Below are positions 1 to 46,261 of a stretch of DNA of 46,261 bases, in pieces; position 1 is the first letter of the stretch; every line of letters begins with the position of its first letter. Location: the NCBI GenBank assembly GCA_016185205.1, contig JACPOA010000081.1, positions 1 through 46,261 on the forward strand, written 5' to 3'. The notes below the pieces were generated by a model. That model saw nothing but the letters and a program-made list of their open reading frames with translations. It was not told the DNA's origin and ran no database searches. Source of the DNA: Hyphomicrobiales bacterium (GTDB lineage Bacteria; Pseudomonadota; Alphaproteobacteria; Rhizobiales; Xanthobacteraceae). The position numbers and the translations under genes were made by a program.

Positions 1-62
1 CGGCTCAATACATCCCGAAACTTCTGCATCCTGCGGTCCTGTAGCCACGTCGTCCGGTTCAT
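1..62 (-). CDS. ISNCY/IS1202-like transposase, N-terminal fragment (runs off window)
   Basis: On the minus strand an ATG at 62 opens a frame that runs off the left edge after about 20 codons. The peptide begins MNRTTWLQDRRMQKFRDVLS, which I recognise as the N-terminus typical of ISNCY-family (IS1202 group) transposases, whose next segment is a helix-turn-helix. The tandem repeats just upstream fit an IS end. Only this short stretch is visible, so the family call rests on one motif. Confidence 0.6.
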   Translation of the reverse strand, partial: MNRTTWLQDRRMQKFRDVLS

Positions 63-90
63 CGTCCCTGCTCCTGCGCAGGGCACAAAA

Positions 91-140
91 CCGGACAACT
101 CGTGTGCTACCTAACCCGGACAACTCGTGTGCTTACGACA
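91..140. mobile_element. Terminal region of the ISNCY-like element with a tandem repeat
   Basis: An 18-base unit, CCGGACAACTCGTGTGCT, occurs at 91-108 and again at 116-133, a period of 25 bases. It lies between the transposase start and the pssA leader. Read outward from the transposase, the end of the element is probably about 134-140. The repeated unit may be the transposase binding site. The other end of the element and any target duplication lie outside the window. Confidence 0.55.
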
Positions 141-192
141 GTCGGGTCCGCATGCCGTGGCGCGAAGGGCTGCAAGCGTCTATATTAAGCCC

Positions 193-1098
193 ATGGTCTT
201 TCCACCGTTCGATCCAGCCCCGCCGCGGTTCCGGTCTCGCCGTTTCAAGGCGATCCCGGTGCGCACGCTGCTGCCCAATCTGATCACGCTGCTGGCGCTC
301 TGCGCTGGCTTGACCGCGATCCGCCTGTCGATGGAGGGCAAGCTTGAGCTGGCGCTGGCAGCGATCGTGTTCGCGGGCGTGCTCGACGGCATCGACGGCC
401 GCATTGCGCGCATGCTCAAGGGCACCTCGCGCTTCGGCGCCGAGCTCGACAGCTTGGCCGACTTCGTCAATTTCGGCGTGGCGCCGGCGCTGATCCTGTA
501 TTTCTGGGGCCTGCACGAACTCAAATCGGCGGGTTGGATCGTGGCGCTGGTGTTTGCGATCTGCGCGGCTTTAAGGCTGGCGCGCTTCAACGTGATGATC
601 GACGATCCCAACAAACCGGCCTGGGCGGGCAATTTCTTCACCGGCATTCCGGCGCCGGCCGGCGCCATCACCGTGCTGCTGCCGATCTATCTTTACTTCC
701 TCGGCGTCTCCAACAATCTCGTCACGATATGGCTCACCTTCTTCTACACGCTGGCGATCGCCTTGCTGATGGTGTCGCGCCTGCCGGTGTTGTCCGGCAA
801 GCGCGTCGGCAAGCGCGTGTCGCCGGACATGGTGCTGCCGGTGTTCGTCGCGGTGGTGTTGTTCTTCGCGCTGCTGATCAGCTATCCGTGGCAAGTGCTC
901 AGCGTCGGCGTGCTGATCTATCTCTGCTGTCTGCCGTTCGGCTGGCTGTCCTACCGCGAATACCAGCGCAAGGATAAAGCGGCGGCCGCCGCCGCCATCG
1001 GGTCCGCCGTGGGACCGGTGAGCGATTCACCGCTCTCGCCCGATCACGCCGGCGTGGAACGGGACAACGATCCCGATCGCCCCGCGCGGCTGAACTAA
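193..1098 (+). CDS. pssA: CDP-diacylglycerol--serine O-phosphatidyltransferase
   Basis: Makes phosphatidylserine from CDP-diacylglycerol and serine in the inner membrane, the precursor of phosphatidylethanolamine. The 301-residue protein carries the complete CDP-alcohol phosphatidyltransferase signature: D68-G69-x2-A72-R73, then G82, D86 and D90. Around it are about seven hydrophobic segments, and the C-terminal tail is polar and Ala-rich. ATG 193 is chosen because the protein then begins just before a basic stretch and the first membrane helix; the reading frame is open further upstream. Its usual partner psd (phosphatidylserine decarboxylase) is not directly upstream. An IS end lies about 50 bases before the start, so the native promoter or operon link may have been replaced. 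Confidence 0.9.
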   Translation: MVFPPFDPAPPRFRSRRFKAIPVRTLLPNLITLLALCAGLTAIRLSMEGKLELALAAIVFAGVLDGIDGRIARMLKGTSRFGAELDSLADFVNFGVAPALILYFWGLHELKSAGWIVALVFAICAALRLARFNVMIDDPNKPAWAGNFFTGIPAPAGAITVLLPIYLYFLGVSNNLVTIWLTFFYTLAIALLMVSRLPVLSGKRVGKRVSPDMVLPVFVAVVLFFALLISYPWQVLSVGVLIYLCCLPFGWLSYREYQRKDKAAAAAAIGSAVGPVSDSPLSPDHAGVERDNDPDRPARLN

Positions 1099-1119
1099 GC
1101 GCCGGACCGCCAAACCGAC

Positions 1120-1638
1120 ATGCCGCGCGCTTTCGCCGTTCTGGCCGCCACCCACCGTCTTGATCGGCCGGTGGTCGACACCGTCATTCTCGACTATGCG
1201 CAACGCAGCGCGCAGAAAATCACGGTCACCGGTATCAAAGGCGGCATCGTCGAGATCGATCTGCATGAGCCCGCGCGTCTGCGCACCGACGATCTGCTGC
1301 TGCTCGACGACGGCAGTCTGGTGGAAGTGGTGGCGGCGCCCGAGCCGTTGATCGAGGCACGGATGGCAGACGTGGCTGGCCTGGCACGGCTGGCTTGGTA
1401 TCTCGGCGACCGCCACGTGCCGGTGCAACTGCTGGCGAACCGCATTCGCGCGCAGCGCGACCCCGCGCTTGAGGCTTTGCTGCAGTCGTTCGGCGCCAAA
1501 CTGACGATGATCGAAGCGCCCTTCGAACCGGAAGGCGGCGCCTATGCGTCATCGCATGCGCACGATCACGATCATGACCACGACCACGACCACGATCATG
1601 GCCGTGCGCACGGCTACAAGCATCACCACGATCACTGA
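1120..1638 (+). CDS. ureE: Urease accessory protein UreE, His-tailed
   Basis: Nickel metallochaperone of about 172 residues that delivers Ni to the urease activation complex. The C-terminal half carries the UreE core, with the family-typical segments WYLGDRHVPVQLL and APFEPEGGAYA. It is followed by a 30-residue tail in which almost every second residue is His (Asp-His repeats, ending HHHDH), a nickel-binding tail. The N-terminal domain (1-75) is the peptide-binding part. No urease structural genes or ureF, ureG or ureD are in the window, so the gene is solitary here. It starts 21 bases after pssA and overlaps the convergent GST gene by 7 bases. Confidence 0.85.
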   Translation: MPRAFAVLAATHRLDRPVVDTVILDYAQRSAQKITVTGIKGGIVEIDLHEPARLRTDDLLLLDDGSLVEVVAAPEPLIEARMADVAGLARLAWYLGDRHVPVQLLANRIRAQRDPALEALLQSFGAKLTMIEAPFEPEGGAYASSHAHDHDHDHDHDHDHGRAHGYKHHHDH

Positions 1639-2294
1639 TTGCGAAATCCGCGCGTGCCGAGCGGATAGCCGGGCATCAGTTCATACGGATGCTTCCATCC
1701 GGGCAGGGCCTTCATGCGCCCGAGCCAGGCGCCGATCGCCGGGTAGTCCTTGCCGATGTCGAAGCCGAACTCCTCGGCTGGGTAATAAAGGTAAGCGGCG
1801 AGCGAGATGTCGGCGATGGTCGGCCGCTCGCCTAACAGATAGGGCGACTTCTCCAGCCGCTTGTTGACGATGGCGAGGTTGCCGTCGATGCGCCCTTTCA
1901 GGAACGCCAGCACCGCCGGGTCGCCCGCCGGCTTGGCGAAAATCCTGAGAAACCGGTACGGCCCGAGAAAGCCATTGACCTTCTGATTGTCGAAGATGAT
2001 CCAGCGCAGCGCTTCCAGTTCTTCGTCCTCGCCCTGCGGCTTGAACTTGCCGCTGTGCTTGGCGAGATAAGTCAGGATCACGCCCGACTGCGTGAGCTTC
2101 TTGCCGCCGTGCACCAGCACCGGCACTTCGCCCATCTCGTTGACGTCGGTACGATAAGGGGCTTTGCGCTGCACGCCTTCGTCGAAGAAGTCGATCCACA
2201 CCGGCTCCCAATCGGCGCCGATCAGATTGAGCATCAGCGCGGCGCGATAACAATTGCCGGACTGCGCGAAGCAATAGAGCTGATAGTCGGACAT
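1632..2294 (-). CDS. Glutathione S-transferase family protein
   Basis: A 220-residue cytosolic GST. The N-terminal thioredoxin-like domain (about 1-80) starts YQLYCFAQSGNCYRA and contains the EVPVLVHGGKKLTQSGVILTYL segment, where the cis-Pro and the Ser that binds the glutathione glutamyl group are expected. The C-terminal domain is all helical, with the N-capping motif PTIADISLAAYL. The Ser/Cys after the first strand suggests a beta- or theta-like enzyme, but the substrate cannot be told. It is transcribed against ureE with a 7-base overlap of the 3' ends, and 8 bases separate it from the lipoprotein gene, so the two may be co-transcribed from 2686. Confidence 0.85.
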   Translation of the reverse strand: MSDYQLYCFAQSGNCYRAALMLNLIGADWEPVWIDFFDEGVQRKAPYRTDVNEMGEVPVLVHGGKKLTQSGVILTYLAKHSGKFKPQGEDEELEALRWIIFDNQKVNGFLGPYRFLRIFAKPAGDPAVLAFLKGRIDGNLAIVNKRLEKSPYLLGERPTIADISLAAYLYYPAEEFGFDIGKDYPAIGAWLGRMKALPGWKHPYELMPGYPLGTRGFRNQ

Positions 2295-2302
2295 GGGCGT
2301 TG

Positions 2303-2686
2303 CTACCCTGGAGGAGGAGTGGGACGTGTCAGCGTCACCGGCGTGCCGGCGGTGGATTGGCCTTCGAAGCGGCCGCCGGCATTGCTCAATTTCGCCAGCG
2401 GTTGGTTATTCTCATCATTGATCACCAGCGCGCCCTGGTCGAGGGCCCAGCGCCGGCTCATGAAGAATTTCTCCGGACAGCCGCCCTCCGGCGAGACCGT
2501 GCCGCCGCGCGCGCCCGGCGCTCCGGCGAAATTCATGCCGCAAACCGGCGCATGGGGCGCCGCCAGGATCCAGCGGCCGGCCATGCCGGTGTCCGGCGCC
2601 GCGGAGCCGCCGAGCGAGCTGCCGCCGGCACAGCCGGCGAGAGACAATGCGATGAGAATGCTCCCTGCGGCCCGGACCATGGTCAT
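2303..2686 (-). CDS. Lipoprotein with AprI/Inh-type protease inhibitor domain
   Basis: A 127-residue protein with a lipoprotein signal peptide: a basic start, a hydrophobic core and the lipobox LAGC, with the lipidated Cys at about residue 19. The rest (about 35-122) has the layout of the Inh/AprI metalloprotease-inhibitor beta barrel: GRWxLA near the start, two Cys (in APVCGM and GGCPEKF), and a repeated end with ALVINDENNQPLAKL and GGRFEGQ. Members of this family sit on the periplasmic side and block serralysin-type proteases or act as small structural lipoproteins. No protease gene is nearby. It lies just upstream of the GST gene on the same strand. Confidence 0.7.
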   Translation of the reverse strand: MTMVRAAGSILIALSLAGCAGGSSLGGSAAPDTGMAGRWILAAPHAPVCGMNFAGAPGARGGTVSPEGGCPEKFFMSRRWALDQGALVINDENNQPLAKLSNAGGRFEGQSTAGTPVTLTRPTPPPG

Positions 2687-2733
2687 TGCTAGAGCCGTAT
2701 CGCAGCAAATTGAATCAGGCTTCGGAACGCGAG

Positions 2734-4230
2734 CTACTTCATGGTGGGGATGACGAATTCGGCGCCTTCCTTGGTGCCGGTCGGCCAGCGCGCGGTGACG
2801 GTCTTGGTCTTGGTGTAGAAGCGCACCGAATCCGGCCCGTGCTGATTGAGATCGCCGAAGCCGGAGCGCTTCCAGCCGCCGAAGGTGTGATAGGCGAGCG
2901 GAACCGGAATGGCGAAGTTCACGCCCACCATGCCGACCTGCACGCGATTGACGAAATCGCGCGCGGCGTCGCCGTCACGGGTAAAGATGGCAACGCCGTT
3001 GCCGTATTCGTGCTCGGACGGCAGCCGCACCGCCTCCTCGTAGTCCTTGGCGCGCACCACCGAGAGCACAGGTCCGAAGATTTCCTCCTTGTAGATGCGC
3101 ATATGCGGCTTCACGTCATCGAACAGGCAGCCGCCCATGAAGTTGCCGTTCTCGTAGCCCTGCATCTTGAAGCCGCGGCCGTCGACCAGGAGCTTGGCGC
3201 CTTCCTTGACGCCGAGATCGACATAGTCCTTCACCTTGTTGAGATGCGCCTTGGTCACCATCGGGCCGTAGTCGGCCTGCGGGTCGCTGGACGGACCGAT
3301 CTTCAGGTTCTCCACCCGCGGGATCAGCTTTTCCACCAGGATGTCGGCGGTTTTCTTGCCGACCGGCACCGCCACCGAGATCGCCATGCAGCGCTCGCCG
3401 GCCGAGCCGTAGCCGGCGCCGATCAAGGCATCGACCGCCTGATCCATGTCGGCGTCCGGCATCACGATCATGTGGTTCTTGGCGCCGCCGAAGCACTGCA
3501 CGCGCTTTCCATTGGCGCAGCCGATGGAATAGATGTATTCCGCGATCGCCGAGGAGCCGACGAAGCCGATCGCCTTCACGCGGGCGTCGGTAAGCAGCGT
3601 GTCGACCGCTTCCTTGTCGCCGTTGACCACGTTGAGAATGCCGGCCGGCAGCCCGGCCTCCATGAACAGTTCGGCGATCCGCATCGGCACCGACGGGTCG
3701 CGCTCCGACGGCTTTAGGATGAAGGCATTGCCGCAGGCGATCGCGGGCGCGCACTTCCACAGCGGGATCATCGCCGGAAAATTGAACGGTGTGATGCCGG
3801 CGACGACGCCGAGCGCCTGGCGCGTGGAATAGATATCGATGCTGGGGCCGGCGCCCTCGGAGTATTCACCCTTCAGCAGATGCGGAATGCCGCAGGCGAA
3901 TTCCACCACCTCGAGGCCGCGCTGGATGTCGCCCTTGGCGTCCGGAAAGGTCTTGCCATGCTCGGACGACAAGAGCTTGGCCAGTTCGTCGTGCTCCTTC
4001 TGGATCAGTTCCAGGAACTTGAACATCACGCGCGCGCGCCGCTGCGGATTGGTGGCCGCCCAGGCCGGCTGCGCAGCTTCCGCATTGGCGATGGCGTGCT
4101 CGACCTCGGAATGCTTGGCGAGCGCGACTTTGGCCTGCACCTCTCCGGTATTGGGATCGAAGACATCGCCGAACCGCCCGGAGGACCCCTTAACGGCCTT
4201 GCCGCCGATGAAATGGCCGATTTCGCGCAT
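2734..4230 (-). CDS. mmsA: Methylmalonate-semialdehyde dehydrogenase (CoA-acylating)
   Basis: Oxidises malonate or methylmalonate semialdehyde to acetyl-CoA or propionyl-CoA with NAD and CoA, in valine and inositol catabolism. The 498-residue length is normal for the family. It has the aldehyde dehydrogenase fold with the oxyanion Asn in TPFNFP (N151), the NAD-binding FVGSS segment (about 223-227) and the catalytic Cys281 in SAGERCMAIS, the form typical of MmsA. The usual general-base Glu region of hydrolytic ALDHs is replaced by FGGAKNH, as expected for a CoA-acylating enzyme. No mmsB or iol genes adjoin it. It is divergent from the stator pair, with 244 bases between them. Confidence 0.92.
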   Translation of the reverse strand: MREIGHFIGGKAVKGSSGRFGDVFDPNTGEVQAKVALAKHSEVEHAIANAEAAQPAWAATNPQRRARVMFKFLELIQKEHDELAKLLSSEHGKTFPDAKGDIQRGLEVVEFACGIPHLLKGEYSEGAGPSIDIYSTRQALGVVAGITPFNFPAMIPLWKCAPAIACGNAFILKPSERDPSVPMRIAELFMEAGLPAGILNVVNGDKEAVDTLLTDARVKAIGFVGSSAIAEYIYSIGCANGKRVQCFGGAKNHMIVMPDADMDQAVDALIGAGYGSAGERCMAISVAVPVGKKTADILVEKLIPRVENLKIGPSSDPQADYGPMVTKAHLNKVKDYVDLGVKEGAKLLVDGRGFKMQGYENGNFMGGCLFDDVKPHMRIYKEEIFGPVLSVVRAKDYEEAVRLPSEHEYGNGVAIFTRDGDAARDFVNRVQVGMVGVNFAIPVPLAYHTFGGWKRSGFGDLNQHGPDSVRFYTKTKTVTARWPTGTKEGAEFVIPTMK

Positions 4231-4474
4231 GAGTCACTCTCCTTCGGTTTTTTGCGAGGCCCGGGACGGGGCTTCGGGGCTTGCCTGCCCATTTGCAGCG
4301 GTTTTCGCAGCTTTTTGGCAGCGGGTCACGGGGTTCGCTGGGCCCTGGCCGGCCGTTTTTCTTTCACGATCGGTTAGCCTTTACCGCTCCTTAACAGCGC
4401 CCGTCTAGGGTCGCCTGTAGCAGCGTCGGTTCGGGCCTGTGCGGCAATTCGTGCGCGTTGGTGGGGTTTAAGTC
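4231..4474. other. Divergent intergenic region mmsA / stator operon
   Basis: Short gap that must hold the promoters for mmsA (minus strand) and the stator operon (plus strand). It is T-rich around 4235-4370 relative to its neighbours. I could not pick out a convincing -35/-10 pair or operator. Confidence 0.4.
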
Positions 4475-5266
4475 ATGGATATTGCGACCGGTCTAGGCCT
4501 CGTGGCTGGAGCCGTCGTTCTCGTCTCCCTGATCATGATGGGCGGCGACCTGCGGATGTTCCTGGACACGCACGCCTTCATCGTCATTTTCGGCGGCTCC
4601 TTCGCCGCGACGCTGATCCGCTTCCCGCTTACCTCGATCTTTCACGGGTTGCCGCTGGGCGCCAAATTCGCCTTCTCGCTGCGCCGCATGAGCCAACGCG
4701 ACCTGGTCGACGAACTGGCGGGCTTGGCCGAAATCGCCCGCAAGTCCGGTCCGATCGGTCTGGAAAAAGTCGAGATCGAGGATCCGTTCCTTGCCAAAGG
4801 AATCCGCTTTGTCGCCGATGGCTATGACGGCAATTTCATTCGCGACAATCTTGAGCGTGACCGCGACAACTTCCTCACCCATCTCGACGAGGGCCAGAAG
4901 ATATATCGGGCGGTCGGCGACTGCGCTCCGGCCTTCGGCATGATCGGCACGTTGATCGGCATGGTGCAGATGTTCGCCAACATGACAGATCCGTCCAAGC
5001 TCGGTCCTTACATGGCGGTCGCGCTGCTGGCGACCTTCTACGGCGCGGCGGTGGCAAACCTGTTCTGTCTGCCGATCGCCGACAAGCTGCACCTTAAGCT
5101 GGTGGACGAGGAAATCAACCGCACGCTGATCATCGACGGTATATTGATGATCCGCGAGGCCAAGAGTCCGACCTTGGTGCGCGAAATGCTGCTCGCCTAT
5201 CTGCCTGAGAAGCATCGCCACAGCGAAGCCGACGAAGCAGAAGCGCCGGAGGCGGTGCCCGCTTAA
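4475..5266 (+). CDS. motA: Flagellar-type stator protein, MotA/PomA family
   Basis: Inner-membrane stator subunit that couples ion flow to rotor torque. The 263 residues show two N-terminal membrane helices (about 4-22 and 32-50), a large cytosolic loop rich in charged residues (70-145), and two further helices (about 148-170 and 180-200). The conserved Pro of helix 3 is P152, in the segment GDCAPAFGMIGTLIG. The start MDIATGLGLV and the overall pattern are closer to Vibrio PomA (sodium type) than to E. coli MotA. It lies 26 bases before the MotB/PomB gene. No other flagellar gene is in the window. Confidence 0.88.
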   Translation: MDIATGLGLVAGAVVLVSLIMMGGDLRMFLDTHAFIVIFGGSFAATLIRFPLTSIFHGLPLGAKFAFSLRRMSQRDLVDELAGLAEIARKSGPIGLEKVEIEDPFLAKGIRFVADGYDGNFIRDNLERDRDNFLTHLDEGQKIYRAVGDCAPAFGMIGTLIGMVQMFANMTDPSKLGPYMAVALLATFYGAAVANLFCLPIADKLHLKLVDEEINRTLIIDGILMIREAKSPTLVREMLLAYLPEKHRHSEADEAEAPEAVPA

Positions 5267-5292
5267 CCGGCGGCGCGTCGAGACGGCATCTC

Positions 5293-6120
5293 ATGGCAAG
5301 ACGCAAGGAAGCGGGCCACAGCGGCGGTCACGGCTGGTTCGTCACCTTCGCCGACCTGATGGGCCTGCTGGTGGCGTTCTTCGTGATGCTGGTCGCCTTT
5401 TCCACCCAGGACCAAGCCAAGCTGCAGGTGGTCGCCGGCTCCATGCGCGACGCCTTCGGCGTGCAGGATAAAGTGCGCTACTCCGGCATCATCGAGGTGC
5501 TGGGCCTGCCGACGCGGCCGAAGCTCAAGAACGCCGCTCATATCGATCCGTCCGAAGCGTCCGCCACGCCGGCGCCCGACGAAAATGATCGCCAGCGCAA
5601 CTACGGCGCGCGTTTCAAGGATGATCGCAAATTCGCGCTCGCCTCCGCTTCGCTGCGCCAGGCGTTGCAGGAGATGCCGGAGATCACCGAGGCCTCCAAG
5701 CACATCATGATCGAGGAGACCAAGCAGGGCCTCAACATCGAGATCGTCGACCAGGACGGCCGCTCGATGTTCGCCGACGGCGCCAAGGAACCCTATGAGC
5801 GCACCCGCAAGCTGATCCAGAAGATCGCGCCGGCGCTCAAGGCGATGCCGTACCGTCTATCAATTGTCGGGCATACCGCCTCGAGCAAGGTGCCGGCGAA
5901 GCCCGGTTACGGACCGTGGGAGCTTTCCGCCGACCGCGCCAACGCGGTGCGCGAAATCCTGGCCGGCGAGGGCCTGCCGAGCGGGAACGTCTTTATGGTG
6001 GCCGGGAAGTCCGACACCGATCCGCTGTTCCCCGACAATCCCTCGATGTCGCCGAACCGTCGCGTCACCATCACGCTGATGCGGGAAGAACCGCCGCTGC
6101 CGGCCGATTTCAACCCTTAA
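5293..6120 (+). CDS. motB: Stator protein with OmpA domain, MotB/PomB family
   Basis: Partner of the upstream stator subunit. One membrane helix (about 16-37) carries the ion-binding Asp21 in TFADLMGLL, the arrangement seen in PomB-like proteins. A plug and linker region follows, then a periplasmic OmpA-like peptidoglycan-binding domain (about 140-265) with the motifs [22 protein letters not shown] and [10 protein letters not shown]. The 275-residue length is usual. Ion specificity (H+ or Na+) cannot be decided from sequence alone. The gene is co-oriented with motA and probably forms a two-gene operon with it. Confidence 0.88.
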
Positions 6121-6247
6121 AGCCAGAAATCTTTGCTTCCTATGGCTTGCTCATGCGTTATCCCCGCGCGGGAAACGCCGGTATTCCCACTGGCGGCGCA
6201 ATGTTATAACGCCTGTCCTGAAGCCATTGGCGGACCGAACAATCTCG

Positions 6248-8170
6248 ATGCGTGAAGGTGTCAACTCGACTGCGGCGTCCGCCGAGGCCAAGAGCGCGGC
6301 TGGCGGCCAGGAAGTGCCGCCGAGCCGTGTGGCTTTGGCGCTCGGCAGCGTCGGCGTCGTCTACGGCGACATCGGTACCAGCCCCCTCTACGCCTTCCGC
6401 GAGGCGGCGATGGCCGCCAGCCACAACCAGGCGGTCACCCGCGACACCGTGCTCGGGGTGCTCTCGCTCATCGTGTGGGCGCTGATCGTCACGGTGACCC
6501 TGAAATACGTGCTGATCCTGTTGCGTGCCGACAATAACGGGGAGGGCGGTACGCTCTCGCTCACCGCGCTCGCCACCCGCGCGCTCGGTCGCCGCACCCC
6601 ATTCATTTTCATTCTGGGCGTCATCGGCGCTTCGATGTTTCTCGGCGACAGCGTGATCACACCGGCGATCTCGGTGCTCTCCGCGGTCGAGGGACTAAAG
6701 CTCGCCAGCCCCGCCTTCGGCGACTATGTGGCGCCGCTCACAGTCTTTGTCCTGGTCGGTCTGTTCGCAGCACAGAGCCGTGGCACCGCCAAGGTGGCCG
6801 CGATGTTCGGACCCATCATGGTGGTGTGGTTCGTGTCGATCGCAATTGCCGGCGCGCTGCACATCGCCGACGATCCGCATGTCTTGCTGGCGATCAATCC
6901 GTTTTATGGCATAGCCTTCCTGGCCGATCACGGCACCATCGGCCTGGTCACCCTCGGTGCCGTATTCCTCGTGGTGACCGGCGGCGAGGCGCTCTATGCC
7001 GATCTCGGTCATTTCGGCCGTAAGCCGATCCAGACCGCCTGGCTATGCCTGGTGCTGCCGGCGCTGCTGATCAATTATTTCGGGCAAGGCGCCAAAGTGC
7101 TGGCCGATCCGGCCGCGATTGAAAATCCATTCTACCGCCTGGTGCCGGAAGCCTTGTTGCTGCCGATGGTCGTGCTGGCGACCGCCGCGACCGTGATCGC
7201 GAGTCAGGCGGTGATCACTGGCGCCTATTCGTTGGTGCATCAGGCGATCCAGCTCGGCCTGCTGCCGCGGCTCGCCATCCTGCACACCTCCGCCTCGCAT
7301 GTCGGGCAGATTTATATCCCGCGCGTGACTGTCGCCTTGCTGGTCGGCGTGTTGTTGCTGGTCGGCTTGTTCCGCACATCGAGCGCGCTCGCCTCCGCCT
7401 ATGGCATCGCGGTCGCCACCACCATGGTGGTGGACGGACTGCTCGCATTTTTCGTGATCTGGAAGCTATGGAAATGGCCACTCTGGAAAACGGCGCTGTT
7501 GATCGCACCGCTCGTGGTCGTCGACGTGACGTTCTTCTCCGCCAATTTCATGAAATTGTTTGAGGGCGCCTGGGCGCCGCTGCTGTTCGGCGCCACCATG
7601 GTGCTGCTGATCCTGACCTGGCGGCGCGGTTCCGCAATCCTGGTCAACAAGACCCGGCGCACCGAAGTACCAATTGAAACTCTGATCCGCAGTCTGGAAA
7701 AGAAGCCGCCGCATAGCGTGCCGGGCACGGCGGTGTTCCTCACCAGCGATCCGGAATTCGCGCCGACCGCGCTGCTGCACAATCTCAAGCACAACAAGGT
7801 GCTGCACGAGAACAACGTGGTCCTCACCATCGTCACCGCCGACACGCCGCGCGTGCCGGAGGAGGAGCGGGTGCAAATCACGCCGCTGTCGAAGTCTTTC
7901 TCGCGCGTGTCGCTGAAGTTTGGCTACATGGAGCAGCCCAACGTGCCGAAGGCGCTGGCGATCGCGCGCAAGCACGGCTGGCAATTCGACATCATGTCGA
8001 CGTCGTTCTTCCTGTCGCGGCGTTCGCTCAAGCCGTCGGCCACATCGGGCATGCCGTCCTGGCAGGATCACCTGTTCATCTGGCTGGCGCGCTCGGCCAG
8101 CGACGCCACCGACTTCTTCCAGATTCCGACCGGACGGGTGGTCGAGGTCGGCACCCAGGTGACCGTCTGA
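6248..8170 (+). CDS. kup: Kup/Trk-type low-affinity potassium transporter (copy 1)
   Basis: Proton-coupled K+ uptake permease of the KUP/HAK/KT family. It has about 12 membrane helices in the first two thirds and a cytosolic C-terminal domain. The family signature [17 protein letters not shown] is near the start, followed by [10 protein letters not shown] and [20 protein letters not shown] 6248 gives 640 residues; an in-frame TTG at 6227 would add seven. Neither has a strong ribosome binding site. The second copy lies 185 bases downstream and ends in the same 14 residues ([14 protein letters not shown] plus V). Confidence 0.92.
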
Positions 8171-8355
8171 TCCCAAAGCCGACCTGTGCCACCTAAACTA
8201 TTGATAATTAAAAGAAATCATCGAAATAGAGGTGCGTTTTTTGCATGGCTGGCTTAGCCGGTTTGCAGAAATAGCTATGCTGGCCGCAGGGTGACGGCGG
8301 TATAAGCCGCCTCCCATCGATTTATTGCATTGCAGCAAATCCAGGCCAGCCCTCC
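8171..8355. other. Intergenic region between the two kup genes
   Basis: This gap is AT-rich around 8195-8250 (ATTGATAATTAAAAGAAATC and following), unlike the GC-rich coding sequence, so it may carry a separate promoter for the second copy. I looked for a folded leader of the c-di-AMP riboswitch type, as found before some potassium transporter genes, and did not recognise one. Confidence 0.35.
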
Positions 8356-10281
8356 ATGTCCAAGAACATTGCCGCCGCCAACGGCGGCTCGACCGCGGCC
8401 ACTAACGGCAGCGAAGCGCCGGTCAAGGTCGGGTTCTGGGCCCTCACGCTCGGCAGCATCGGTGTCGTCTATGGCGATATCGGCACCAGCCCGCTTTATG
8501 CGTTGCGCGAATCCGTGCTGGCGGCGGTCGGGTCCGGCAATCCGGCGAGCGAGCCGGTGGTGCTCGGCATCCTGTCGCTGATTATCTGGGCGTTGCTGCT
8601 GGTGGTCACCGCCAAATATGTCCTCATCCTGTTGCGCGCCGATAATAACGGCGAGGGCGGCACGCTCGCGCTGATGGCGCTCGCCTCGCGCGCCCTCGGC
8701 GGCGGCAGCGGAATTGTGGTCCTGCTCGGCATCATCAGCGGCGCGCTGTTTTATGGCGATGCCATCATCACGCCGGCGCTCTCGGTGCTCTCGGCGGTCG
8801 AAGGCTTGAAGGTCGTGACCCCGGCATTCGATTCCTTCGTGGTGCCGATCACGGTGGTGATTTTGGTGATATTGTTTTCGGTGCAGTCGCGCGGCACCGC
8901 CAAGGTCGCCGCCTTGTTCGGTCCCATCACGCTGGTTTGGTTCGCAGCCATTACCGTCGCCGGGCTCTGGCATATCGGACAAAACTGGACGGTGCTGCTG
9001 GCATTCAATCCATATCACGGGGTGAACTTTCTGCTTCACCACGGCATCATCGGGTTCTACACCCTCGGCGCCGTGTTCCTGGTGGTGACTGGCGCCGAAG
9101 CGCTCTATGCCGATCTCGGCCATTTTGGCAGCGGTCCGATCCGCTTTGCCTGGTTGGTGGTGGTGCTGCCGGCGCTGCTGATCAACTATCTCGGGCAGGG
9201 CGCGCTGGTGCTGGCCAACCCGAAGTCGATCGAGAATCCGTTCTTCCTGCTGTATCCGGAGTGGGCGCTGCTGCCGATGGTGATCCTCGCCACCGCCGCC
9301 ACCGTGATCGCCAGCCAGGCGGTGATCACCGGCGCCTATTCGCTCACCCGGCAGGCGATCCAGCTCGGCCTGCTGCCGCGCCTGGAAATCCGCCACACCT
9401 CGGAATCGCTGTTCGGGCAGATTTTCATGCCACGGGTCAACACGCTGCTGCTGGTCGGCGTGCTGTTATTGGTGGCGCTGTTCCGCTCGTCGAGCGCACT
9501 GGCGTCCGCCTATGGCATCGCGGTCACCGGCACCATGGTGGTCACCGCCATGATGGCCATCATTGTGATCCGGCGGGTCTGGCGCTGGCCGCTGATCGGG
9601 GCGCTGGCGCTGATGCTGCCGTTCCTGTTCATCGACGTCGCCTTCCTTTCCGCCAATCTGCTCAAGATCGTCGACGGCGGCTGGATGCCGCTGGCGTTGG
9701 GCGCTTTGGTGATGTTGGTGATGTATACGTGGCGGCGCGGCAGCCGGCTGCTGTTCGAAAAGACCCGCCGCCTGGAAACGCCGCTCGAATCCCTGGTGGC
9801 GAGCCTGGAAAAGAAGCCGCCGCAGCGCGTGCCGGGCACCGCGGTGTTCCTCACCAGCGATCCGGCGAGCGCGCCGACCGCGCTCTTGCACAGCCTCAAG
9901 CACTACAAGGTGCTGCACGAAAAGAACGTCATCCTCACCATCGAAACCGCCGACACGCCAAGGGTCGATCCGAACGAGCGAGTGCGCATCGAGCCGGTGG
10001 GCAAGACCTTCTCGCGCGTGGTGCTGCGCTTCGGCTTCATGGAAACGCCGAACGTGCCGAAGGCTCTGGCGATCGCGCGCAAGCTCGGCTGGCAATTCGA
10101 CATCATGGCGACCTCGTTCTTCCTGTCGCGCCGCTCGCTCAAGCCGGCTGCCCATTCCGGAATGCCGCGCTGGCAGGACCGGCTGTTCATCATGCTCACC
10201 CGCGCCGCCAACGACGCCACCGACTATTTCCAGATCCCGACCGGGCGGGTGGTGGAGGTCGGCACGCAGGTCACGGTTTAA
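8356..10281 (+). CDS. kup: Kup-type low-affinity potassium transporter (copy 2)
   Basis: A 641-residue paralogue of the preceding gene, colinear over its whole length. It has the KUP signature [17 protein letters not shown] at about residue 34, [10 protein letters not shown], about 12 membrane segments and the cytosolic C-terminal domain (from about 480). The two proteins differ mainly at the N-terminus, in the extracytoplasmic loops (for example [12 protein letters not shown] against [12 protein letters not shown]) and in the ninth to eleventh helices. All key motifs are intact in both, so both should be functional. Tandem kup genes are common in this bacterial group. A difference in affinity or in regulation is my inference. 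Confidence 0.92.
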
Positions 10282-10345
10282 TTCAAAAGCTACGTGCGCG
10301 GCGCCGCGTTTCCGGCTAAAAATACCGGCAAAATGGAGTTGCGTC

Positions 10346-10684
10346 ATGGCCGAGGAAATGCCGCGTGCGGACGAGGTGACAAACCTGACCGTCGCGGAGG
10401 TCGCCGCGGGCTTGCGCGAGGGCCGCATGCTGCTGGTCGACGTGCGCGAGCCGAACGAGACCGCGGTGGAACGCTATCCGGACGCGGTGATCGTGCCGCT
10501 GTCATGTTTCGATCCGGCCGCCATTCCCGATCCGCAGGGCAAGCAGGTGGTGTTCGCCTGCCGCTCCGGCCGCCGCTCGATCACCGCGTCGGTTGCCGCG
10601 CAGGACGCAGGCTATCCCTATACCCACCATCTCGCCGGCGGCATCCTGGCCTGGAAGGCGGCTGGCTTTCCGACCGAAACCTGA
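10346..10684 (+). CDS. Single-domain rhodanese-like protein
   Basis: A 112-residue cytosolic sulfurtransferase-like domain. The catalytic loop is C72-R-S-G-R-R-S, the six-residue loop of GlpE-like rhodaneses that carry a persulfide. Upstream is the VDVREPNE segment and downstream the GGILAWKAAGFP ending, both family hallmarks. It probably moves sulfur from thiosulfate or persulfides to a thiol acceptor. It starts 64 bases after kup copy 2 and ends 23 bases before the start of the potF-like gene, so it may be co-transcribed with either. Confidence 0.87.
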   Translation: MAEEMPRADEVTNLTVAEVAAGLREGRMLLVDVREPNETAVERYPDAVIVPLSCFDPAAIPDPQGKQVVFACRSGRRSITASVAAQDAGYPYTHHLAGGILAWKAAGFPTET

Positions 10685-10707
10685 TCATCGATCCGAGGCT
10701 TTCGCCC

Positions 10708-11811
10708 ATGCGCCGCGTCGTCACGATCGCTGCCCTCGCTGCGGCTGTATGCCTTGCTTGTCTTACCTTGGATGCCGCGCAGGCCCAGCGCGTGGTCAAT
10801 GTCTATAACTGGTCGGACTATATCGACCCGCAGGTGCTGGAAGATTTCAGCAAAGAGACCGGCATCAAGGTGCAATACGACACCTTCGATGCCAACGAGA
10901 CGCTGGAGACCAAGCTGCTCGCCGGCAAGTCCGGTTACGACATTGTGGTGCCGAGCGCTTATTTCCTCGAACGCCAGATCAAGGCCGGGGTGTTCCAGAA
11001 GCTCAACAAGGCCAAGATCGCCAACATCGCCAATGTGTGGCCGGACATCGCCCAGCGGCTGGCGGTCTACGATCCGGGCAACCAGTACGCGGTCAACTAC
11101 ATGTGGGGCACCACCGGCATCGGCTACAACGTCAAGGCGATGCGCGAACGGCTGGGTGCGAACGCCAAGATCGACAGCTGGGACATCGCGTTCAAGCCGG
11201 AAAATCTTGCCAAGTTCAAGGACTGCGGCGTCCACATGCTGGATTCCGCCGACGACATCGTGCCGGCGGCGCTGCATTATCTCGGGCTCAATCCGAATTC
11301 GACCGACGACAAGGAACTACAGCGCGCCGCCGATCTGCTCATGAAGGTGCGGCCGTCGGTGCGCAAGTTCCGCTCCTCGGAATATCTCAATGCGCTGGCC
11401 GGCGGGGAAATCTGCTTTGTGGTCGGCTGGTCGGGCGACATCAAGCAGGCGCAGAAGCGCGCCGCCGAGGCCAAGAACGGCGTCGAGATCGGCTACGCCA
11501 TCCCCAAGGAGGGCGCGCAGATGTTCTTCGACAATCTCGCCATTCCGAAGGACGCCAAGAACGTTGCTGAGGCGCATGCCTTCATTGACTACCTGCTCAA
11601 GCCCGAGGTCGCGGCCAAGAACAGCAATCTGGTCGCCTACGCCAATGGCAATCTCGCCAGCCAGAAATTCATCGACAAGGCCGTGCTCGACGACGCCAAC
11701 GTCTATCCGGATGCCGACACGATGCGGCGGCTCTACACCGTGAACGCGCGCGATCAGAAATCGCAGCGCGTGCTCAACCGGCTGTGGACACGCATCAAGA
11801 CCGGCCGGTAA
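10708..11811 (+). CDS. potF: Periplasmic polyamine (putrescine)-binding protein, PotF family
   Basis: Solute-binding protein of a polyamine ABC importer. The 367-residue protein has a signal peptide of about 26 residues (ending AAQA) and the start of the mature family, VVNVYNWSDYIDPQVLEDF. The ligand-site segments YMWGTTGIGYN and FVVGWSGDIKQA follow. ATG 10708 is used because it gives a proper signal peptide; the frame is open upstream through the rhodanese gene but without a sensible N-terminus. No ATPase or permease gene (potGHI) adjoins it, so it is an orphan here. Its 3' end overlaps lpxXL on the other strand by 17 bases. Confidence 0.88.
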   Translation: MRRVVTIAALAAAVCLACLTLDAAQAQRVVNVYNWSDYIDPQVLEDFSKETGIKVQYDTFDANETLETKLLAGKSGYDIVVPSAYFLERQIKAGVFQKLNKAKIANIANVWPDIAQRLAVYDPGNQYAVNYMWGTTGIGYNVKAMRERLGANAKIDSWDIAFKPENLAKFKDCGVHMLDSADDIVPAALHYLGLNPNSTDDKELQRAADLLMKVRPSVRKFRSSEYLNALAGGEICFVVGWSGDIKQAQKRAAEAKNGVEIGYAIPKEGAQMFFDNLAIPKDAKNVAEAHAFIDYLLKPEVAAKNSNLVAYANGNLASQKFIDKAVLDDANVYPDADTMRRLYTVNARDQKSQRVLNRLWTRIKTGR

Positions 11812-12763
11812 CCCGTGGCGCATCCTCCGGCCGCCAGCGCCGGTGCAGCCAGAGCCATTGTTCGGGATGCTCGCGAATCCAGCCTTCGACCACGTTGGTG
11901 ATGACCTGCATGGTGCCGGCGATATCGATTTTGCCGTCGGCGCCGCGCACCGGCGCGATCGCGTCGGTGATTTCGGCGCGGAAGCGATGGTCCGGCAGGC
12001 GGATGATGCGGGCGCCGTGGATCGGGCAGTCGAAATGCTGGGCGAGCCGCGCCAGCAGCGGATTGGCCCGCGTGCGGCGGCCGAAGAAGGTGACCTCGAC
12101 GCCGCGCACGTAATACTGATCCACCAGCATGCCGACATGGGCGCCGCGCTTGAGCGCGTCGGCGATCTTGACCGGCGCATCGAGGCCGGTGGCAATCAAT
12201 TCGCCCATGTTGGCCGTGCGGGTCTGGCGCAGCCAGCTGTCGATCGCGCCAATATTGGGCTTGCGATACAGCACCGTGCTGTCGAGCTGGTAGGCGGCCG
12301 CGCAGATCGCCGGCAGCTCCCAATTGGCGAGATGGGCGGCAAAGATTAGCGCCGGCTTGCCGTCTTGCGCGAGTTGGAGGAAGCGGTCGATGTCCTGCTG
12401 CGTGAATTCGATGCGCCCGCGCCGGTTTGGCTGGTTGACATCGTAATCCCACAGCCGGTCGAGATGGGCGAATTCGGCGCCCATGCGGCCGAGATTGTCC
12501 CATGCCCCGCGCAGGATGGCGTCGATCTCGGCTGCTGATTTCTCCGGGAAGGCGGCGGCGAGATTGGCGCGGCCGAGCTTGTTTTCCGGCAGCAGCGGCC
12601 CGATCGTGCGCATCGTCCAGCCGGTGAAATCGGCCAAGGCATTGGGCGGGATCAGGCGCAGCCCCTTGATCAGCCGCACCGCCAGCACGCCAAGCATCGC
12701 ATCGCCGGCGCGCTTGGCGCCGCGACGCAGGCGTCGCTTCATCCGCTTCATCGCACTTGGCAT
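11795..12763 (-). CDS. lpxXL: Lipid A acyltransferase for very-long-chain acyl chains (LpxXL, HtrB/LpxL family)
   Basis: Last gene of the acpXL cluster. It transfers the 27-hydroxyoctacosanoyl (C28) chain from AcpXL onto lipid A in the inner membrane. The 322-residue protein has a basic N-terminus, one hydrophobic segment and the LABLAT catalytic motif H144-x4-E149 in AAHLANWEL, followed by YRKPNI and VDQYYVRGVEVTFFGR. Its start codon overlaps the stop codon of the upstream dehydrogenase by one base (TAATG), suggesting translational coupling. The identification as LpxXL rather than a general LpxL rests mainly on its place behind acpXL, fabZ, two fabF and adh. Confidence 0.88.
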   Translation of the reverse strand: MPSAMKRMKRRLRRGAKRAGDAMLGVLAVRLIKGLRLIPPNALADFTGWTMRTIGPLLPENKLGRANLAAAFPEKSAAEIDAILRGAWDNLGRMGAEFAHLDRLWDYDVNQPNRRGRIEFTQQDIDRFLQLAQDGKPALIFAAHLANWELPAICAAAYQLDSTVLYRKPNIGAIDSWLRQTRTANMGELIATGLDAPVKIADALKRGAHVGMLVDQYYVRGVEVTFFGRRTRANPLLARLAQHFDCPIHGARIIRLPDHRFRAEITDAIAPVRGADGKIDIAGTMQVITNVVEGWIREHPEQWLWLHRRWRPEDAPRVTGRS

Positions 12764-13785
12764 TAGAAATTCACGATCACCTTGCCGAACACCTGTCGGC
12801 TTTCGATCCGCGCCAGGCCGCGTTCGAGATCGGCGAGCGCGACCTCGGTGTCGATGATCGGCGCCATGCCGGCCGCGATCTTCGACAGACTGTCGCGAAT
12901 GTTGCGAATGGACGCACCGAACGAACCGAAGATCTTATACTGTTGCTGGAACAGCTGCATCAGGTTGATGGTGACGTTGGGGCCGGCGGTCGAGCCGCAG
13001 GTCACTAGCCGGCCGCCGCGTTTGAGGCAGAACAACGAAGCGTTGAAGCCTTCGCCGCCGACATGCTCGAACACCACGTCGACGCCTTTCTTGGCGGTGA
13101 GCTTGCGGGTGACGCCCTCGAAACGCTCGGTCTTGTAGTTGATGACGTGATCGGCGCCCAGCGCCTTGCACTTTTCCGCCTTGGCGTCGTCGCCGACGGT
13201 GGTGATGACGGTGCAGCCGATGGCCTTCGCCATCTTGATGGCGACCGAGCCGATGCCGGAGCCGCCGGCATGCACCAGGATGGTCTCGCCCGGCTTGAGC
13301 TTGGCATTGTCGAACAGCATGTGCTCGGTGGTGCCGAAGGCGATCGGCGCGCAGGCTGCATCGCGCAGCGACACGCCGGCCGGCACCGGGATCACCAGCC
13401 GCGCCGGCAGATTGATCAGATCGCGCGCGAAACCGTCGATGTGAAAGCCCATGATGCCGCCGACGTTCTCGCACAGATTGTCGCGGCCCTCGCGGCAGGC
13501 GGCGCAATGCCCGCAGGTCATGGCGCCATACATCACGACCTTGTCGCCGGCCTTGAAGGCGGAGACGCCGGCGCCGATCGCGGCGATCTCGCCGGAAGCT
13601 TCGGCGCCGACCACCAGCGGCAGCTTGCGTTTGGCGAAGGCCATGCCGCGAAAGCCCCAGAGATCGAGGTGATTGAGCGCGACCGCCTTGATGCGAATCT
13701 GCACCTCGCCGCCGCCGGGCGGCGGCGGATCCGGCACGTCGGCAAGTTCGAGCTTGCGGTCGGCGATGAGTTGTAATGCGCGCAT
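12763..13785 (-). CDS. Medium-chain alcohol dehydrogenase of the acpXL cluster
   Basis: NAD(P)-dependent MDR-family oxidoreductase of 340 residues, equivalent to the dehydrogenase between fabF1XL and lpxXL in rhizobia. It has a GroES-like N-terminal domain and a Rossmann domain with HAGGSGIGSVAIKMAK. The structural-zinc lobe is intact (four Cys in CGHCAACREGRDNLC). The catalytic-zinc residues of classic alcohol dehydrogenases are missing: the usual Cys is Asn in LNHLDLW and the GHE motif reads GAE. It therefore resembles quinone oxidoreductase or enoyl reductase members and may act as the enoyl or keto reductase step of C28 chain building. That role is inferred from context. Confidence 0.82.
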   Translation of the reverse strand: MRALQLIADRKLELADVPDPPPPGGGEVQIRIKAVALNHLDLWGFRGMAFAKRKLPLVVGAEASGEIAAIGAGVSAFKAGDKVVMYGAMTCGHCAACREGRDNLCENVGGIMGFHIDGFARDLINLPARLVIPVPAGVSLRDAACAPIAFGTTEHMLFDNAKLKPGETILVHAGGSGIGSVAIKMAKAIGCTVITTVGDDAKAEKCKALGADHVINYKTERFEGVTRKLTAKKGVDVVFEHVGGEGFNASLFCLKRGGRLVTCGSTAGPNVTINLMQLFQQQYKIFGSFGASIRNIRDSLSKIAAGMAPIIDTEVALADLERGLARIESRQVFGKVIVNF

Positions 13786-13809
13786 GGGCAGATGTTGCGG
13801 GCGCGGCGG

Positions 13810-15081
13810 TTAAGCCGGCTCGCGCCCCATCACCAGCGAGACGTTCTGCCCGCCGAAACCGAAGGAATTGGAGATGACGTGGGTCACCTTCGCATCGCGT
13901 GCCTTGTTGGGCACCACGTCGAGCGGGATGGCTGAATCCGGGATGTCGTAATTGATGGTGGGCGGGATGCGCTGGTGCGCCAGCGTGAGCAGGGAGATCA
14001 CCGCCTCGACCGCGCCGGCCGCCGACAGCGTATGGCCGATCATGGATTTGTTCGACGAGATCGGGACGCTCTTCATGCGCTCGCCGAACACGGTGGAGAC
14101 GCCGAGATATTCCATCTTGTCGTTTTCCGGCGTGCTGGTGCCGTGCGCATTGACGTAGTCGATATCGTCGGGCACGAGCCCGGCATCTTTGATCGCATTG
14201 ACCATGCAGCCGATGATCGGCTTGCCATCCGGGCTCGAGCGGGTTCGGTGGAACGCGTCGGTCATCTCGCCGCAGCCTTCCAGAATGCCCAGGATCTTGG
14301 CGCCGCGCGCCTTCGCCGCCTCATAGCTTTCCAGCACCAAGGCGCCGGCGCCTTCCGCCATGATGAAACCGTCGCGGTTTTTCGAGAAAGGCTTGGAGGC
14401 CGATTGCGGGTTGTCGTTGCTGGTGGAGAGCGCCGAGAGCAGGGAGAAGCGGATCAGCGCTTCCGGATTGATCGAGCCGTCGGTGCCGATGCAAAGCGCG
14501 GCATCCGTCTCGCCGCGCCGGATCGCCTCGACGCCGAGCTGAATCGCGCTCGCGCCCGAAGCGCAGGCGGTGGACAGCGAGATCGGCGAGCCCTGCGTGC
14601 CGAATTTTTCCGCCAAATGGTCGGCCACCGAGCCCAACAGGAAGCGCTGATGATAGGCCGGAAACTGCGAGCTCGCGCGCAACAGGTCGCTATAGGTCAC
14701 CTTGCCATTGGCGCCGGACTTGGCGCTGACTTCGAGCCGCTGCGGCCAGTCCACTTCAATCGGCGGCACCGCCAGGAACAATGGTCCAGGGAATTCGCCG
14801 CGGGCGCCGATGCCGGATTCGGCAATCGCTTCTTCGGCGGCAAGATCGGCGAAGCATTCGGTCAGCGCGGCCGCGCTAGGCTGCGGCGGCAGATAATCGA
14901 TGGTGCCCGCGATGCGGGTCTTGAGGCCGTCGGTCGGGAAACGGGTGATGGCGCGGATGCCGGACACTCCGGCGGTCAGCTTGGCCCAATTGTCGGTTTT
15001 GCCGGCGCCGAGCGAGGTGACCACGCCAAGGCCGGTCACCACGACGATCGGCCGGCCCATTTTGTCCTTGCTCGATGGCAT
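13810..15081 (-). CDS. fabF1XL: 3-oxoacyl-ACP synthase of the VLCFA cluster (FabF1XL)
   Basis: Condensing enzyme that elongates acyl-AcpXL towards C28. The 423-residue KAS II-type protein has the full catalytic triad: Cys173 in STACASGAS, His in NAHGTST (about 310) and His in SMIGHTLSAAG (about 345). The start at 15081 is supported by an AGGGAG ribosome binding site about 8 bases upstream; an internal ATG at 15060 is a less likely choice. It follows fabF2XL by 12 bases and precedes the dehydrogenase by about 25 bases, so it is a middle gene of the operon. Confidence 0.9.
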   Translation of the reverse strand: MPSSKDKMGRPIVVVTGLGVVTSLGAGKTDNWAKLTAGVSGIRAITRFPTDGLKTRIAGTIDYLPPQPSAAALTECFADLAAEEAIAESGIGARGEFPGPLFLAVPPIEVDWPQRLEVSAKSGANGKVTYSDLLRASSQFPAYHQRFLLGSVADHLAEKFGTQGSPISLSTACASGASAIQLGVEAIRRGETDAALCIGTDGSINPEALIRFSLLSALSTSNDNPQSASKPFSKNRDGFIMAEGAGALVLESYEAAKARGAKILGILEGCGEMTDAFHRTRSSPDGKPIIGCMVNAIKDAGLVPDDIDYVNAHGTSTPENDKMEYLGVSTVFGERMKSVPISSNKSMIGHTLSAAGAVEAVISLLTLAHQRIPPTINYDIPDSAIPLDVVPNKARDAKVTHVISNSFGFGGQNVSLVMGREPA

Positions 15082-15093
15082 CTGCGATCTCCC

Positions 15094-16287
15094 TCAGCCG
15101 ACCCGTTCGACCAAAGCGAGGGCTTCGCCTCGCCAGTGGCCGACACCGGTCACCAGGACTTGGCTCAAGTCCCCGCTCATCGGCCGCTCCAGCCCGGTCG
15201 AGTCGCAGGGTGGAAACAGACTACCATGCCCGACCGCGACCGCGGCCAGCGCTACATTCATCGGGAATTGCGGCTCCAGCCCATGACCGAGATAGGAACC
15301 GGTGGCGCGCACGGCAAGGTCGCCATGCTGGCTGAGAAATTCTCGTTCCTCGGCGGTCGCGGGGTTGGCACCGGTGGCGCCCGACAGCACCGCGGCGTGA
15401 CCGCTTTTGACCTTGTCCTTGATCTTGTCCCAAAGCCCTTTGAGGCTTGCGGAGACGGTGCCGGGCTGCCGATTGGCGCGGCCGGACACCACCGCCGACA
15501 ACCGCGCCAGCGGCTTGGCGCCGCGCTGCTCGGCGTGCTCGCGCGCCTCGATCACCAGGAACGCGCCCATCGAGCCGAGCGCGAAGCTGCCATTGCCACC
15601 ACGCTCCCAGACCGGCGCATAGTGGTCTTTCAAGTTTATCCCGCCGAATTGATAGATGATCAGCAGATCGGGCCGCTCGGCATTTTGCGACCCGCCCACC
15701 AGCGCGATGTCGCTTTGTCCGGCGACGATGCGTGAGAGCGCGATGCGCACGGCGTCGACGCCGGATGATTCCTCGCCCATGAAGGTGCGCGAGGAGCCGG
15801 TCACGCCGTGCACGATCGAAATATTTCCGGCCAGCAGATTGGAAAGCTGCGCCAGGAACAGCGTCGGCCGCAGGTCGCTCATCAGGCGTTCATTGAGGAA
15901 CGCCGCCTTATTGGCCGCGCTCGGCATGCCGGACAGGATTGTGGTGTCGACCGCGAGATCGCGCTCGCCACCGCCGGCGGCGACAATCATGTCCATGTGC
16001 GAGAGGATGTCGGGCTTGCCTTTGACGCCGGCGGAATCGAGCGCCAGACCGGCGGCATAGGTGCCGATACGCTGCCAATTCTCCATCTGACGCTGATCGC
16101 CCTTCTTCGGGATCTGCGTGTCCAAATTGATCGGCGCCAGCGGATGCACGATGAACGGCGCGAAAGCCGTGCCGTTGGCGCTCGGGTGCGCCTCCATCAG
16201 CTTCTGCCAATGCGCCTGCGGGCCTTCGCCCAGGCAGGAGACAATACCGACGCCGGTTATCCAGGCCTCGCGTTCCGTCTTAGCCAT
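15094..16287 (-). CDS. fabF2XL: Beta-ketoacyl-synthase-like partner lacking the active-site Cys (FabF2XL)
   Basis: A 397-residue KAS-fold protein at the fabF2XL position of the cluster. The fold is recognisable (N-terminal AWITGVGIVSCLGEG, later DIALVGGS and GSMGAFLVIEA). At the nucleophile elbow the sequence reads IVHGVTGSSRTFMG with no Cys, and the NAHGTST His motif is replaced by LSGATGANPAT. The only Cys lie near residue 18 and near the C-terminus. It is therefore probably not a condensing enzyme by itself and may pair with FabF1XL, as chain-length factors do in type II polyketide synthases. ATG 16287 overlaps the fabZ stop by 8 bases and removes an unlikely 23-residue leader. Confidence 0.85.
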   Translation of the reverse strand: MAKTEREAWITGVGIVSCLGEGPQAHWQKLMEAHPSANGTAFAPFIVHPLAPINLDTQIPKKGDQRQMENWQRIGTYAAGLALDSAGVKGKPDILSHMDMIVAAGGGERDLAVDTTILSGMPSAANKAAFLNERLMSDLRPTLFLAQLSNLLAGNISIVHGVTGSSRTFMGEESSGVDAVRIALSRIVAGQSDIALVGGSQNAERPDLLIIYQFGGINLKDHYAPVWERGGNGSFALGSMGAFLVIEAREHAEQRGAKPLARLSAVVSGRANRQPGTVSASLKGLWDKIKDKVKSGHAAVLSGATGANPATAEEREFLSQHGDLAVRATGSYLGHGLEPQFPMNVALAAVAVGHGSLFPPCDSTGLERPMSGDLSQVLVTGVGHWRGEALALVERVG

Positions 16288-16753
16288 TGACCGGGGCCTC
16301 GACTTGCAGGCCGATGCGGCCCGCGGTTTCCCGCATCTGCCGCCCCATTTCGGCATTGGGGAAATCGAGCACGCGCAGCGTCAGCGTGGCGTCGCAAATC
16401 AATTTGCCGCCGCACTTGATCTTTGCCGCGGTGATCGCGTAGCCGGATCCGTCATGTTCAAGATGGGCGGTGATCGCCAGCTTCTGCCCGGGGGTCACGA
16501 AGGTGCGCAGCTTGGCCTCCTTCACCGCGGCCAGGAACGGCATGCGTTCGAATCGGTTAAGCGCCACAACGAGCCAGCCTGAGGTCTGCGCCATCGCCTC
16601 GATCAGCAGCACGCCCGGCATCAGCGGATAGCCGGGAAAATGTCCTTCGAAAATCGTGCTTGCGGTCGGGACCGTCGCCTCGCTGCTGATCTTGCGGTCG
16701 GCGAGGTTGAGGTCGACGATCCGGTCGATCAGCTGGAAATACTCGAGACGCAT
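16280..16753 (-). CDS. fabZXL: (3R)-hydroxyacyl-ACP dehydratase of the VLCFA cluster
   Basis: Hot-dog-fold dehydratase of 157 residues that removes water from 3-hydroxyacyl-AcpXL during C28 elongation. The FabZ signature is intact: His38 in FEGHFPGYPLMPG and the catalytic Glu52 in LLIEAMAQTSGW. The C-terminal third (LKVxx-type strand in RTFVTPGQKLAITAHL and the AKIKCGGKLICDATLTLRV hairpin) is usual. It lies 13 bases downstream of acpXL, and its stop codon overlaps the next gene's start region, so the genes are likely co-translated. Confidence 0.9.
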   Translation of the reverse strand: MRLEYFQLIDRIVDLNLADRKISSEATVPTASTIFEGHFPGYPLMPGVLLIEAMAQTSGWLVVALNRFERMPFLAAVKEAKLRTFVTPGQKLAITAHLEHDGSGYAITAAKIKCGGKLICDATLTLRVLDFPNAEMGRQMRETAGRIGLQVEAPVNG

Positions 16754-16766
16754 GAGGCCTGGCGCT

Positions 16767-17048
16767 TCAAGCTCCCTTGGCAGCGACGAGTTCGTCGATG
16801 CGGGCGCTTAGGTTTTTGAGCACGAAATACTGATCGGTGGTCGCCTTGCCGTCGTTGACTTCCTGCGTCCACTGCTCGAGCGGCAGCTTGATCCCGAAGG
16901 CCTTGTCGATGGCAAAGGCGATATCGAGGAAATCCAGGCTGTCGATGCCAAGATCGTTAATGGCATGACTGTCCGGTGTAATGGAGTCGCGCGGAATATC
17001 GCAGGTTTCGGCGATAATATTGGCGATGGTGTCGAATGTGGAGGACAT
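16767..17048 (-). CDS. acpXL: Specialised acyl carrier protein AcpXL
   Basis: First gene of the lipid A very-long-chain cluster; carries the growing 27-hydroxy-C28 chain on phosphopantetheine. The 93-residue protein has the attachment site Ser37 in [10 protein letters not shown], a Cys in [10 protein letters not shown] and the long C-terminal helix with [15 protein letters not shown], all characteristic of AcpXL rather than the housekeeping AcpP. The frame extends upstream to 17207, but the start at 17048 matches the family's [10 protein letters not shown]-terminus. The 215 bases upstream should contain the operon promoter. Confidence 0.92.
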
Positions 17049-17263
17049 CGATAACTCTCTGATTGATTTGGAGTTCCGGCAATGCAGGAGGCCGGCGCGC
17101 GTGACGACTGCGATAGCCCCTGACCCGGCCTTCCCCCGGCAAGCGGTCGGTGCCCGTATAGCGAAGCGGCGGGTCAAGTTCAATGGTGGGCGCCATTTAT
17201 CGAGCAAAAGTGGCTAATGGACCGGGTCGCAAGGGTGGAATAGGGGGGTACCGGGCCGGCGGC

Positions 17264-17581
17264 TCACCAGCGGTCCTTGCTCACTTCCACCGGCGTGCAG
17301 CCGCGTCGTCCCGACAAGACGCAATCCTGATCTTTTCGCATCCGAGCCATGGTATCGGCCAGCCAAATCCCGGCCCCGATCAATCCGACCACGAACAGGA
17401 AAGCCGCTATGTTCACCATCATACGGTGGCGATAGTCGTCGGCCCCCTCACTGCGCTCATATTTGGCGAGGTCCTCGACCGGGGCAGGGGGCGGTGCCGG
17501 CGGACGCGCGCTGGCCCGTCCACGGCGAAAATTCACCACGCGCCGCTCGCTTTCGGCCGAAGACGGATCGTCGCTGACCAT
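17264..17581 (-). CDS. Small single-pass membrane protein, unknown function
   Basis: A 105-residue protein with a polar, Pro/Ala-rich cytoplasmic N-terminus (about 1-55, with an Arg cluster NFRRGRASAR), one membrane helix (about 56-75, NIAAFLFVVGLIGAGIWLA) and a short outside tail with two Cys (DQDCVLSGRRGCTPVEV) that could form a disulfide. I believe small proteins of this type recur next to acpXL in Bradyrhizobium relatives, but I cannot name a function. It is on the same strand as the acpXL operon and ends 216 bases upstream of it. Confidence 0.6.
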   Translation of the reverse strand: MVSDDPSSAESERRVVNFRRGRASARPPAPPPAPVEDLAKYERSEGADDYRHRMMVNIAAFLFVVGLIGAGIWLADTMARMRKDQDCVLSGRRGCTPVEVSKDRW

Positions 17582-17930
17582 GACGCCTTAGCCTAGCATG
17601 CCCGCTGCGGCCGTTCGAAGGCGCACGGGCGGGGCGGGACCGGATCAGGCACCCAGCGGCGGGTTGCGCATATTCGCAGCTGTTGCCCCTGGGCAACGGC
17701 CGATGGGCAAGAGGCCTCCTATGGCAGGAAATCGCCAACTGGCACTGCCTAGCTCCTTGTCCCGTACCCCCCATTACGCCAAGATCAATTTCGGAGCCGG
17801 AGTCATAAAAAGGGCTCTGCCTTTCGTCGGGGGAACGCTAGTCCCAGGCCAATTGCCAGCGTAACGGCAAGGCCGGGACGGATGAACGGCTGTCAGTCTT
17901 TTCGCCAAAGCGAAAAGGCGCCGTGGGGGA
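17582..17930. other. Intergenic region with a perfect hairpin
   Basis: Gap of 349 bases between a minus-strand gene and the plus-strand DedA/ATP-grasp gene. A short plus-strand frame at 17598-17864 has no recognisable protein and looks spurious. A perfect 8-base inverted repeat, CTTTTCGC-CAAA-GCGAAAAG, lies at 17898-17917, 37 bases before ATG 17955. It could be an operator or a leader stem-loop. Promoters for both divergent genes are expected here, but none is clear. Confidence 0.45.
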
Positions 17931-17954
17931 TTGGGGAAACGCTTGTTTCAGTGG

Positions 17955-19670
17955 ATGAGCGCGCTTGGGCAAGTCGCCACGCTCGATTTGCCCTGGGCTG
18001 CTAAAGTCACTTCGCTGATGGTGCTGCCGTTCGCGCACGAGGATCTCGCGATCATCCTCGGCGGCTACATCATCGTGAACGATCTGATGCCGGTCAGTCT
18101 GGTGACCTTGAGCATCTATGGCGGCATTGTGGCGAGCGATTTCGCGCTCTACGGCATCGGCGCCGCCGCCCGCTATGTGCCGTGGCTTTCCCGCTATGCG
18201 GTGGACGACCGCGTTCACCGCTTCGGTGACAAGCTCAAACGCAATGTGTTCGGGCTGGTGGCCTTGTGCCGGGTGGTGCCCGGCGTGGTGTTCGTCGCCT
18301 TCATCGCTTGCGGCTGGTCGCGCGTCTCGCTCGCCCGCTTTAGCGCCGCGAGCCTGATCATATCGGCGCTCTATTTGCCGCTGATGCTCTATCTCGTGAT
18401 CGTGTTCGGCGATGCGCTCGACGATCGCGTCGGCCTATGGGCATGGCCGATGCTGTTCCTCGCCATCGCCGCCACCAGCTTCGCGCGCAAGCGCGTGTTC
18501 GCGTTCCGCGATACGGCCAAGCCGGAAGCCACGGCCGAGGCGGTGTTGCCGGTATCCTGCTTCGGCATGCCGGCATTGTCGCGCGCCGACCGCACGGTCG
18601 CCGCCGCCGAGCGCATTCCGCCGGCGCTGTTCTATCTGCCGCTGGTTTTCAACTGGATGCGGCTCGGCTTGCGCCATCGCTCGTTGACGCTGCCGACCGC
18701 GGCCAATCCCAATATCTTCACCGGCGGCATGTGGGGAGAATCGAAGAGTTCGTATTTCTTCGACGTCACGCCGGCCGAGCGGCAATGGATCGCCGATTTC
18801 GTGCTGCTCAAGCGCACGGTCGGCGTCAGGAGCCTTGCCGCCGACCTCAGCCGCGCCGCGCGTGCGCTCGAAGGCGCCGGGCTCGATTTTCCGCTGATCG
18901 CCAAACCCGACATTGGCTGGCACGGCCATGGCGTGCGGCGCATCGACGATCGCACGCAGCTCGAAAACTACATCGCGAATTTTCCACCCGTCACCACGCT
19001 GATGCTGCAACGCTACGTGCCGCATACTGCCGAAGCGGCGGTGCTTTATGCGCGGCTGCCGGGCGAGGCGAACGGGCGCATCCTGTCGCTCACCTTCCGC
19101 TATTTCCCGCATGTGATCGGCAATGGCCGCTCGAACGTGCGGCAGTTGATCCGCAGCGATGAACGCGCGCAATGGAAATCCGAACTGCATCTTGGCATCG
19201 ATCCGACCCACCGCGGCGTCGATCCACTCGATCTCGACCGCATTCCGGCGTCCGGCGAGGTGGTGCGCATCGCGCTGATCAACAATCAACGCGCCGGCGC
19301 GCTCTATCGCGACGGCCGTCGCCATATCACCGCGGCGCTGGAGGCGCGCTTCGACGGGATCGCGCGCAGCATGACCGAGTTCCACTACGGCCGCTTCGAT
19401 CTGCGCTTCGAAAGCGTCGAAGCGCTGATGCGGGGTGAGGGTTTCTCGATCGTCGAGATCAACGGCATCGGCGGCGAAGCGATCGATTGCTGGGACCCGC
19501 GGCTGGCGGTGACCGAAGTCTACCGGCGGTTGACCGAACAGCAGCGGCTGCTGTTTATGATCGGACAACGCAACCGGGCGCGCGGGTTCCATCCGACAAG
19601 GTTCGGCGATTTCTTCACCAGCTTTTTCCAGCAGAACCGCTTGATCCGCAGCTATCCGGCGTCGGCTTAA
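17955..19670 (+). CDS. DedA/VTT membrane domain fused to an ATP-grasp ligase domain
   Basis: A 571-residue two-part protein. Residues about 15-185 are a DedA/SNARE-associated (VTT) membrane domain, with the conserved acidic re-entrant segment FAHEDLAIILGGYII (E29), the Arg motif LCRVVPGVVFVAFIACG (about 104-120) and several helices. Residues about 205-571 are an ATP-grasp domain: FPLIAKPDIGWHGHG (Lys and Gly-rich loop, about 313-327), LMLQRYVPH, and the metal-binding IVEINGIGGEAIDCWDP near the C-terminus. VTT proteins move lipids or lipid-linked precursors across membranes; ATP-grasp enzymes join carboxylates to amines. The substrate is unknown. A TTG at 17931 behind GGGGGA is another possible start. 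Confidence 0.8.
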   Translation: MSALGQVATLDLPWAAKVTSLMVLPFAHEDLAIILGGYIIVNDLMPVSLVTLSIYGGIVASDFALYGIGAAARYVPWLSRYAVDDRVHRFGDKLKRNVFGLVALCRVVPGVVFVAFIACGWSRVSLARFSAASLIISALYLPLMLYLVIVFGDALDDRVGLWAWPMLFLAIAATSFARKRVFAFRDTAKPEATAEAVLPVSCFGMPALSRADRTVAAAERIPPALFYLPLVFNWMRLGLRHRSLTLPTAANPNIFTGGMWGESKSSYFFDVTPAERQWIADFVLLKRTVGVRSLAADLSRAARALEGAGLDFPLIAKPDIGWHGHGVRRIDDRTQLENYIANFPPVTTLMLQRYVPHTAEAAVLYARLPGEANGRILSLTFRYFPHVIGNGRSNVRQLIRSDERAQWKSELHLGIDPTHRGVDPLDLDRIPASGEVVRIALINNQRAGALYRDGRRHITAALEARFDGIARSMTEFHYGRFDLRFESVEALMRGEGFSIVEINGIGGEAIDCWDPRLAVTEVYRRLTEQQRLLFMIGQRNRARGFHPTRFGDFFTSFFQQNRLIRSYPASA

Positions 19671-19729
19671 AGCTGCCATCATTCGTCCCCAAGGGGATGC
19701 TCCCGTTCAATCCGTCTGGTGTCACCACA

Positions 19730-20347
19730 ATGCATAGACTCGCTATTTTTGTCGCCGCCATGCTTGCCGCCGCGCTGGCTCACCCGGTGCACGCCGACGA
19801 CGTCGCCGCCGGCGGCGTTAAGATTTCCGCGCCTTGGGCGCGCGCGACCCCGAAAGGTGCCGCCGTCGGCGCCGGCTATATGACGATCACCAACAATGGC
19901 AGCGCGTCCGACCGCCTGATCGGCGGCGCCTCGGACGTCTCGAAGGGTCTCGAGATCCATGAGATGACCATGGACAACGGCGTGATGCGGATGCGTCCGA
20001 TCGGCAAGGGGCTCGAGATCAAGCCGGGCCAGAGCGTCAAGCTCAAGCCGGGCGGCAATCATCTGATGTTCCTCGGCCTCAAGAAGCCGCTGGCGCAAGG
20101 CGAACACGTCAAAGCCACGCTGGCGTTCGAAAAGGCCGGCAAGGTCGATGTCGACTTCACCGTCGAGAGCATTGGCGCGCAAAAACCGGATTCTGCCGGC
20201 GGCGATCACGCCATGCCGGGCATGAAGACGTTCGCGTCCACAGGCGCCGCCAAGACACGGGGGCAAACAACAACGCCAACGCCAGCAAGCCCAAGCTCAC
20301 GCTCCATCGGATGCGCTCGCGCGCCCGCGCGCGCACTTCGCCCATGA
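19730..20347 (+). CDS. PCu(A)C-type periplasmic copper chaperone
   Basis: Binds Cu(I) in the periplasm, in many bacteria delivering it to cytochrome oxidase. The 205-residue precursor has a signal peptide (about 22 residues, ending VHA) and the PCuAC core with the ligand pattern H77-x-M79-x-M81 and M86-x-M88 in the segment HEMTMDNGVMRMRP, followed by LKPGGNHLMFLGLKKPL. The family core ends near residue 150 and a Met/His patch (GDHAMPGMK) follows. The last 40 or so residues are low-complexity Thr/Pro/Arg, encoded where the gene overlaps the convergent ABC permease by 191 bases. It is the next gene after the DedA fusion, 59 bases away. Confidence 0.88.
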   Translation: MHRLAIFVAAMLAAALAHPVHADDVAAGGVKISAPWARATPKGAAVGAGYMTITNNGSASDRLIGGASDVSKGLEIHEMTMDNGVMRMRPIGKGLEIKPGQSVKLKPGGNHLMFLGLKKPLAQGEHVKATLAFEKAGKVDVDFTVESIGAQKPDSAGGDHAMPGMKTFASTGAAKTRGQTTTPTPASPSSRSIGCARAPARALRP

Positions 20348-21479
20348 CAAATTGCTCGCCTTTGCGCATTTCTCCGTAGGATTTTAGAAATGAGGAAATT
20401 CGCGCGACGAAAAAGTCATCGAATGCCACTCCTTGGGTGCGGTTGCGCCTTTCCACCTCGTTGAGCTGCTCCGCCTCCCGGCGATAACGTTCTGCGTATT
20501 CGCTTGCATCCACGAACGTCGCGTGTTCGGCGCGCGTGAAATAAAGCGTTCGGAGCGAAGGAACCGCGACTTCGATCAGGTCGATGAGCGGCTGGTCCGC
20601 GCGCGGCGCGGCCGCCAATTGCAATGCCGCCGCCGCCAAAATCGTGGTGACGGTCCAGCGGGCGGTTGCGGTCGCAACGCGTAACGCATTTTGGCGATTT
20701 CCCCGCAGAAACGGATAGAGCAATCCCGCTACCGCAAGCGCTACGCCGAAGGCGCAAACCATGGCCGCGCCGGTCGGCAAGTCGAAGTTAAACGAGGCGG
20801 CAAGACCGGCGGCACTGGTGAACGTGCCGACGATCCAGCCGATGGCGAGCTGTCTGGCCAGCGTTGAGGCGAACATCACGCCGATGGCGGCGGGAATGAT
20901 GAGAAACGAAAATACCAGCAGCACGCCGGCGATCGCGACCGAGCTGGTCACGACCACGCCGAAACTCGCATAGAAGACGAATTCCCAAATGAGCGCTCCC
21001 GTTCCGGTCATCCGGCGGCGCAACAGCCAGTGCAGCAATCCCACCGCGGCGTAAAGCGGAACAATGACGGCGATCTCGTTTAATCCACTGGTGAGAATAT
21101 TTCCGGTGAGGATTTGCTTGAGGTGCTCGGCACCTTGCGGTGCCCGATCGATGAGCAGGATGGCCGCCGCCGCCGCAACGACGTAGATGACGCCGATCAG
21201 CGCCTCTTGCGGGACGCGTGTGCCCCAGGCGCGCGTGAACGCCAGCAGCACGGCCGCGAGCAAAGTAAACGCGAGCGAATAGCCATAGGTCGCGGCGCTC
21301 TGCGCCGGATGACCAAGCATGAATGCCACCGTCGCGCCGAGCGCCGCGATCTGTGCCAGCGCCAGATCGACGAAGATCACTTTGCGGGCCAACACCTGGA
21401 TGCCGAAATAGGCGTGGATGCCGACCAGACATACCGCCACCAGGAACGACGGCCAGAGAAACAACAGCGGCTCGATCAT
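20157..21479 (-). CDS. Metal ABC transporter permease with a C-terminal extension
   Basis: Membrane subunit of the ABC-3 (ZnuB/MntB) family. Residues about 1-275 hold the usual eight or so helices and family motifs, for example VFVDLALAQIAALGA and the cytosolic coupling segment EALIGVIYV. About 165 further residues follow: another membrane helix (TTILAAAALQLAA), a charged helical stretch (about 310-395, with EYAERYRREAEQLNEVERRNR), a final helix (IRWSVSLGLLALALLFAPVSW) and an Arg-rich tail that overlaps the copper chaperone gene. Typical members end near 270-300 residues. It overlaps the binding-protein gene by ATGA. No ATPase gene is in the window. Confidence 0.85.
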   Translation of the reverse strand: MIEPLLFLWPSFLVAVCLVGIHAYFGIQVLARKVIFVDLALAQIAALGATVAFMLGHPAQSAATYGYSLAFTLLAAVLLAFTRAWGTRVPQEALIGVIYVVAAAAAILLIDRAPQGAEHLKQILTGNILTSGLNEIAVIVPLYAAVGLLHWLLRRRMTGTGALIWEFVFYASFGVVVTSSVAIAGVLLVFSFLIIPAAIGVMFASTLARQLAIGWIVGTFTSAAGLAASFNFDLPTGAAMVCAFGVALAVAGLLYPFLRGNRQNALRVATATARWTVTTILAAAALQLAAAPRADQPLIDLIEVAVPSLRTLYFTRAEHATFVDASEYAERYRREAEQLNEVERRNRTQGVAFDDFFVARISSFLKSYGEMRKGEQFVMGEVRARARERIRWSVSLGLLALALLFAPVSWRRLWTRTSSCPAWRDRRRQNPVFARQCSRR

Positions 21480-22387
21480 TGTTTGGCCGCCGCTGATGTC
21501 AGGGCCTTGATATTGGCGTCGAACAGCGAGATGTAGTCGTCCGTCCGCGGCAGCGCGCCGACCGACGCGGCCAGCTTCACGATCGCTGCCCCGGTCTTGC
21601 TCGCGACGAAAGCAACGTCGCGTTCCGGCTCTTGCGGCTCGCGCACGAGGATACGGACACCGCGTTCACGCATGGTCTTGACGATCCCGGCAAGGTGCGC
21701 GGGGCTCGGCGGCACACCGGGCTTGGTCTCGATAAAGCCGACAAAATCCAGACGGAAGCGGCGGGCTAAATAAGGCCAGCTGTTATGATAGGCGACGATC
21801 GGCATGCCTTTGAGCGGTGCCAGTTTCGCCTCCCACTCCACTAGTTTGGCCCCTAGGCGAGCGAGGAATGCCGACCGGTTGGCCTGGTAGCTTGCCGCAT
21901 TGGCCGGGTCGATCCGCGCCAGCGCTTCGAGGATCGTGCCGGTGATGATCTCGGCGTTCTTGGGATCGAGCCAGTAGTGCGGGTTGCCGCTGCCATGGGC
22001 ATGGCCGTCACCCGGGCCGACGCTCATGCCGCGCAGCTCCAGCACGGCGATGGCGAAAGAGGCATCGACATAGCCAGGACCGCCGCGGCTGATCTCGGGC
22101 TTGCCGGCCTGCGCCAGCAGGCGATCGACCCACAGATCGTAGTCGAGCCCGACGCGCACCAGCATCTGCGCGTTCTTGATCCGCAGCACGTCCTGCGGCT
22201 TGGGCTGATAGTCCTCGGCATCCATGCTCGCCGGAACGAGATTGACCGCCATGATGAGGTCGCGGCCCACCGCCTCGGTCAGACTGCGCATGTCAGTGGT
22301 GGTGGTGACAACTTGGAGACGTTGCTGCGCAAATGCCGGCGACAGCAAAGCGAGCCAAGCGGCGAGGACGGCGAAACGCAACACCAT
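21476..22387 (-). CDS. Metal ABC transporter substrate-binding protein (ZnuA/TroA family)
   Basis: Periplasmic cluster A-I binding protein of 303 residues with a signal peptide (about 20 residues, ending AFAQ). Family segments include LQVVTTTTDMRSLTEAVG, GNPHYWLDPKNA (metal His), IVAYHNSWPYLARRF (second His) and a late acidic ligand region. The first ligand position, normally His in DPHxYEPxPxD, here reads MDAEDYQPKPQD, so one usual metal ligand is replaced by acid. There is only a short His-rich loop (GDGHAHGSGNPH). The metal could be Zn, Mn or another. It is the first gene of the pair, with an ATGA overlap to the permease. Confidence 0.85.
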   Translation of the reverse strand: MVLRFAVLAAWLALLSPAFAQQRLQVVTTTTDMRSLTEAVGRDLIMAVNLVPASMDAEDYQPKPQDVLRIKNAQMLVRVGLDYDLWVDRLLAQAGKPEISRGGPGYVDASFAIAVLELRGMSVGPGDGHAHGSGNPHYWLDPKNAEIITGTILEALARIDPANAASYQANRSAFLARLGAKLVEWEAKLAPLKGMPIVAYHNSWPYLARRFRLDFVGFIETKPGVPPSPAHLAGIVKTMRERGVRILVREPQEPERDVAFVASKTGAAIVKLAASVGALPRTDDYISLFDANIKALTSAAAKQ

Positions 22388-22406
22388 GGATGGCTTTGAA
22401 ACGAGG

Positions 22407-22429
22407 AAGGGCCGCGCGAGGCGGCCCTT
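22407..22429. terminator. Stem-loop between acetamidase-like and metal-binding-protein genes
   Basis: A perfect 9-base stem, AAGGGCCGC / GCGGCCCTT, with a 5-base loop lies between the end of the acetamidase-like gene (22442) and the start of the metal-binding protein (22387), both read on the minus strand. It could attenuate or end transcription of the upstream gene. There is no clean T-run after it, so a full intrinsic terminator is not certain. Confidence 0.5.
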
Positions 22430-22441
22430 CCCTGCTTTCCG

Positions 22442-23908
22442 TTAACGCTTGCCCGCGACCCAGATGCTCTTGGGCATCAGGCAATGGACATTCTTCTCGG
22501 TGTCGGACATTGCCCCGACCCGACAATCCATCGCCACGCTGGCGAGCCCATAGGCATCGAGACGTGCGATCTTCTTCTCCGACTCGAGCAGCTTGATCAT
22601 GCCCATCGAGGCTTCGTTCATCGCCTTGTTCAGGTCGGCGTCCTTGACATGCGAGACCAGGTATTTCGGCGTCTCCTTGGTCGGACGCTCCATGTCTTCC
22701 TTGTCGCGCGTATTCTTGGGATTGAGGCAGTGGACGCCTTTCTTGACGTTGACGACCTGCGAGACACGGCAATCGGACACGCTGGCCATCAATTTCTCGG
22801 CCTGCTCGGCAGGGATTTTGCGCTGCTCGGCCAGGAACTTGACGGTTTGCGCCTTGGCCTGCGCCCAGGCTTTGTTCATATCCTGGTCGAAGCCCATGGT
22901 GATCCAGGATTTCGCCGTTTCGATGCGCGGGAAGTCGAGCGGTTTGCCCTTGATGACTTCCACCGTGATGTTGAATTCCTTGTAGGCGGTCTCGATCGCG
23001 GTGAGATTGACCTCGCCGTTGCCCTGGCCGGCGTGCGAGTCGCCGGTCCACAATAGCGCGCCTGGCACATGCACGGGAACATACAGCATCGTGCCGGCGA
23101 CCAGATCGCGAATGTCCATATTGCCGGCGAATTCGCCGGGCGGCACGCTCGAGTAGCGGCCCGGGTCCTTGCGAGCGACGGCGAGCGTGCCGGGAAACGG
23201 CCTGATCGGGAGCACAATGCCGGGCAGAAACTCGGTCGTCATCTTGTCGAGATCGAGGTACATATATTTGACTTGGCCGTCCGAATAGACGCTCGGGAAT
23301 TGGCCGAACATGCCCGGCACATTGAAGTTGGTCGCGTAAGCGCGCGGGACGATCTTGTTGATCGTCACTTTCAGGACGTCGCCCGGCTGCGCTTCCTCGA
23401 TATAGATCGGTCCAGTCAATGTATGCGGCCCGCGACCGGGGAAATCGGTACGCGTTTTCTTGATCTGCTCGATGGTCGTGCCCGGAACGATCTGATTGTG
23501 GCTGTGCATCATTGTTTCCAGCACGACGGTATCGCCGGAATGGACCCGCAGCACCGGCGGCTGGGCGTTGTCGAACCAGCCCCATTGCGTGGTTTCGAGC
23601 GTGGCGGGCAGCAGATGCACTTTCTTGCCGCCCGGCACCCCGACGACGCGGAGCTTGGAATCGGCAGGGCCAACGCCGGGATAGCCGGGCGTGGTGATTG
23701 TTGCGGTCGGCGGGAACTGCGGTGCGGCAGGGGCCGGTGCGGAGGGAGCTGACACGGCGGGGGCTGGAGCCGCAGGAGCCGGCGTCGGTGGTGACGTTTG
23801 CGCGAGCGCTGCCGTTCCGATGAGCAACGCTCCGTAGGCGCCTACTGCAATACGCGACAGTAAAGTTGCGCCGGCCAGAGCTAATTTGGTGAAGTCTCGA
23901 CGTCGCAT
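22442..23908 (-). CDS. Tat-exported acetamidase/formamidase-family protein with doubled C-terminal module
   Basis: A 488-residue protein of the FmdA/AmdA family, which hydrolyses formamide, acetamide or related amides. It opens with a twin-arginine signal (MRRRDFTKLALAGATLL) and a Pro/Ala-rich linker (about 38-65), so it acts outside the cytoplasm, unlike classic cytosolic members. The core holds VVLETMMHSHNQ, GPIYIEEAQPGDVLKV and LLWTGDSHAGQGNGEV. The family's C-terminal module ending CRVSQVVNVKKGVHCLNPK (about 341-402) is repeated as CRVGAMSDTEKNVHCLMPK (about 422-482). The start at 23908 has a GGGAGG site 5 bases upstream and matches the Tat signal; the frame also opens at 23932. Substrate unknown. 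Confidence 0.82.
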   Translation of the reverse strand: MRRRDFTKLALAGATLLSRIAVGAYGALLIGTAALAQTSPPTPAPAAPAPAVSAPSAPAPAAPQFPPTATITTPGYPGVGPADSKLRVVGVPGGKKVHLLPATLETTQWGWFDNAQPPVLRVHSGDTVVLETMMHSHNQIVPGTTIEQIKKTRTDFPGRGPHTLTGPIYIEEAQPGDVLKVTINKIVPRAYATNFNVPGMFGQFPSVYSDGQVKYMYLDLDKMTTEFLPGIVLPIRPFPGTLAVARKDPGRYSSVPPGEFAGNMDIRDLVAGTMLYVPVHVPGALLWTGDSHAGQGNGEVNLTAIETAYKEFNITVEVIKGKPLDFPRIETAKSWITMGFDQDMNKAWAQAKAQTVKFLAEQRKIPAEQAEKLMASVSDCRVSQVVNVKKGVHCLNPKNTRDKEDMERPTKETPKYLVSHVKDADLNKAMNEASMGMIKLLESEKKIARLDAYGLASVAMDCRVGAMSDTEKNVHCLMPKSIWVAGKR

Positions 23909-24233
23909 GGAAGCCTCCCCGTTTTTTGGCACTGTGCAACACCGAGGAGAGCAAGCGGCGTGCCATGCCTTATGATTTGTTATGATGTGTAGGTTTTTGC
24001 GAGCTTCTTGCCCCCTGAGTCAGCCCGCCGCCCAAAATAACAGCGGCTGCCCAAAGGGTGGTCAGTCGTTTGACCGAAGTCAATCACGGAATCTTGGGTA
24101 TTTGCGGACTCGGCCCCCGTTAAAGCCGGCCGGGTCCCCGAATGGTAAACGAATTCAAAGGCCGTGCCTGCACCAATAGTTAAGACAATCAAGGCTATAC
24201 GAGAGGCAGTGCCACTAAACGTCGAGTGGGTGG
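23909..24233. other. Intergenic region, divergent acetamidase-like / EAL genes
   Basis: Gap of 325 bases with lower GC than its neighbours and short repeats of TTATGATTTG/TTATGATGTG near 23971-23988. It must carry promoters in both directions. I saw no sigma-EcfG-type site, no clear sigma-70 pair and no RNA gene. Confidence 0.35.
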
Positions 24234-25118
24234 ATGCCTAACCGCGACCCGAACGCCGAGCCACGGCGCTTTTCCAGCCCTCCCGCCTCGGCGCCCACGC
24301 GCATCGCGGTCGACGAAGCATTGCGCAATAATTGGCTGGAAATCTGGTACCAGCCGAAGATCGACCTCAAGCGCAAATGCCTGGCCGGCGCCGAAGCGCT
24401 CGCGCGTATCCGCCATCCGCAGGAAGGCGTGCTATGGCCGGAAAGCTTCCTGCCCGGCATCGACGACGAAAGCCTGGCCCATCTCACCGAGCATGCGCTG
24501 CTCACCACCCTGCGCAACTGGACCAGCTTCGCCGACGCCGGCGTCAACCTGCATCTCTCGATCAACGTGCCGGCAAGCGCGCTTTCCAAGCTGCCGATCG
24601 GCGAGATCGTCGCGCAGAACCGGCCGCAATCCGAAAATTGGCCCGGCCTGATTCTGGAAGTCACCGAAGACCAGATCGTGCGCGACATCGCGATGGCGAA
24701 AAAATGTGCCGCCGAACTCAAGGCCAACGGCGTGACCATCGCCATCGACGATTTCGGCGCCGGCTACTCCTCGTTCTCCAGCCTGCGCGATCTGCCATTC
24801 GCCGAACTAAAGCTTGACGGCTCGTTCGTGAAAAATTGCGCCATCGATGCCACCAATGCCGCGATCTGTCAGACCGCGATCGACCTCGCGCACCGCTTCG
24901 GCAGCGTGGCGGTGGCGAAAGGCGTCGAGAGCATGGCCGACCTGCAGGCGCTGGTGGTCATGGGCTGCGACTTCGGCCAGGGCATGCTGGTGGCGCCGCC
25001 GATGCCGAAGGAGCGCTTCCTCGAACTCTTGAGCCAGCGCATGAACAAACCGCGCCCGCAAGCCGAGCCGGCCGCGTCGGAGTTGCCGTCCGTCGCAGCC
25101 GCCGACCGCGTCGCCTAA
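24234..25118 (+). CDS. EAL-domain protein with a substituted general base
   Basis: A 294-residue single-domain EAL protein, the c-di-GMP phosphodiesterase family, without GGDEF, PAS or membrane segments. Most catalytic positions are present: E54 in AEALAR, N111 in LSINVPAS, E142 in LEVTED, D172-D173 in IDDFGAGYSS, K193 in LKLDG, E232 and Q249 in CDFGQGM. The conserved AEGVE segment reads AKGVE, so the first Glu, reported as the general base in RocR-type enzymes, is Lys229. The protein may bind c-di-GMP or a protein partner rather than hydrolyse it. The N-terminal 22 residues and the C-terminal tail are low-complexity and polar. Confidence 0.87.
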   Translation: MPNRDPNAEPRRFSSPPASAPTRIAVDEALRNNWLEIWYQPKIDLKRKCLAGAEALARIRHPQEGVLWPESFLPGIDDESLAHLTEHALLTTLRNWTSFADAGVNLHLSINVPASALSKLPIGEIVAQNRPQSENWPGLILEVTEDQIVRDIAMAKKCAAELKANGVTIAIDDFGAGYSSFSSLRDLPFAELKLDGSFVKNCAIDATNAAICQTAIDLAHRFGSVAVAKGVESMADLQALVVMGCDFGQGMLVAPPMPKERFLELLSQRMNKPRPQAEPAASELPSVAAADRVA

Positions 25119-25121
25119 TCT

Positions 25122-25706
25122 TTACATCGGCTCCGCCCATGCCAGCTTGGCGTCTTCTGGCGGCATCATGCGGAAAACGTTGAGCGTCATCGAGATCATC
25201 ACGTAATAGCCGAGGATGCCGACGAACTCGACGGTCGCCGCGTCGCCGAGCAGTGCGTGCACGCGCTTGTAGGTACGGTCGCTCACGCGCCTGGTCTTGT
25301 ACAGCTCCTGGATGAAATCGTAGAGCGCGCGCTCGTCCTTGGGCGCCGATGCCGGCTTACGCCCGGCGCGCAGAGCCTGGATCGTCTTAGGCTTGACGCC
25401 GTTTTTCGTGGCGATCGGCGCATGCGCGAACCATTCATATTGCGCGCGCCACAGCCGCGCCGTGCACAAAATAGCGAATTCCGACAGCCGCGGCGGCAGC
25501 GCGGTCTTATAACGGCAATGGCCGCCGAGCGCTTGCGCGAGCTGGCCGAATTCCGGAGCGTGCAGCCACACCGCGAAAGGCCCGCGCGGCGTGATCGATG
25601 TACCGCGCGGCCCCGAGCGGATCGCCTGCATGAGCGCGCGCTGGGCGTCGGTCATTCGCTGTTCGTCGATCAGGGCGAGGCGGGGCGCCGGGCGCTTGGC
25701 GGGCAT
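25122..25706 (-). CDS. Carboxymuconolactone decarboxylase-family protein
   Basis: A 194-residue all-helical protein of the AhpD/CMD fold. The segment LPPRLSEFAILCTARLWRAQYEWFAHAPIA matches the family core (E-x-A-I-L...YEWxxH). The AhpD redox pair Cys-x2-Cys is absent, leaving a single Cys in ILCTARL, so a peroxidase-reductant role is unlikely and a hydrolase or decarboxylase-like role remains open. Tyr, Trp and His of YEWFAHAP are the best conserved family positions. Its 3' end faces the EAL gene with a 3-base gap. Confidence 0.8.
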   Translation of the reverse strand: MPAKRPAPRLALIDEQRMTDAQRALMQAIRSGPRGTSITPRGPFAVWLHAPEFGQLAQALGGHCRYKTALPPRLSEFAILCTARLWRAQYEWFAHAPIATKNGVKPKTIQALRAGRKPASAPKDERALYDFIQELYKTRRVSDRTYKRVHALLGDAATVEFVGILGYYVMISMTLNVFRMMPPEDAKLAWAEPM

Positions 25707-25802
25707 GGGTTTAGTCCTTGTGGCAGGGGGCGGCGGAGGGGGCAGGGTATGACGATTGGGTGGCTTCGATTATCATAGCCTGAAGTTCCTGGGGAGGACC
25801 GC

Positions 25803-26555
25803 ATGGACGATGTGACCCAATTCACGCCCAACCTCGCGCGCTACGAGGCGTTGATGGACGTGGTCCGCAACCGCCTGACCAGCCGCGCCTTCCGTCCGGA
25901 CGTCGCGGTACCGCGCGAGCATATCGAACTGGTGCTGGAAGCGGCGCGCCATGCGCCATCCGGCGCCAATGCACAGCCCTGGCATTACATCGTGGTAACC
26001 GATCCGGCGGTGAAAAAGAGCATCGCCGACTATTTCGTCGCCGAGGCGACCAATCGCGCCAAGCTGAAGATGAAATTCCCCACGCCCAATTACCGCGGTC
26101 TGGAGACGGCGCCCGGCTTCGTGGTGGTGGCGGCCGATTTCCGCTTCGTGCGCGCCTTCCCGGTGCTGCTCGACGGTTCCGATCTCGACAAGAAGTACCA
26201 GCAGAATGCCGAACGTATCCTGCTGCAAAGCGTCGCCGCCTCGACCATGTCGGCGCATCTGGCCGCGGCCGCGCTCGGCTATCAGGTCTGGTGGGTGACC
26301 GCGATCGGCCAGGACGACGCGCAGAAATCGCTGCGCCCGCTGCTCGGCGTGCCGGACGATCTCGCCATCATCGACATCATGGCGTTCGGCGTGCCGGCCA
26401 AGCCCCCCTACAAGCGCTGGAAGAAGACGCTGCCGCAGATCGTGAATTGGGGCCGCTTCGATATGAGGAACTATATGACCATCGAGGACATCGAGGCCTG
26501 GGTGCGCGAGACCCGCCATAAGGTCATGTATCGCGACGAAGCCAAGGTGGATTGA
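25803..26555 (+). CDS. Nitroreductase-family flavoprotein
   Basis: A 250-residue FMN-dependent oxidoreductase. The N-terminal FMN-phosphate segment VVRNRLTSRAFRPD and the HAPSGANAQPWHYIVV motif (about 58-74) are diagnostic. The later GYQVWWVTAIG and FGVPAKPPYKRWKK segments complete the active-site and flavin pocket. The family reduces nitro compounds, quinones or enones with NAD(P)H; the substrate is not evident. A GGGGAGGACC stretch just before ATG 25803 is a good ribosome binding site. It precedes a small secreted protein by 26 bases and may be co-transcribed with it. Confidence 0.85.
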   Translation: MDDVTQFTPNLARYEALMDVVRNRLTSRAFRPDVAVPREHIELVLEAARHAPSGANAQPWHYIVVTDPAVKKSIADYFVAEATNRAKLKMKFPTPNYRGLETAPGFVVVAADFRFVRAFPVLLDGSDLDKKYQQNAERILLQSVAASTMSAHLAAAALGYQVWWVTAIGQDDAQKSLRPLLGVPDDLAIIDIMAFGVPAKPPYKRWKKTLPQIVNWGRFDMRNYMTIEDIEAWVRETRHKVMYRDEAKVD

Positions 26556-26581
26556 TTTTTGCGACGCGCGGGGAGGCGTGA

Positions 26582-26938
26582 ATGTTTGCTGTTCGGACTA
26601 TCGTTGCAGCGATCATATTGAGCGCGCTCGCCGGCCCGGCCTTGGCCGACGCCATCGACGGCAACTGGTGCCACAGCGACGGCCGCCGCTTCAGCATCCG
26701 CGGACCGGAAATCGTCACACCCGGCGGCAAGCAGATGGAAGGGCAATACAGCCGCCACTGGTTCAACTACACGGTGCCGGCGCCGGAGGCGGGCGCCGGC
26801 GAAACCATTTTCATGACGCTGGCGAACGAAAATACCGTGCACCTGCGGCGCGGCGAGCAGGCCTCCGGCAATCCGCAGGAAACCTGGGTGCGCTGCGCGC
26901 CGTCGATCAGCGCGCTGCCGGCTCTGCCGCGGTCTTGA
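26582..26938 (+). CDS. Small secreted protein, unknown function
   Basis: A 118-residue protein with a clear signal peptide (about 22 residues, cleavage after ALA). The mature part begins DAIDGNWCHSDGRRFSIRG and has two Cys (NWCHS and VRCAP) that could pair. It looks like a compact beta-rich periplasmic domain, with GNWCxxDGRxFxIxGP opening strands similar in style to lipocalin-like or DUF-type secreted proteins. I cannot assign a function. It is co-oriented with the nitroreductase, and its 3' end overlaps the convergent rlpA-like gene by 32 bases. Confidence 0.65.
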   Translation: MFAVRTIVAAIILSALAGPALADAIDGNWCHSDGRRFSIRGPEIVTPGGKQMEGQYSRHWFNYTVPAPEAGAGETIFMTLANENTVHLRRGEQASGNPQETWVRCAPSISALPALPRS

Positions 26939-27314
26939 ACGGTGCCGCCGGCTCCTCCGTCGCCGTCACCTTGATCAGCCCGCGCTGCGTCATGCGCAGC
27001 TCCTTGGCGGCGGCGAGCGAGAGGTCGATCACGCGGCCCTTGGTGAAGGGGCCACGGTCGTTGATGACGACCACCACGCTGCGTTTGGTCCTGGTGTCGG
27101 TGACGCGCAGGCGCGTGCCGAACGGCAGGGTCTTGTGTGCGGCGGTAAATTTGCTCGGGTCGTAGTGTTCGCCCGACGCCGTCCGCCCCTTGTAATTCGT
27201 GTCGTAAAATGCGGCGATGCCGGCGAAGCGCATGGGCGCCTTCACGGCAGCCTGCGCGCTCGCGATGCCGCCCGCGAGCATGAGCCCGGTTACCAGCCAA
27301 ACCTTCCATTGCAT
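26907..27314 (-). CDS. rlpA: RlpA-like septal ring lytic transglycosylase
   Basis: A 135-residue exported protein with a signal peptide (MQWKVWLVTGLMLAGGIASAQA) and one double-psi beta-barrel domain. The RlpA motifs are GIAAFYDTNYKGRTASGEHYDP, AAHKTLPFGTRLRVT and VVVVINDRGPFTKGRVIDLS; the Asp of NDRGPF is the presumed catalytic residue. There is no SPOR domain, so it is a minimal version. ATG 27314 gives the signal peptide; the frame opens further upstream to 27392. A sigma-EcfG-type promoter match lies at 27452-27476 on the same strand, suggesting stress-induced expression. Confidence 0.85.
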   Translation of the reverse strand: MQWKVWLVTGLMLAGGIASAQAAVKAPMRFAGIAAFYDTNYKGRTASGEHYDPSKFTAAHKTLPFGTRLRVTDTRTKRSVVVVINDRGPFTKGRVIDLSLAAAKELRMTQRGLIKVTATEEPAAPFKTAAEPAAR

Positions 27315-27451
27315 CGGCTTGATCCCCCGAAACCATCCTACACCAAAACCCGGTCGGGATTCCAAACCGGCCCGGCGATGGTTAAGGCGCATTCCTGATG
27401 GCCAAACATGACGATCAGATGGCGAGTGGCAAAAAACGCCATCTGAGCGCT

Positions 27452-27476
27452 AACGTTGCCGTAGAACAAAGGTTCC
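27452..27476 (-). promoter_or_regulatory. Sigma-EcfG-type promoter candidate upstream of rlpA
   Basis: On the minus strand GGAAC (27476-27472), 16 bases, then CGTT (27455-27452). This is an exact match to the alphaproteobacterial general stress promoter pattern. Transcription would start near 27445, about 130 bases before the rlpA ATG at 27314. It sits directly downstream of the iron-permease gene, which reads the same way. Confidence 0.6.
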
Positions 27477-27482
27477 GTTGCT

Positions 27483-28034
27483 TTATTTGTTGGTGGGTTG
27501 AGACGATTGCCGCGCCGGTTTAGTTCGCTGTGCCGCGCGCTTCTTGTGATTGCCGCCATTACGCTGGCCGGTGCCGCGGCGGGCGCGGCGTTGCTCGATG
27601 CTCTGCGTCAGCCGTTCGACCCGCGCGCGCGACTTGTCGTGCAGCTCCTGCAATTCCTCGTCGTTGAGATCCTCGATGGCGGCGAACTCGTTCTTGGCGC
27701 CCTTCATCGCCAGCACCAGTTCCGACAGTTTGAGCTGCACCGCCATGATGTCGCGGTTCTGCGTGTTCTGGATCAGGAACACCATCAGGAAGGTGACAAT
27801 GGTGGTGCCGGTATTGATCACCAGCTGCCAGCTGTCGCTGTAATGGAAGATCGGACCGCTGACGATCCAGACCACAATCACCATCACCGCGAGCAGGAAG
27901 GCGGTCGGATGACCGGTCCAAGTCGCGGTCGTCTGTGCGAACTGGTGAAATCTGGCGGACAGTGTCGAGGCGAAATCCGCGTGCGATCCGTTCGGATGCG
28001 GGGATTGGTGTTGATGGATGGTGGTTTGTGTCAT
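27483..28034 (-). CDS. Low-affinity iron permease family protein
   Basis: A 183-residue membrane protein of the low-affinity iron permease family (PF04120). After a His-rich N-terminus come two membrane helices (about 46-62 and 74-92, separated by a short loop GPIFHYSDSWQLVIN). The family hallmark follows: FLIQNTQNRDIMAVQLKLSEL, then ELHDKSRARVERL and a basic Arg/Lys/Gln tail. The start at 28034 is preferred to the open frame up to 28103. A sigma-EcfG-type promoter lies at 28045-28070, so close that the mRNA would be nearly leaderless. Whether it truly transports iron is not established for bacterial members. Confidence 0.78.
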   Translation of the reverse strand: MTQTTIHQHQSPHPNGSHADFASTLSARFHQFAQTTATWTGHPTAFLLAVMVIVVWIVSGPIFHYSDSWQLVINTGTTIVTFLMVFLIQNTQNRDIMAVQLKLSELVLAMKGAKNEFAAIEDLNDEELQELHDKSRARVERLTQSIEQRRARRGTGQRNGGNHKKRAAQRTKPARQSSQPTNK

Positions 28035-28044
28035 CGCGGCAGCC

Positions 28045-28070
28045 AACGCGCAGCGGGGCCGCAGAGTTCC
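28045..28070 (-). promoter_or_regulatory. Sigma-EcfG-type promoter candidate upstream of the iron-permease gene
   Basis: On the minus strand GGAAC (28070-28066), 17 bases, CGTT (28048-28045). The pattern is exact, but the predicted start point falls only a few bases before ATG 28034. A leaderless transcript would be needed, which lowers confidence compared with the other sites. Confidence 0.45.
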
Positions 28071-28104
28071 GCTGGCACCGTCTCGCCGCCGCGTGGCGGG
28101 CATT

Positions 28105-29037
28105 TTATTTGAGCTTGGGCAGCTTCTGCTTCAGGCGGGCGATATTGGCCCACGGGTCCTTGCGCAGGCGCGCGAGCCGGGTCTTTAAGTTTTTTACGGT
28201 GTACTGGCTGGCGCTCTTGAGTGCGCCCAACTCCGACCATTCCACCGGCGTCGACACGGCGGCGCCCGGCCGCGCGCGGGTGGAGTAGGGCGCCACCGCG
28301 GTAGCTTCGCGGCTGTTGCGCAGATAGTCGATGAAGATGCGGCCTTTGCGCTTGGCCTTGGTCGCGGTCACGATGTAGCGGTCGGGCGCGTTGCCCGCCA
28401 TGCCCTCGGCCACCGCACGCGCGAAGCCTTTGGCCTCGTCCCAGGATGTCGGCTTGATCGGCAGCACGACGTGCAGGCCCTTGCCGCCGGTGGTTTTGAC
28501 GAAGGTCTTGAGCTTTAGCTCGCTAAGCAGCTTGCGCACCTCGCGCGCGGCGGCGACCACATCGCGCCAGTTCGTGCCCGGACCGGGATCGAGATCGAAC
28601 ACCAGCCGGTCGGCGCGTTCGCGGTCGTCGATGGTGCTGCCGCGGGTGTGGATTTCCAACACGCCGGCCTGCACCAATGCGATCAGCCCATCGAGATTAT
28701 CGATTGAGATGATCTTGTCGCTTTTCTCCGGCACCAGATGCAGATGTTCGGTGGCGACGCCGGCGCTGGTGTGCTTCTGGAAGAAGCATTGGCTGCCGAC
28801 GCCATCCGGACAGCGCAGCAGCGCGATCGGCCGGCCGACCACATGCGGCCGCATCCACTTCCAGACCTGCGTGTAATAGTCGGCGAGATCGCGCTTGGTG
28901 ATGCCGACGTCGTCCCAATAGACGCGATCGGGGTGCGTGAGCGTAATAGCGCCGACTTTGTTCTCCGTCTTGGTCGCTGATTTGGCGATCGGCGCGCTGC
29001 GCCGTTTCGCCGTAGCGCTGGTGTTGGTCGCGGCCAT
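28105..29037 (-). CDS. LigD-type polymerase/primase domain (NHEJ), standing alone
   Basis: A 310-residue LigD POL domain, which adds nucleotides at double-strand break ends in bacterial non-homologous end joining. The domain begins at about residue 26 and includes THPDRVYW, GSQCFFQKH, the catalytic acid pair D148-x-D150 in LVFDLDPGPG, and KTTGGKGLHVVLPI (phosphate-binding Lys/His). It ends in the usual YTVKNLKTRLARLRKDPW. In full LigD it is fused to a ligase and often a phosphoesterase domain; both are missing. In the same frame just upstream there is a remnant of the ligase C-terminus. A start at GTG 29109 is also possible. The catalytic domain looks intact. Confidence 0.82.
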   Translation of the reverse strand: MAATNTSATAKRRSAPIAKSATKTENKVGAITLTHPDRVYWDDVGITKRDLADYYTQVWKWMRPHVVGRPIALLRCPDGVGSQCFFQKHTSAGVATEHLHLVPEKSDKIISIDNLDGLIALVQAGVLEIHTRGSTIDDRERADRLVFDLDPGPGTNWRDVVAAAREVRKLLSELKLKTFVKTTGGKGLHVVLPIKPTSWDEAKGFARAVAEGMAGNAPDRYIVTATKAKRKGRIFIDYLRNSREATAVAPYSTRARPGAAVSTPVEWSELGALKSASQYTVKNLKTRLARLRKDPWANIARLKQKLPKLK

Positions 29038-29154
29038 CGCTTTCACCTCACGCACCACCTCCTTGGTGGACTTGTCCTCGCGCAGGCCCTGGAACGAAGC
29101 GTGCCGCACGCGGTCGTCATGGGTCCAGCCATGGAAATCGACTTCGGTAGCGTA
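29038..29154 (-). pseudogene. ligD: Remnant of the LigD ligase-domain C-terminus
   Basis: Continuous in frame with the polymerase domain, this stretch encodes TEVDFHGWTHDDRVRHASFQ and then GLREDKSTKEVVREV, the ending of the OB-fold part of a LigD ligase domain. Upstream of about 29155 the similarity stops. The simplest reading is that the rest of ligD was deleted, leaving the POL domain with a short piece of ligase. Confidence 0.7.
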
Positions 29155-29311
29155 GTTTAGCGTTCCAGCGACATTAAACGTTGCATCGGCCCCGTGCAGC
29201 TATAGCCGCGATGGCTGTATTTTTTGCGACCCAGGCCGCGGCAATTGACAGGCGGGTTGCATCATAATCTAATTCCGGTTGTGTATATCTCATATTGCAA
29301 GGCGTGGTGTC

Positions 29312-30286
29312 ATGACCTTGATCCGGCCGTTGCTCACGCGCGTGCTGCTGGCGCTGGTGTTTTGCGCCGTTGCCGGACATTCGAGTATTGCGGAAACCTG
29401 GCCGACGCGACCCATCGCCTTAGTCATCGGCTTTGCCGGCGGCACCGGCGATACCATCGGCCGCCCCTTTGCCGAATTTGCATCGAAGGAACTGGGCCAA
29501 CCGGTCGTCGTCGAAAGCCGGCCAGCCGGTGGCGGTATTGTCGCAGCCCTCGGCGTTTCCAGGGCCCAGCCGGACGGCTACACCATCGGCTTGCAGGCGG
29601 TGGGACCGATGATCTTGCGGCCGATCATGGACCCAACGGTTGAATTCGATTCCGAAAAGGATTTCTCGCCAATCGCACTGCTGATCGACACCCCCAATGT
29701 GATTCTCGGCGGCGCTCAATTCTCCGCGCGTTCGGTGCGGGAAACGGTTGACTGGGCGCGACAAAACCCAGGCCGCGTGACGATCGGCCATCCCGGACCG
29801 GGCACCATGGGCCATCTGGCGGCCTTGTTGCTGGCGTCGGACGCCAAGTTTACGGGCAACTACATCGCCTACCGCAACGTGACGCTCATGGTGACCGACC
29901 TGGTCGGCGGACAAATCGACGTCGGGGTCGCGGCCTATAATCCGCAATTGAAGGCGGCGCGTGTCTTGGCAGTCATGACGGCCGAACCGGTCGCGTTCTT
30001 GCCGGGCGTACCGTCGATGCGCCAAGCGGGTTTTCCGGGCGTCTACGCATCGACCTGGTTTGCGCTTTTCGGTCCGCCAAACCTGCCGCCGGACATTGTT
30101 GCAAAACTTAATACCGTCGCGAACGCGTTCCTGCGCAGCGACGATGGCCGAAAACGATTAAATTTAATTGGCGTACGCCCGCTCGGCGGTTCACCCGAAC
30201 GACTGGCAAAAACGATGGCCGAGGACAAAATCCAGTGGTCCAAAGTCATCAAGGACGCCAATATTAAATTGAACGATCAGCTGTGA
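29312..30286 (+). CDS. Bug/TctC-family periplasmic solute-binding protein (copy 1)
   Basis: A 324-residue periplasmic receptor of the tripartite tricarboxylate transporter (Bug) family, which binds carboxylates such as citrate, aromatic acids or amino acids. The signal peptide covers about 27 residues. The family motifs are TWPTRPIALVIGFAGGTGDTIGR, LGQPVVVESRPAGGG, PDGYT and the late VPSMRQAGFPG. No TctA or TctB membrane genes are in the window, as is usual for the expanded Bug family. It starts 275 bases from the ligD fragment. A second copy follows after 22 bases, and a LysR regulator lies convergent beyond it. Confidence 0.85.
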   Translation: MTLIRPLLTRVLLALVFCAVAGHSSIAETWPTRPIALVIGFAGGTGDTIGRPFAEFASKELGQPVVVESRPAGGGIVAALGVSRAQPDGYTIGLQAVGPMILRPIMDPTVEFDSEKDFSPIALLIDTPNVILGGAQFSARSVRETVDWARQNPGRVTIGHPGPGTMGHLAALLLASDAKFTGNYIAYRNVTLMVTDLVGGQIDVGVAAYNPQLKAARVLAVMTAEPVAFLPGVPSMRQAGFPGVYASTWFALFGPPNLPPDIVAKLNTVANAFLRSDDGRKRLNLIGVRPLGGSPERLAKTMAEDKIQWSKVIKDANIKLNDQL

Positions 30287-30308
30287 CAGTGGGGAGCGAG
30301 CGGACATC

Positions 30309-31286
30309 ATGAAAATTATTCAGCTGTTGCTCAAGCGAGCGCTCATTGCCTTTTTGTTTTGCACAGTTGCGGAGCATTCTGTGCGGGCAGAAACCTGGCC
30401 GACGCGGCCCATTGTTATCGTTTTTGGCTTCGGGGCGGGCGGCAGCGCCGACGCGATAACCCGGCGCTTTGCCGAATTTGCATCGAAGGAACTGGGCCAA
30501 CCGGTCGTGGTAGAGAACCGACCGGGCGCCGGCGGCGTCGTGGCCGCGGTCGGTGTCAGCAAGGCCGTTGCCGACGGCTACACGATCATGATGCATGCGA
30601 GTGGGCCGATGATCTTGCGGCCGATCATCGATCCATCGATCGGCTACGATTCGGTAAAGGGTTTTACGCCGATCGTCCTCGTTGGCGAAAGTCCCAACGT
30701 TATTCTTGGCGGATCAAAATTCTCAGCGCGTTCGGTGCAGGACATGGTCGGCTGGGCGAAAAAAAATCCCGGTCTTCTGACGGTCGGGCATCCCGGCCTT
30801 GGCACGGCGGGGCATCTCGGCGCTTTGTTGCTGGCATCGCGCGCCGGCTTCACGGCTAACTACATTGCCTATCGCGATAACGCACAAATTCTGCCCGACA
30901 TCATGGGAGGACAAATCGACGTCGCATCCGTGGCTTATGCGCCGCAATTAAAATCGGCGAATATCCTGGCCGTCATGGCACCCGAACGCGTTGAGTTTTT
31001 GCCGGCTGTGCCATCCATGCGAGAAGCGGGTTTCTCGGGCGTCTATGCGTCGACCTGGTGGGCGCTATACGGTCCGCCGAATCTGCCGCCAGACATTGTC
31101 GCGAGGCTTAATGCCATTATGAATGCATTCTTGCGCAGCGACGTTGCCCGAAAACAAATGGCTTTGATTGGCTTTCAAGGGCTCGGCGGTTCATCCGAAC
31201 AGCTCAGCAAAATGATGGCCGATGAGAAAGCCTTGTGGTCCAAGGTCATCGAGGACGCCAAAATAAAAATGAACGATCCGAAGTGA
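30309..31286 (+). CDS. Bug/TctC-family periplasmic solute-binding protein (copy 2)
   Basis: A 325-residue tandem paralogue of the preceding gene with the same layout: signal peptide to about residue 27, TWPTRPIVIVFGFGAGGSADAI, LGQPVVVENRPGAGG, ADGYT, and VPSMREAGFSG. The phosphate/carboxylate loop is the more typical GFGAGGSADA, while copy 1 has GFAGGTGDT. The nucleotide stretch GCCGAATTTGCATCGAAGGA and the following 18 bases are identical in the two genes exactly 1000 bases apart, pointing to a recent duplication or gene conversion. The different loop suggests different ligands. Confidence 0.85.
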   Translation: MKIIQLLLKRALIAFLFCTVAEHSVRAETWPTRPIVIVFGFGAGGSADAITRRFAEFASKELGQPVVVENRPGAGGVVAAVGVSKAVADGYTIMMHASGPMILRPIIDPSIGYDSVKGFTPIVLVGESPNVILGGSKFSARSVQDMVGWAKKNPGLLTVGHPGLGTAGHLGALLLASRAGFTANYIAYRDNAQILPDIMGGQIDVASVAYAPQLKSANILAVMAPERVEFLPAVPSMREAGFSGVYASTWWALYGPPNLPPDIVARLNAIMNAFLRSDVARKQMALIGFQGLGGSSEQLSKMMADEKALWSKVIEDAKIKMNDPK

Positions 31287-31350
31287 TCGCAAAGGTCCGA
31301 TCTCCTGTCGAGGTGTCTAGGAGAAAACCCCGGGTTCAACGCGCGGGCGA

Positions 31351-31453
31351 TAGAGCATTTTCCGGCGAAGTGGGAACCGGTTCGCTGTAGAAAATGCGAT
31401 CAAATAAGAATCTAGAGCGCGTTTCCGATTCAATAGAACCGGAACGCGCTCTA
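31351..31453. repeat. Rhizobial-type palindromic intergenic repeat (RIME-like)
   Basis: A 103-base element bounded by TAGAGC (31351) and GCTCTA (31453) with two internal hairpins: GCATTTTC (31355-31362) with GAAAATGC (31390-31397), and TAGAGCGCGTTTCCG (from 31413) with CGGAACGCGCTCTA (ending 31453). This matches the two-palindrome design of intergenic mosaic repeats found in many copies in Rhizobiales genomes. Its last three bases supply the TAG stop codon of the LysR gene. It sits between two convergent genes and may also act as a bidirectional terminator. Confidence 0.8.
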
Positions 31454-32341
31454 AGACGGAAACGCGGTTCGGATCGTCTTAAGAACCGCGCGCACCGCGG
31501 GCGATGGTTCGTTTGTCCGGTAAACAACCGAGTCTTTAGAATATCTCGGTGGACCCGCAATATTTCGTACCACGACATCGGAATCGATGATGTTTTTGAA
31601 TGATTCCGGTATAACGGCGATCCCGACATTGGCGCTCACTAGCGTTAGCAAGGAAAGTGCATCTGGCGCGCGCTGGACGATTTGCGGAATCGTGCCGGGC
31701 GGAAGAACCGCGGTGATATTTCGCCAAAAGCCCATCATGGCGTCCAGTTCATAAGCAACGAAGTTTTGTTTCGCTAAGACCGCAGCCGTAATGTGTTTTT
31801 GCTTGGCAAGCGGGTGGTTGCGGTGGACGGCAAGGTAGAAACGTTGACGGTCAATTACATGCTCTGTCACGCCGGGTGGATAGGAGTCCAAGCTCCGCAT
31901 GAATCCGATATCGATGCTGCCAGAGCTGATCGCCTTGATTTGCGGAACGGTCTCCATGCGGTGAATATGGACTAAAACATTGGGTAACGCGGCGCGCGAG
32001 AGTTCGATGACTCGTTTGACGTAGCCTGCCGTCGCCGCCGCAAGGACATAACCCAATTTGACATCGCCGACCTCGCCGCGCGCGGCCTCGCGGGCAAAGC
32101 GCTCGGCTTGATCGAAGCTTTCGATCAAGGCCAGCGCCCGTTTCTGGAACTGCCGGCCGGCATACGTCAGCTCGACTTGTCGTTTCGTGCTGCGCGTGAA
32201 AAGTTCGACGCCGAGGTGCGCTTCAAGCGATTTGATCTGTGCGCTGAGTGTTGGCGGTGCGATGTTCAAACGCTCCGCCGCGCGTGCGAAATGAAGTTCG
32301 GACGCGACGGCGGCGAAGTAGCGCAGATGGCGGACTTCCAT
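31451..32341 (-). CDS. LysR-family transcriptional regulator
   Basis: A 296-residue regulator with an N-terminal winged helix-turn-helix (MEVRHLRYFAAVASELHFAR, then APPTLSAQIKSLEAHLG, residues about 1-60). A substrate-sensing domain follows (about 90-290), with IDIGFMRS and NVGIAVIPESF. The sequence is normal in length and intact. It is convergent with the Bug genes rather than divergent from them, so control of them is possible but not shown by the usual divergent layout. The stop codon lies in the end of the palindromic repeat, so insertion of that repeat may have altered the last residues. Confidence 0.87.
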   Translation of the reverse strand: MEVRHLRYFAAVASELHFARAAERLNIAPPTLSAQIKSLEAHLGVELFTRSTKRQVELTYAGRQFQKRALALIESFDQAERFAREAARGEVGDVKLGYVLAAATAGYVKRVIELSRAALPNVLVHIHRMETVPQIKAISSGSIDIGFMRSLDSYPPGVTEHVIDRQRFYLAVHRNHPLAKQKHITAAVLAKQNFVAYELDAMMGFWRNITAVLPPGTIPQIVQRAPDALSLLTLVSANVGIAVIPESFKNIIDSDVVVRNIAGPPRYSKDSVVYRTNEPSPAVRAVLKTIRTAFPS

Positions 32342-32570
32342 CGGAAAATTATGAGGCTGGGCCTCGCGAAAATCCAGTGCCGCCTTGACGGCAGGCGCCC
32401 GATGTCCGCGCCGTGGTGTTAGCGCCAGCGAAAAACGAATGGGTCATAACGAAAATTAATGCCTTAAAGGCCCTCAATAAATACGACATAAATTGCGAAT
32501 AATCGTTCGCTGGACACGATTAGCGCGGCCTTTTTGCAACCGGATAGCGATGGGTCGCGCTGATATCGCA
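32342..32570. other. Intergenic region upstream of lysR
   Basis: A 229-base gap, AT-rich around 32440-32500, that should contain the LysR promoter on the minus strand. No T-N11-A site or other operator stood out clearly enough to report. Confidence 0.3.
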
Positions 32571-32783
32571 TCAGGCGAATACGCCCGCCGAAAGTGTGAG
32601 CTCGCTCTCAGGCGCGATCCGTTCGTGCTTTTCGGCCACGCTTTTGATGCGATAGCGCGGGTCTGTGGGATCGCCATCCGGCGCCGGAACGAGGTGGCGA
32701 ATTTCATAGGGGCCGATGGCGGTCGATCGCAGCACGGTCGGCGTCAGATTGACGATTTGACCGATGATGAATTTATGCGTCAT
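32571..32783 (-). CDS. Small conserved protein, unknown function
   Basis: A 70-residue protein, MTHKFIIGQIVNLTP at the start and IKSVAEKHERIAPESEL near the end. The pattern (a beta-rich KFxxGQxVxLTP opening, YEIRHLVPAPDGDPxDPRYRIKS middle) recurs, to my knowledge, in small proteins of Bradyrhizobium and relatives, where it is annotated hypothetical. ATG 32783 is preferred over the extension to 32798. It resembles a small SH3-like or KOW-like barrel in style, which is only an impression. It lies alone between lysR and the kinase operon. Confidence 0.65.
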   Translation of the reverse strand: MTHKFIIGQIVNLTPTVLRSTAIGPYEIRHLVPAPDGDPTDPRYRIKSVAEKHERIAPESELTLSAGVFA

Positions 32784-33117
32784 GACGATACCCCTCATTG
32801 CAATAGCACCTGGAAGCAGAGAACGAACGATCTCCCGTCCGACTGCGCCGTCAGTTCGGCTAGTTCGCTGGCGATGATTCTATATGGTGATGATCCGCTC
32901 GAATTGCGACGAAATTGATGCCGGTTTCGTGATTGGCCGCTGCAAGATGAACGAAGTGCGCTTGCGAAGGCATTCGTGATCGCAATTCACTCGACTTTTT
33001 GCTTTTAAAGGCGCACGGTTTACCCAATACGATGCTCATTGCGTCCCGGCGTTTACGCCAACCTAGCGACAATTCGCGCTGCATTGCCCTCGTTCGAAAG
33101 CGAGGCGGAAGGCACTC
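32784..33117. other. Intergenic region upstream of the histidine kinase
   Basis: A 334-base gap between divergent genes. A long minus-strand open frame crosses it, but it is the shadow of the kinase gene and has no recognisable protein. No sigma-EcfG-type site was found upstream of the kinase; nothing else is evident. Confidence 0.35.
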
Positions 33118-34227
33118 ATGTTGACTTCGACGTTGCCGAAGATCGCGCCATTCGTCGATATTCAAGACGGAATTACGCTGGCCAGCGCCATCGTCGATAC
33201 CGTTCGCGATCCGCTCGTGGTGCTCGACGATAAATTGCACGTCATCGCGGCCAGCCGGTCGTTTTATCAAAGCTTCCGGCTTGTCTCCGAAGACGTGCAC
33301 GGCCGCTTGCTCTATGAGATTGACGGCGGTCAATGGAACATCCCGGAGCTCCGCAAGCTCCTGGAAACGATCGGCAAGGATCATGCGCCGATCGATGGAT
33401 ATGAGGTCGACCGTGAATTTCCCGCGATCGGCCGGCGCACCATGCTGCTGAACGCGCGCAAGGTCTTCTATGAGCGGGGAACTCATTCCACCATATTGCT
33501 GGCGTTTGAGGATGTGACCAGCCGGCGCGCCGTCGAGCGACAGATCGAGGCGCTGCTGCGGGAAAAGGACATGCTGCTGGAGGAGATGCAGCATCGCGTT
33601 GCCAACAGCCTGCAGATCATCGCCAGCATTCTGCTCATCAAGGCGCGCACCGTCCAGTCGGAGGAGACACGGTTGCAATTGCAGGACGCGCATCAGCGCG
33701 TGCTCTCGGTAGCCGCGGTCCAACAGCACTTGAATGTCGCCAGCCGCAGCGCGCAGATCGAGATCGGCACCTACCTTGCGAAGCTGTGCGAAACATTGGC
33801 GCAATCGATGATCGGCGACAGCCGGCCGATCTCGCTGAAAGTCGAGGCCGATGCCGGAACGGTCATTTCCCATCAGGCCGTGAGCATTGGCCTGATCGTT
33901 ACCGAACTGGTGATGAATGCGCTGAAGCATGCCTTCCCCGGCGTGAAGCCAGACGCTGCGATCCTCGTGTTCTACAAAGTCGCGGATACCGACTGGGAGC
34001 TGACGGTCGCGGACAATGGCATCGGCAAGCCGGATAACGGAAAAGCCCAGGGCAAGCAGGGGCTGGGCACCAGCCTGGTGCAATCGCTGGCCAAGCAACT
34101 TGATGCCCGCGTCGAAGTGACGAGCGGTCCGCACGGGACATCCGTGTCGATTACCCGCGCGACCTTCAAGTCCATACCGGCGAGTGCGGACAAGGGCGTT
34201 TATTCGACCCAGGCACGCCTCCAATGA
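33118..34227 (+). CDS. Cytosolic PAS-HisKA_2 sensor histidine kinase
   Basis: A 369-residue kinase without membrane segments. Residues about 20-135 form a PAS domain (TVRDPLVVLDDKLHVIAASRSF). The HisKA_2 dimerisation domain carries the phospho-His159 in EEMQHRVANSLQIIAS. The HATPase domain has the N box ELVMNALKHAFPG and the G1 motif ADNGIGKP, then GLGTSLVQSLAKQL. HisKA_2 and HWE kinases are the usual partners of PhyR, whose gene lies about 3.3 kb downstream, so this is a candidate PhyR kinase; this is inference from context. The next gene overlaps its stop by ATGA. Confidence 0.87.
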   Translation: MLTSTLPKIAPFVDIQDGITLASAIVDTVRDPLVVLDDKLHVIAASRSFYQSFRLVSEDVHGRLLYEIDGGQWNIPELRKLLETIGKDHAPIDGYEVDREFPAIGRRTMLLNARKVFYERGTHSTILLAFEDVTSRRAVERQIEALLREKDMLLEEMQHRVANSLQIIASILLIKARTVQSEETRLQLQDAHQRVLSVAAVQQHLNVASRSAQIEIGTYLAKLCETLAQSMIGDSRPISLKVEADAGTVISHQAVSIGLIVTELVMNALKHAFPGVKPDAAILVFYKVADTDWELTVADNGIGKPDNGKAQGKQGLGTSLVQSLAKQLDARVEVTSGPHGTSVSITRATFKSIPASADKGVYSTQARLQ

Positions 34228-34532
34228 CCATGCGAACGAGCCGCAAAATGGTGACATTCCAGAATGCGTTTTCGCTGGCGGCCGGCGACCGTGAATTTTC
34301 CGCCGGAAATTACGAAGTCGTGACTGACGAGGAGCTGGTCGAGGGTGTGTCGTTTCCGGTCTATCGCCGTGTTGCAACCATGATGCTGGTGCCCGCCCAA
34401 TCCCATCAGGCATCGTCGGTCGAGATGCTGACGATCGATCCGCGCGACCTTGCGGCGGCGCTGGAACGCGATGTCTTGACGGCGGACGCCTTCGCGGTGA
34501 AAGCCCGCCCAGCTTCGGCACAGGTGACATGA
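34224..34532 (+). CDS. Small protein in the kinase operon, unknown function
   Basis: A 102-residue protein that starts within the last codons of the kinase gene (ATGA overlap) and is itself overlapped by the next gene in the same manner. The sequence VTFQNAFSLAAGDREFSAGNYEVVTDEELVEG suggests a small beta-rich domain, with no signal peptide or membrane helix. Coupled translation implies that it functions with the kinase and the DUF1488 protein. I recognise the type from Bradyrhizobium relatives but know no function. An alternative start codon is at 34230. Confidence 0.65.
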   Translation: MTMRTSRKMVTFQNAFSLAAGDREFSAGNYEVVTDEELVEGVSFPVYRRVATMMLVPAQSHQASSVEMLTIDPRDLAAALERDVLTADAFAVKARPASAQVT

Positions 34533-34837
34533 TGTGGCCGTTCTCGCAGCCTCGCAGCGCCAATGTCACCAACATGGCGGTGAGTTTTCCCAACCAGAGC
34601 CGCAGCTACGATGCGACGCGGCGCGCGATACGCTTCTGGGGATACGATCGTTCGATGGAAAGCTCGTTCTATGTGACCGCGGATGCGCTCGAGCGGATTC
34701 AACCGAATCTCAAGCCCGACGTGGCCGGTCTTTTGCGGGCCTTCGATAGCAACCGCGACCGCATCTATGCGATCGCCGCCAAGGTCTACGCCCGCGGCCG
34801 CAGAGGCTCGTACGACCTCAATGTCGCCGACGTTTGA
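34529..34837 (+). CDS. DUF1488-family protein
   Basis: A 102-residue protein matching the DUF1488 pattern: VSFPNQSRSYDATRRAIRFWGYDRSMESSFYVTADAL in the first half, then a helical stretch ending RIYAIAAKVYARGRRGSYDLNVADV. The family has no established function and is common in Proteobacteria. It is the third gene of a translationally coupled set (ATGA overlaps at 34224-34227 and 34529-34532) headed by the histidine kinase. Confidence 0.75.
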   Translation: MMWPFSQPRSANVTNMAVSFPNQSRSYDATRRAIRFWGYDRSMESSFYVTADALERIQPNLKPDVAGLLRAFDSNRDRIYAIAAKVYARGRRGSYDLNVADV

Positions 34838-34959
34838 GCGCGCCGCTTTGCCCGAAAAAACGCGCCGCGCCGGGCGATAATTTACCTACGCCTCGATCGT
34901 CGTCACGCTTGCGAAGCAGGCGACAATCCAGGCCGCAACACAGAACAAAGGAACGACTT

Positions 34960-35181
34960 ATGGCGAACGACGTAAAGAAACCGGGAAATCTGCGCGCCAA
35001 TGCAAGGCCGACCGAAGGCTATGTATTGGCCGTCGATGGTAAGTTGAAAATGCAATACGAGAGCGCAAAAGAGGCCGCGGAGGCCGGTGCAAAGCTCAAG
35101 CAGAGCTTCCCGGTGATCCAGGTCACCGTCTACGATGCGGCGAACCAAACCTATACTCCGGTGGAGATTGAAACGACCTGA
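34960..35181 (+). CDS. Small cytosolic protein, unknown function
   Basis: A 73-residue protein preceded by a good ribosome binding site (AAAGGA, 7 bases before ATG). It has a short polar start, then GYVLAVDGKLKMQYESAKEAAEAGAKLKQSFPVIQVTVYDA, an alternation of strands and one amphipathic helix rich in Ala, Glu and Lys. There is no signal peptide. Similar short proteins occur in Bradyrhizobium relatives. The place among stress genes suggests a stress role, but no sigma-EcfG site was seen in the 122 bases upstream. Confidence 0.65.
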   Translation: MANDVKKPGNLRANARPTEGYVLAVDGKLKMQYESAKEAAEAGAKLKQSFPVIQVTVYDAANQTYTPVEIETT

Positions 35182-35218
35182 GCGGCTGACCGCAGCGCGC
35201 GCATATATGTGCTGACAT

Positions 35219-35243
35219 GGAACAATTAGCGGACCGCGACGTT
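35219..35243 (+). promoter_or_regulatory. Sigma-EcfG-type promoter candidate upstream of the glycine-zipper gene
   Basis: GGAAC (35219-35223), 16 bases, CGTT (35240-35243): an exact match to the general stress promoter. The next plus-strand gene starts at 35462, so the leader would be about 210 bases. Confidence 0.6.
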
Positions 35244-35461
35244 ATTACTTCGATCGAAGCAAATTCGTACTGAAAATCGTTTTTACCGATAGAACTCGCA
35301 ACGATCGTCTCATTCGCAGGTCCGGCGCGGTTCGCTCCGGACGGCAATTACGACACGTTGACTGAGGCCGACTCAGCGCAATTCCGTCAAGCGGGCAGGG
35401 CAGTCGGTTGCCCATACCGAGCAGCACTTAACTTCAAGTGCTTTGACCAAGGAGAGTTCTC

Positions 35462-35707
35462 ATGCGCTCCATACTCAAAGCGAGCATTCTGGTATTGACG
35501 CTGACCGCCATGCCGTTCGCGGCCCAGGCCGGAACGCTGGAAGGCGTTGCCATCGGCGCTGGCTCGGGCGCCCTCATTGCCGGACCTCCCGGCGCGGTCG
35601 TCGGCGGCGTGATCGGCGGCGTGGTTGGCGGCCCGAATATCGTGCGGCATCGTCATCGCCACTGCTGGACCAACGGCAGCGGCAATCGTCGCTGCGCATG
35701 GCGCTAA
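35462..35707 (+). CDS. Small secreted glycine-zipper protein
   Basis: An 81-residue precursor with a signal peptide (about 23 residues, ending AAQA). It is followed by a Gly/Ala-rich stretch, GVAIGAGSGALIAGPPGAVVGG, then VIGGVVGGPNIV, of the glycine-zipper type, able to pack in or against a membrane. The end is basic and His-rich with two Cys (RHRHRHCWTNGSGNRRCAWR). An AAGGAGAG ribosome binding site precedes the ATG, and a sigma-EcfG-type promoter lies 219 bases upstream. It is probably a periplasmic or outer-membrane stress protein; the exact role is unknown. Confidence 0.72.
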   Translation: MRSILKASILVLTLTAMPFAAQAGTLEGVAIGAGSGALIAGPPGAVVGGVIGGVVGGPNIVRHRHRHCWTNGSGNRRCAWR

Positions 35708-35828
35708 GCGTTCAATCGACGCGCGCTGTGTAGCGACCCGGGGCGGCACGCGCCGCTCCGGTCTTTTGCGATTGATATGTGTCCGGCTTTTCCGGCATTC
35801 TCGCCGGCACCTGAGGGAGATTGCTCCG

Positions 35829-36086
35829 ATGAATGGTATTCGCGCTTTTGCCGCCGCCGCCGTCATGCTTGCGGGGTCGCTCGCCTGTGGCGTGGCCGTC
35901 GCGCAAACGTCCAGCCCGTCCACGGCCGCGCAGGTCGAGACGTGGACCACGAAACAGTGGGAAGCGGCGAAGAAAAAATGGGTCAAGGACAAGACCAAGT
36001 GGTCCAATTGCCAGACGCAATCGAGCAGGCAAAAACTTGAAGGCCGCAAGAACTGGTCGTTTCTCTATACCTGCATGACCGGCTGA
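35829..36086 (+). CDS. Small secreted protein, unknown function
   Basis: An 85-residue precursor with a signal peptide of about 25 residues (MNGIRAFAAAAVMLAGSLAC and on, ending AVAQ). The mature part is short, Trp- and Lys-rich (WTTKQWEAAKKKWVKDKTKW) with two Cys (NCQTQ and YTCMTG) likely to pair in the periplasm. GGGAGA precedes the ATG by about 9 bases. I recognise the WEAAKKKWxxDKxKWxxC pattern as one repeated in small rhizobial secreted proteins, with no known function. It lies 14 bases before the next small gene and may share its transcript. Confidence 0.68.
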   Translation: MNGIRAFAAAAVMLAGSLACGVAVAQTSSPSTAAQVETWTTKQWEAAKKKWVKDKTKWSNCQTQSSRQKLEGRKNWSFLYTCMTG

Positions 36087-36100
36087 AATGGGGGGCCGTC

Positions 36101-36247
36101 ATGAATCGTACTGCCATCGCGGTCGTTATCGCTGTGCTCGCCGTCGCCACGGCGGTGCTCGGCTATCAGCTCTACCAGGAACGGCACAAAACCACCGGCG
36201 TCGAGATCAGCATCGGCGATCGTGGCATTTCCATCGAGAAGAAGTAG
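36101..36247 (+). CDS. 48-residue single-pass membrane peptide
   Basis: Short gene encoding 48 residues: an N-terminal membrane helix (IAVVIAVLAVATAVLGYQLY, about residues 5-25) and a polar tail ending GVEISIGDRGISIEKK. The helix-plus-tail layout and an ending of this type are familiar from small Bradyrhizobium proteins. It lies between two other small genes on the same strand with short gaps, which supports it being real. A GGGGGG run 4 bases before the ATG could act as the ribosome binding site. Confidence 0.6.
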   Translation: MNRTAIAVVIAVLAVATAVLGYQLYQERHKTTGVEISIGDRGISIEKK

Positions 36248-36301
36248 TGCTGAATCGACAGGCGAAAGATTCAATAGATCCTATCAAGGGAGATTAAGAT
36301 C

Positions 36302-36466
36302 ATGTCACTCAGTCTCATTCTTGTTATCCTCCTTGTCATCTTCCTGTTCGGTGGCTTCAGCGGCCGTTTCGGCGGCTACGGCTACGGTTATGGGCACGGT
36401 GGTGTCGGCCTCATCGGCACGATTTTGATCATCATCGTCGTTCTGATGTTGCTCGGACGGATTTGA
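36302..36466 (+). CDS. DUF3309-like small hydrophobic protein
   Basis: A 54-residue protein with two hydrophobic helices (SLSLILVILLVIFLFGG and GVGLIGTILIIIVVLMLLGRI) separated by a Gly/Tyr-rich turn (GRFGGYGYGYGHGG). This is the layout of DUF3309, a family of small inner-membrane proteins frequent in Proteobacteria. AAGGGAG precedes the ATG by about 8 bases. Members are often associated with stress responses, but a mechanism is not known to me. It is the last of a run of small plus-strand genes and is convergent with ecfG. Confidence 0.75.
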   Translation: MSLSLILVILLVIFLFGGFSGRFGGYGYGYGHGGVGLIGTILIIIVVLMLLGRI

Positions 36467-36587
36467 CGCTGCCAGGCGATCTCAGCTTGCCAGCCGCGCG
36501 ATCGGCAACGTGATGATGCCGGTGGCGCCGCTGCGCATAGCGACGGCCGACGGCGTCAGCAAAAGACTTTCATGAGATGACGTGTGA

Positions 36588-37136
36588 CTATTCGCCGCCG
36601 CCGGCCAGCACCGCGCGGGTCTGCTCGTCGGGCCCGAACTCGTCGGCGCTGTTGATCGACAAAATCTCGGCCAGCCGCGTGCGCGCGCGGTTGACGCGCG
36701 ACTTGATGGTGCCGACCGCGCAGCCGCAGATATGGGCGGCCTCTTCGTAGGAGAACCCCGATGCGCCCACCAGGATGAGCGCTTCGCGCTGATCGGGCGG
36801 CAGGTGGGAGAGCGCGTCGCGGAATTCCCGAAGCTCGACCTGACCGTGCTGCTCGGGCTGCGTCTTCAGCGTCTCGGCATAGTGGCCTTCGCTATCCTCG
36901 ACCTCGCGCCGACGCTTGCGATATTCCGACCGGAAATGATTGCGCAGGATTGTGAACAACCAGGCCGACATGTTGGTGCCGGGCTGGAACGAGTCGATAT
37001 TGGCGAGCGCGCGCAGCAGCGTCTCCTGCACCAGGTCGTCCGCGCGATCCACGTTCCCGCACAGCGAGATCGCGAATGCGCGGAGGCTGGGCACCGCGCC
37101 GAGAACGGCCTTGCGCACCGACTCGTCCATTGCCAT
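36588..37136 (-). CDS. ecfG: General stress sigma factor EcfG
   Basis: A 182-residue extracytoplasmic-function-type sigma factor that directs the alphaproteobacterial general stress response. Region 2 (about 15-80) has RADDLVQETLLRALANIDSF and AWLFTILRNHFRSEYRKRRR; region 4 (about 110-165) has LSHLPPDQREALILVGASGFSYEEAA, then GTIKSRVNRARTRLAEI. The identity as EcfG is fixed by its neighbours: nepR immediately upstream with a TGATG overlap, and phyR divergent. In unstressed cells NepR holds it; phosphorylated PhyR takes NepR away. Confidence 0.93.
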   Translation of the reverse strand: MAMDESVRKAVLGAVPSLRAFAISLCGNVDRADDLVQETLLRALANIDSFQPGTNMSAWLFTILRNHFRSEYRKRRREVEDSEGHYAETLKTQPEQHGQVELREFRDALSHLPPDQREALILVGASGFSYEEAAHICGCAVGTIKSRVNRARTRLAEILSINSADEFGPDEQTRAVLAGGGE

Positions 37137-37357
37137 CAGCGCTTATCCTTATTGCCATTTCCGTCCAGGCGATTGAGCAGTTCGGTGAAACGGTCCGGTA
37201 CCCCCTGGCTTACGACGTCGTCGTACAGGGCACGCAATTGCTGACCGAGGCGAGCCTGCACCTCGCGCCCGAGCTTGGCGGGCTTGGCATGGTCCTTGTG
37301 GCGACTGGCCGCGGTTTCCATTGTTTTTTGTTGTCCCACGGGTTTGCGCTCGTTCAT
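37136..37357 (-). CDS. nepR: Anti-sigma factor NepR
   Basis: A 73-residue anti-sigma factor that binds EcfG. The conserved core LGREVQARLGQQLRALYDDV and then VSQGVPDRFTELLNRLD, two helices joined by the VPDRF turn, is the NepR signature. The frame opens further upstream to 37420, but a start at 37357 is chosen because the sigma-EcfG-type promoter at 37421-37445 would begin transcription near 37414. The stop and the ecfG start share one base (TGATG), giving coupled synthesis of the pair. Confidence 0.9.
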   Translation of the reverse strand: MNERKPVGQQKTMETAASRHKDHAKPAKLGREVQARLGQQLRALYDDVVSQGVPDRFTELLNRLDGNGNKDKR

Positions 37358-37420
37358 CTCTCGACCCCAAATCCCTTGCCCAAGCCGGGCACAGAATCCC
37401 CCTCTGATGCTCTCACTCAA

Positions 37421-37445
37421 AACCCGTGAATTGGCATATGGTTCC
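37421..37445 (-). promoter_or_regulatory. Sigma-EcfG-type promoter candidate for nepR-ecfG
   Basis: On the minus strand GGAAC (37445-37441), 16 bases, GGTT (37424-37421). It matches the pattern apart from the first base of the -10 (G for C). Autoregulation of nepR-ecfG is the norm in this system. It lies 9 bases from the divergent phyR promoter candidate, so the two start regions are back to back. Confidence 0.6.
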
Positions 37446-37454
37446 GTCGGACAG

Positions 37455-37479
37455 GGAACTTTTTTGCCATGGACACGTT
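37455..37479 (+). promoter_or_regulatory. Sigma-EcfG-type promoter candidate for phyR
   Basis: GGAAC (37455-37459), 16 bases, CGTT (37476-37479): an exact match to the sigma-EcfG consensus. It lies about 90 bases upstream of the phyR start codon. Confidence 0.72.
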
Positions 37480-37568
37480 ATGAACCCTGAGTAACTTTAC
37501 ACGGCTCAAGGTTTTTTGGGGGCAACGCCTGCGCTAGGCCTCAGGCGCACTCGGTTCGGGAGGGATTC

Positions 37569-38369
37569 TTGACGACATCTCAATCAGTTGCGCAGCATCT
37601 GCCATATCTTCGCCGCTACGCCCGGGCGCTCTCGGGCACCCAGCCCTCGGGCGACGCCTATGTGGCGGCCACCCTGGAGGCCCTGGTCCAAGACCCCAAG
37701 GTGCTCGGCACCAGCGCGTCGACCCGCATCGCGCTCTATCGGCTGTTCACGAAGATCTGGAATTCGGTGGCCTTGAACGGCAAGCCCACGATTGGCGGCG
37801 CCGGCCAGCCGGTCGAGCGCCATCTCGCCCAGATCGCCCCCATGCCGCGGCAGGCCTTCCTGCTGGTCGCGCTTGAGGGACTGTCGGAAGACGATGCCGC
37901 CAAGGTACTCGATATCGACGTGCCGAAGCTGCGCGACCTGGTCGAACAGTCCGGCCGCGAGCTCGCCTCCGAGATCGCCACCGACGTGCTGATCATCGAG
38001 GACGAGACCTTCATCGCGCTCGATCTGGAAGGGCTGGTGGAAAGCCTCGGCCATCGCGTGCTCGGCGTCGCGCGCACGCATAAAGAGGCGGTGGATTTGG
38101 CCAAGGCCAAGCGGCCGGGGCTTATTCTGGCCGACATCCAGTTGGCGGACGGCAGTTCCGGTCTCGATGCGGTCAACGAGATGCTGCGCAGTTTCGAGGT
38201 GCCGGTGATCTTCATCACCGCCTATCCCGAGCGCTTCCTCACCGGCGAACGGCCGGAGCCGGCCTTCCTGATCGCCAAGCCGTTCCAGCCGTCGACGGTT
38301 TCGGCGGTGCTCAGCCAGGCGCTATTCTTCGAGCGCAACGCCAAGCGGCGCGAGCGGCGGGTAGGCTAA
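37569..38369 (+). CDS. phyR: General stress response regulator PhyR
   Basis: A 266-residue anti-anti-sigma response regulator. The N-terminal half (about 1-135) mimics an ECF sigma factor and, when exposed, binds NepR. The C-terminal half is a receiver domain with E144-D145 in IIEDETF, phospho-acceptor D189 in LILADIQLADG, T217 in FITAYPERF and K237 in IAKPF. The FITAYPERFLTGERPEP segment is characteristic of PhyR. The start is TTG at 37569 with GGGAGGGA about 4 bases before it. It is divergent from nepR-ecfG, with paired sigma-EcfG-type promoters between. Confidence 0.94.
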   Translation: MTTSQSVAQHLPYLRRYARALSGTQPSGDAYVAATLEALVQDPKVLGTSASTRIALYRLFTKIWNSVALNGKPTIGGAGQPVERHLAQIAPMPRQAFLLVALEGLSEDDAAKVLDIDVPKLRDLVEQSGRELASEIATDVLIIEDETFIALDLEGLVESLGHRVLGVARTHKEAVDLAKAKRPGLILADIQLADGSSGLDAVNEMLRSFEVPVIFITAYPERFLTGERPEPAFLIAKPFQPSTVSAVLSQALFFERNAKRRERRVG

Positions 38370-38420
38370 TCCAATATCGAGATTCCCGCGCGCGGCAGAT
38401 CCTCGCCGCGCGCGGGGTGG

Positions 38421-38445
38421 GAACATATCTCCGCGCCCGCCGTTA
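38421..38445 (+). promoter_or_regulatory. Sigma-EcfG-type promoter candidate upstream of the 38505 gene
   Basis: GGAAC (38421-38425), 16 bases, CGTT (38442-38445): an exact match. The predicted start near 38452 leaves a leader of about 50 bases before ATG 38505. Confidence 0.68.
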
Positions 38446-38504
38446 CTTCTCTGTCGTCCTTACGGCTCATCGTCGCGATCGCCGGGGGATGGTGGAGAAA
38501 GCCG

Positions 38505-38801
38505 ATGCGCGGGTTCGCGTCTTACTTGCTGGCAGGCATCCTGGTGGTGGTGGCGATGGATTTTATCGCGCCTCCCATCGGCCTCGGTTTGCCGGTCGGC
38601 GCGTGGCCGACGGTCGAGCAGGGGTCATTGGTGCAGTCGGTCAACCGCGGCAATAAAGGCGACCGGTTGAGTGTGCCGACGGCCGTCGACAAGTCGCAAG
38701 CACCGCGCAAGTCGCCGACAGTTCTGGTCGGTTGCGATCCGGTATTCAGCCCATTGTCGGCATCTGCGCGCGCGAATGTTGCACGGCATTGCGTTGCATA
38801 A
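38505..38801 (+). CDS. Small membrane-anchored protein, unknown function
   Basis: A 98-residue protein with an N-terminal hydrophobic segment (SYLLAGILVVVAMDFIAPPIG) that may be an uncleaved anchor or a signal. A polar middle part follows, and the C-terminus reads VLVGCDPVFSPLSASARANVARHCVA with two Cys. The CDPxFSPLSxSxxxNxxRxC ending is one I associate with small exported proteins of Bradyrhizobium relatives. The gene sits 136 bases after phyR and has its own exact sigma-EcfG-type promoter, so it is probably a general stress target. Confidence 0.7.
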   Translation: MRGFASYLLAGILVVVAMDFIAPPIGLGLPVGAWPTVEQGSLVQSVNRGNKGDRLSVPTAVDKSQAPRKSPTVLVGCDPVFSPLSASARANVARHCVA

Positions 38802-38859
38802 CTGATTGTTGCGATTGCCGAAGTGGACCGTTGTCATTATACCCCGCCGCCGGGGCGGT

Positions 38860-38885
38860 GGAACCTTGTTGCACCGCTGTGCGTT
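38860..38885 (+). promoter_or_regulatory. Sigma-EcfG-type promoter candidate upstream of the DUF992 gene
   Basis: GGAAC (38860-38864), 17 bases, CGTT (38882-38885). The predicted start near 38892 leaves a leader of about 28 bases containing an AGAGGAGA ribosome binding site before ATG 38920. Confidence 0.65.
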
Positions 38886-38919
38886 TCTAGCCAATCATCC
38901 ATTGAGAGGAGATTTTGAC

Positions 38920-39405
38920 ATGCATAGGCCATTGAGCGCTTTTGCCGCCCTTGCGATTGTCGCGGCGGTCGCGTTGCCTGCTCCGACCATGGCGCAGGCA
39001 CCCAATCGGACCAAGGTCGGCACCCTGACCTGCGATATCTCCGGCGGGATCGGTCTCATCATCACGTCGCACAAGGATGTGGCCTGCATGTTCACGCCAT
39101 CGCAGCCCGGCCCGCGCGAGGTCTACACCGGGTCGATCAACAAGTTCGGCCTCGATATCGGCGCCACGACCGGTGGCGAAATGATCTGGGCGGTCTATGC
39201 GCCGAGTACGCGCAAGTTCGGCGCGCTCGCCGGTCACTATGCCGGGGCGAGTGGCGAGGCGACGGTCGGCGCGGGCGTCGGCGCCAACGTTCTGATTGGC
39301 GGCTCCGACCGCACCGTATCGCTGCAACCGGTATCGGTGCAGGGCCAGGTCGGCCTCAATCTGGCGGTTGGCGTGGCGGAACTTAATCTGCGCCCGGCGC
39401 GATAA
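38920..39405 (+). CDS. DUF992-family secreted protein
   Basis: A 161-residue precursor with a signal peptide (about 26 residues, ending MAQA). The mature protein has the DUF992 pattern: KVGTLTCDISGGIGLIITSHKDVACMF, YTGSINKFGLDIGATTGGEMIWAVYAP, ALAGHYAGASGEATVGAGVGANVLIGG, and a beta-rich end. The two Cys in TLTCDIS and VACMF probably pair. The family is periplasmic and of unknown role, common in Rhizobiales. Promoter at 38860 and terminator at 39432 mark it as a single-gene unit, probably under stress control. Confidence 0.82.
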   Translation: MHRPLSAFAALAIVAAVALPAPTMAQAPNRTKVGTLTCDISGGIGLIITSHKDVACMFTPSQPGPREVYTGSINKFGLDIGATTGGEMIWAVYAPSTRKFGALAGHYAGASGEATVGAGVGANVLIGGSDRTVSLQPVSVQGQVGLNLAVGVAELNLRPAR

Positions 39406-39431
39406 CTCCGCTTCGATCGTCTAAGACGTCT

Positions 39432-39462
39432 GCGGCCGCCCAACGGGCGGCCGCATTTTTTT
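39432..39462 (+). terminator. Intrinsic terminator after the DUF992 gene
   Basis: A perfect 10-base stem, GCGGCCGCCC (39432-39441) with GGGCGGCCGC (39445-39454), a 3-base loop and then a run of seven T. It lies 27 bases after the DUF992 stop codon and faces the convergent Kelch gene. Confidence 0.9.
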
Positions 39463-39481
39463 CGCTTCGAAGAATTGCTCG

Positions 39482-40507
39482 TCAGCCGAAGGTGAAGGCG
39501 TCGTGATAGGCGCCCTGCACCTGGCCGCCGGGCACCGGACCGCCGCCGGGCACATGCACCATGTCGCCGATCACCGCACAGGTGGCACCATGCAATCCGT
39601 GACGCGGAATCGCCATGGGCGTGAGCGCTTCCCAGCTGTCGGTCTTCGGATCGTAGGCCTCGTTGGTGCCGAACACCCTGCCGGTGGCCTCGCCGCCGAA
39701 CACCACGATCTTGCCGCCGATATAGACGCATGAGGGGCCGCTGCGCGCGGTCGGCAGCGGCGCGCGGAACGACCACCCGTCGGTCTTGGGGTCGTAGACG
39801 GCATTGAGGCTGGTATTGAAATCGTAGCTATCCATGCGGCCGGCGATGGCGTGGATTTTTCCATCGACCACGGCAACGCCCATGTGATCGCGCTGGCCGA
39901 CGAAGGGTTGCGTGCCGGTCGAGCCGCGCATGCCGCCGAGGATGGTGTATTTGTCGGTCGCCGGATCGTAGATCTCGTGCCACTCCACCGAGCGCACATC
40001 ACGGCCGCCGAGCAAATGGATTTTCCCATCGAGCACGATCGCCGACATGGCGCCGCGCGGGCGCGAGATCGGCGCGATCGGCGCCCATTGGTTGGCGGTT
40101 GCGTCATAGACGAAGCATTTGGAATGCGGGCAGCGGTTCTGCTCGACGAAGCCGCCGAAAGTATAAATCTTCGTTCCGATCGATGCGCCGGCGACATGAT
40201 TGCACGGATGCGGGAAGGGCGCCTTCAGCGACCAGGATTTGCTCGCCGGATCGTAAACCTGATGGAAATTCTGATCGACACGATGCTTGGCATAGCCGGC
40301 GATGGTGTGGATTTTGCCCTGGCATTCGATCACGGCATGTTCGCCGGTCGGGATCGGCATGCGCGGCTGCTCGATCCATCTGCCCGGATTGGCGGCCTTC
40401 GGCGCCACGCTGGTCATATAGCGCTGTTTCTCGACGGTCTTCGGAATGTCCGTGACGGTCTTGTCGTTCAAGCCGAGAAAGAGCGGGAGTTCTTGTTCTG
40501 CTGCCAT
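39482..40507 (-). CDS. Kelch-repeat beta-propeller protein
   Basis: A 341-residue protein built of Kelch repeats, recognisable by recurring GGxx and YDPxTxxWxxxAPxPxxR elements: VYDPASKSWSLKAPFPHP, VYDATANQWAPIAPISRPRG, VYDPKTDGWSFRAPLPTARS and AYDPKTDSWEALTPMAIPRHG. Strand pairs such as KIYTFGGF, KIHLLGG and KIVVFGGEA precede them. No signal peptide is seen in the chosen start at 40507 (MAAEQELPLF). Such propellers bind proteins or small molecules, or act as mutarotases and lyases; a function is not clear. It is the last gene of a minus-strand cluster with an isomerase, an LVIVD protein and an MFS transporter. Confidence 0.82.
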   Translation of the reverse strand: MAAEQELPLFLGLNDKTVTDIPKTVEKQRYMTSVAPKAANPGRWIEQPRMPIPTGEHAVIECQGKIHTIAGYAKHRVDQNFHQVYDPASKSWSLKAPFPHPCNHVAGASIGTKIYTFGGFVEQNRCPHSKCFVYDATANQWAPIAPISRPRGAMSAIVLDGKIHLLGGRDVRSVEWHEIYDPATDKYTILGGMRGSTGTQPFVGQRDHMGVAVVDGKIHAIAGRMDSYDFNTSLNAVYDPKTDGWSFRAPLPTARSGPSCVYIGGKIVVFGGEATGRVFGTNEAYDPKTDSWEALTPMAIPRHGLHGATCAVIGDMVHVPGGGPVPGGQVQGAYHDAFTFG

Positions 40508-40518
40508 GGTCGTAATCC

Positions 40519-41358
40519 TTAACTGACATAACTCGGGACGGCGTCCCGCAATAATTGCTGAGTGAGCTCGACGCCCTCGCGCGCGACGTCGTAGGGCGAG
40601 CGGGCCCATTGTTCGGGATTGGGTGCCTCGTAACTCAGATAGCCGGTATAGCCCTTCTCCGCCAACAGTCCGAGTATCTCGCGCCATTCGACGACGCCCT
40701 TGCCGGGCGGCAGCCGGTCGGTCGGCCGGCGCACGCCGGTCACCGGATTGGGCGATAGGTCGCTGTATTGGAAGCAGTAGATCTTGTCGGCCGGCGCGCT
40801 CTCGAAGCCGCGGCCGCCGGCGCCGCTGCGGGTGAAGTGATAGGCATCGATCAGATAGCCGCAATTCGGCTTGCTGGCGCCTTCGATCAGTTCGATCAGC
40901 ATGCCCAGACTGTTGAGCACGTCATGCTGCGAATTGAATTCGATCGCGAGCCTCAATTGGTATTCGGCGGCGATATCGCCGGCCTCGCGCAGATATTTGA
41001 TGGCGTCGCGGATCGGGCCTTGCACCTGGCCGGGCGCGCTCATCAGCATGTCGCAGCCGAGCGCCACCGCGTTTTCGCAGGATTCGCGGAACACCTTGAA
41101 CAGCCGCTTGCTCTCCTCGCCGGTGGCGAACAGCCAGCCGTATTCGACGCCGAGCACGCCGACCGGAATGCCGCTGTTCTTGATGAGATCGAGCACCTGC
41201 GCGTTGCTCAGGCCCAGATCGAAGCAGCGCTTGAAGTCGGTGCGGCGCAGCTCGACCGCGTCGTAGCCCGCCTGTTTGGCGGCATCGAGCGCGGTCGCCA
41301 GCGGCGTGGTGTCGATGGTCCACATATGCAGGGCGAGCCGCCCGAATTTTTCACTCAT
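40519..41358 (-). CDS. Sugar phosphate isomerase/epimerase-like TIM-barrel protein
   Basis: A 279-residue protein of the AP-endonuclease-2/xylose-isomerase-like family, which includes IolE, hydroxypyruvate isomerase and related enzymes. Metal-ligand regions are visible: LAIEFNSQ (Glu, about residue 139), YLIDAYHFTRSG (Asp and His, about 168-172), FQYSDLSPN and YLSYEAPNPE (Glu near the C-terminus). The chosen start overlaps the stop of the LVIVD gene by 4 bases (ATGA). With the transporter and propeller genes it suggests a carbohydrate or polyol degradation unit, which is an inference. Confidence 0.83.
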   Translation of the reverse strand: MSEKFGRLALHMWTIDTTPLATALDAAKQAGYDAVELRRTDFKRCFDLGLSNAQVLDLIKNSGIPVGVLGVEYGWLFATGEESKRLFKVFRESCENAVALGCDMLMSAPGQVQGPIRDAIKYLREAGDIAAEYQLRLAIEFNSQHDVLNSLGMLIELIEGASKPNCGYLIDAYHFTRSGAGGRGFESAPADKIYCFQYSDLSPNPVTGVRRPTDRLPPGKGVVEWREILGLLAEKGYTGYLSYEAPNPEQWARSPYDVAREGVELTQQLLRDAVPSYVS

Positions 41359-42374
41359 GATGGATCAGTGTCCTTCGTATTGCAGAATATAGAGGCCGCA
41401 TTGGTGTCGGTGAGATACATCAATCCTTCTTTGTCGACAAAGACGTCGCAGGACTGGATCACCTTGGCGGGGTTCGGCCGCTGGTCGACGATTTTTTCCG
41501 GCGCTGGCGGCACGAAATAGCCGATTTGCTTTGGCTGGAACGCATCGCGGATATCATAAATCCGCAAGCCGGCATTGTGATAGGTGGCGAAGACAATATC
41601 CTCGGTTTGCATTGAGCCTGGCCGGTTCTCGTGCAGATTATGCGGCCCGAACTTGGCGCCCTTGGCGCAGAAATCCTCTTCCGCCGGTGTCGGCAGTGTC
41701 GCAATCGAAACGGGATTCGACGGTTCACGCACGTCGATCAGCCAGGTATAGGCGATGCCGTTGGCGCAATTGGCCGAGGTCGCCGCGTCGGCCAGCACCA
41801 GCAGCTTGCGGCCCGGCAGCGGCAAAGGCGTATGCGCGCCGCCGCCGAAGGGCGGCGCGTAATTGCGATGGCTGAGCAGTTTCGGGTTGGGCGGATCGCT
41901 CAGATCGTGAATGGTGAGGCCGCCGACCCACCAGAGGCGATGCGCGCCAAAGCCCGGCATGGCGAGGAAGGCGATCTCGCGCGGGCTTGCCGGTTTCGAA
42001 ATGTCGAAGACGCGCAAGCCTGCCGCGAACGGCTGCTCGGTGTGAACCGAATCGATCAGGGACTTGGCGTAATAGTCCTGCTGGCTGGCATATTGCTGCA
42101 TCGCCCAGATATTCGGGCCGTTGACGGCGAGCAGAACGTCGCCGTGGATTTGCAGATGAGGCGAGCGGGTGTTTTTCGGCGCCGCGACGAAAGCGACCGT
42201 CTTGGGGTGCAGCGGATCGCGCACATCCACCACGGAAAAGCCGTCGCTGAACATATGGCCGATGAAGGCGTGGCCTTTGTGCACGATGACCTGCACGCCA
42301 TCCGGCCGGCCGCCCTGATCGCAGCGCGACACGAAACGGACGTTTTTGGAACTGGCGCCGGGAGGAGGGGTCAT
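41355..42374 (-). CDS. LVIVD-repeat protein, probably internally deleted
   Basis: A 339-residue propeller-type protein with LVIVD-like repeats: FSVVDVRDPLHPKTVAFV, LRVFDISKPASPREIAFL, LTIHDLSDPPNPKLLSH, TWLIDVREPSNPVSIATL and LRIYDIRDAFQPKQIGYFVPP. In relatives I know, GAHRLWW and the later GGLTIxDxSDPxNPKLLxHxN are separated by roughly 70 residues that include another repeat; here they are joined directly at about residue 150 (near 41924). This points to an in-frame deletion between GG-coding sequences. Both ends are otherwise well conserved, so the frame has been kept. Function is unknown; it overlaps the isomerase gene by ATGA. Confidence 0.8.
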   Translation of the reverse strand: MTPPPGASSKNVRFVSRCDQGGRPDGVQVIVHKGHAFIGHMFSDGFSVVDVRDPLHPKTVAFVAAPKNTRSPHLQIHGDVLLAVNGPNIWAMQQYASQQDYYAKSLIDSVHTEQPFAAGLRVFDISKPASPREIAFLAMPGFGAHRLWWVGGLTIHDLSDPPNPKLLSHRNYAPPFGGGAHTPLPLPGRKLLVLADAATSANCANGIAYTWLIDVREPSNPVSIATLPTPAEEDFCAKGAKFGPHNLHENRPGSMQTEDIVFATYHNAGLRIYDIRDAFQPKQIGYFVPPAPEKIVDQRPNPAKVIQSCDVFVDKEGLMYLTDTNAASIFCNTKDTDPS

Positions 42375-42467
42375 GCGGGTCAGATTATCAAATAGCCGTC
42401 CTGAATTGCCGAGGCCCGGCCGGCATGACGCCGAACCGGGTCCCGCTTGTGTCTGCGCCGAAGAACG

Positions 42468-43817
42468 TCAGCCGGTCGGCGCGGCAACCTCGTCAAGGCC
42501 CTTCTGACGCGATTCCGGACCGAGTTGTGTCACCGCCGCAGCGGCGATCACGAGCAAGGTGGCGAGACAGACGAACACCGTTGTCAGCCCCCAACCGTTC
42601 TGTACCCACAGGATGGCAGGCATGATGAAAGCAGTGGCAAGCCGGCCAACACCGGCAGCCCAGCCAAAGCCCGATGCTCGTGCGTTGGTGGGGAACACCT
42701 CCGACGCGAAGATCTGCATCGAATTGCCGGCGACCTGAACGAAGAAGATCATGATGAATCCGGCAACCATGAGTTGGCCGGCTGTGCCGGCATTGCTGAA
42801 CACCATGGCCATGATGCCCGCGCCGATGAAGGCGCAAACCGACGTGATCTTGCGGCCGAACTTGTCGAGCGCATACATCATGAAGATGCTCGCGAACGGC
42901 ACCGCGAAGTTCATGGCAAGGGTATATTGCAGCGACTTGGTGACGGAGAACCCTTTGGCGTTCATGATGTTCGGCAGCCAAGCACTGAGGCCGATGGCAA
43001 TGCCGAAGAATGCCGTAAAGCAGATCATGCCGGCGATGACGCGCTTCGGGAACATCCTGAACACGACGCCAAATGGATCGCTCTTTGTGTCACTGGCGGC
43101 ATCGGTTGAGAGCGTCTCCTTCGGCCCAGGAATGCCGAGACGGGCGAGCATATCGAGCGCTTCCTTGCCTCTGCCGTGCGTCGACAGATAACGCGGCGAT
43201 TCCGGGAGCGTGAAGCGGAAGACCCATACGATGAGCGCGCCGACGCCGATAATCACCCAGACGCCTCGCCACGCATATTCTGGAGTACTGGCGACGCTGC
43301 CGGCGAGAAGCGCCAGCGCGGTTCCGATTGGCCACACACAGGCCCCACCGATGAAGTGGACGATGGCCAGGATACGGCCGCGAATGGCTTTCGGCGAGTA
43401 TTCGCCGGCATAAGCGAAGGCAAGCGGCTGCTCGGCGCCAAGTCCAATCCCGGCAATAAAGCGGCAGACGATCATCAATATGACGCTCGGGGCCAGCGCG
43501 CCGAGGATGGTGAAGACGCCGAACAGCAGCAAATTGAACTGATAAATGAATCTCCGGCCGAACCGATCGCTGAATTGACCCTAGCCGGCGGTGCCGATGA
43601 ACATGCCGAAGATGGTGGCGCTGCCTATGGCAGCGACTTCGGCTCCCGTCGCGAACTTCGATTGAAGGATGAACGGAACGAGTGAGCCGAAGATGGTGAA
43701 GTCGATAACATCGAAGAAATACCCCGCAGCGATGAGCGCGATAATTCTCCGATGCAGCGGCGTTATTTTCGCTTCGTCCAACGCGTTGCCGACAAATGCC
43801 TCAATTGTTTGAGCCAC
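42468..43817 (-). pseudogene. MFS transporter interrupted by an in-frame amber codon
   Basis: A major facilitator of about 449 residues, similar to metabolite/aromatic acid:proton symporters. The first part (43817-43584, GTG start with GAGAGGG upstream) encodes MAQTIEAF to FGMFIGTAG. TAG follows at 43583-43581, and the same frame continues GQFSDRFGRRFIYQF to the stop at 42468. The amber sits just before the family's loop 2-3 motif GxxSDRFGRR, typically preceded by a small or Trp residue, so TGG or CAG to TAG is likely. No frameshift or other stop is present, suggesting a recent loss, a sequencing error or readthrough. It is the first gene of the minus-strand catabolic-like cluster. Confidence 0.85.
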
Positions 43818-44304
43818 GGCACCCTCTCCCCTGATGCTCGTTTCTATGTTGAAACTTTAGAGCAGTCCCGGCGGGAAAGATGAGCCACAAACGGAAGGTT
43901 GGTCAGCCCCATTTTCGACTGGAACGGCTCACTGTGGACAGCCCGCCCGGCGGGACGGTTTGAGTTTCAATTAGTGAAACAGAGGGTTGGCTCGGGTTCT
44001 AGGATGCGAGCTAAGAAAATACATCGAAACCCTCAGCACCTGGATGCGTTATCCCATGTTCTTGAATCGCCAATAAGCATGTACTCAATCTCATCGAATA
44101 TTGGGAGCATCTTCCCCAATCGGTTCAATCCAAACGCATTCACCAACTATGGTGGGATTGGATGCATCCGCCTGTCAGCTATTGCAACTATATGTTGCAT
44201 CGATATACTAATAACAAAAACTGACTCAGCGCGGGGAGCGTCGGGCAATGTATTTCAAGTTGGATTCACGATGGCGGGGGCCCTACAATCTTAAATGAGC
44301 AACG
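43818..44304. other. Intergenic region at the edge of the AT-rich patch
   Basis: A 487-base stretch. GC falls sharply from about 43960 onward. One plus-strand frame (43899-44294) gives no recognisable protein and no ribosome binding site, so it is probably not a gene. The promoter for the MFS cluster should lie near 43820-43900. The boundary of the acquired segment is likely in here, but I saw no attachment site or inverted repeats. Confidence 0.4.
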
Positions 44305-45063
44305 ATGAACAATTACTCCGTATCAATCTCTGCTCGTCGTAAAGAAGATTCGCAAGTCTCACTTGCTTTGTTTCTGCGCGTACATTTTCACGTTGTTCCT
44401 CTCGATAAAATTGACTCGGTTTTTGGCTTCAATGATCCTTGTCGTTTATATGGTGGATGCAAATATATAGGACCTGAACTTGATGATCGTGATTTGGCCT
44501 GGATGTATGCCAACAACATTGGTTATCGCATTCCGCTCTCAAACATGATTGTTGGAAGATCCGATTATGAATCGGCAAAATCTTTCTTGGAAAAACATCA
44601 TCGAAAGGACAATTCGGTTATTGTCGTAAAAGATAGTTTGGCGCGATGGATTCGCAAAGACTTTCCACTTTACCATATAGAATGCTCGGTCATTCGTTCG
44701 ACTGACACTGTAGAAAAGCTTAATAAGGCCCTGGATATTTATGATACGGTAGTTCCCTTGCCTGAGGCCTTCAATGCCGACTACGAGCTTCTTGAGTCTT
44801 TGCCACAAACGACTAAAGATCGAGTGCGGCTTTTTTTGAATGTTGGTTGCGCTCTGCATTGCCCTCAAAGAATTTGCTATCGATCGTTCTCTCGTATGAA
44901 CCGGGGGGAGCCGGGCGCTAAATTTGAATGCTCTCAAAAAAGCAATTCATATGTATTCAAAGAAGGCATGACTAATTTTCCCATGGAGGAATATCAAAAA
45001 ATAGGTTACACAAAATTCAAAATGTTGCGTGCTAAACCTTATTTGAATTCCACTGCATTTTAA
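44305..45063 (+). CDS. Unrecognised protein in AT-rich DNA, possibly U32-like
   Basis: A 252-residue protein encoded with markedly AT-rich codons, unlike the rest of the window. I do not recognise it with confidence. Visible features are SLALFLRVHFHVVPLD, the segment GYRIPLSNMIVGRSDYESAK, SVIVVKDSLARWIRKDFPLYHIE and a Cys-rich block NVGCALHCPQRICYRSF. The order of strand and helix and the GCxxxCPxRxCY block recall the U32 peptidase-like barrel proteins, but this is only a resemblance. There is no signal peptide or membrane helix. It is followed by a methyltransferase gene after 112 bases. Confidence 0.55.
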   Translation: MNNYSVSISARRKEDSQVSLALFLRVHFHVVPLDKIDSVFGFNDPCRLYGGCKYIGPELDDRDLAWMYANNIGYRIPLSNMIVGRSDYESAKSFLEKHHRKDNSVIVVKDSLARWIRKDFPLYHIECSVIRSTDTVEKLNKALDIYDTVVPLPEAFNADYELLESLPQTTKDRVRLFLNVGCALHCPQRICYRSFSRMNRGEPGAKFECSQKSNSYVFKEGMTNFPMEEYQKIGYTKFKMLRAKPYLNSTAF

Positions 45064-45175
45064 GACGTAGTATCTTTTTAAAGGCGACCCAATAAATTTG
45101 GATTCAGCGGCTAAGCTTGCTCAGGTCGTGCAGTGATGCAGTGAGCAGCTATGGCCCCCATGACGAGCCCGTAGG

Positions 45176-45856
45176 ATGCTAATAAGCCCCTATTATGATC
45201 GGCAAGCCATTGAAGCCAAGGTTATGGCCGGCAAGCACCGCGCCGTGGTTGGCGGAGACTGGGAAGAACTCGGACAGTTTCAGGTCGACTTTCTTGTGGC
45301 ACAAGGCCTGAAACAGCATCACACGCTTCTGGATATTGGTTGCGGCAGTCTGCGCGGCGGCGTGAAGCTAATTAAATATCTCGATGCGGAAAACTACTTC
45401 GGTACCGACCTCAACGGCTCCCTTCTCTCCGTCGGATACGATATCGAGCTTGCCAAAGCCGGTTTGACGGCAAAACTCCCGCGTTCGCATTTGATCGTCG
45501 ACGGCGACTTCGATTACACGTGGTGCGCCCGTCCTTTCGATTTCGTTTTGGCGCAATCCGTATTCACGCACCTTCCGCTCGGCTTCGTTCGCATCTGTCT
45601 CGAAAGACTATGCGGCGTCGTAAAACCGGACGGCCGCTTATTCATGACGATCCATGAAATCCCCGCAGACCATCCGGCTGATCGGTCCTATCGGCAACCC
45701 GGGGGAATTGTCTCTTACGGCGGGAAGAATCCGTATCATCATCGCTATTCAGACATCGCCCTTTGTGCGCAGAACCTGCCATGGGCCGCGAAATATATCG
45801 GCGCGTGGAACCATCCGCACGGGCAAAAAATAGTTCAGTTCACGCGCTCTCGCTGA
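45176..45856 (+). CDS. SAM-dependent methyltransferase (class I)
   Basis: A 226-residue Rossmann-fold methyltransferase. Motif I is LLDIGCGSLRGGVKLIKYL (about 50-68), the acidic end of the second strand is NYFGTDLNGSLL, and motif IV/post-I segments are FDFVLAQSVFTHLP and VKPDGRLFMTIHE. The Y-x-H-H-R-Y segment (KNPYHHRYSDIA) near the C-terminus is typical of small-molecule or sugar methyltransferases of this group. The substrate is unknown. GC is higher than in the previous gene but lower than the window average. It may belong with that gene to a glycan or surface-structure gene set brought in by transfer. Confidence 0.8.
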   Translation: MLISPYYDRQAIEAKVMAGKHRAVVGGDWEELGQFQVDFLVAQGLKQHHTLLDIGCGSLRGGVKLIKYLDAENYFGTDLNGSLLSVGYDIELAKAGLTAKLPRSHLIVDGDFDYTWCARPFDFVLAQSVFTHLPLGFVRICLERLCGVVKPDGRLFMTIHEIPADHPADRSYRQPGGIVSYGGKNPYHHRYSDIALCAQNLPWAAKYIGAWNHPHGQKIVQFTRSR

Positions 45857-46120
45857 CGAAAATGGGTCAATCTGCGTGCCGTCGAATGCTCCGACGTTCC
45901 GCTGCGAATCCGATGCAGCAGTTTCAAAGGGTTAGGGGGAGTTGGCTGGGGGCCTGGATTCTGAGCCAGACTCGAAACGCAGAGCTAAGGTCCTAAACAC
46001 GCAGCGCTTTTTTTAGCCCGCGGTAATCGTCTCGCAACAGTGTGGACCATGCTCGTGGACCATGCAAGGCGCCGCCGTGCTCTTCGTCGCCGTTGCCGCG
46101 GCTTCGCCGGTCGTGCCTCA
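45857..46120. other. Region between methyltransferase and IS66 end
   Basis: 264 bases without a convincing gene. An 11-base direct repeat, GTGGACCATGC, occurs at 46042-46052 and 46055-46065. A minus-strand frame at 45993-46208 crosses into the IS end and is not a real gene. The 8 bases just outside the IS, GTGCCTCA (46113-46120), would be the target duplication candidate. Confidence 0.35.
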
Positions 46121-46261
46121 GTAAGCATACGCTGAGTACCGCGGGCGTGCGGGTTAGGCGGCCATGGCTCAAGCGGCTGCTTGAAGACTCGGCGGTTTCC
46201 ACTGCCATGGTAGCAGTTCAGGAAGTCGGCCCTGCGGGATGTCGGCGATGCGGGCGAGGAC
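46121..46261 (-). mobile_element. IS66-family element, end inside the window
   Basis: The sequence GTAAGCATACGCTGAG starting at 46121 resembles IS66-family terminal repeats, which begin GTAAGC. It lies 48 bases outside the stop codon of an IS66-type transposase fragment, the expected distance for an element end. The rest of the element is beyond the window. Confidence 0.65.
46169..46261 (-). CDS. tnpC: IS66 transposase (TnpC), C-terminal fragment
   Basis: The minus-strand frame entering from the right edge encodes VLARIADIPQGRLPELLPW and ends at a stop at 46169. The LARIADxPxxRxxELLPW pattern is the C-terminal ending of IS66 TnpC transposases. Only 30 residues are visible. Confidence 0.72.
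   Translation of the reverse strand, partial: VLARIADIPQGRLPELLPWQWKPPSLQAAA

Follow-up and report, generated by a model that had tools for sequence, protein, structure and literature searches.

Putative sigma-EcfG promoters clustered around a PhyR-NepR-EcfG locus in a Pseudolabrys-like bacterium

Results

Within a 46,261-nucleotide stretch of genomic DNA (hereafter the window), seven GGAAC-type sites lie in front of the genes for PhyR, NepR and EcfG and of several genes around them, and we consider it very probable that these are promoters read by sigma-EcfG RNA polymerase, through which a stress switch would raise the regulators themselves, their neighbours and several dozen other genes. 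To judge from sequence, this Pseudolabrys-like bacterium carries here what seem to be authentic switches for the alphaproteobacterial general stress response, and the cluster appears real, conserved and ordinary in kind, an instance of a known system. Two features go beyond the first-pass annotation of this DNA: the spacing of the back-to-back nepR and phyR promoters is conserved, and the −10 box of nepR is never CGTT in the Pseudolabrys-type clade.

The regulatory locus and its known counterparts

The predicted ECF sigma factor gene, ecfG (36588–37130, minus strand), encodes a protein with Pfam sigma-70 r2 and r4_2 domains that scores 316.6 bits against NCBIfam PRK12540 (cut-off 307) and has PDB 5uxx as its best solved relative (6e-57); the ECF15 model as such was absent among the matches shown. 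On the same strand and 5 bp away, in a predicted operon with the sigma factor, lies nepR (37136–37357), whose putative anti-sigma factor product is alone in the genome in matching PF18557 (56.7 bits, cut-off 25.7). This protein falls below the narrower NCBIfam NepR equivalog (31 bits versus 100 needed) and had no match among solved structures. The divergent phyR (37569–38369, plus strand, TTG start) encodes a predicted anti-anti-sigma response regulator with PF22029, PF22233 and PF00072 above cut-off, 363.3 bits against the NCBIfam PhyR family (cut-off 240) and a structural match to PDB 4g97 (8.5e-86). On these family assignments the regulators are PhyR, NepR and EcfG, and the locus is a predicted textbook PhyR/NepR-EcfG partner switch.

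As far as the consulted excerpts of the literature go, the EcfG-type consensus has been published as GAAC-N16,17-C/GGTT or GGAAC-N16-CGTT (PMC4814048, PMC3892343, PMC8103513), and both divergent units, nepR-ecfG and phyR, have already been described as EcfG-driven (PMC4814048, PMC8103513). The window resembles the alphaproteobacterial PhyR-NepR-EcfG (ECF15) locus, as presented in those excerpts, in its three regulators, its divergent EcfG-promoter units and its GGAAC-N16/17-C/GGTT promoters (PMC4814048, PMC8103513), but differs in two respects. Its nepR −10 box is GGTT, which is common to its clade, and the stretch from phyR to the DUF992 gene lacks a kinase. In loci of this kind an HWE/HisKA_2 kinase phosphorylates PhyR and is often encoded nearby. 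An HWE-type kinase match occupies that place in 11 of 20 same-genus loci, a set that overlaps our named loci and is not independent of them. A PAS kinase with a HisKA_2 domain at 33118–34227 scores 105 against the PhyK equivalog (cut-off 750) and shares just 24–27% identity with the kinase found next to phyR in relatives; the best match in the genome to the latter is 40% identical over part of its length.

In Sinorhizobium meliloti, the RpoE2 system (rsiA1-rpoE2, rsiB1) is similar in that rsiA1 and rsiB1 are rpoE2-dependent, each with a start mapped downstream of an RpoE2 promoter; unlike there, where starts were mapped experimentally, the window promoters are predicted from sequence (PMC3616915, in the portion available, which does not state the distance between the −35 boxes). 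The Rhizobium etli EcfG1 regulon, in the available text of PMC3892343, shares the GGAAC-N16-CGTT motif and autoregulation but has two EcfG factors, whereas this genome has one NepR, and its next-best EcfG match is 42% identical.

By analogy with the established biology of the family, from which we infer both the partner switch and the recognition of these sites by EcfG, phosphorylated PhyR would remove NepR from EcfG under stress. Freed EcfG would then make more phyR and nepR-ecfG transcript from the two divergent, back-to-back promoters, and would also switch on the neighbouring genes for a small anchored protein, a DUF992 protein, a glycine-zipper protein, a PF04120 membrane protein and RlpA, as well as several dozen genes outside this region.

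Putative promoter sites and predicted targets in the window

A pattern scan of both strands recovers six exact GGAAC-N16/17-CGTT sites and no seventh exact CGTT site with these spacers elsewhere in the 46 kb. The first-pass annotation had listed these six, all of which are present, though one was placed a base off (38420–38444, not 38421–38445), together with a seventh at 37445–37421 on the minus strand, which we recover as GGAAC-N16-GGTT. It had also described every site as facing a gene start, and the next gene is indeed co-directional for 7/7. A second GGTT match in the window (16534–16558, plus strand) lies inside a gene of the opposite strand.

EcfG-type motifs precede both regulator units. 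The putative nepR-ecfG promoter (37421–37445, minus strand) has its −10 box 63 nt from the nepR start, and the putative phyR promoter (37455–37479, plus strand) is an exact GGAACTTTTTT...CGTT site 89 nt from the TTG start. Downstream of phyR on the plus strand, an exact site at 38420–38444 stands 60 nt before the gene for the small anchored protein (38505–38801; 98 aa, no Pfam family, homologues in the 14 relatives counted), and another at 38860–38885 stands 34 nt before the gene for a DUF992 secreted protein (38920–39405; PF06186, 1e-51); both genes are predicted targets.

The remaining three exact sites are probable promoters. One (35219–35243, plus strand) precedes, by 218 nt, a gene whose sequence suggests a small glycine-zipper-like secreted protein with no Pfam family (35462–35707, plus strand); no known RNA accounts for this leader, since Rfam returned nothing at gathering score on the window. 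Another (28045–28070, minus strand) lies between ligD and a predicted target of the PF04120 'low affinity iron permease' family (27483–28034, minus strand; 5e-51, scanned from the longer frame start at 28103). In the window its −10 box is only 10 nt from the one plausible ATG of the gene, at 28034, while 13/15 relatives with a site have an in-frame ATG 29–59 nt after it. The last (27452–27476, minus strand) stands 137 nt before rlpA, a predicted target encoding an RlpA-family DPBB protein (26907–27314, minus strand; PF03330, with TIGR00413 above cut-off).

Chance expectation and genome-wide placement

The earlier estimate that fewer than one exact match is expected in 46 kb at equal base use stands: we compute 0.71, or 0.69 at the window's 61.8% G+C. 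The genome average (97 sites in 4.38 Mb) predicts 1.02, compared with the six observed. The corresponding Poisson P(≥6) is ∼5e-4 against the genome average and 2e-5 if the expectation is taken from how densely intergenic sites occur outside the window; both values are no more than indicative, because the region was chosen for holding the sites.

Could six nine-base matches in 46 kb be luck, and their orientation towards genes hindsight? The raw genome-wide total is not raised, with 97 exact sites versus 96 for the reversed pattern, and we therefore dropped the argument from raw over-representation. Where the sites lie, however, is sharply unlike the placement of the same half-sites at a spacer of 19–20 bp, which number 64 genome-wide. 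Outside the window, 49/91 exact sites are intergenic (42/91 lie inside called genes) versus 10/63 for the spacer control (Fisher P 2e-6), and 34/91 versus 4/63 are promoter-like (Fisher P 7e-6). The motif signal is thus one of site location, not of genome-wide number; the genome scan suggested by the first-pass annotation gives enrichment outside genes, rather than the equal density within them that was named there as refuting the reading. The GGTT variant is a minor −10 in this genome at best, with 47 sites versus 70 for the reversed pattern and, among 30 retrieved, 9 that are intergenic, 5 of which are followed by a co-directional gene.

Conservation upstream of orthologues also opposes chance, since the same promoters recur before orthologues in many relatives even though, for example, the sequence in the gap that separates the regulator promoters has changed. 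For these counts, orthologue starts were extrapolated from tblastn, and alignments beginning after residue 40 and upstream stretches below 250 nt were excluded. A [CG]GTT site lies within 300 nt upstream of nepR in 58/70 relatives (CGTT in 35 of the 58). As a point against the reading, the nepR upstream regions also match [CG]GTT at spacers of 19–20 and 20–21, in 5/70 and 7/70 relatives. Sites recur before phyR in 54/70, the small anchored protein gene in 12/14 and the DUF992 gene in 14/21 relatives, and for these three and nepR conservation stands against chance. The motif is rare upstream of ecfG (1/78) and absent upstream of the neighbour genes ligD (0/20), kelch (0/12) and LysR (0/6). Luck as an account of the whole cluster is thus barely credible, while it may account for single sites in this strain, for instance that of the permease or of the glycine-zipper gene. 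Sites recur before all five genes that had been proposed as likely stress targets, which favours that proposal; the weakest single assignments are rlpA (9/22), the permease (16/30) and the glycine-zipper gene (5/7, with just seven relatives and a 218-nt leader). The DUF992, small anchored, PF04120 membrane and RlpA proteins are added as conservation-backed candidate targets.

Gene calling relied on a simple codon-usage script that picked starts by score; it overlooked the 98-aa gene at 38505 and gave the following gene for the site at 38420. The order-wide sample comprises 94 distinct places among those listed, with one truncated row excluded, and six genomes of the class-wide draw are also in the order-wide one. 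Intergenic sites outside the window lead to 36 genes, and the 30 scanned include matches to HSP20, an RpoH-like sigma-70 factor, trehalose-phosphatase, CsbD, DUF3309, DUF1328 and DUF3096. Intergenic enrichment and gene content agree on a predicted genome-wide regulon of motif-bearing genes. This provides a checked list of putative general-stress promoters for a genome of the Pseudolabrys type, a group in which almost every record examined is a metagenome assembly.

The promoters might instead be real yet serve chiefly a different ECF sigma factor whose −35 box also resembles GGAAC. An AAC core in the −35 is common to many ECF factors, and an EcfG query returns six matches in the genome, counting EcfG. 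Three features nevertheless agree with EcfG: a CGTT −10 at a spacer of 16/17, sites placed for autoregulation at nepR-ecfG and phyR, and the genes that make up the genome-wide set. The closest other match is only 42% identical, and within the 5 kb surrounding it the sole exact site falls inside another gene. We regard this alternative as very unlikely. By eye, a neighbour of the 42%-identical factor resembles an anti-sigma factor.

Probable back-to-back nepR and phyR promoters

The −35 boxes of the two regulator promoters, which we very probably ascribe to EcfG, are separated by 9 bp (37446–37454). Across the divergent loci examined, the window included, this gap is 5–11 bp in 67/69; blind searches at phyR loci of other families recovered the same spacing. 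In a separate survey the shortest gap that left a plausible −10 was counted, so that its range starts at 0. At loci without a phyR match, divergent GGAAC pairs have no preferred gap (7/36 at 5–10 bp). Loci L224, L227 and L229, with gaps of 24–25 bp, are apparent exceptions that carry an extra GGAACT, with no recognisable −10 of its own, 9–10 bp from the nepR box.

GTTCC-N5..11-GGAAC, as an inverted repeat whose spacing hardly varies, could also be read as an operator for a dimeric regulator. Yet the halves have their own xGTT −10 at 16/17 bp (nepR 67/67, phyR 58/67, best of two spacers), the gap varies over 5–11 bp, unlike a rigid operator, and the half-site is the same GGAAC found at single promoters, leaving this reading very unlikely.

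Taking the pair as EcfG promoters, we tentatively suggest, as the less probable side of the question, that the back-to-back placing contributes to how the switch works, the spacing being selected, not merely inherited, and the nepR −10 tuning the ratio. If so, a 5–11 bp gap would hardly let two EcfG-RNA polymerases occupy both promoters fully, and EcfG would be divided between making the inhibitor (plus more EcfG) and the liberator PhyR. How large the stress response is and how long it lasts would then depend on the relative −10 strengths, and a clade-wide change of the nepR −10 from CGTT to GGTT or AGTT would tune nepR:phyR. These conserved nose-to-nose promoters offer a testable point on how the PhyR:NepR:EcfG ratio is set, on which the consulted portions of published descriptions do not comment.

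A CGTT −10 is found on both sides at 22 divergent loci, on the phyR side only at 28, on the nepR side only at 11 and on neither at 6. The idea that a weak −10 at one promoter is accompanied by a strong −10 at its partner was unsupported (Fisher P 0.17, with rows related by descent). By clade, the nepR −10 is GGTT in the Pseudolabrys type, where it is never CGTT in 26 rows, and AGTT in the Rhodoplanes type; two Pseudolabrys-titled records that lie outside that clade or off the tree have CGTT.

EcfG-type sites in the window and across its genome

The locus belongs to the well-known PhyR-NepR-EcfG system: all three regulators were identified with Pfam and NCBIfam models, and PhyR and EcfG also through solved relatives. 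Partner switching is established for the class (PMC8103513), with NepR holding EcfG and phosphorylated PhyR removing NepR; EcfG then raises both divergent units, nepR-ecfG and phyR, so that the response is amplified.

A pattern search recovered every site that the first-pass annotation had claimed, six exact matches to GGAAC-N16/17-CGTT and a seventh with GGTT as its -10 box, all at the positions given except one, which was off by one base (38420-38444 rather than 38421-38445). There is no further exact match with a 16- or 17-bp spacer in the 46,261 bases; spacers of 15 and 18 bp add one match apiece, absent from the original list. The original estimate of fewer than one chance match is sound: our values are 0.71 for equal base use, 0.69 for window composition and 1.02 for the genome average. 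All six exact sites are intergenic. Besides phyR (37455-37479, plus strand), the predicted targets are an RlpA-family protein (27476-27452, minus), a PF04120 permease-like protein whose gene adjoins a LigD polymerase-domain gene (28070-28045, minus), a glycine-zipper-like secreted protein (35219-35243, plus), a 98-aa anchored protein without family (38420-38444, plus) and a DUF992 protein (38860-38885, plus). EcfG would use these exact sites.

The annotation had also proposed a genome-wide scan for enrichment upstream of genes. In the assembly from which the window comes (4.38 Mb in 112 contigs, 96% complete), the exact pattern occurs 97 times, and a control with both half-sites kept but set 19-20 bp apart occurs 64 times; because the reversed pattern occurs 96 times, the raw total shows little. 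The enrichment is instead one of location: on the other contigs, 49 of 91 exact sites are intergenic versus 10 of 63 for the 19-20 bp spacer control (Fisher P 2e-6), and 34 of 91 versus 4 of 63 are intergenic with a co-directional next gene within 300 nt (Fisher P 7e-6). Since location differs from the spacer control, this genome appears to use the motif as a functional class of promoter. A background of ~8 of the 49, estimated from the control's intergenic-to-genic ratio, leaves roughly 40 intergenic sites outside the window, and compared with the rest of the genome the motif is concentrated around its own regulators.

Elsewhere in the genome, 36 genes lie behind intergenic sites (co-directional within 600 nt). 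The 30 scanned for families include HSP20, a sigma-70 factor that we take to be RpoH-like, trehalose-phosphatase, CsbD, DUF3309, DUF1328, DUF3096, two DUF1236, CBS, GCS2 and LemA; IF-3, cytochrome P450 and a glycosyltransferase are less expected, and eight of the 30 had no family. Hsp20 and CsbD are general-stress-response targets. Trehalose synthesis and rpoH2 are documented as such in PMC8092242 and PMC3616915. An unusual candidate stress target is translation initiation factor IF-3, 57 nt behind an exact site (L138, on contig G000:C55). Two further exact intergenic sites, L004 and L005, lie ~480 bp apart (G000:C7:27205-27707) where the next called gene is not co-directional, and are possible starts of EcfG-driven small RNAs.

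Conservation upstream of the same genes in relatives

Searching named genomes with EcfG yielded 80 loci; the close ones come from Pseudolabrys and other Xanthobacteraceae. When [CG]GTT is accepted as the -10 box and 300 nt are examined upstream, a site precedes nepR in 58/70 cases, phyR in 54/70, the anchored protein in 12/14, DUF992 in 14/21, glycine-zipper in 5/7, the permease in 16/30, rlpA in 9/22 and DUF3309 in 5/10. Sites are rare upstream of ecfG (1/78), and none was found in the 300 nt upstream of ligD (0/20), kelch (0/12) or LysR (0/6) genes. Four control spacers gave 0 to 7 matches per gene, with the maximum at nepR (5/70 and 7/70). Antisense matches are high at nepR (54/70) and phyR (57/70) because each upstream region includes the other's promoter; elsewhere they number 0 to 3, except for 4/14 at the anchored protein. 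Twenty same-genus loci, which overlap with the named set, agree with it. Together with location relative to the spacer control, this upstream conservation supports well the original reading of the sites as putative EcfG-type promoters of stress targets.

One record titled Pseudolabrys (L231/L110) carries nepR-ecfG with a CGTT promoter and no phyR match alongside. EcfG relatives at 97, 66, 55 and 55% identity occur in MAG records titled Betaproteobacteria (L205), Kaiserbacteria (L272), Parcubacteria (L280) and Gammaproteobacteria (L281), which suggests that these contigs are misbinned or misnamed.

The GGTT box of nepR

GGTT, the -10 box of the nepR site (37445-37421, minus), is an accepted variant within the consensus C/GGTT of PMC4814048. 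When EcfG and PhyR are combined in a 67-row tree, the window belongs to a 26-row clade (support 100/99) whose nepR -10 box is never CGTT (23 GGTT, 3 TGTT). AGTT occurs in a distinct Rhodoplanes-type clade of 7 rows, and the remaining 34 rows have CGTT bar L268 (TGTT). This clade-wide pattern indicates that the unusual seventh site reflects its lineage and is not noise. The genus does not fix the box strictly: CGTT stands at nepR in two records titled Pseudolabrys, namely L264, outside the clade, and L231, which the tree omits for lack of a phyR match next to its nepR.

Back-to-back nepR and phyR promoters

EcfG promoters on both divergent units are already published (PMC4814048 and PMC8103513), and their conserved nose-to-nose placement is the only part that a specialist might find new; a full-text search, with subscription journals mostly outside its scope, returned no literature recognised as treating the spacing of the nepR/phyR -35 boxes. 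In the window, 9 bp (37446-37454) separate these boxes. GTTCC-N5..11-GGAAC occurs in 67 of 69 divergent nepR/phyR loci, the window included, versus an average of 0.08 loci for mononucleotide-shuffled regions; the two others are L256, in which one box seems altered, and L284, whose gap is 19 bp. The bases within the gap are not conserved. Variance per bp is ~0.3 for gap length versus 4.5-4.8 for the box-to-start-codon distances (67 loci), a difference that is no proof of selection since the loci are related by descent, and among the 20 closest loci the contrast is modest (0.03 versus 0.07 and 0.19). Such close spacing may cause the nepR-ecfG and phyR promoters to compete or couple.

Blind pattern searches for divergent pairs at any gap from 0 to 30 matched 106/397 genomes of the order and 39/387 of the class, the two draws sharing six genomes. 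Among the matches listed, the gap is 8-10 at 30 of 94 distinct order-wide places; at 15 a T-tract adjoins a box, as at the phyR promoter, and all of these have a gap of 7-10. We fetched 59 loci from these searches. In the phyR-bearing loci (the phyR match being weak or not beside the pair in two), the gap is 5-10 in 20 of 25 pairs, the window's among them, and 23-28 in five; fetched loci elsewhere show no preferred gap (5-10 in 7 of 36 pairs). The 23-28 bp group occurs in phyR-bearing loci of other families. Separately, in L224, L227 and L229 the nepR/phyR intergenic region holds an additional GGAACTTT box in tandem, downstream of the other one; the arrangement looks like a duplication of the phyR promoter displaced by ~15 bp.

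Irregular leaders and neighbouring genes

In this strain the predicted permease mRNA would be nearly leaderless, since 10 nt (28045-28034) separate the permease site from the sole plausible ATG. Among 15 relatives with this site, 13 offer an in-frame ATG 29-59 nt beyond the -10 box; in L215 the last ATG comes 14 nt after it, and L212 has no more than a TTG that overlaps the box. The leader of the glycine-zipper gene measures 218 nt in the window versus 48-107 nt in the five relatives with its site. A PAS-HWE kinase match lies between phyR and the DUF992 gene in 11 of 20 same-genus loci; no such gene is present at 38370-38500 in the window, and the best whole-genome match to the relatives' kinase is 40% over part of its length. 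At 29312-31286, two similar genes stand side by side, whose products presumably resemble tripartite-tricarboxylate-type periplasmic binding proteins.
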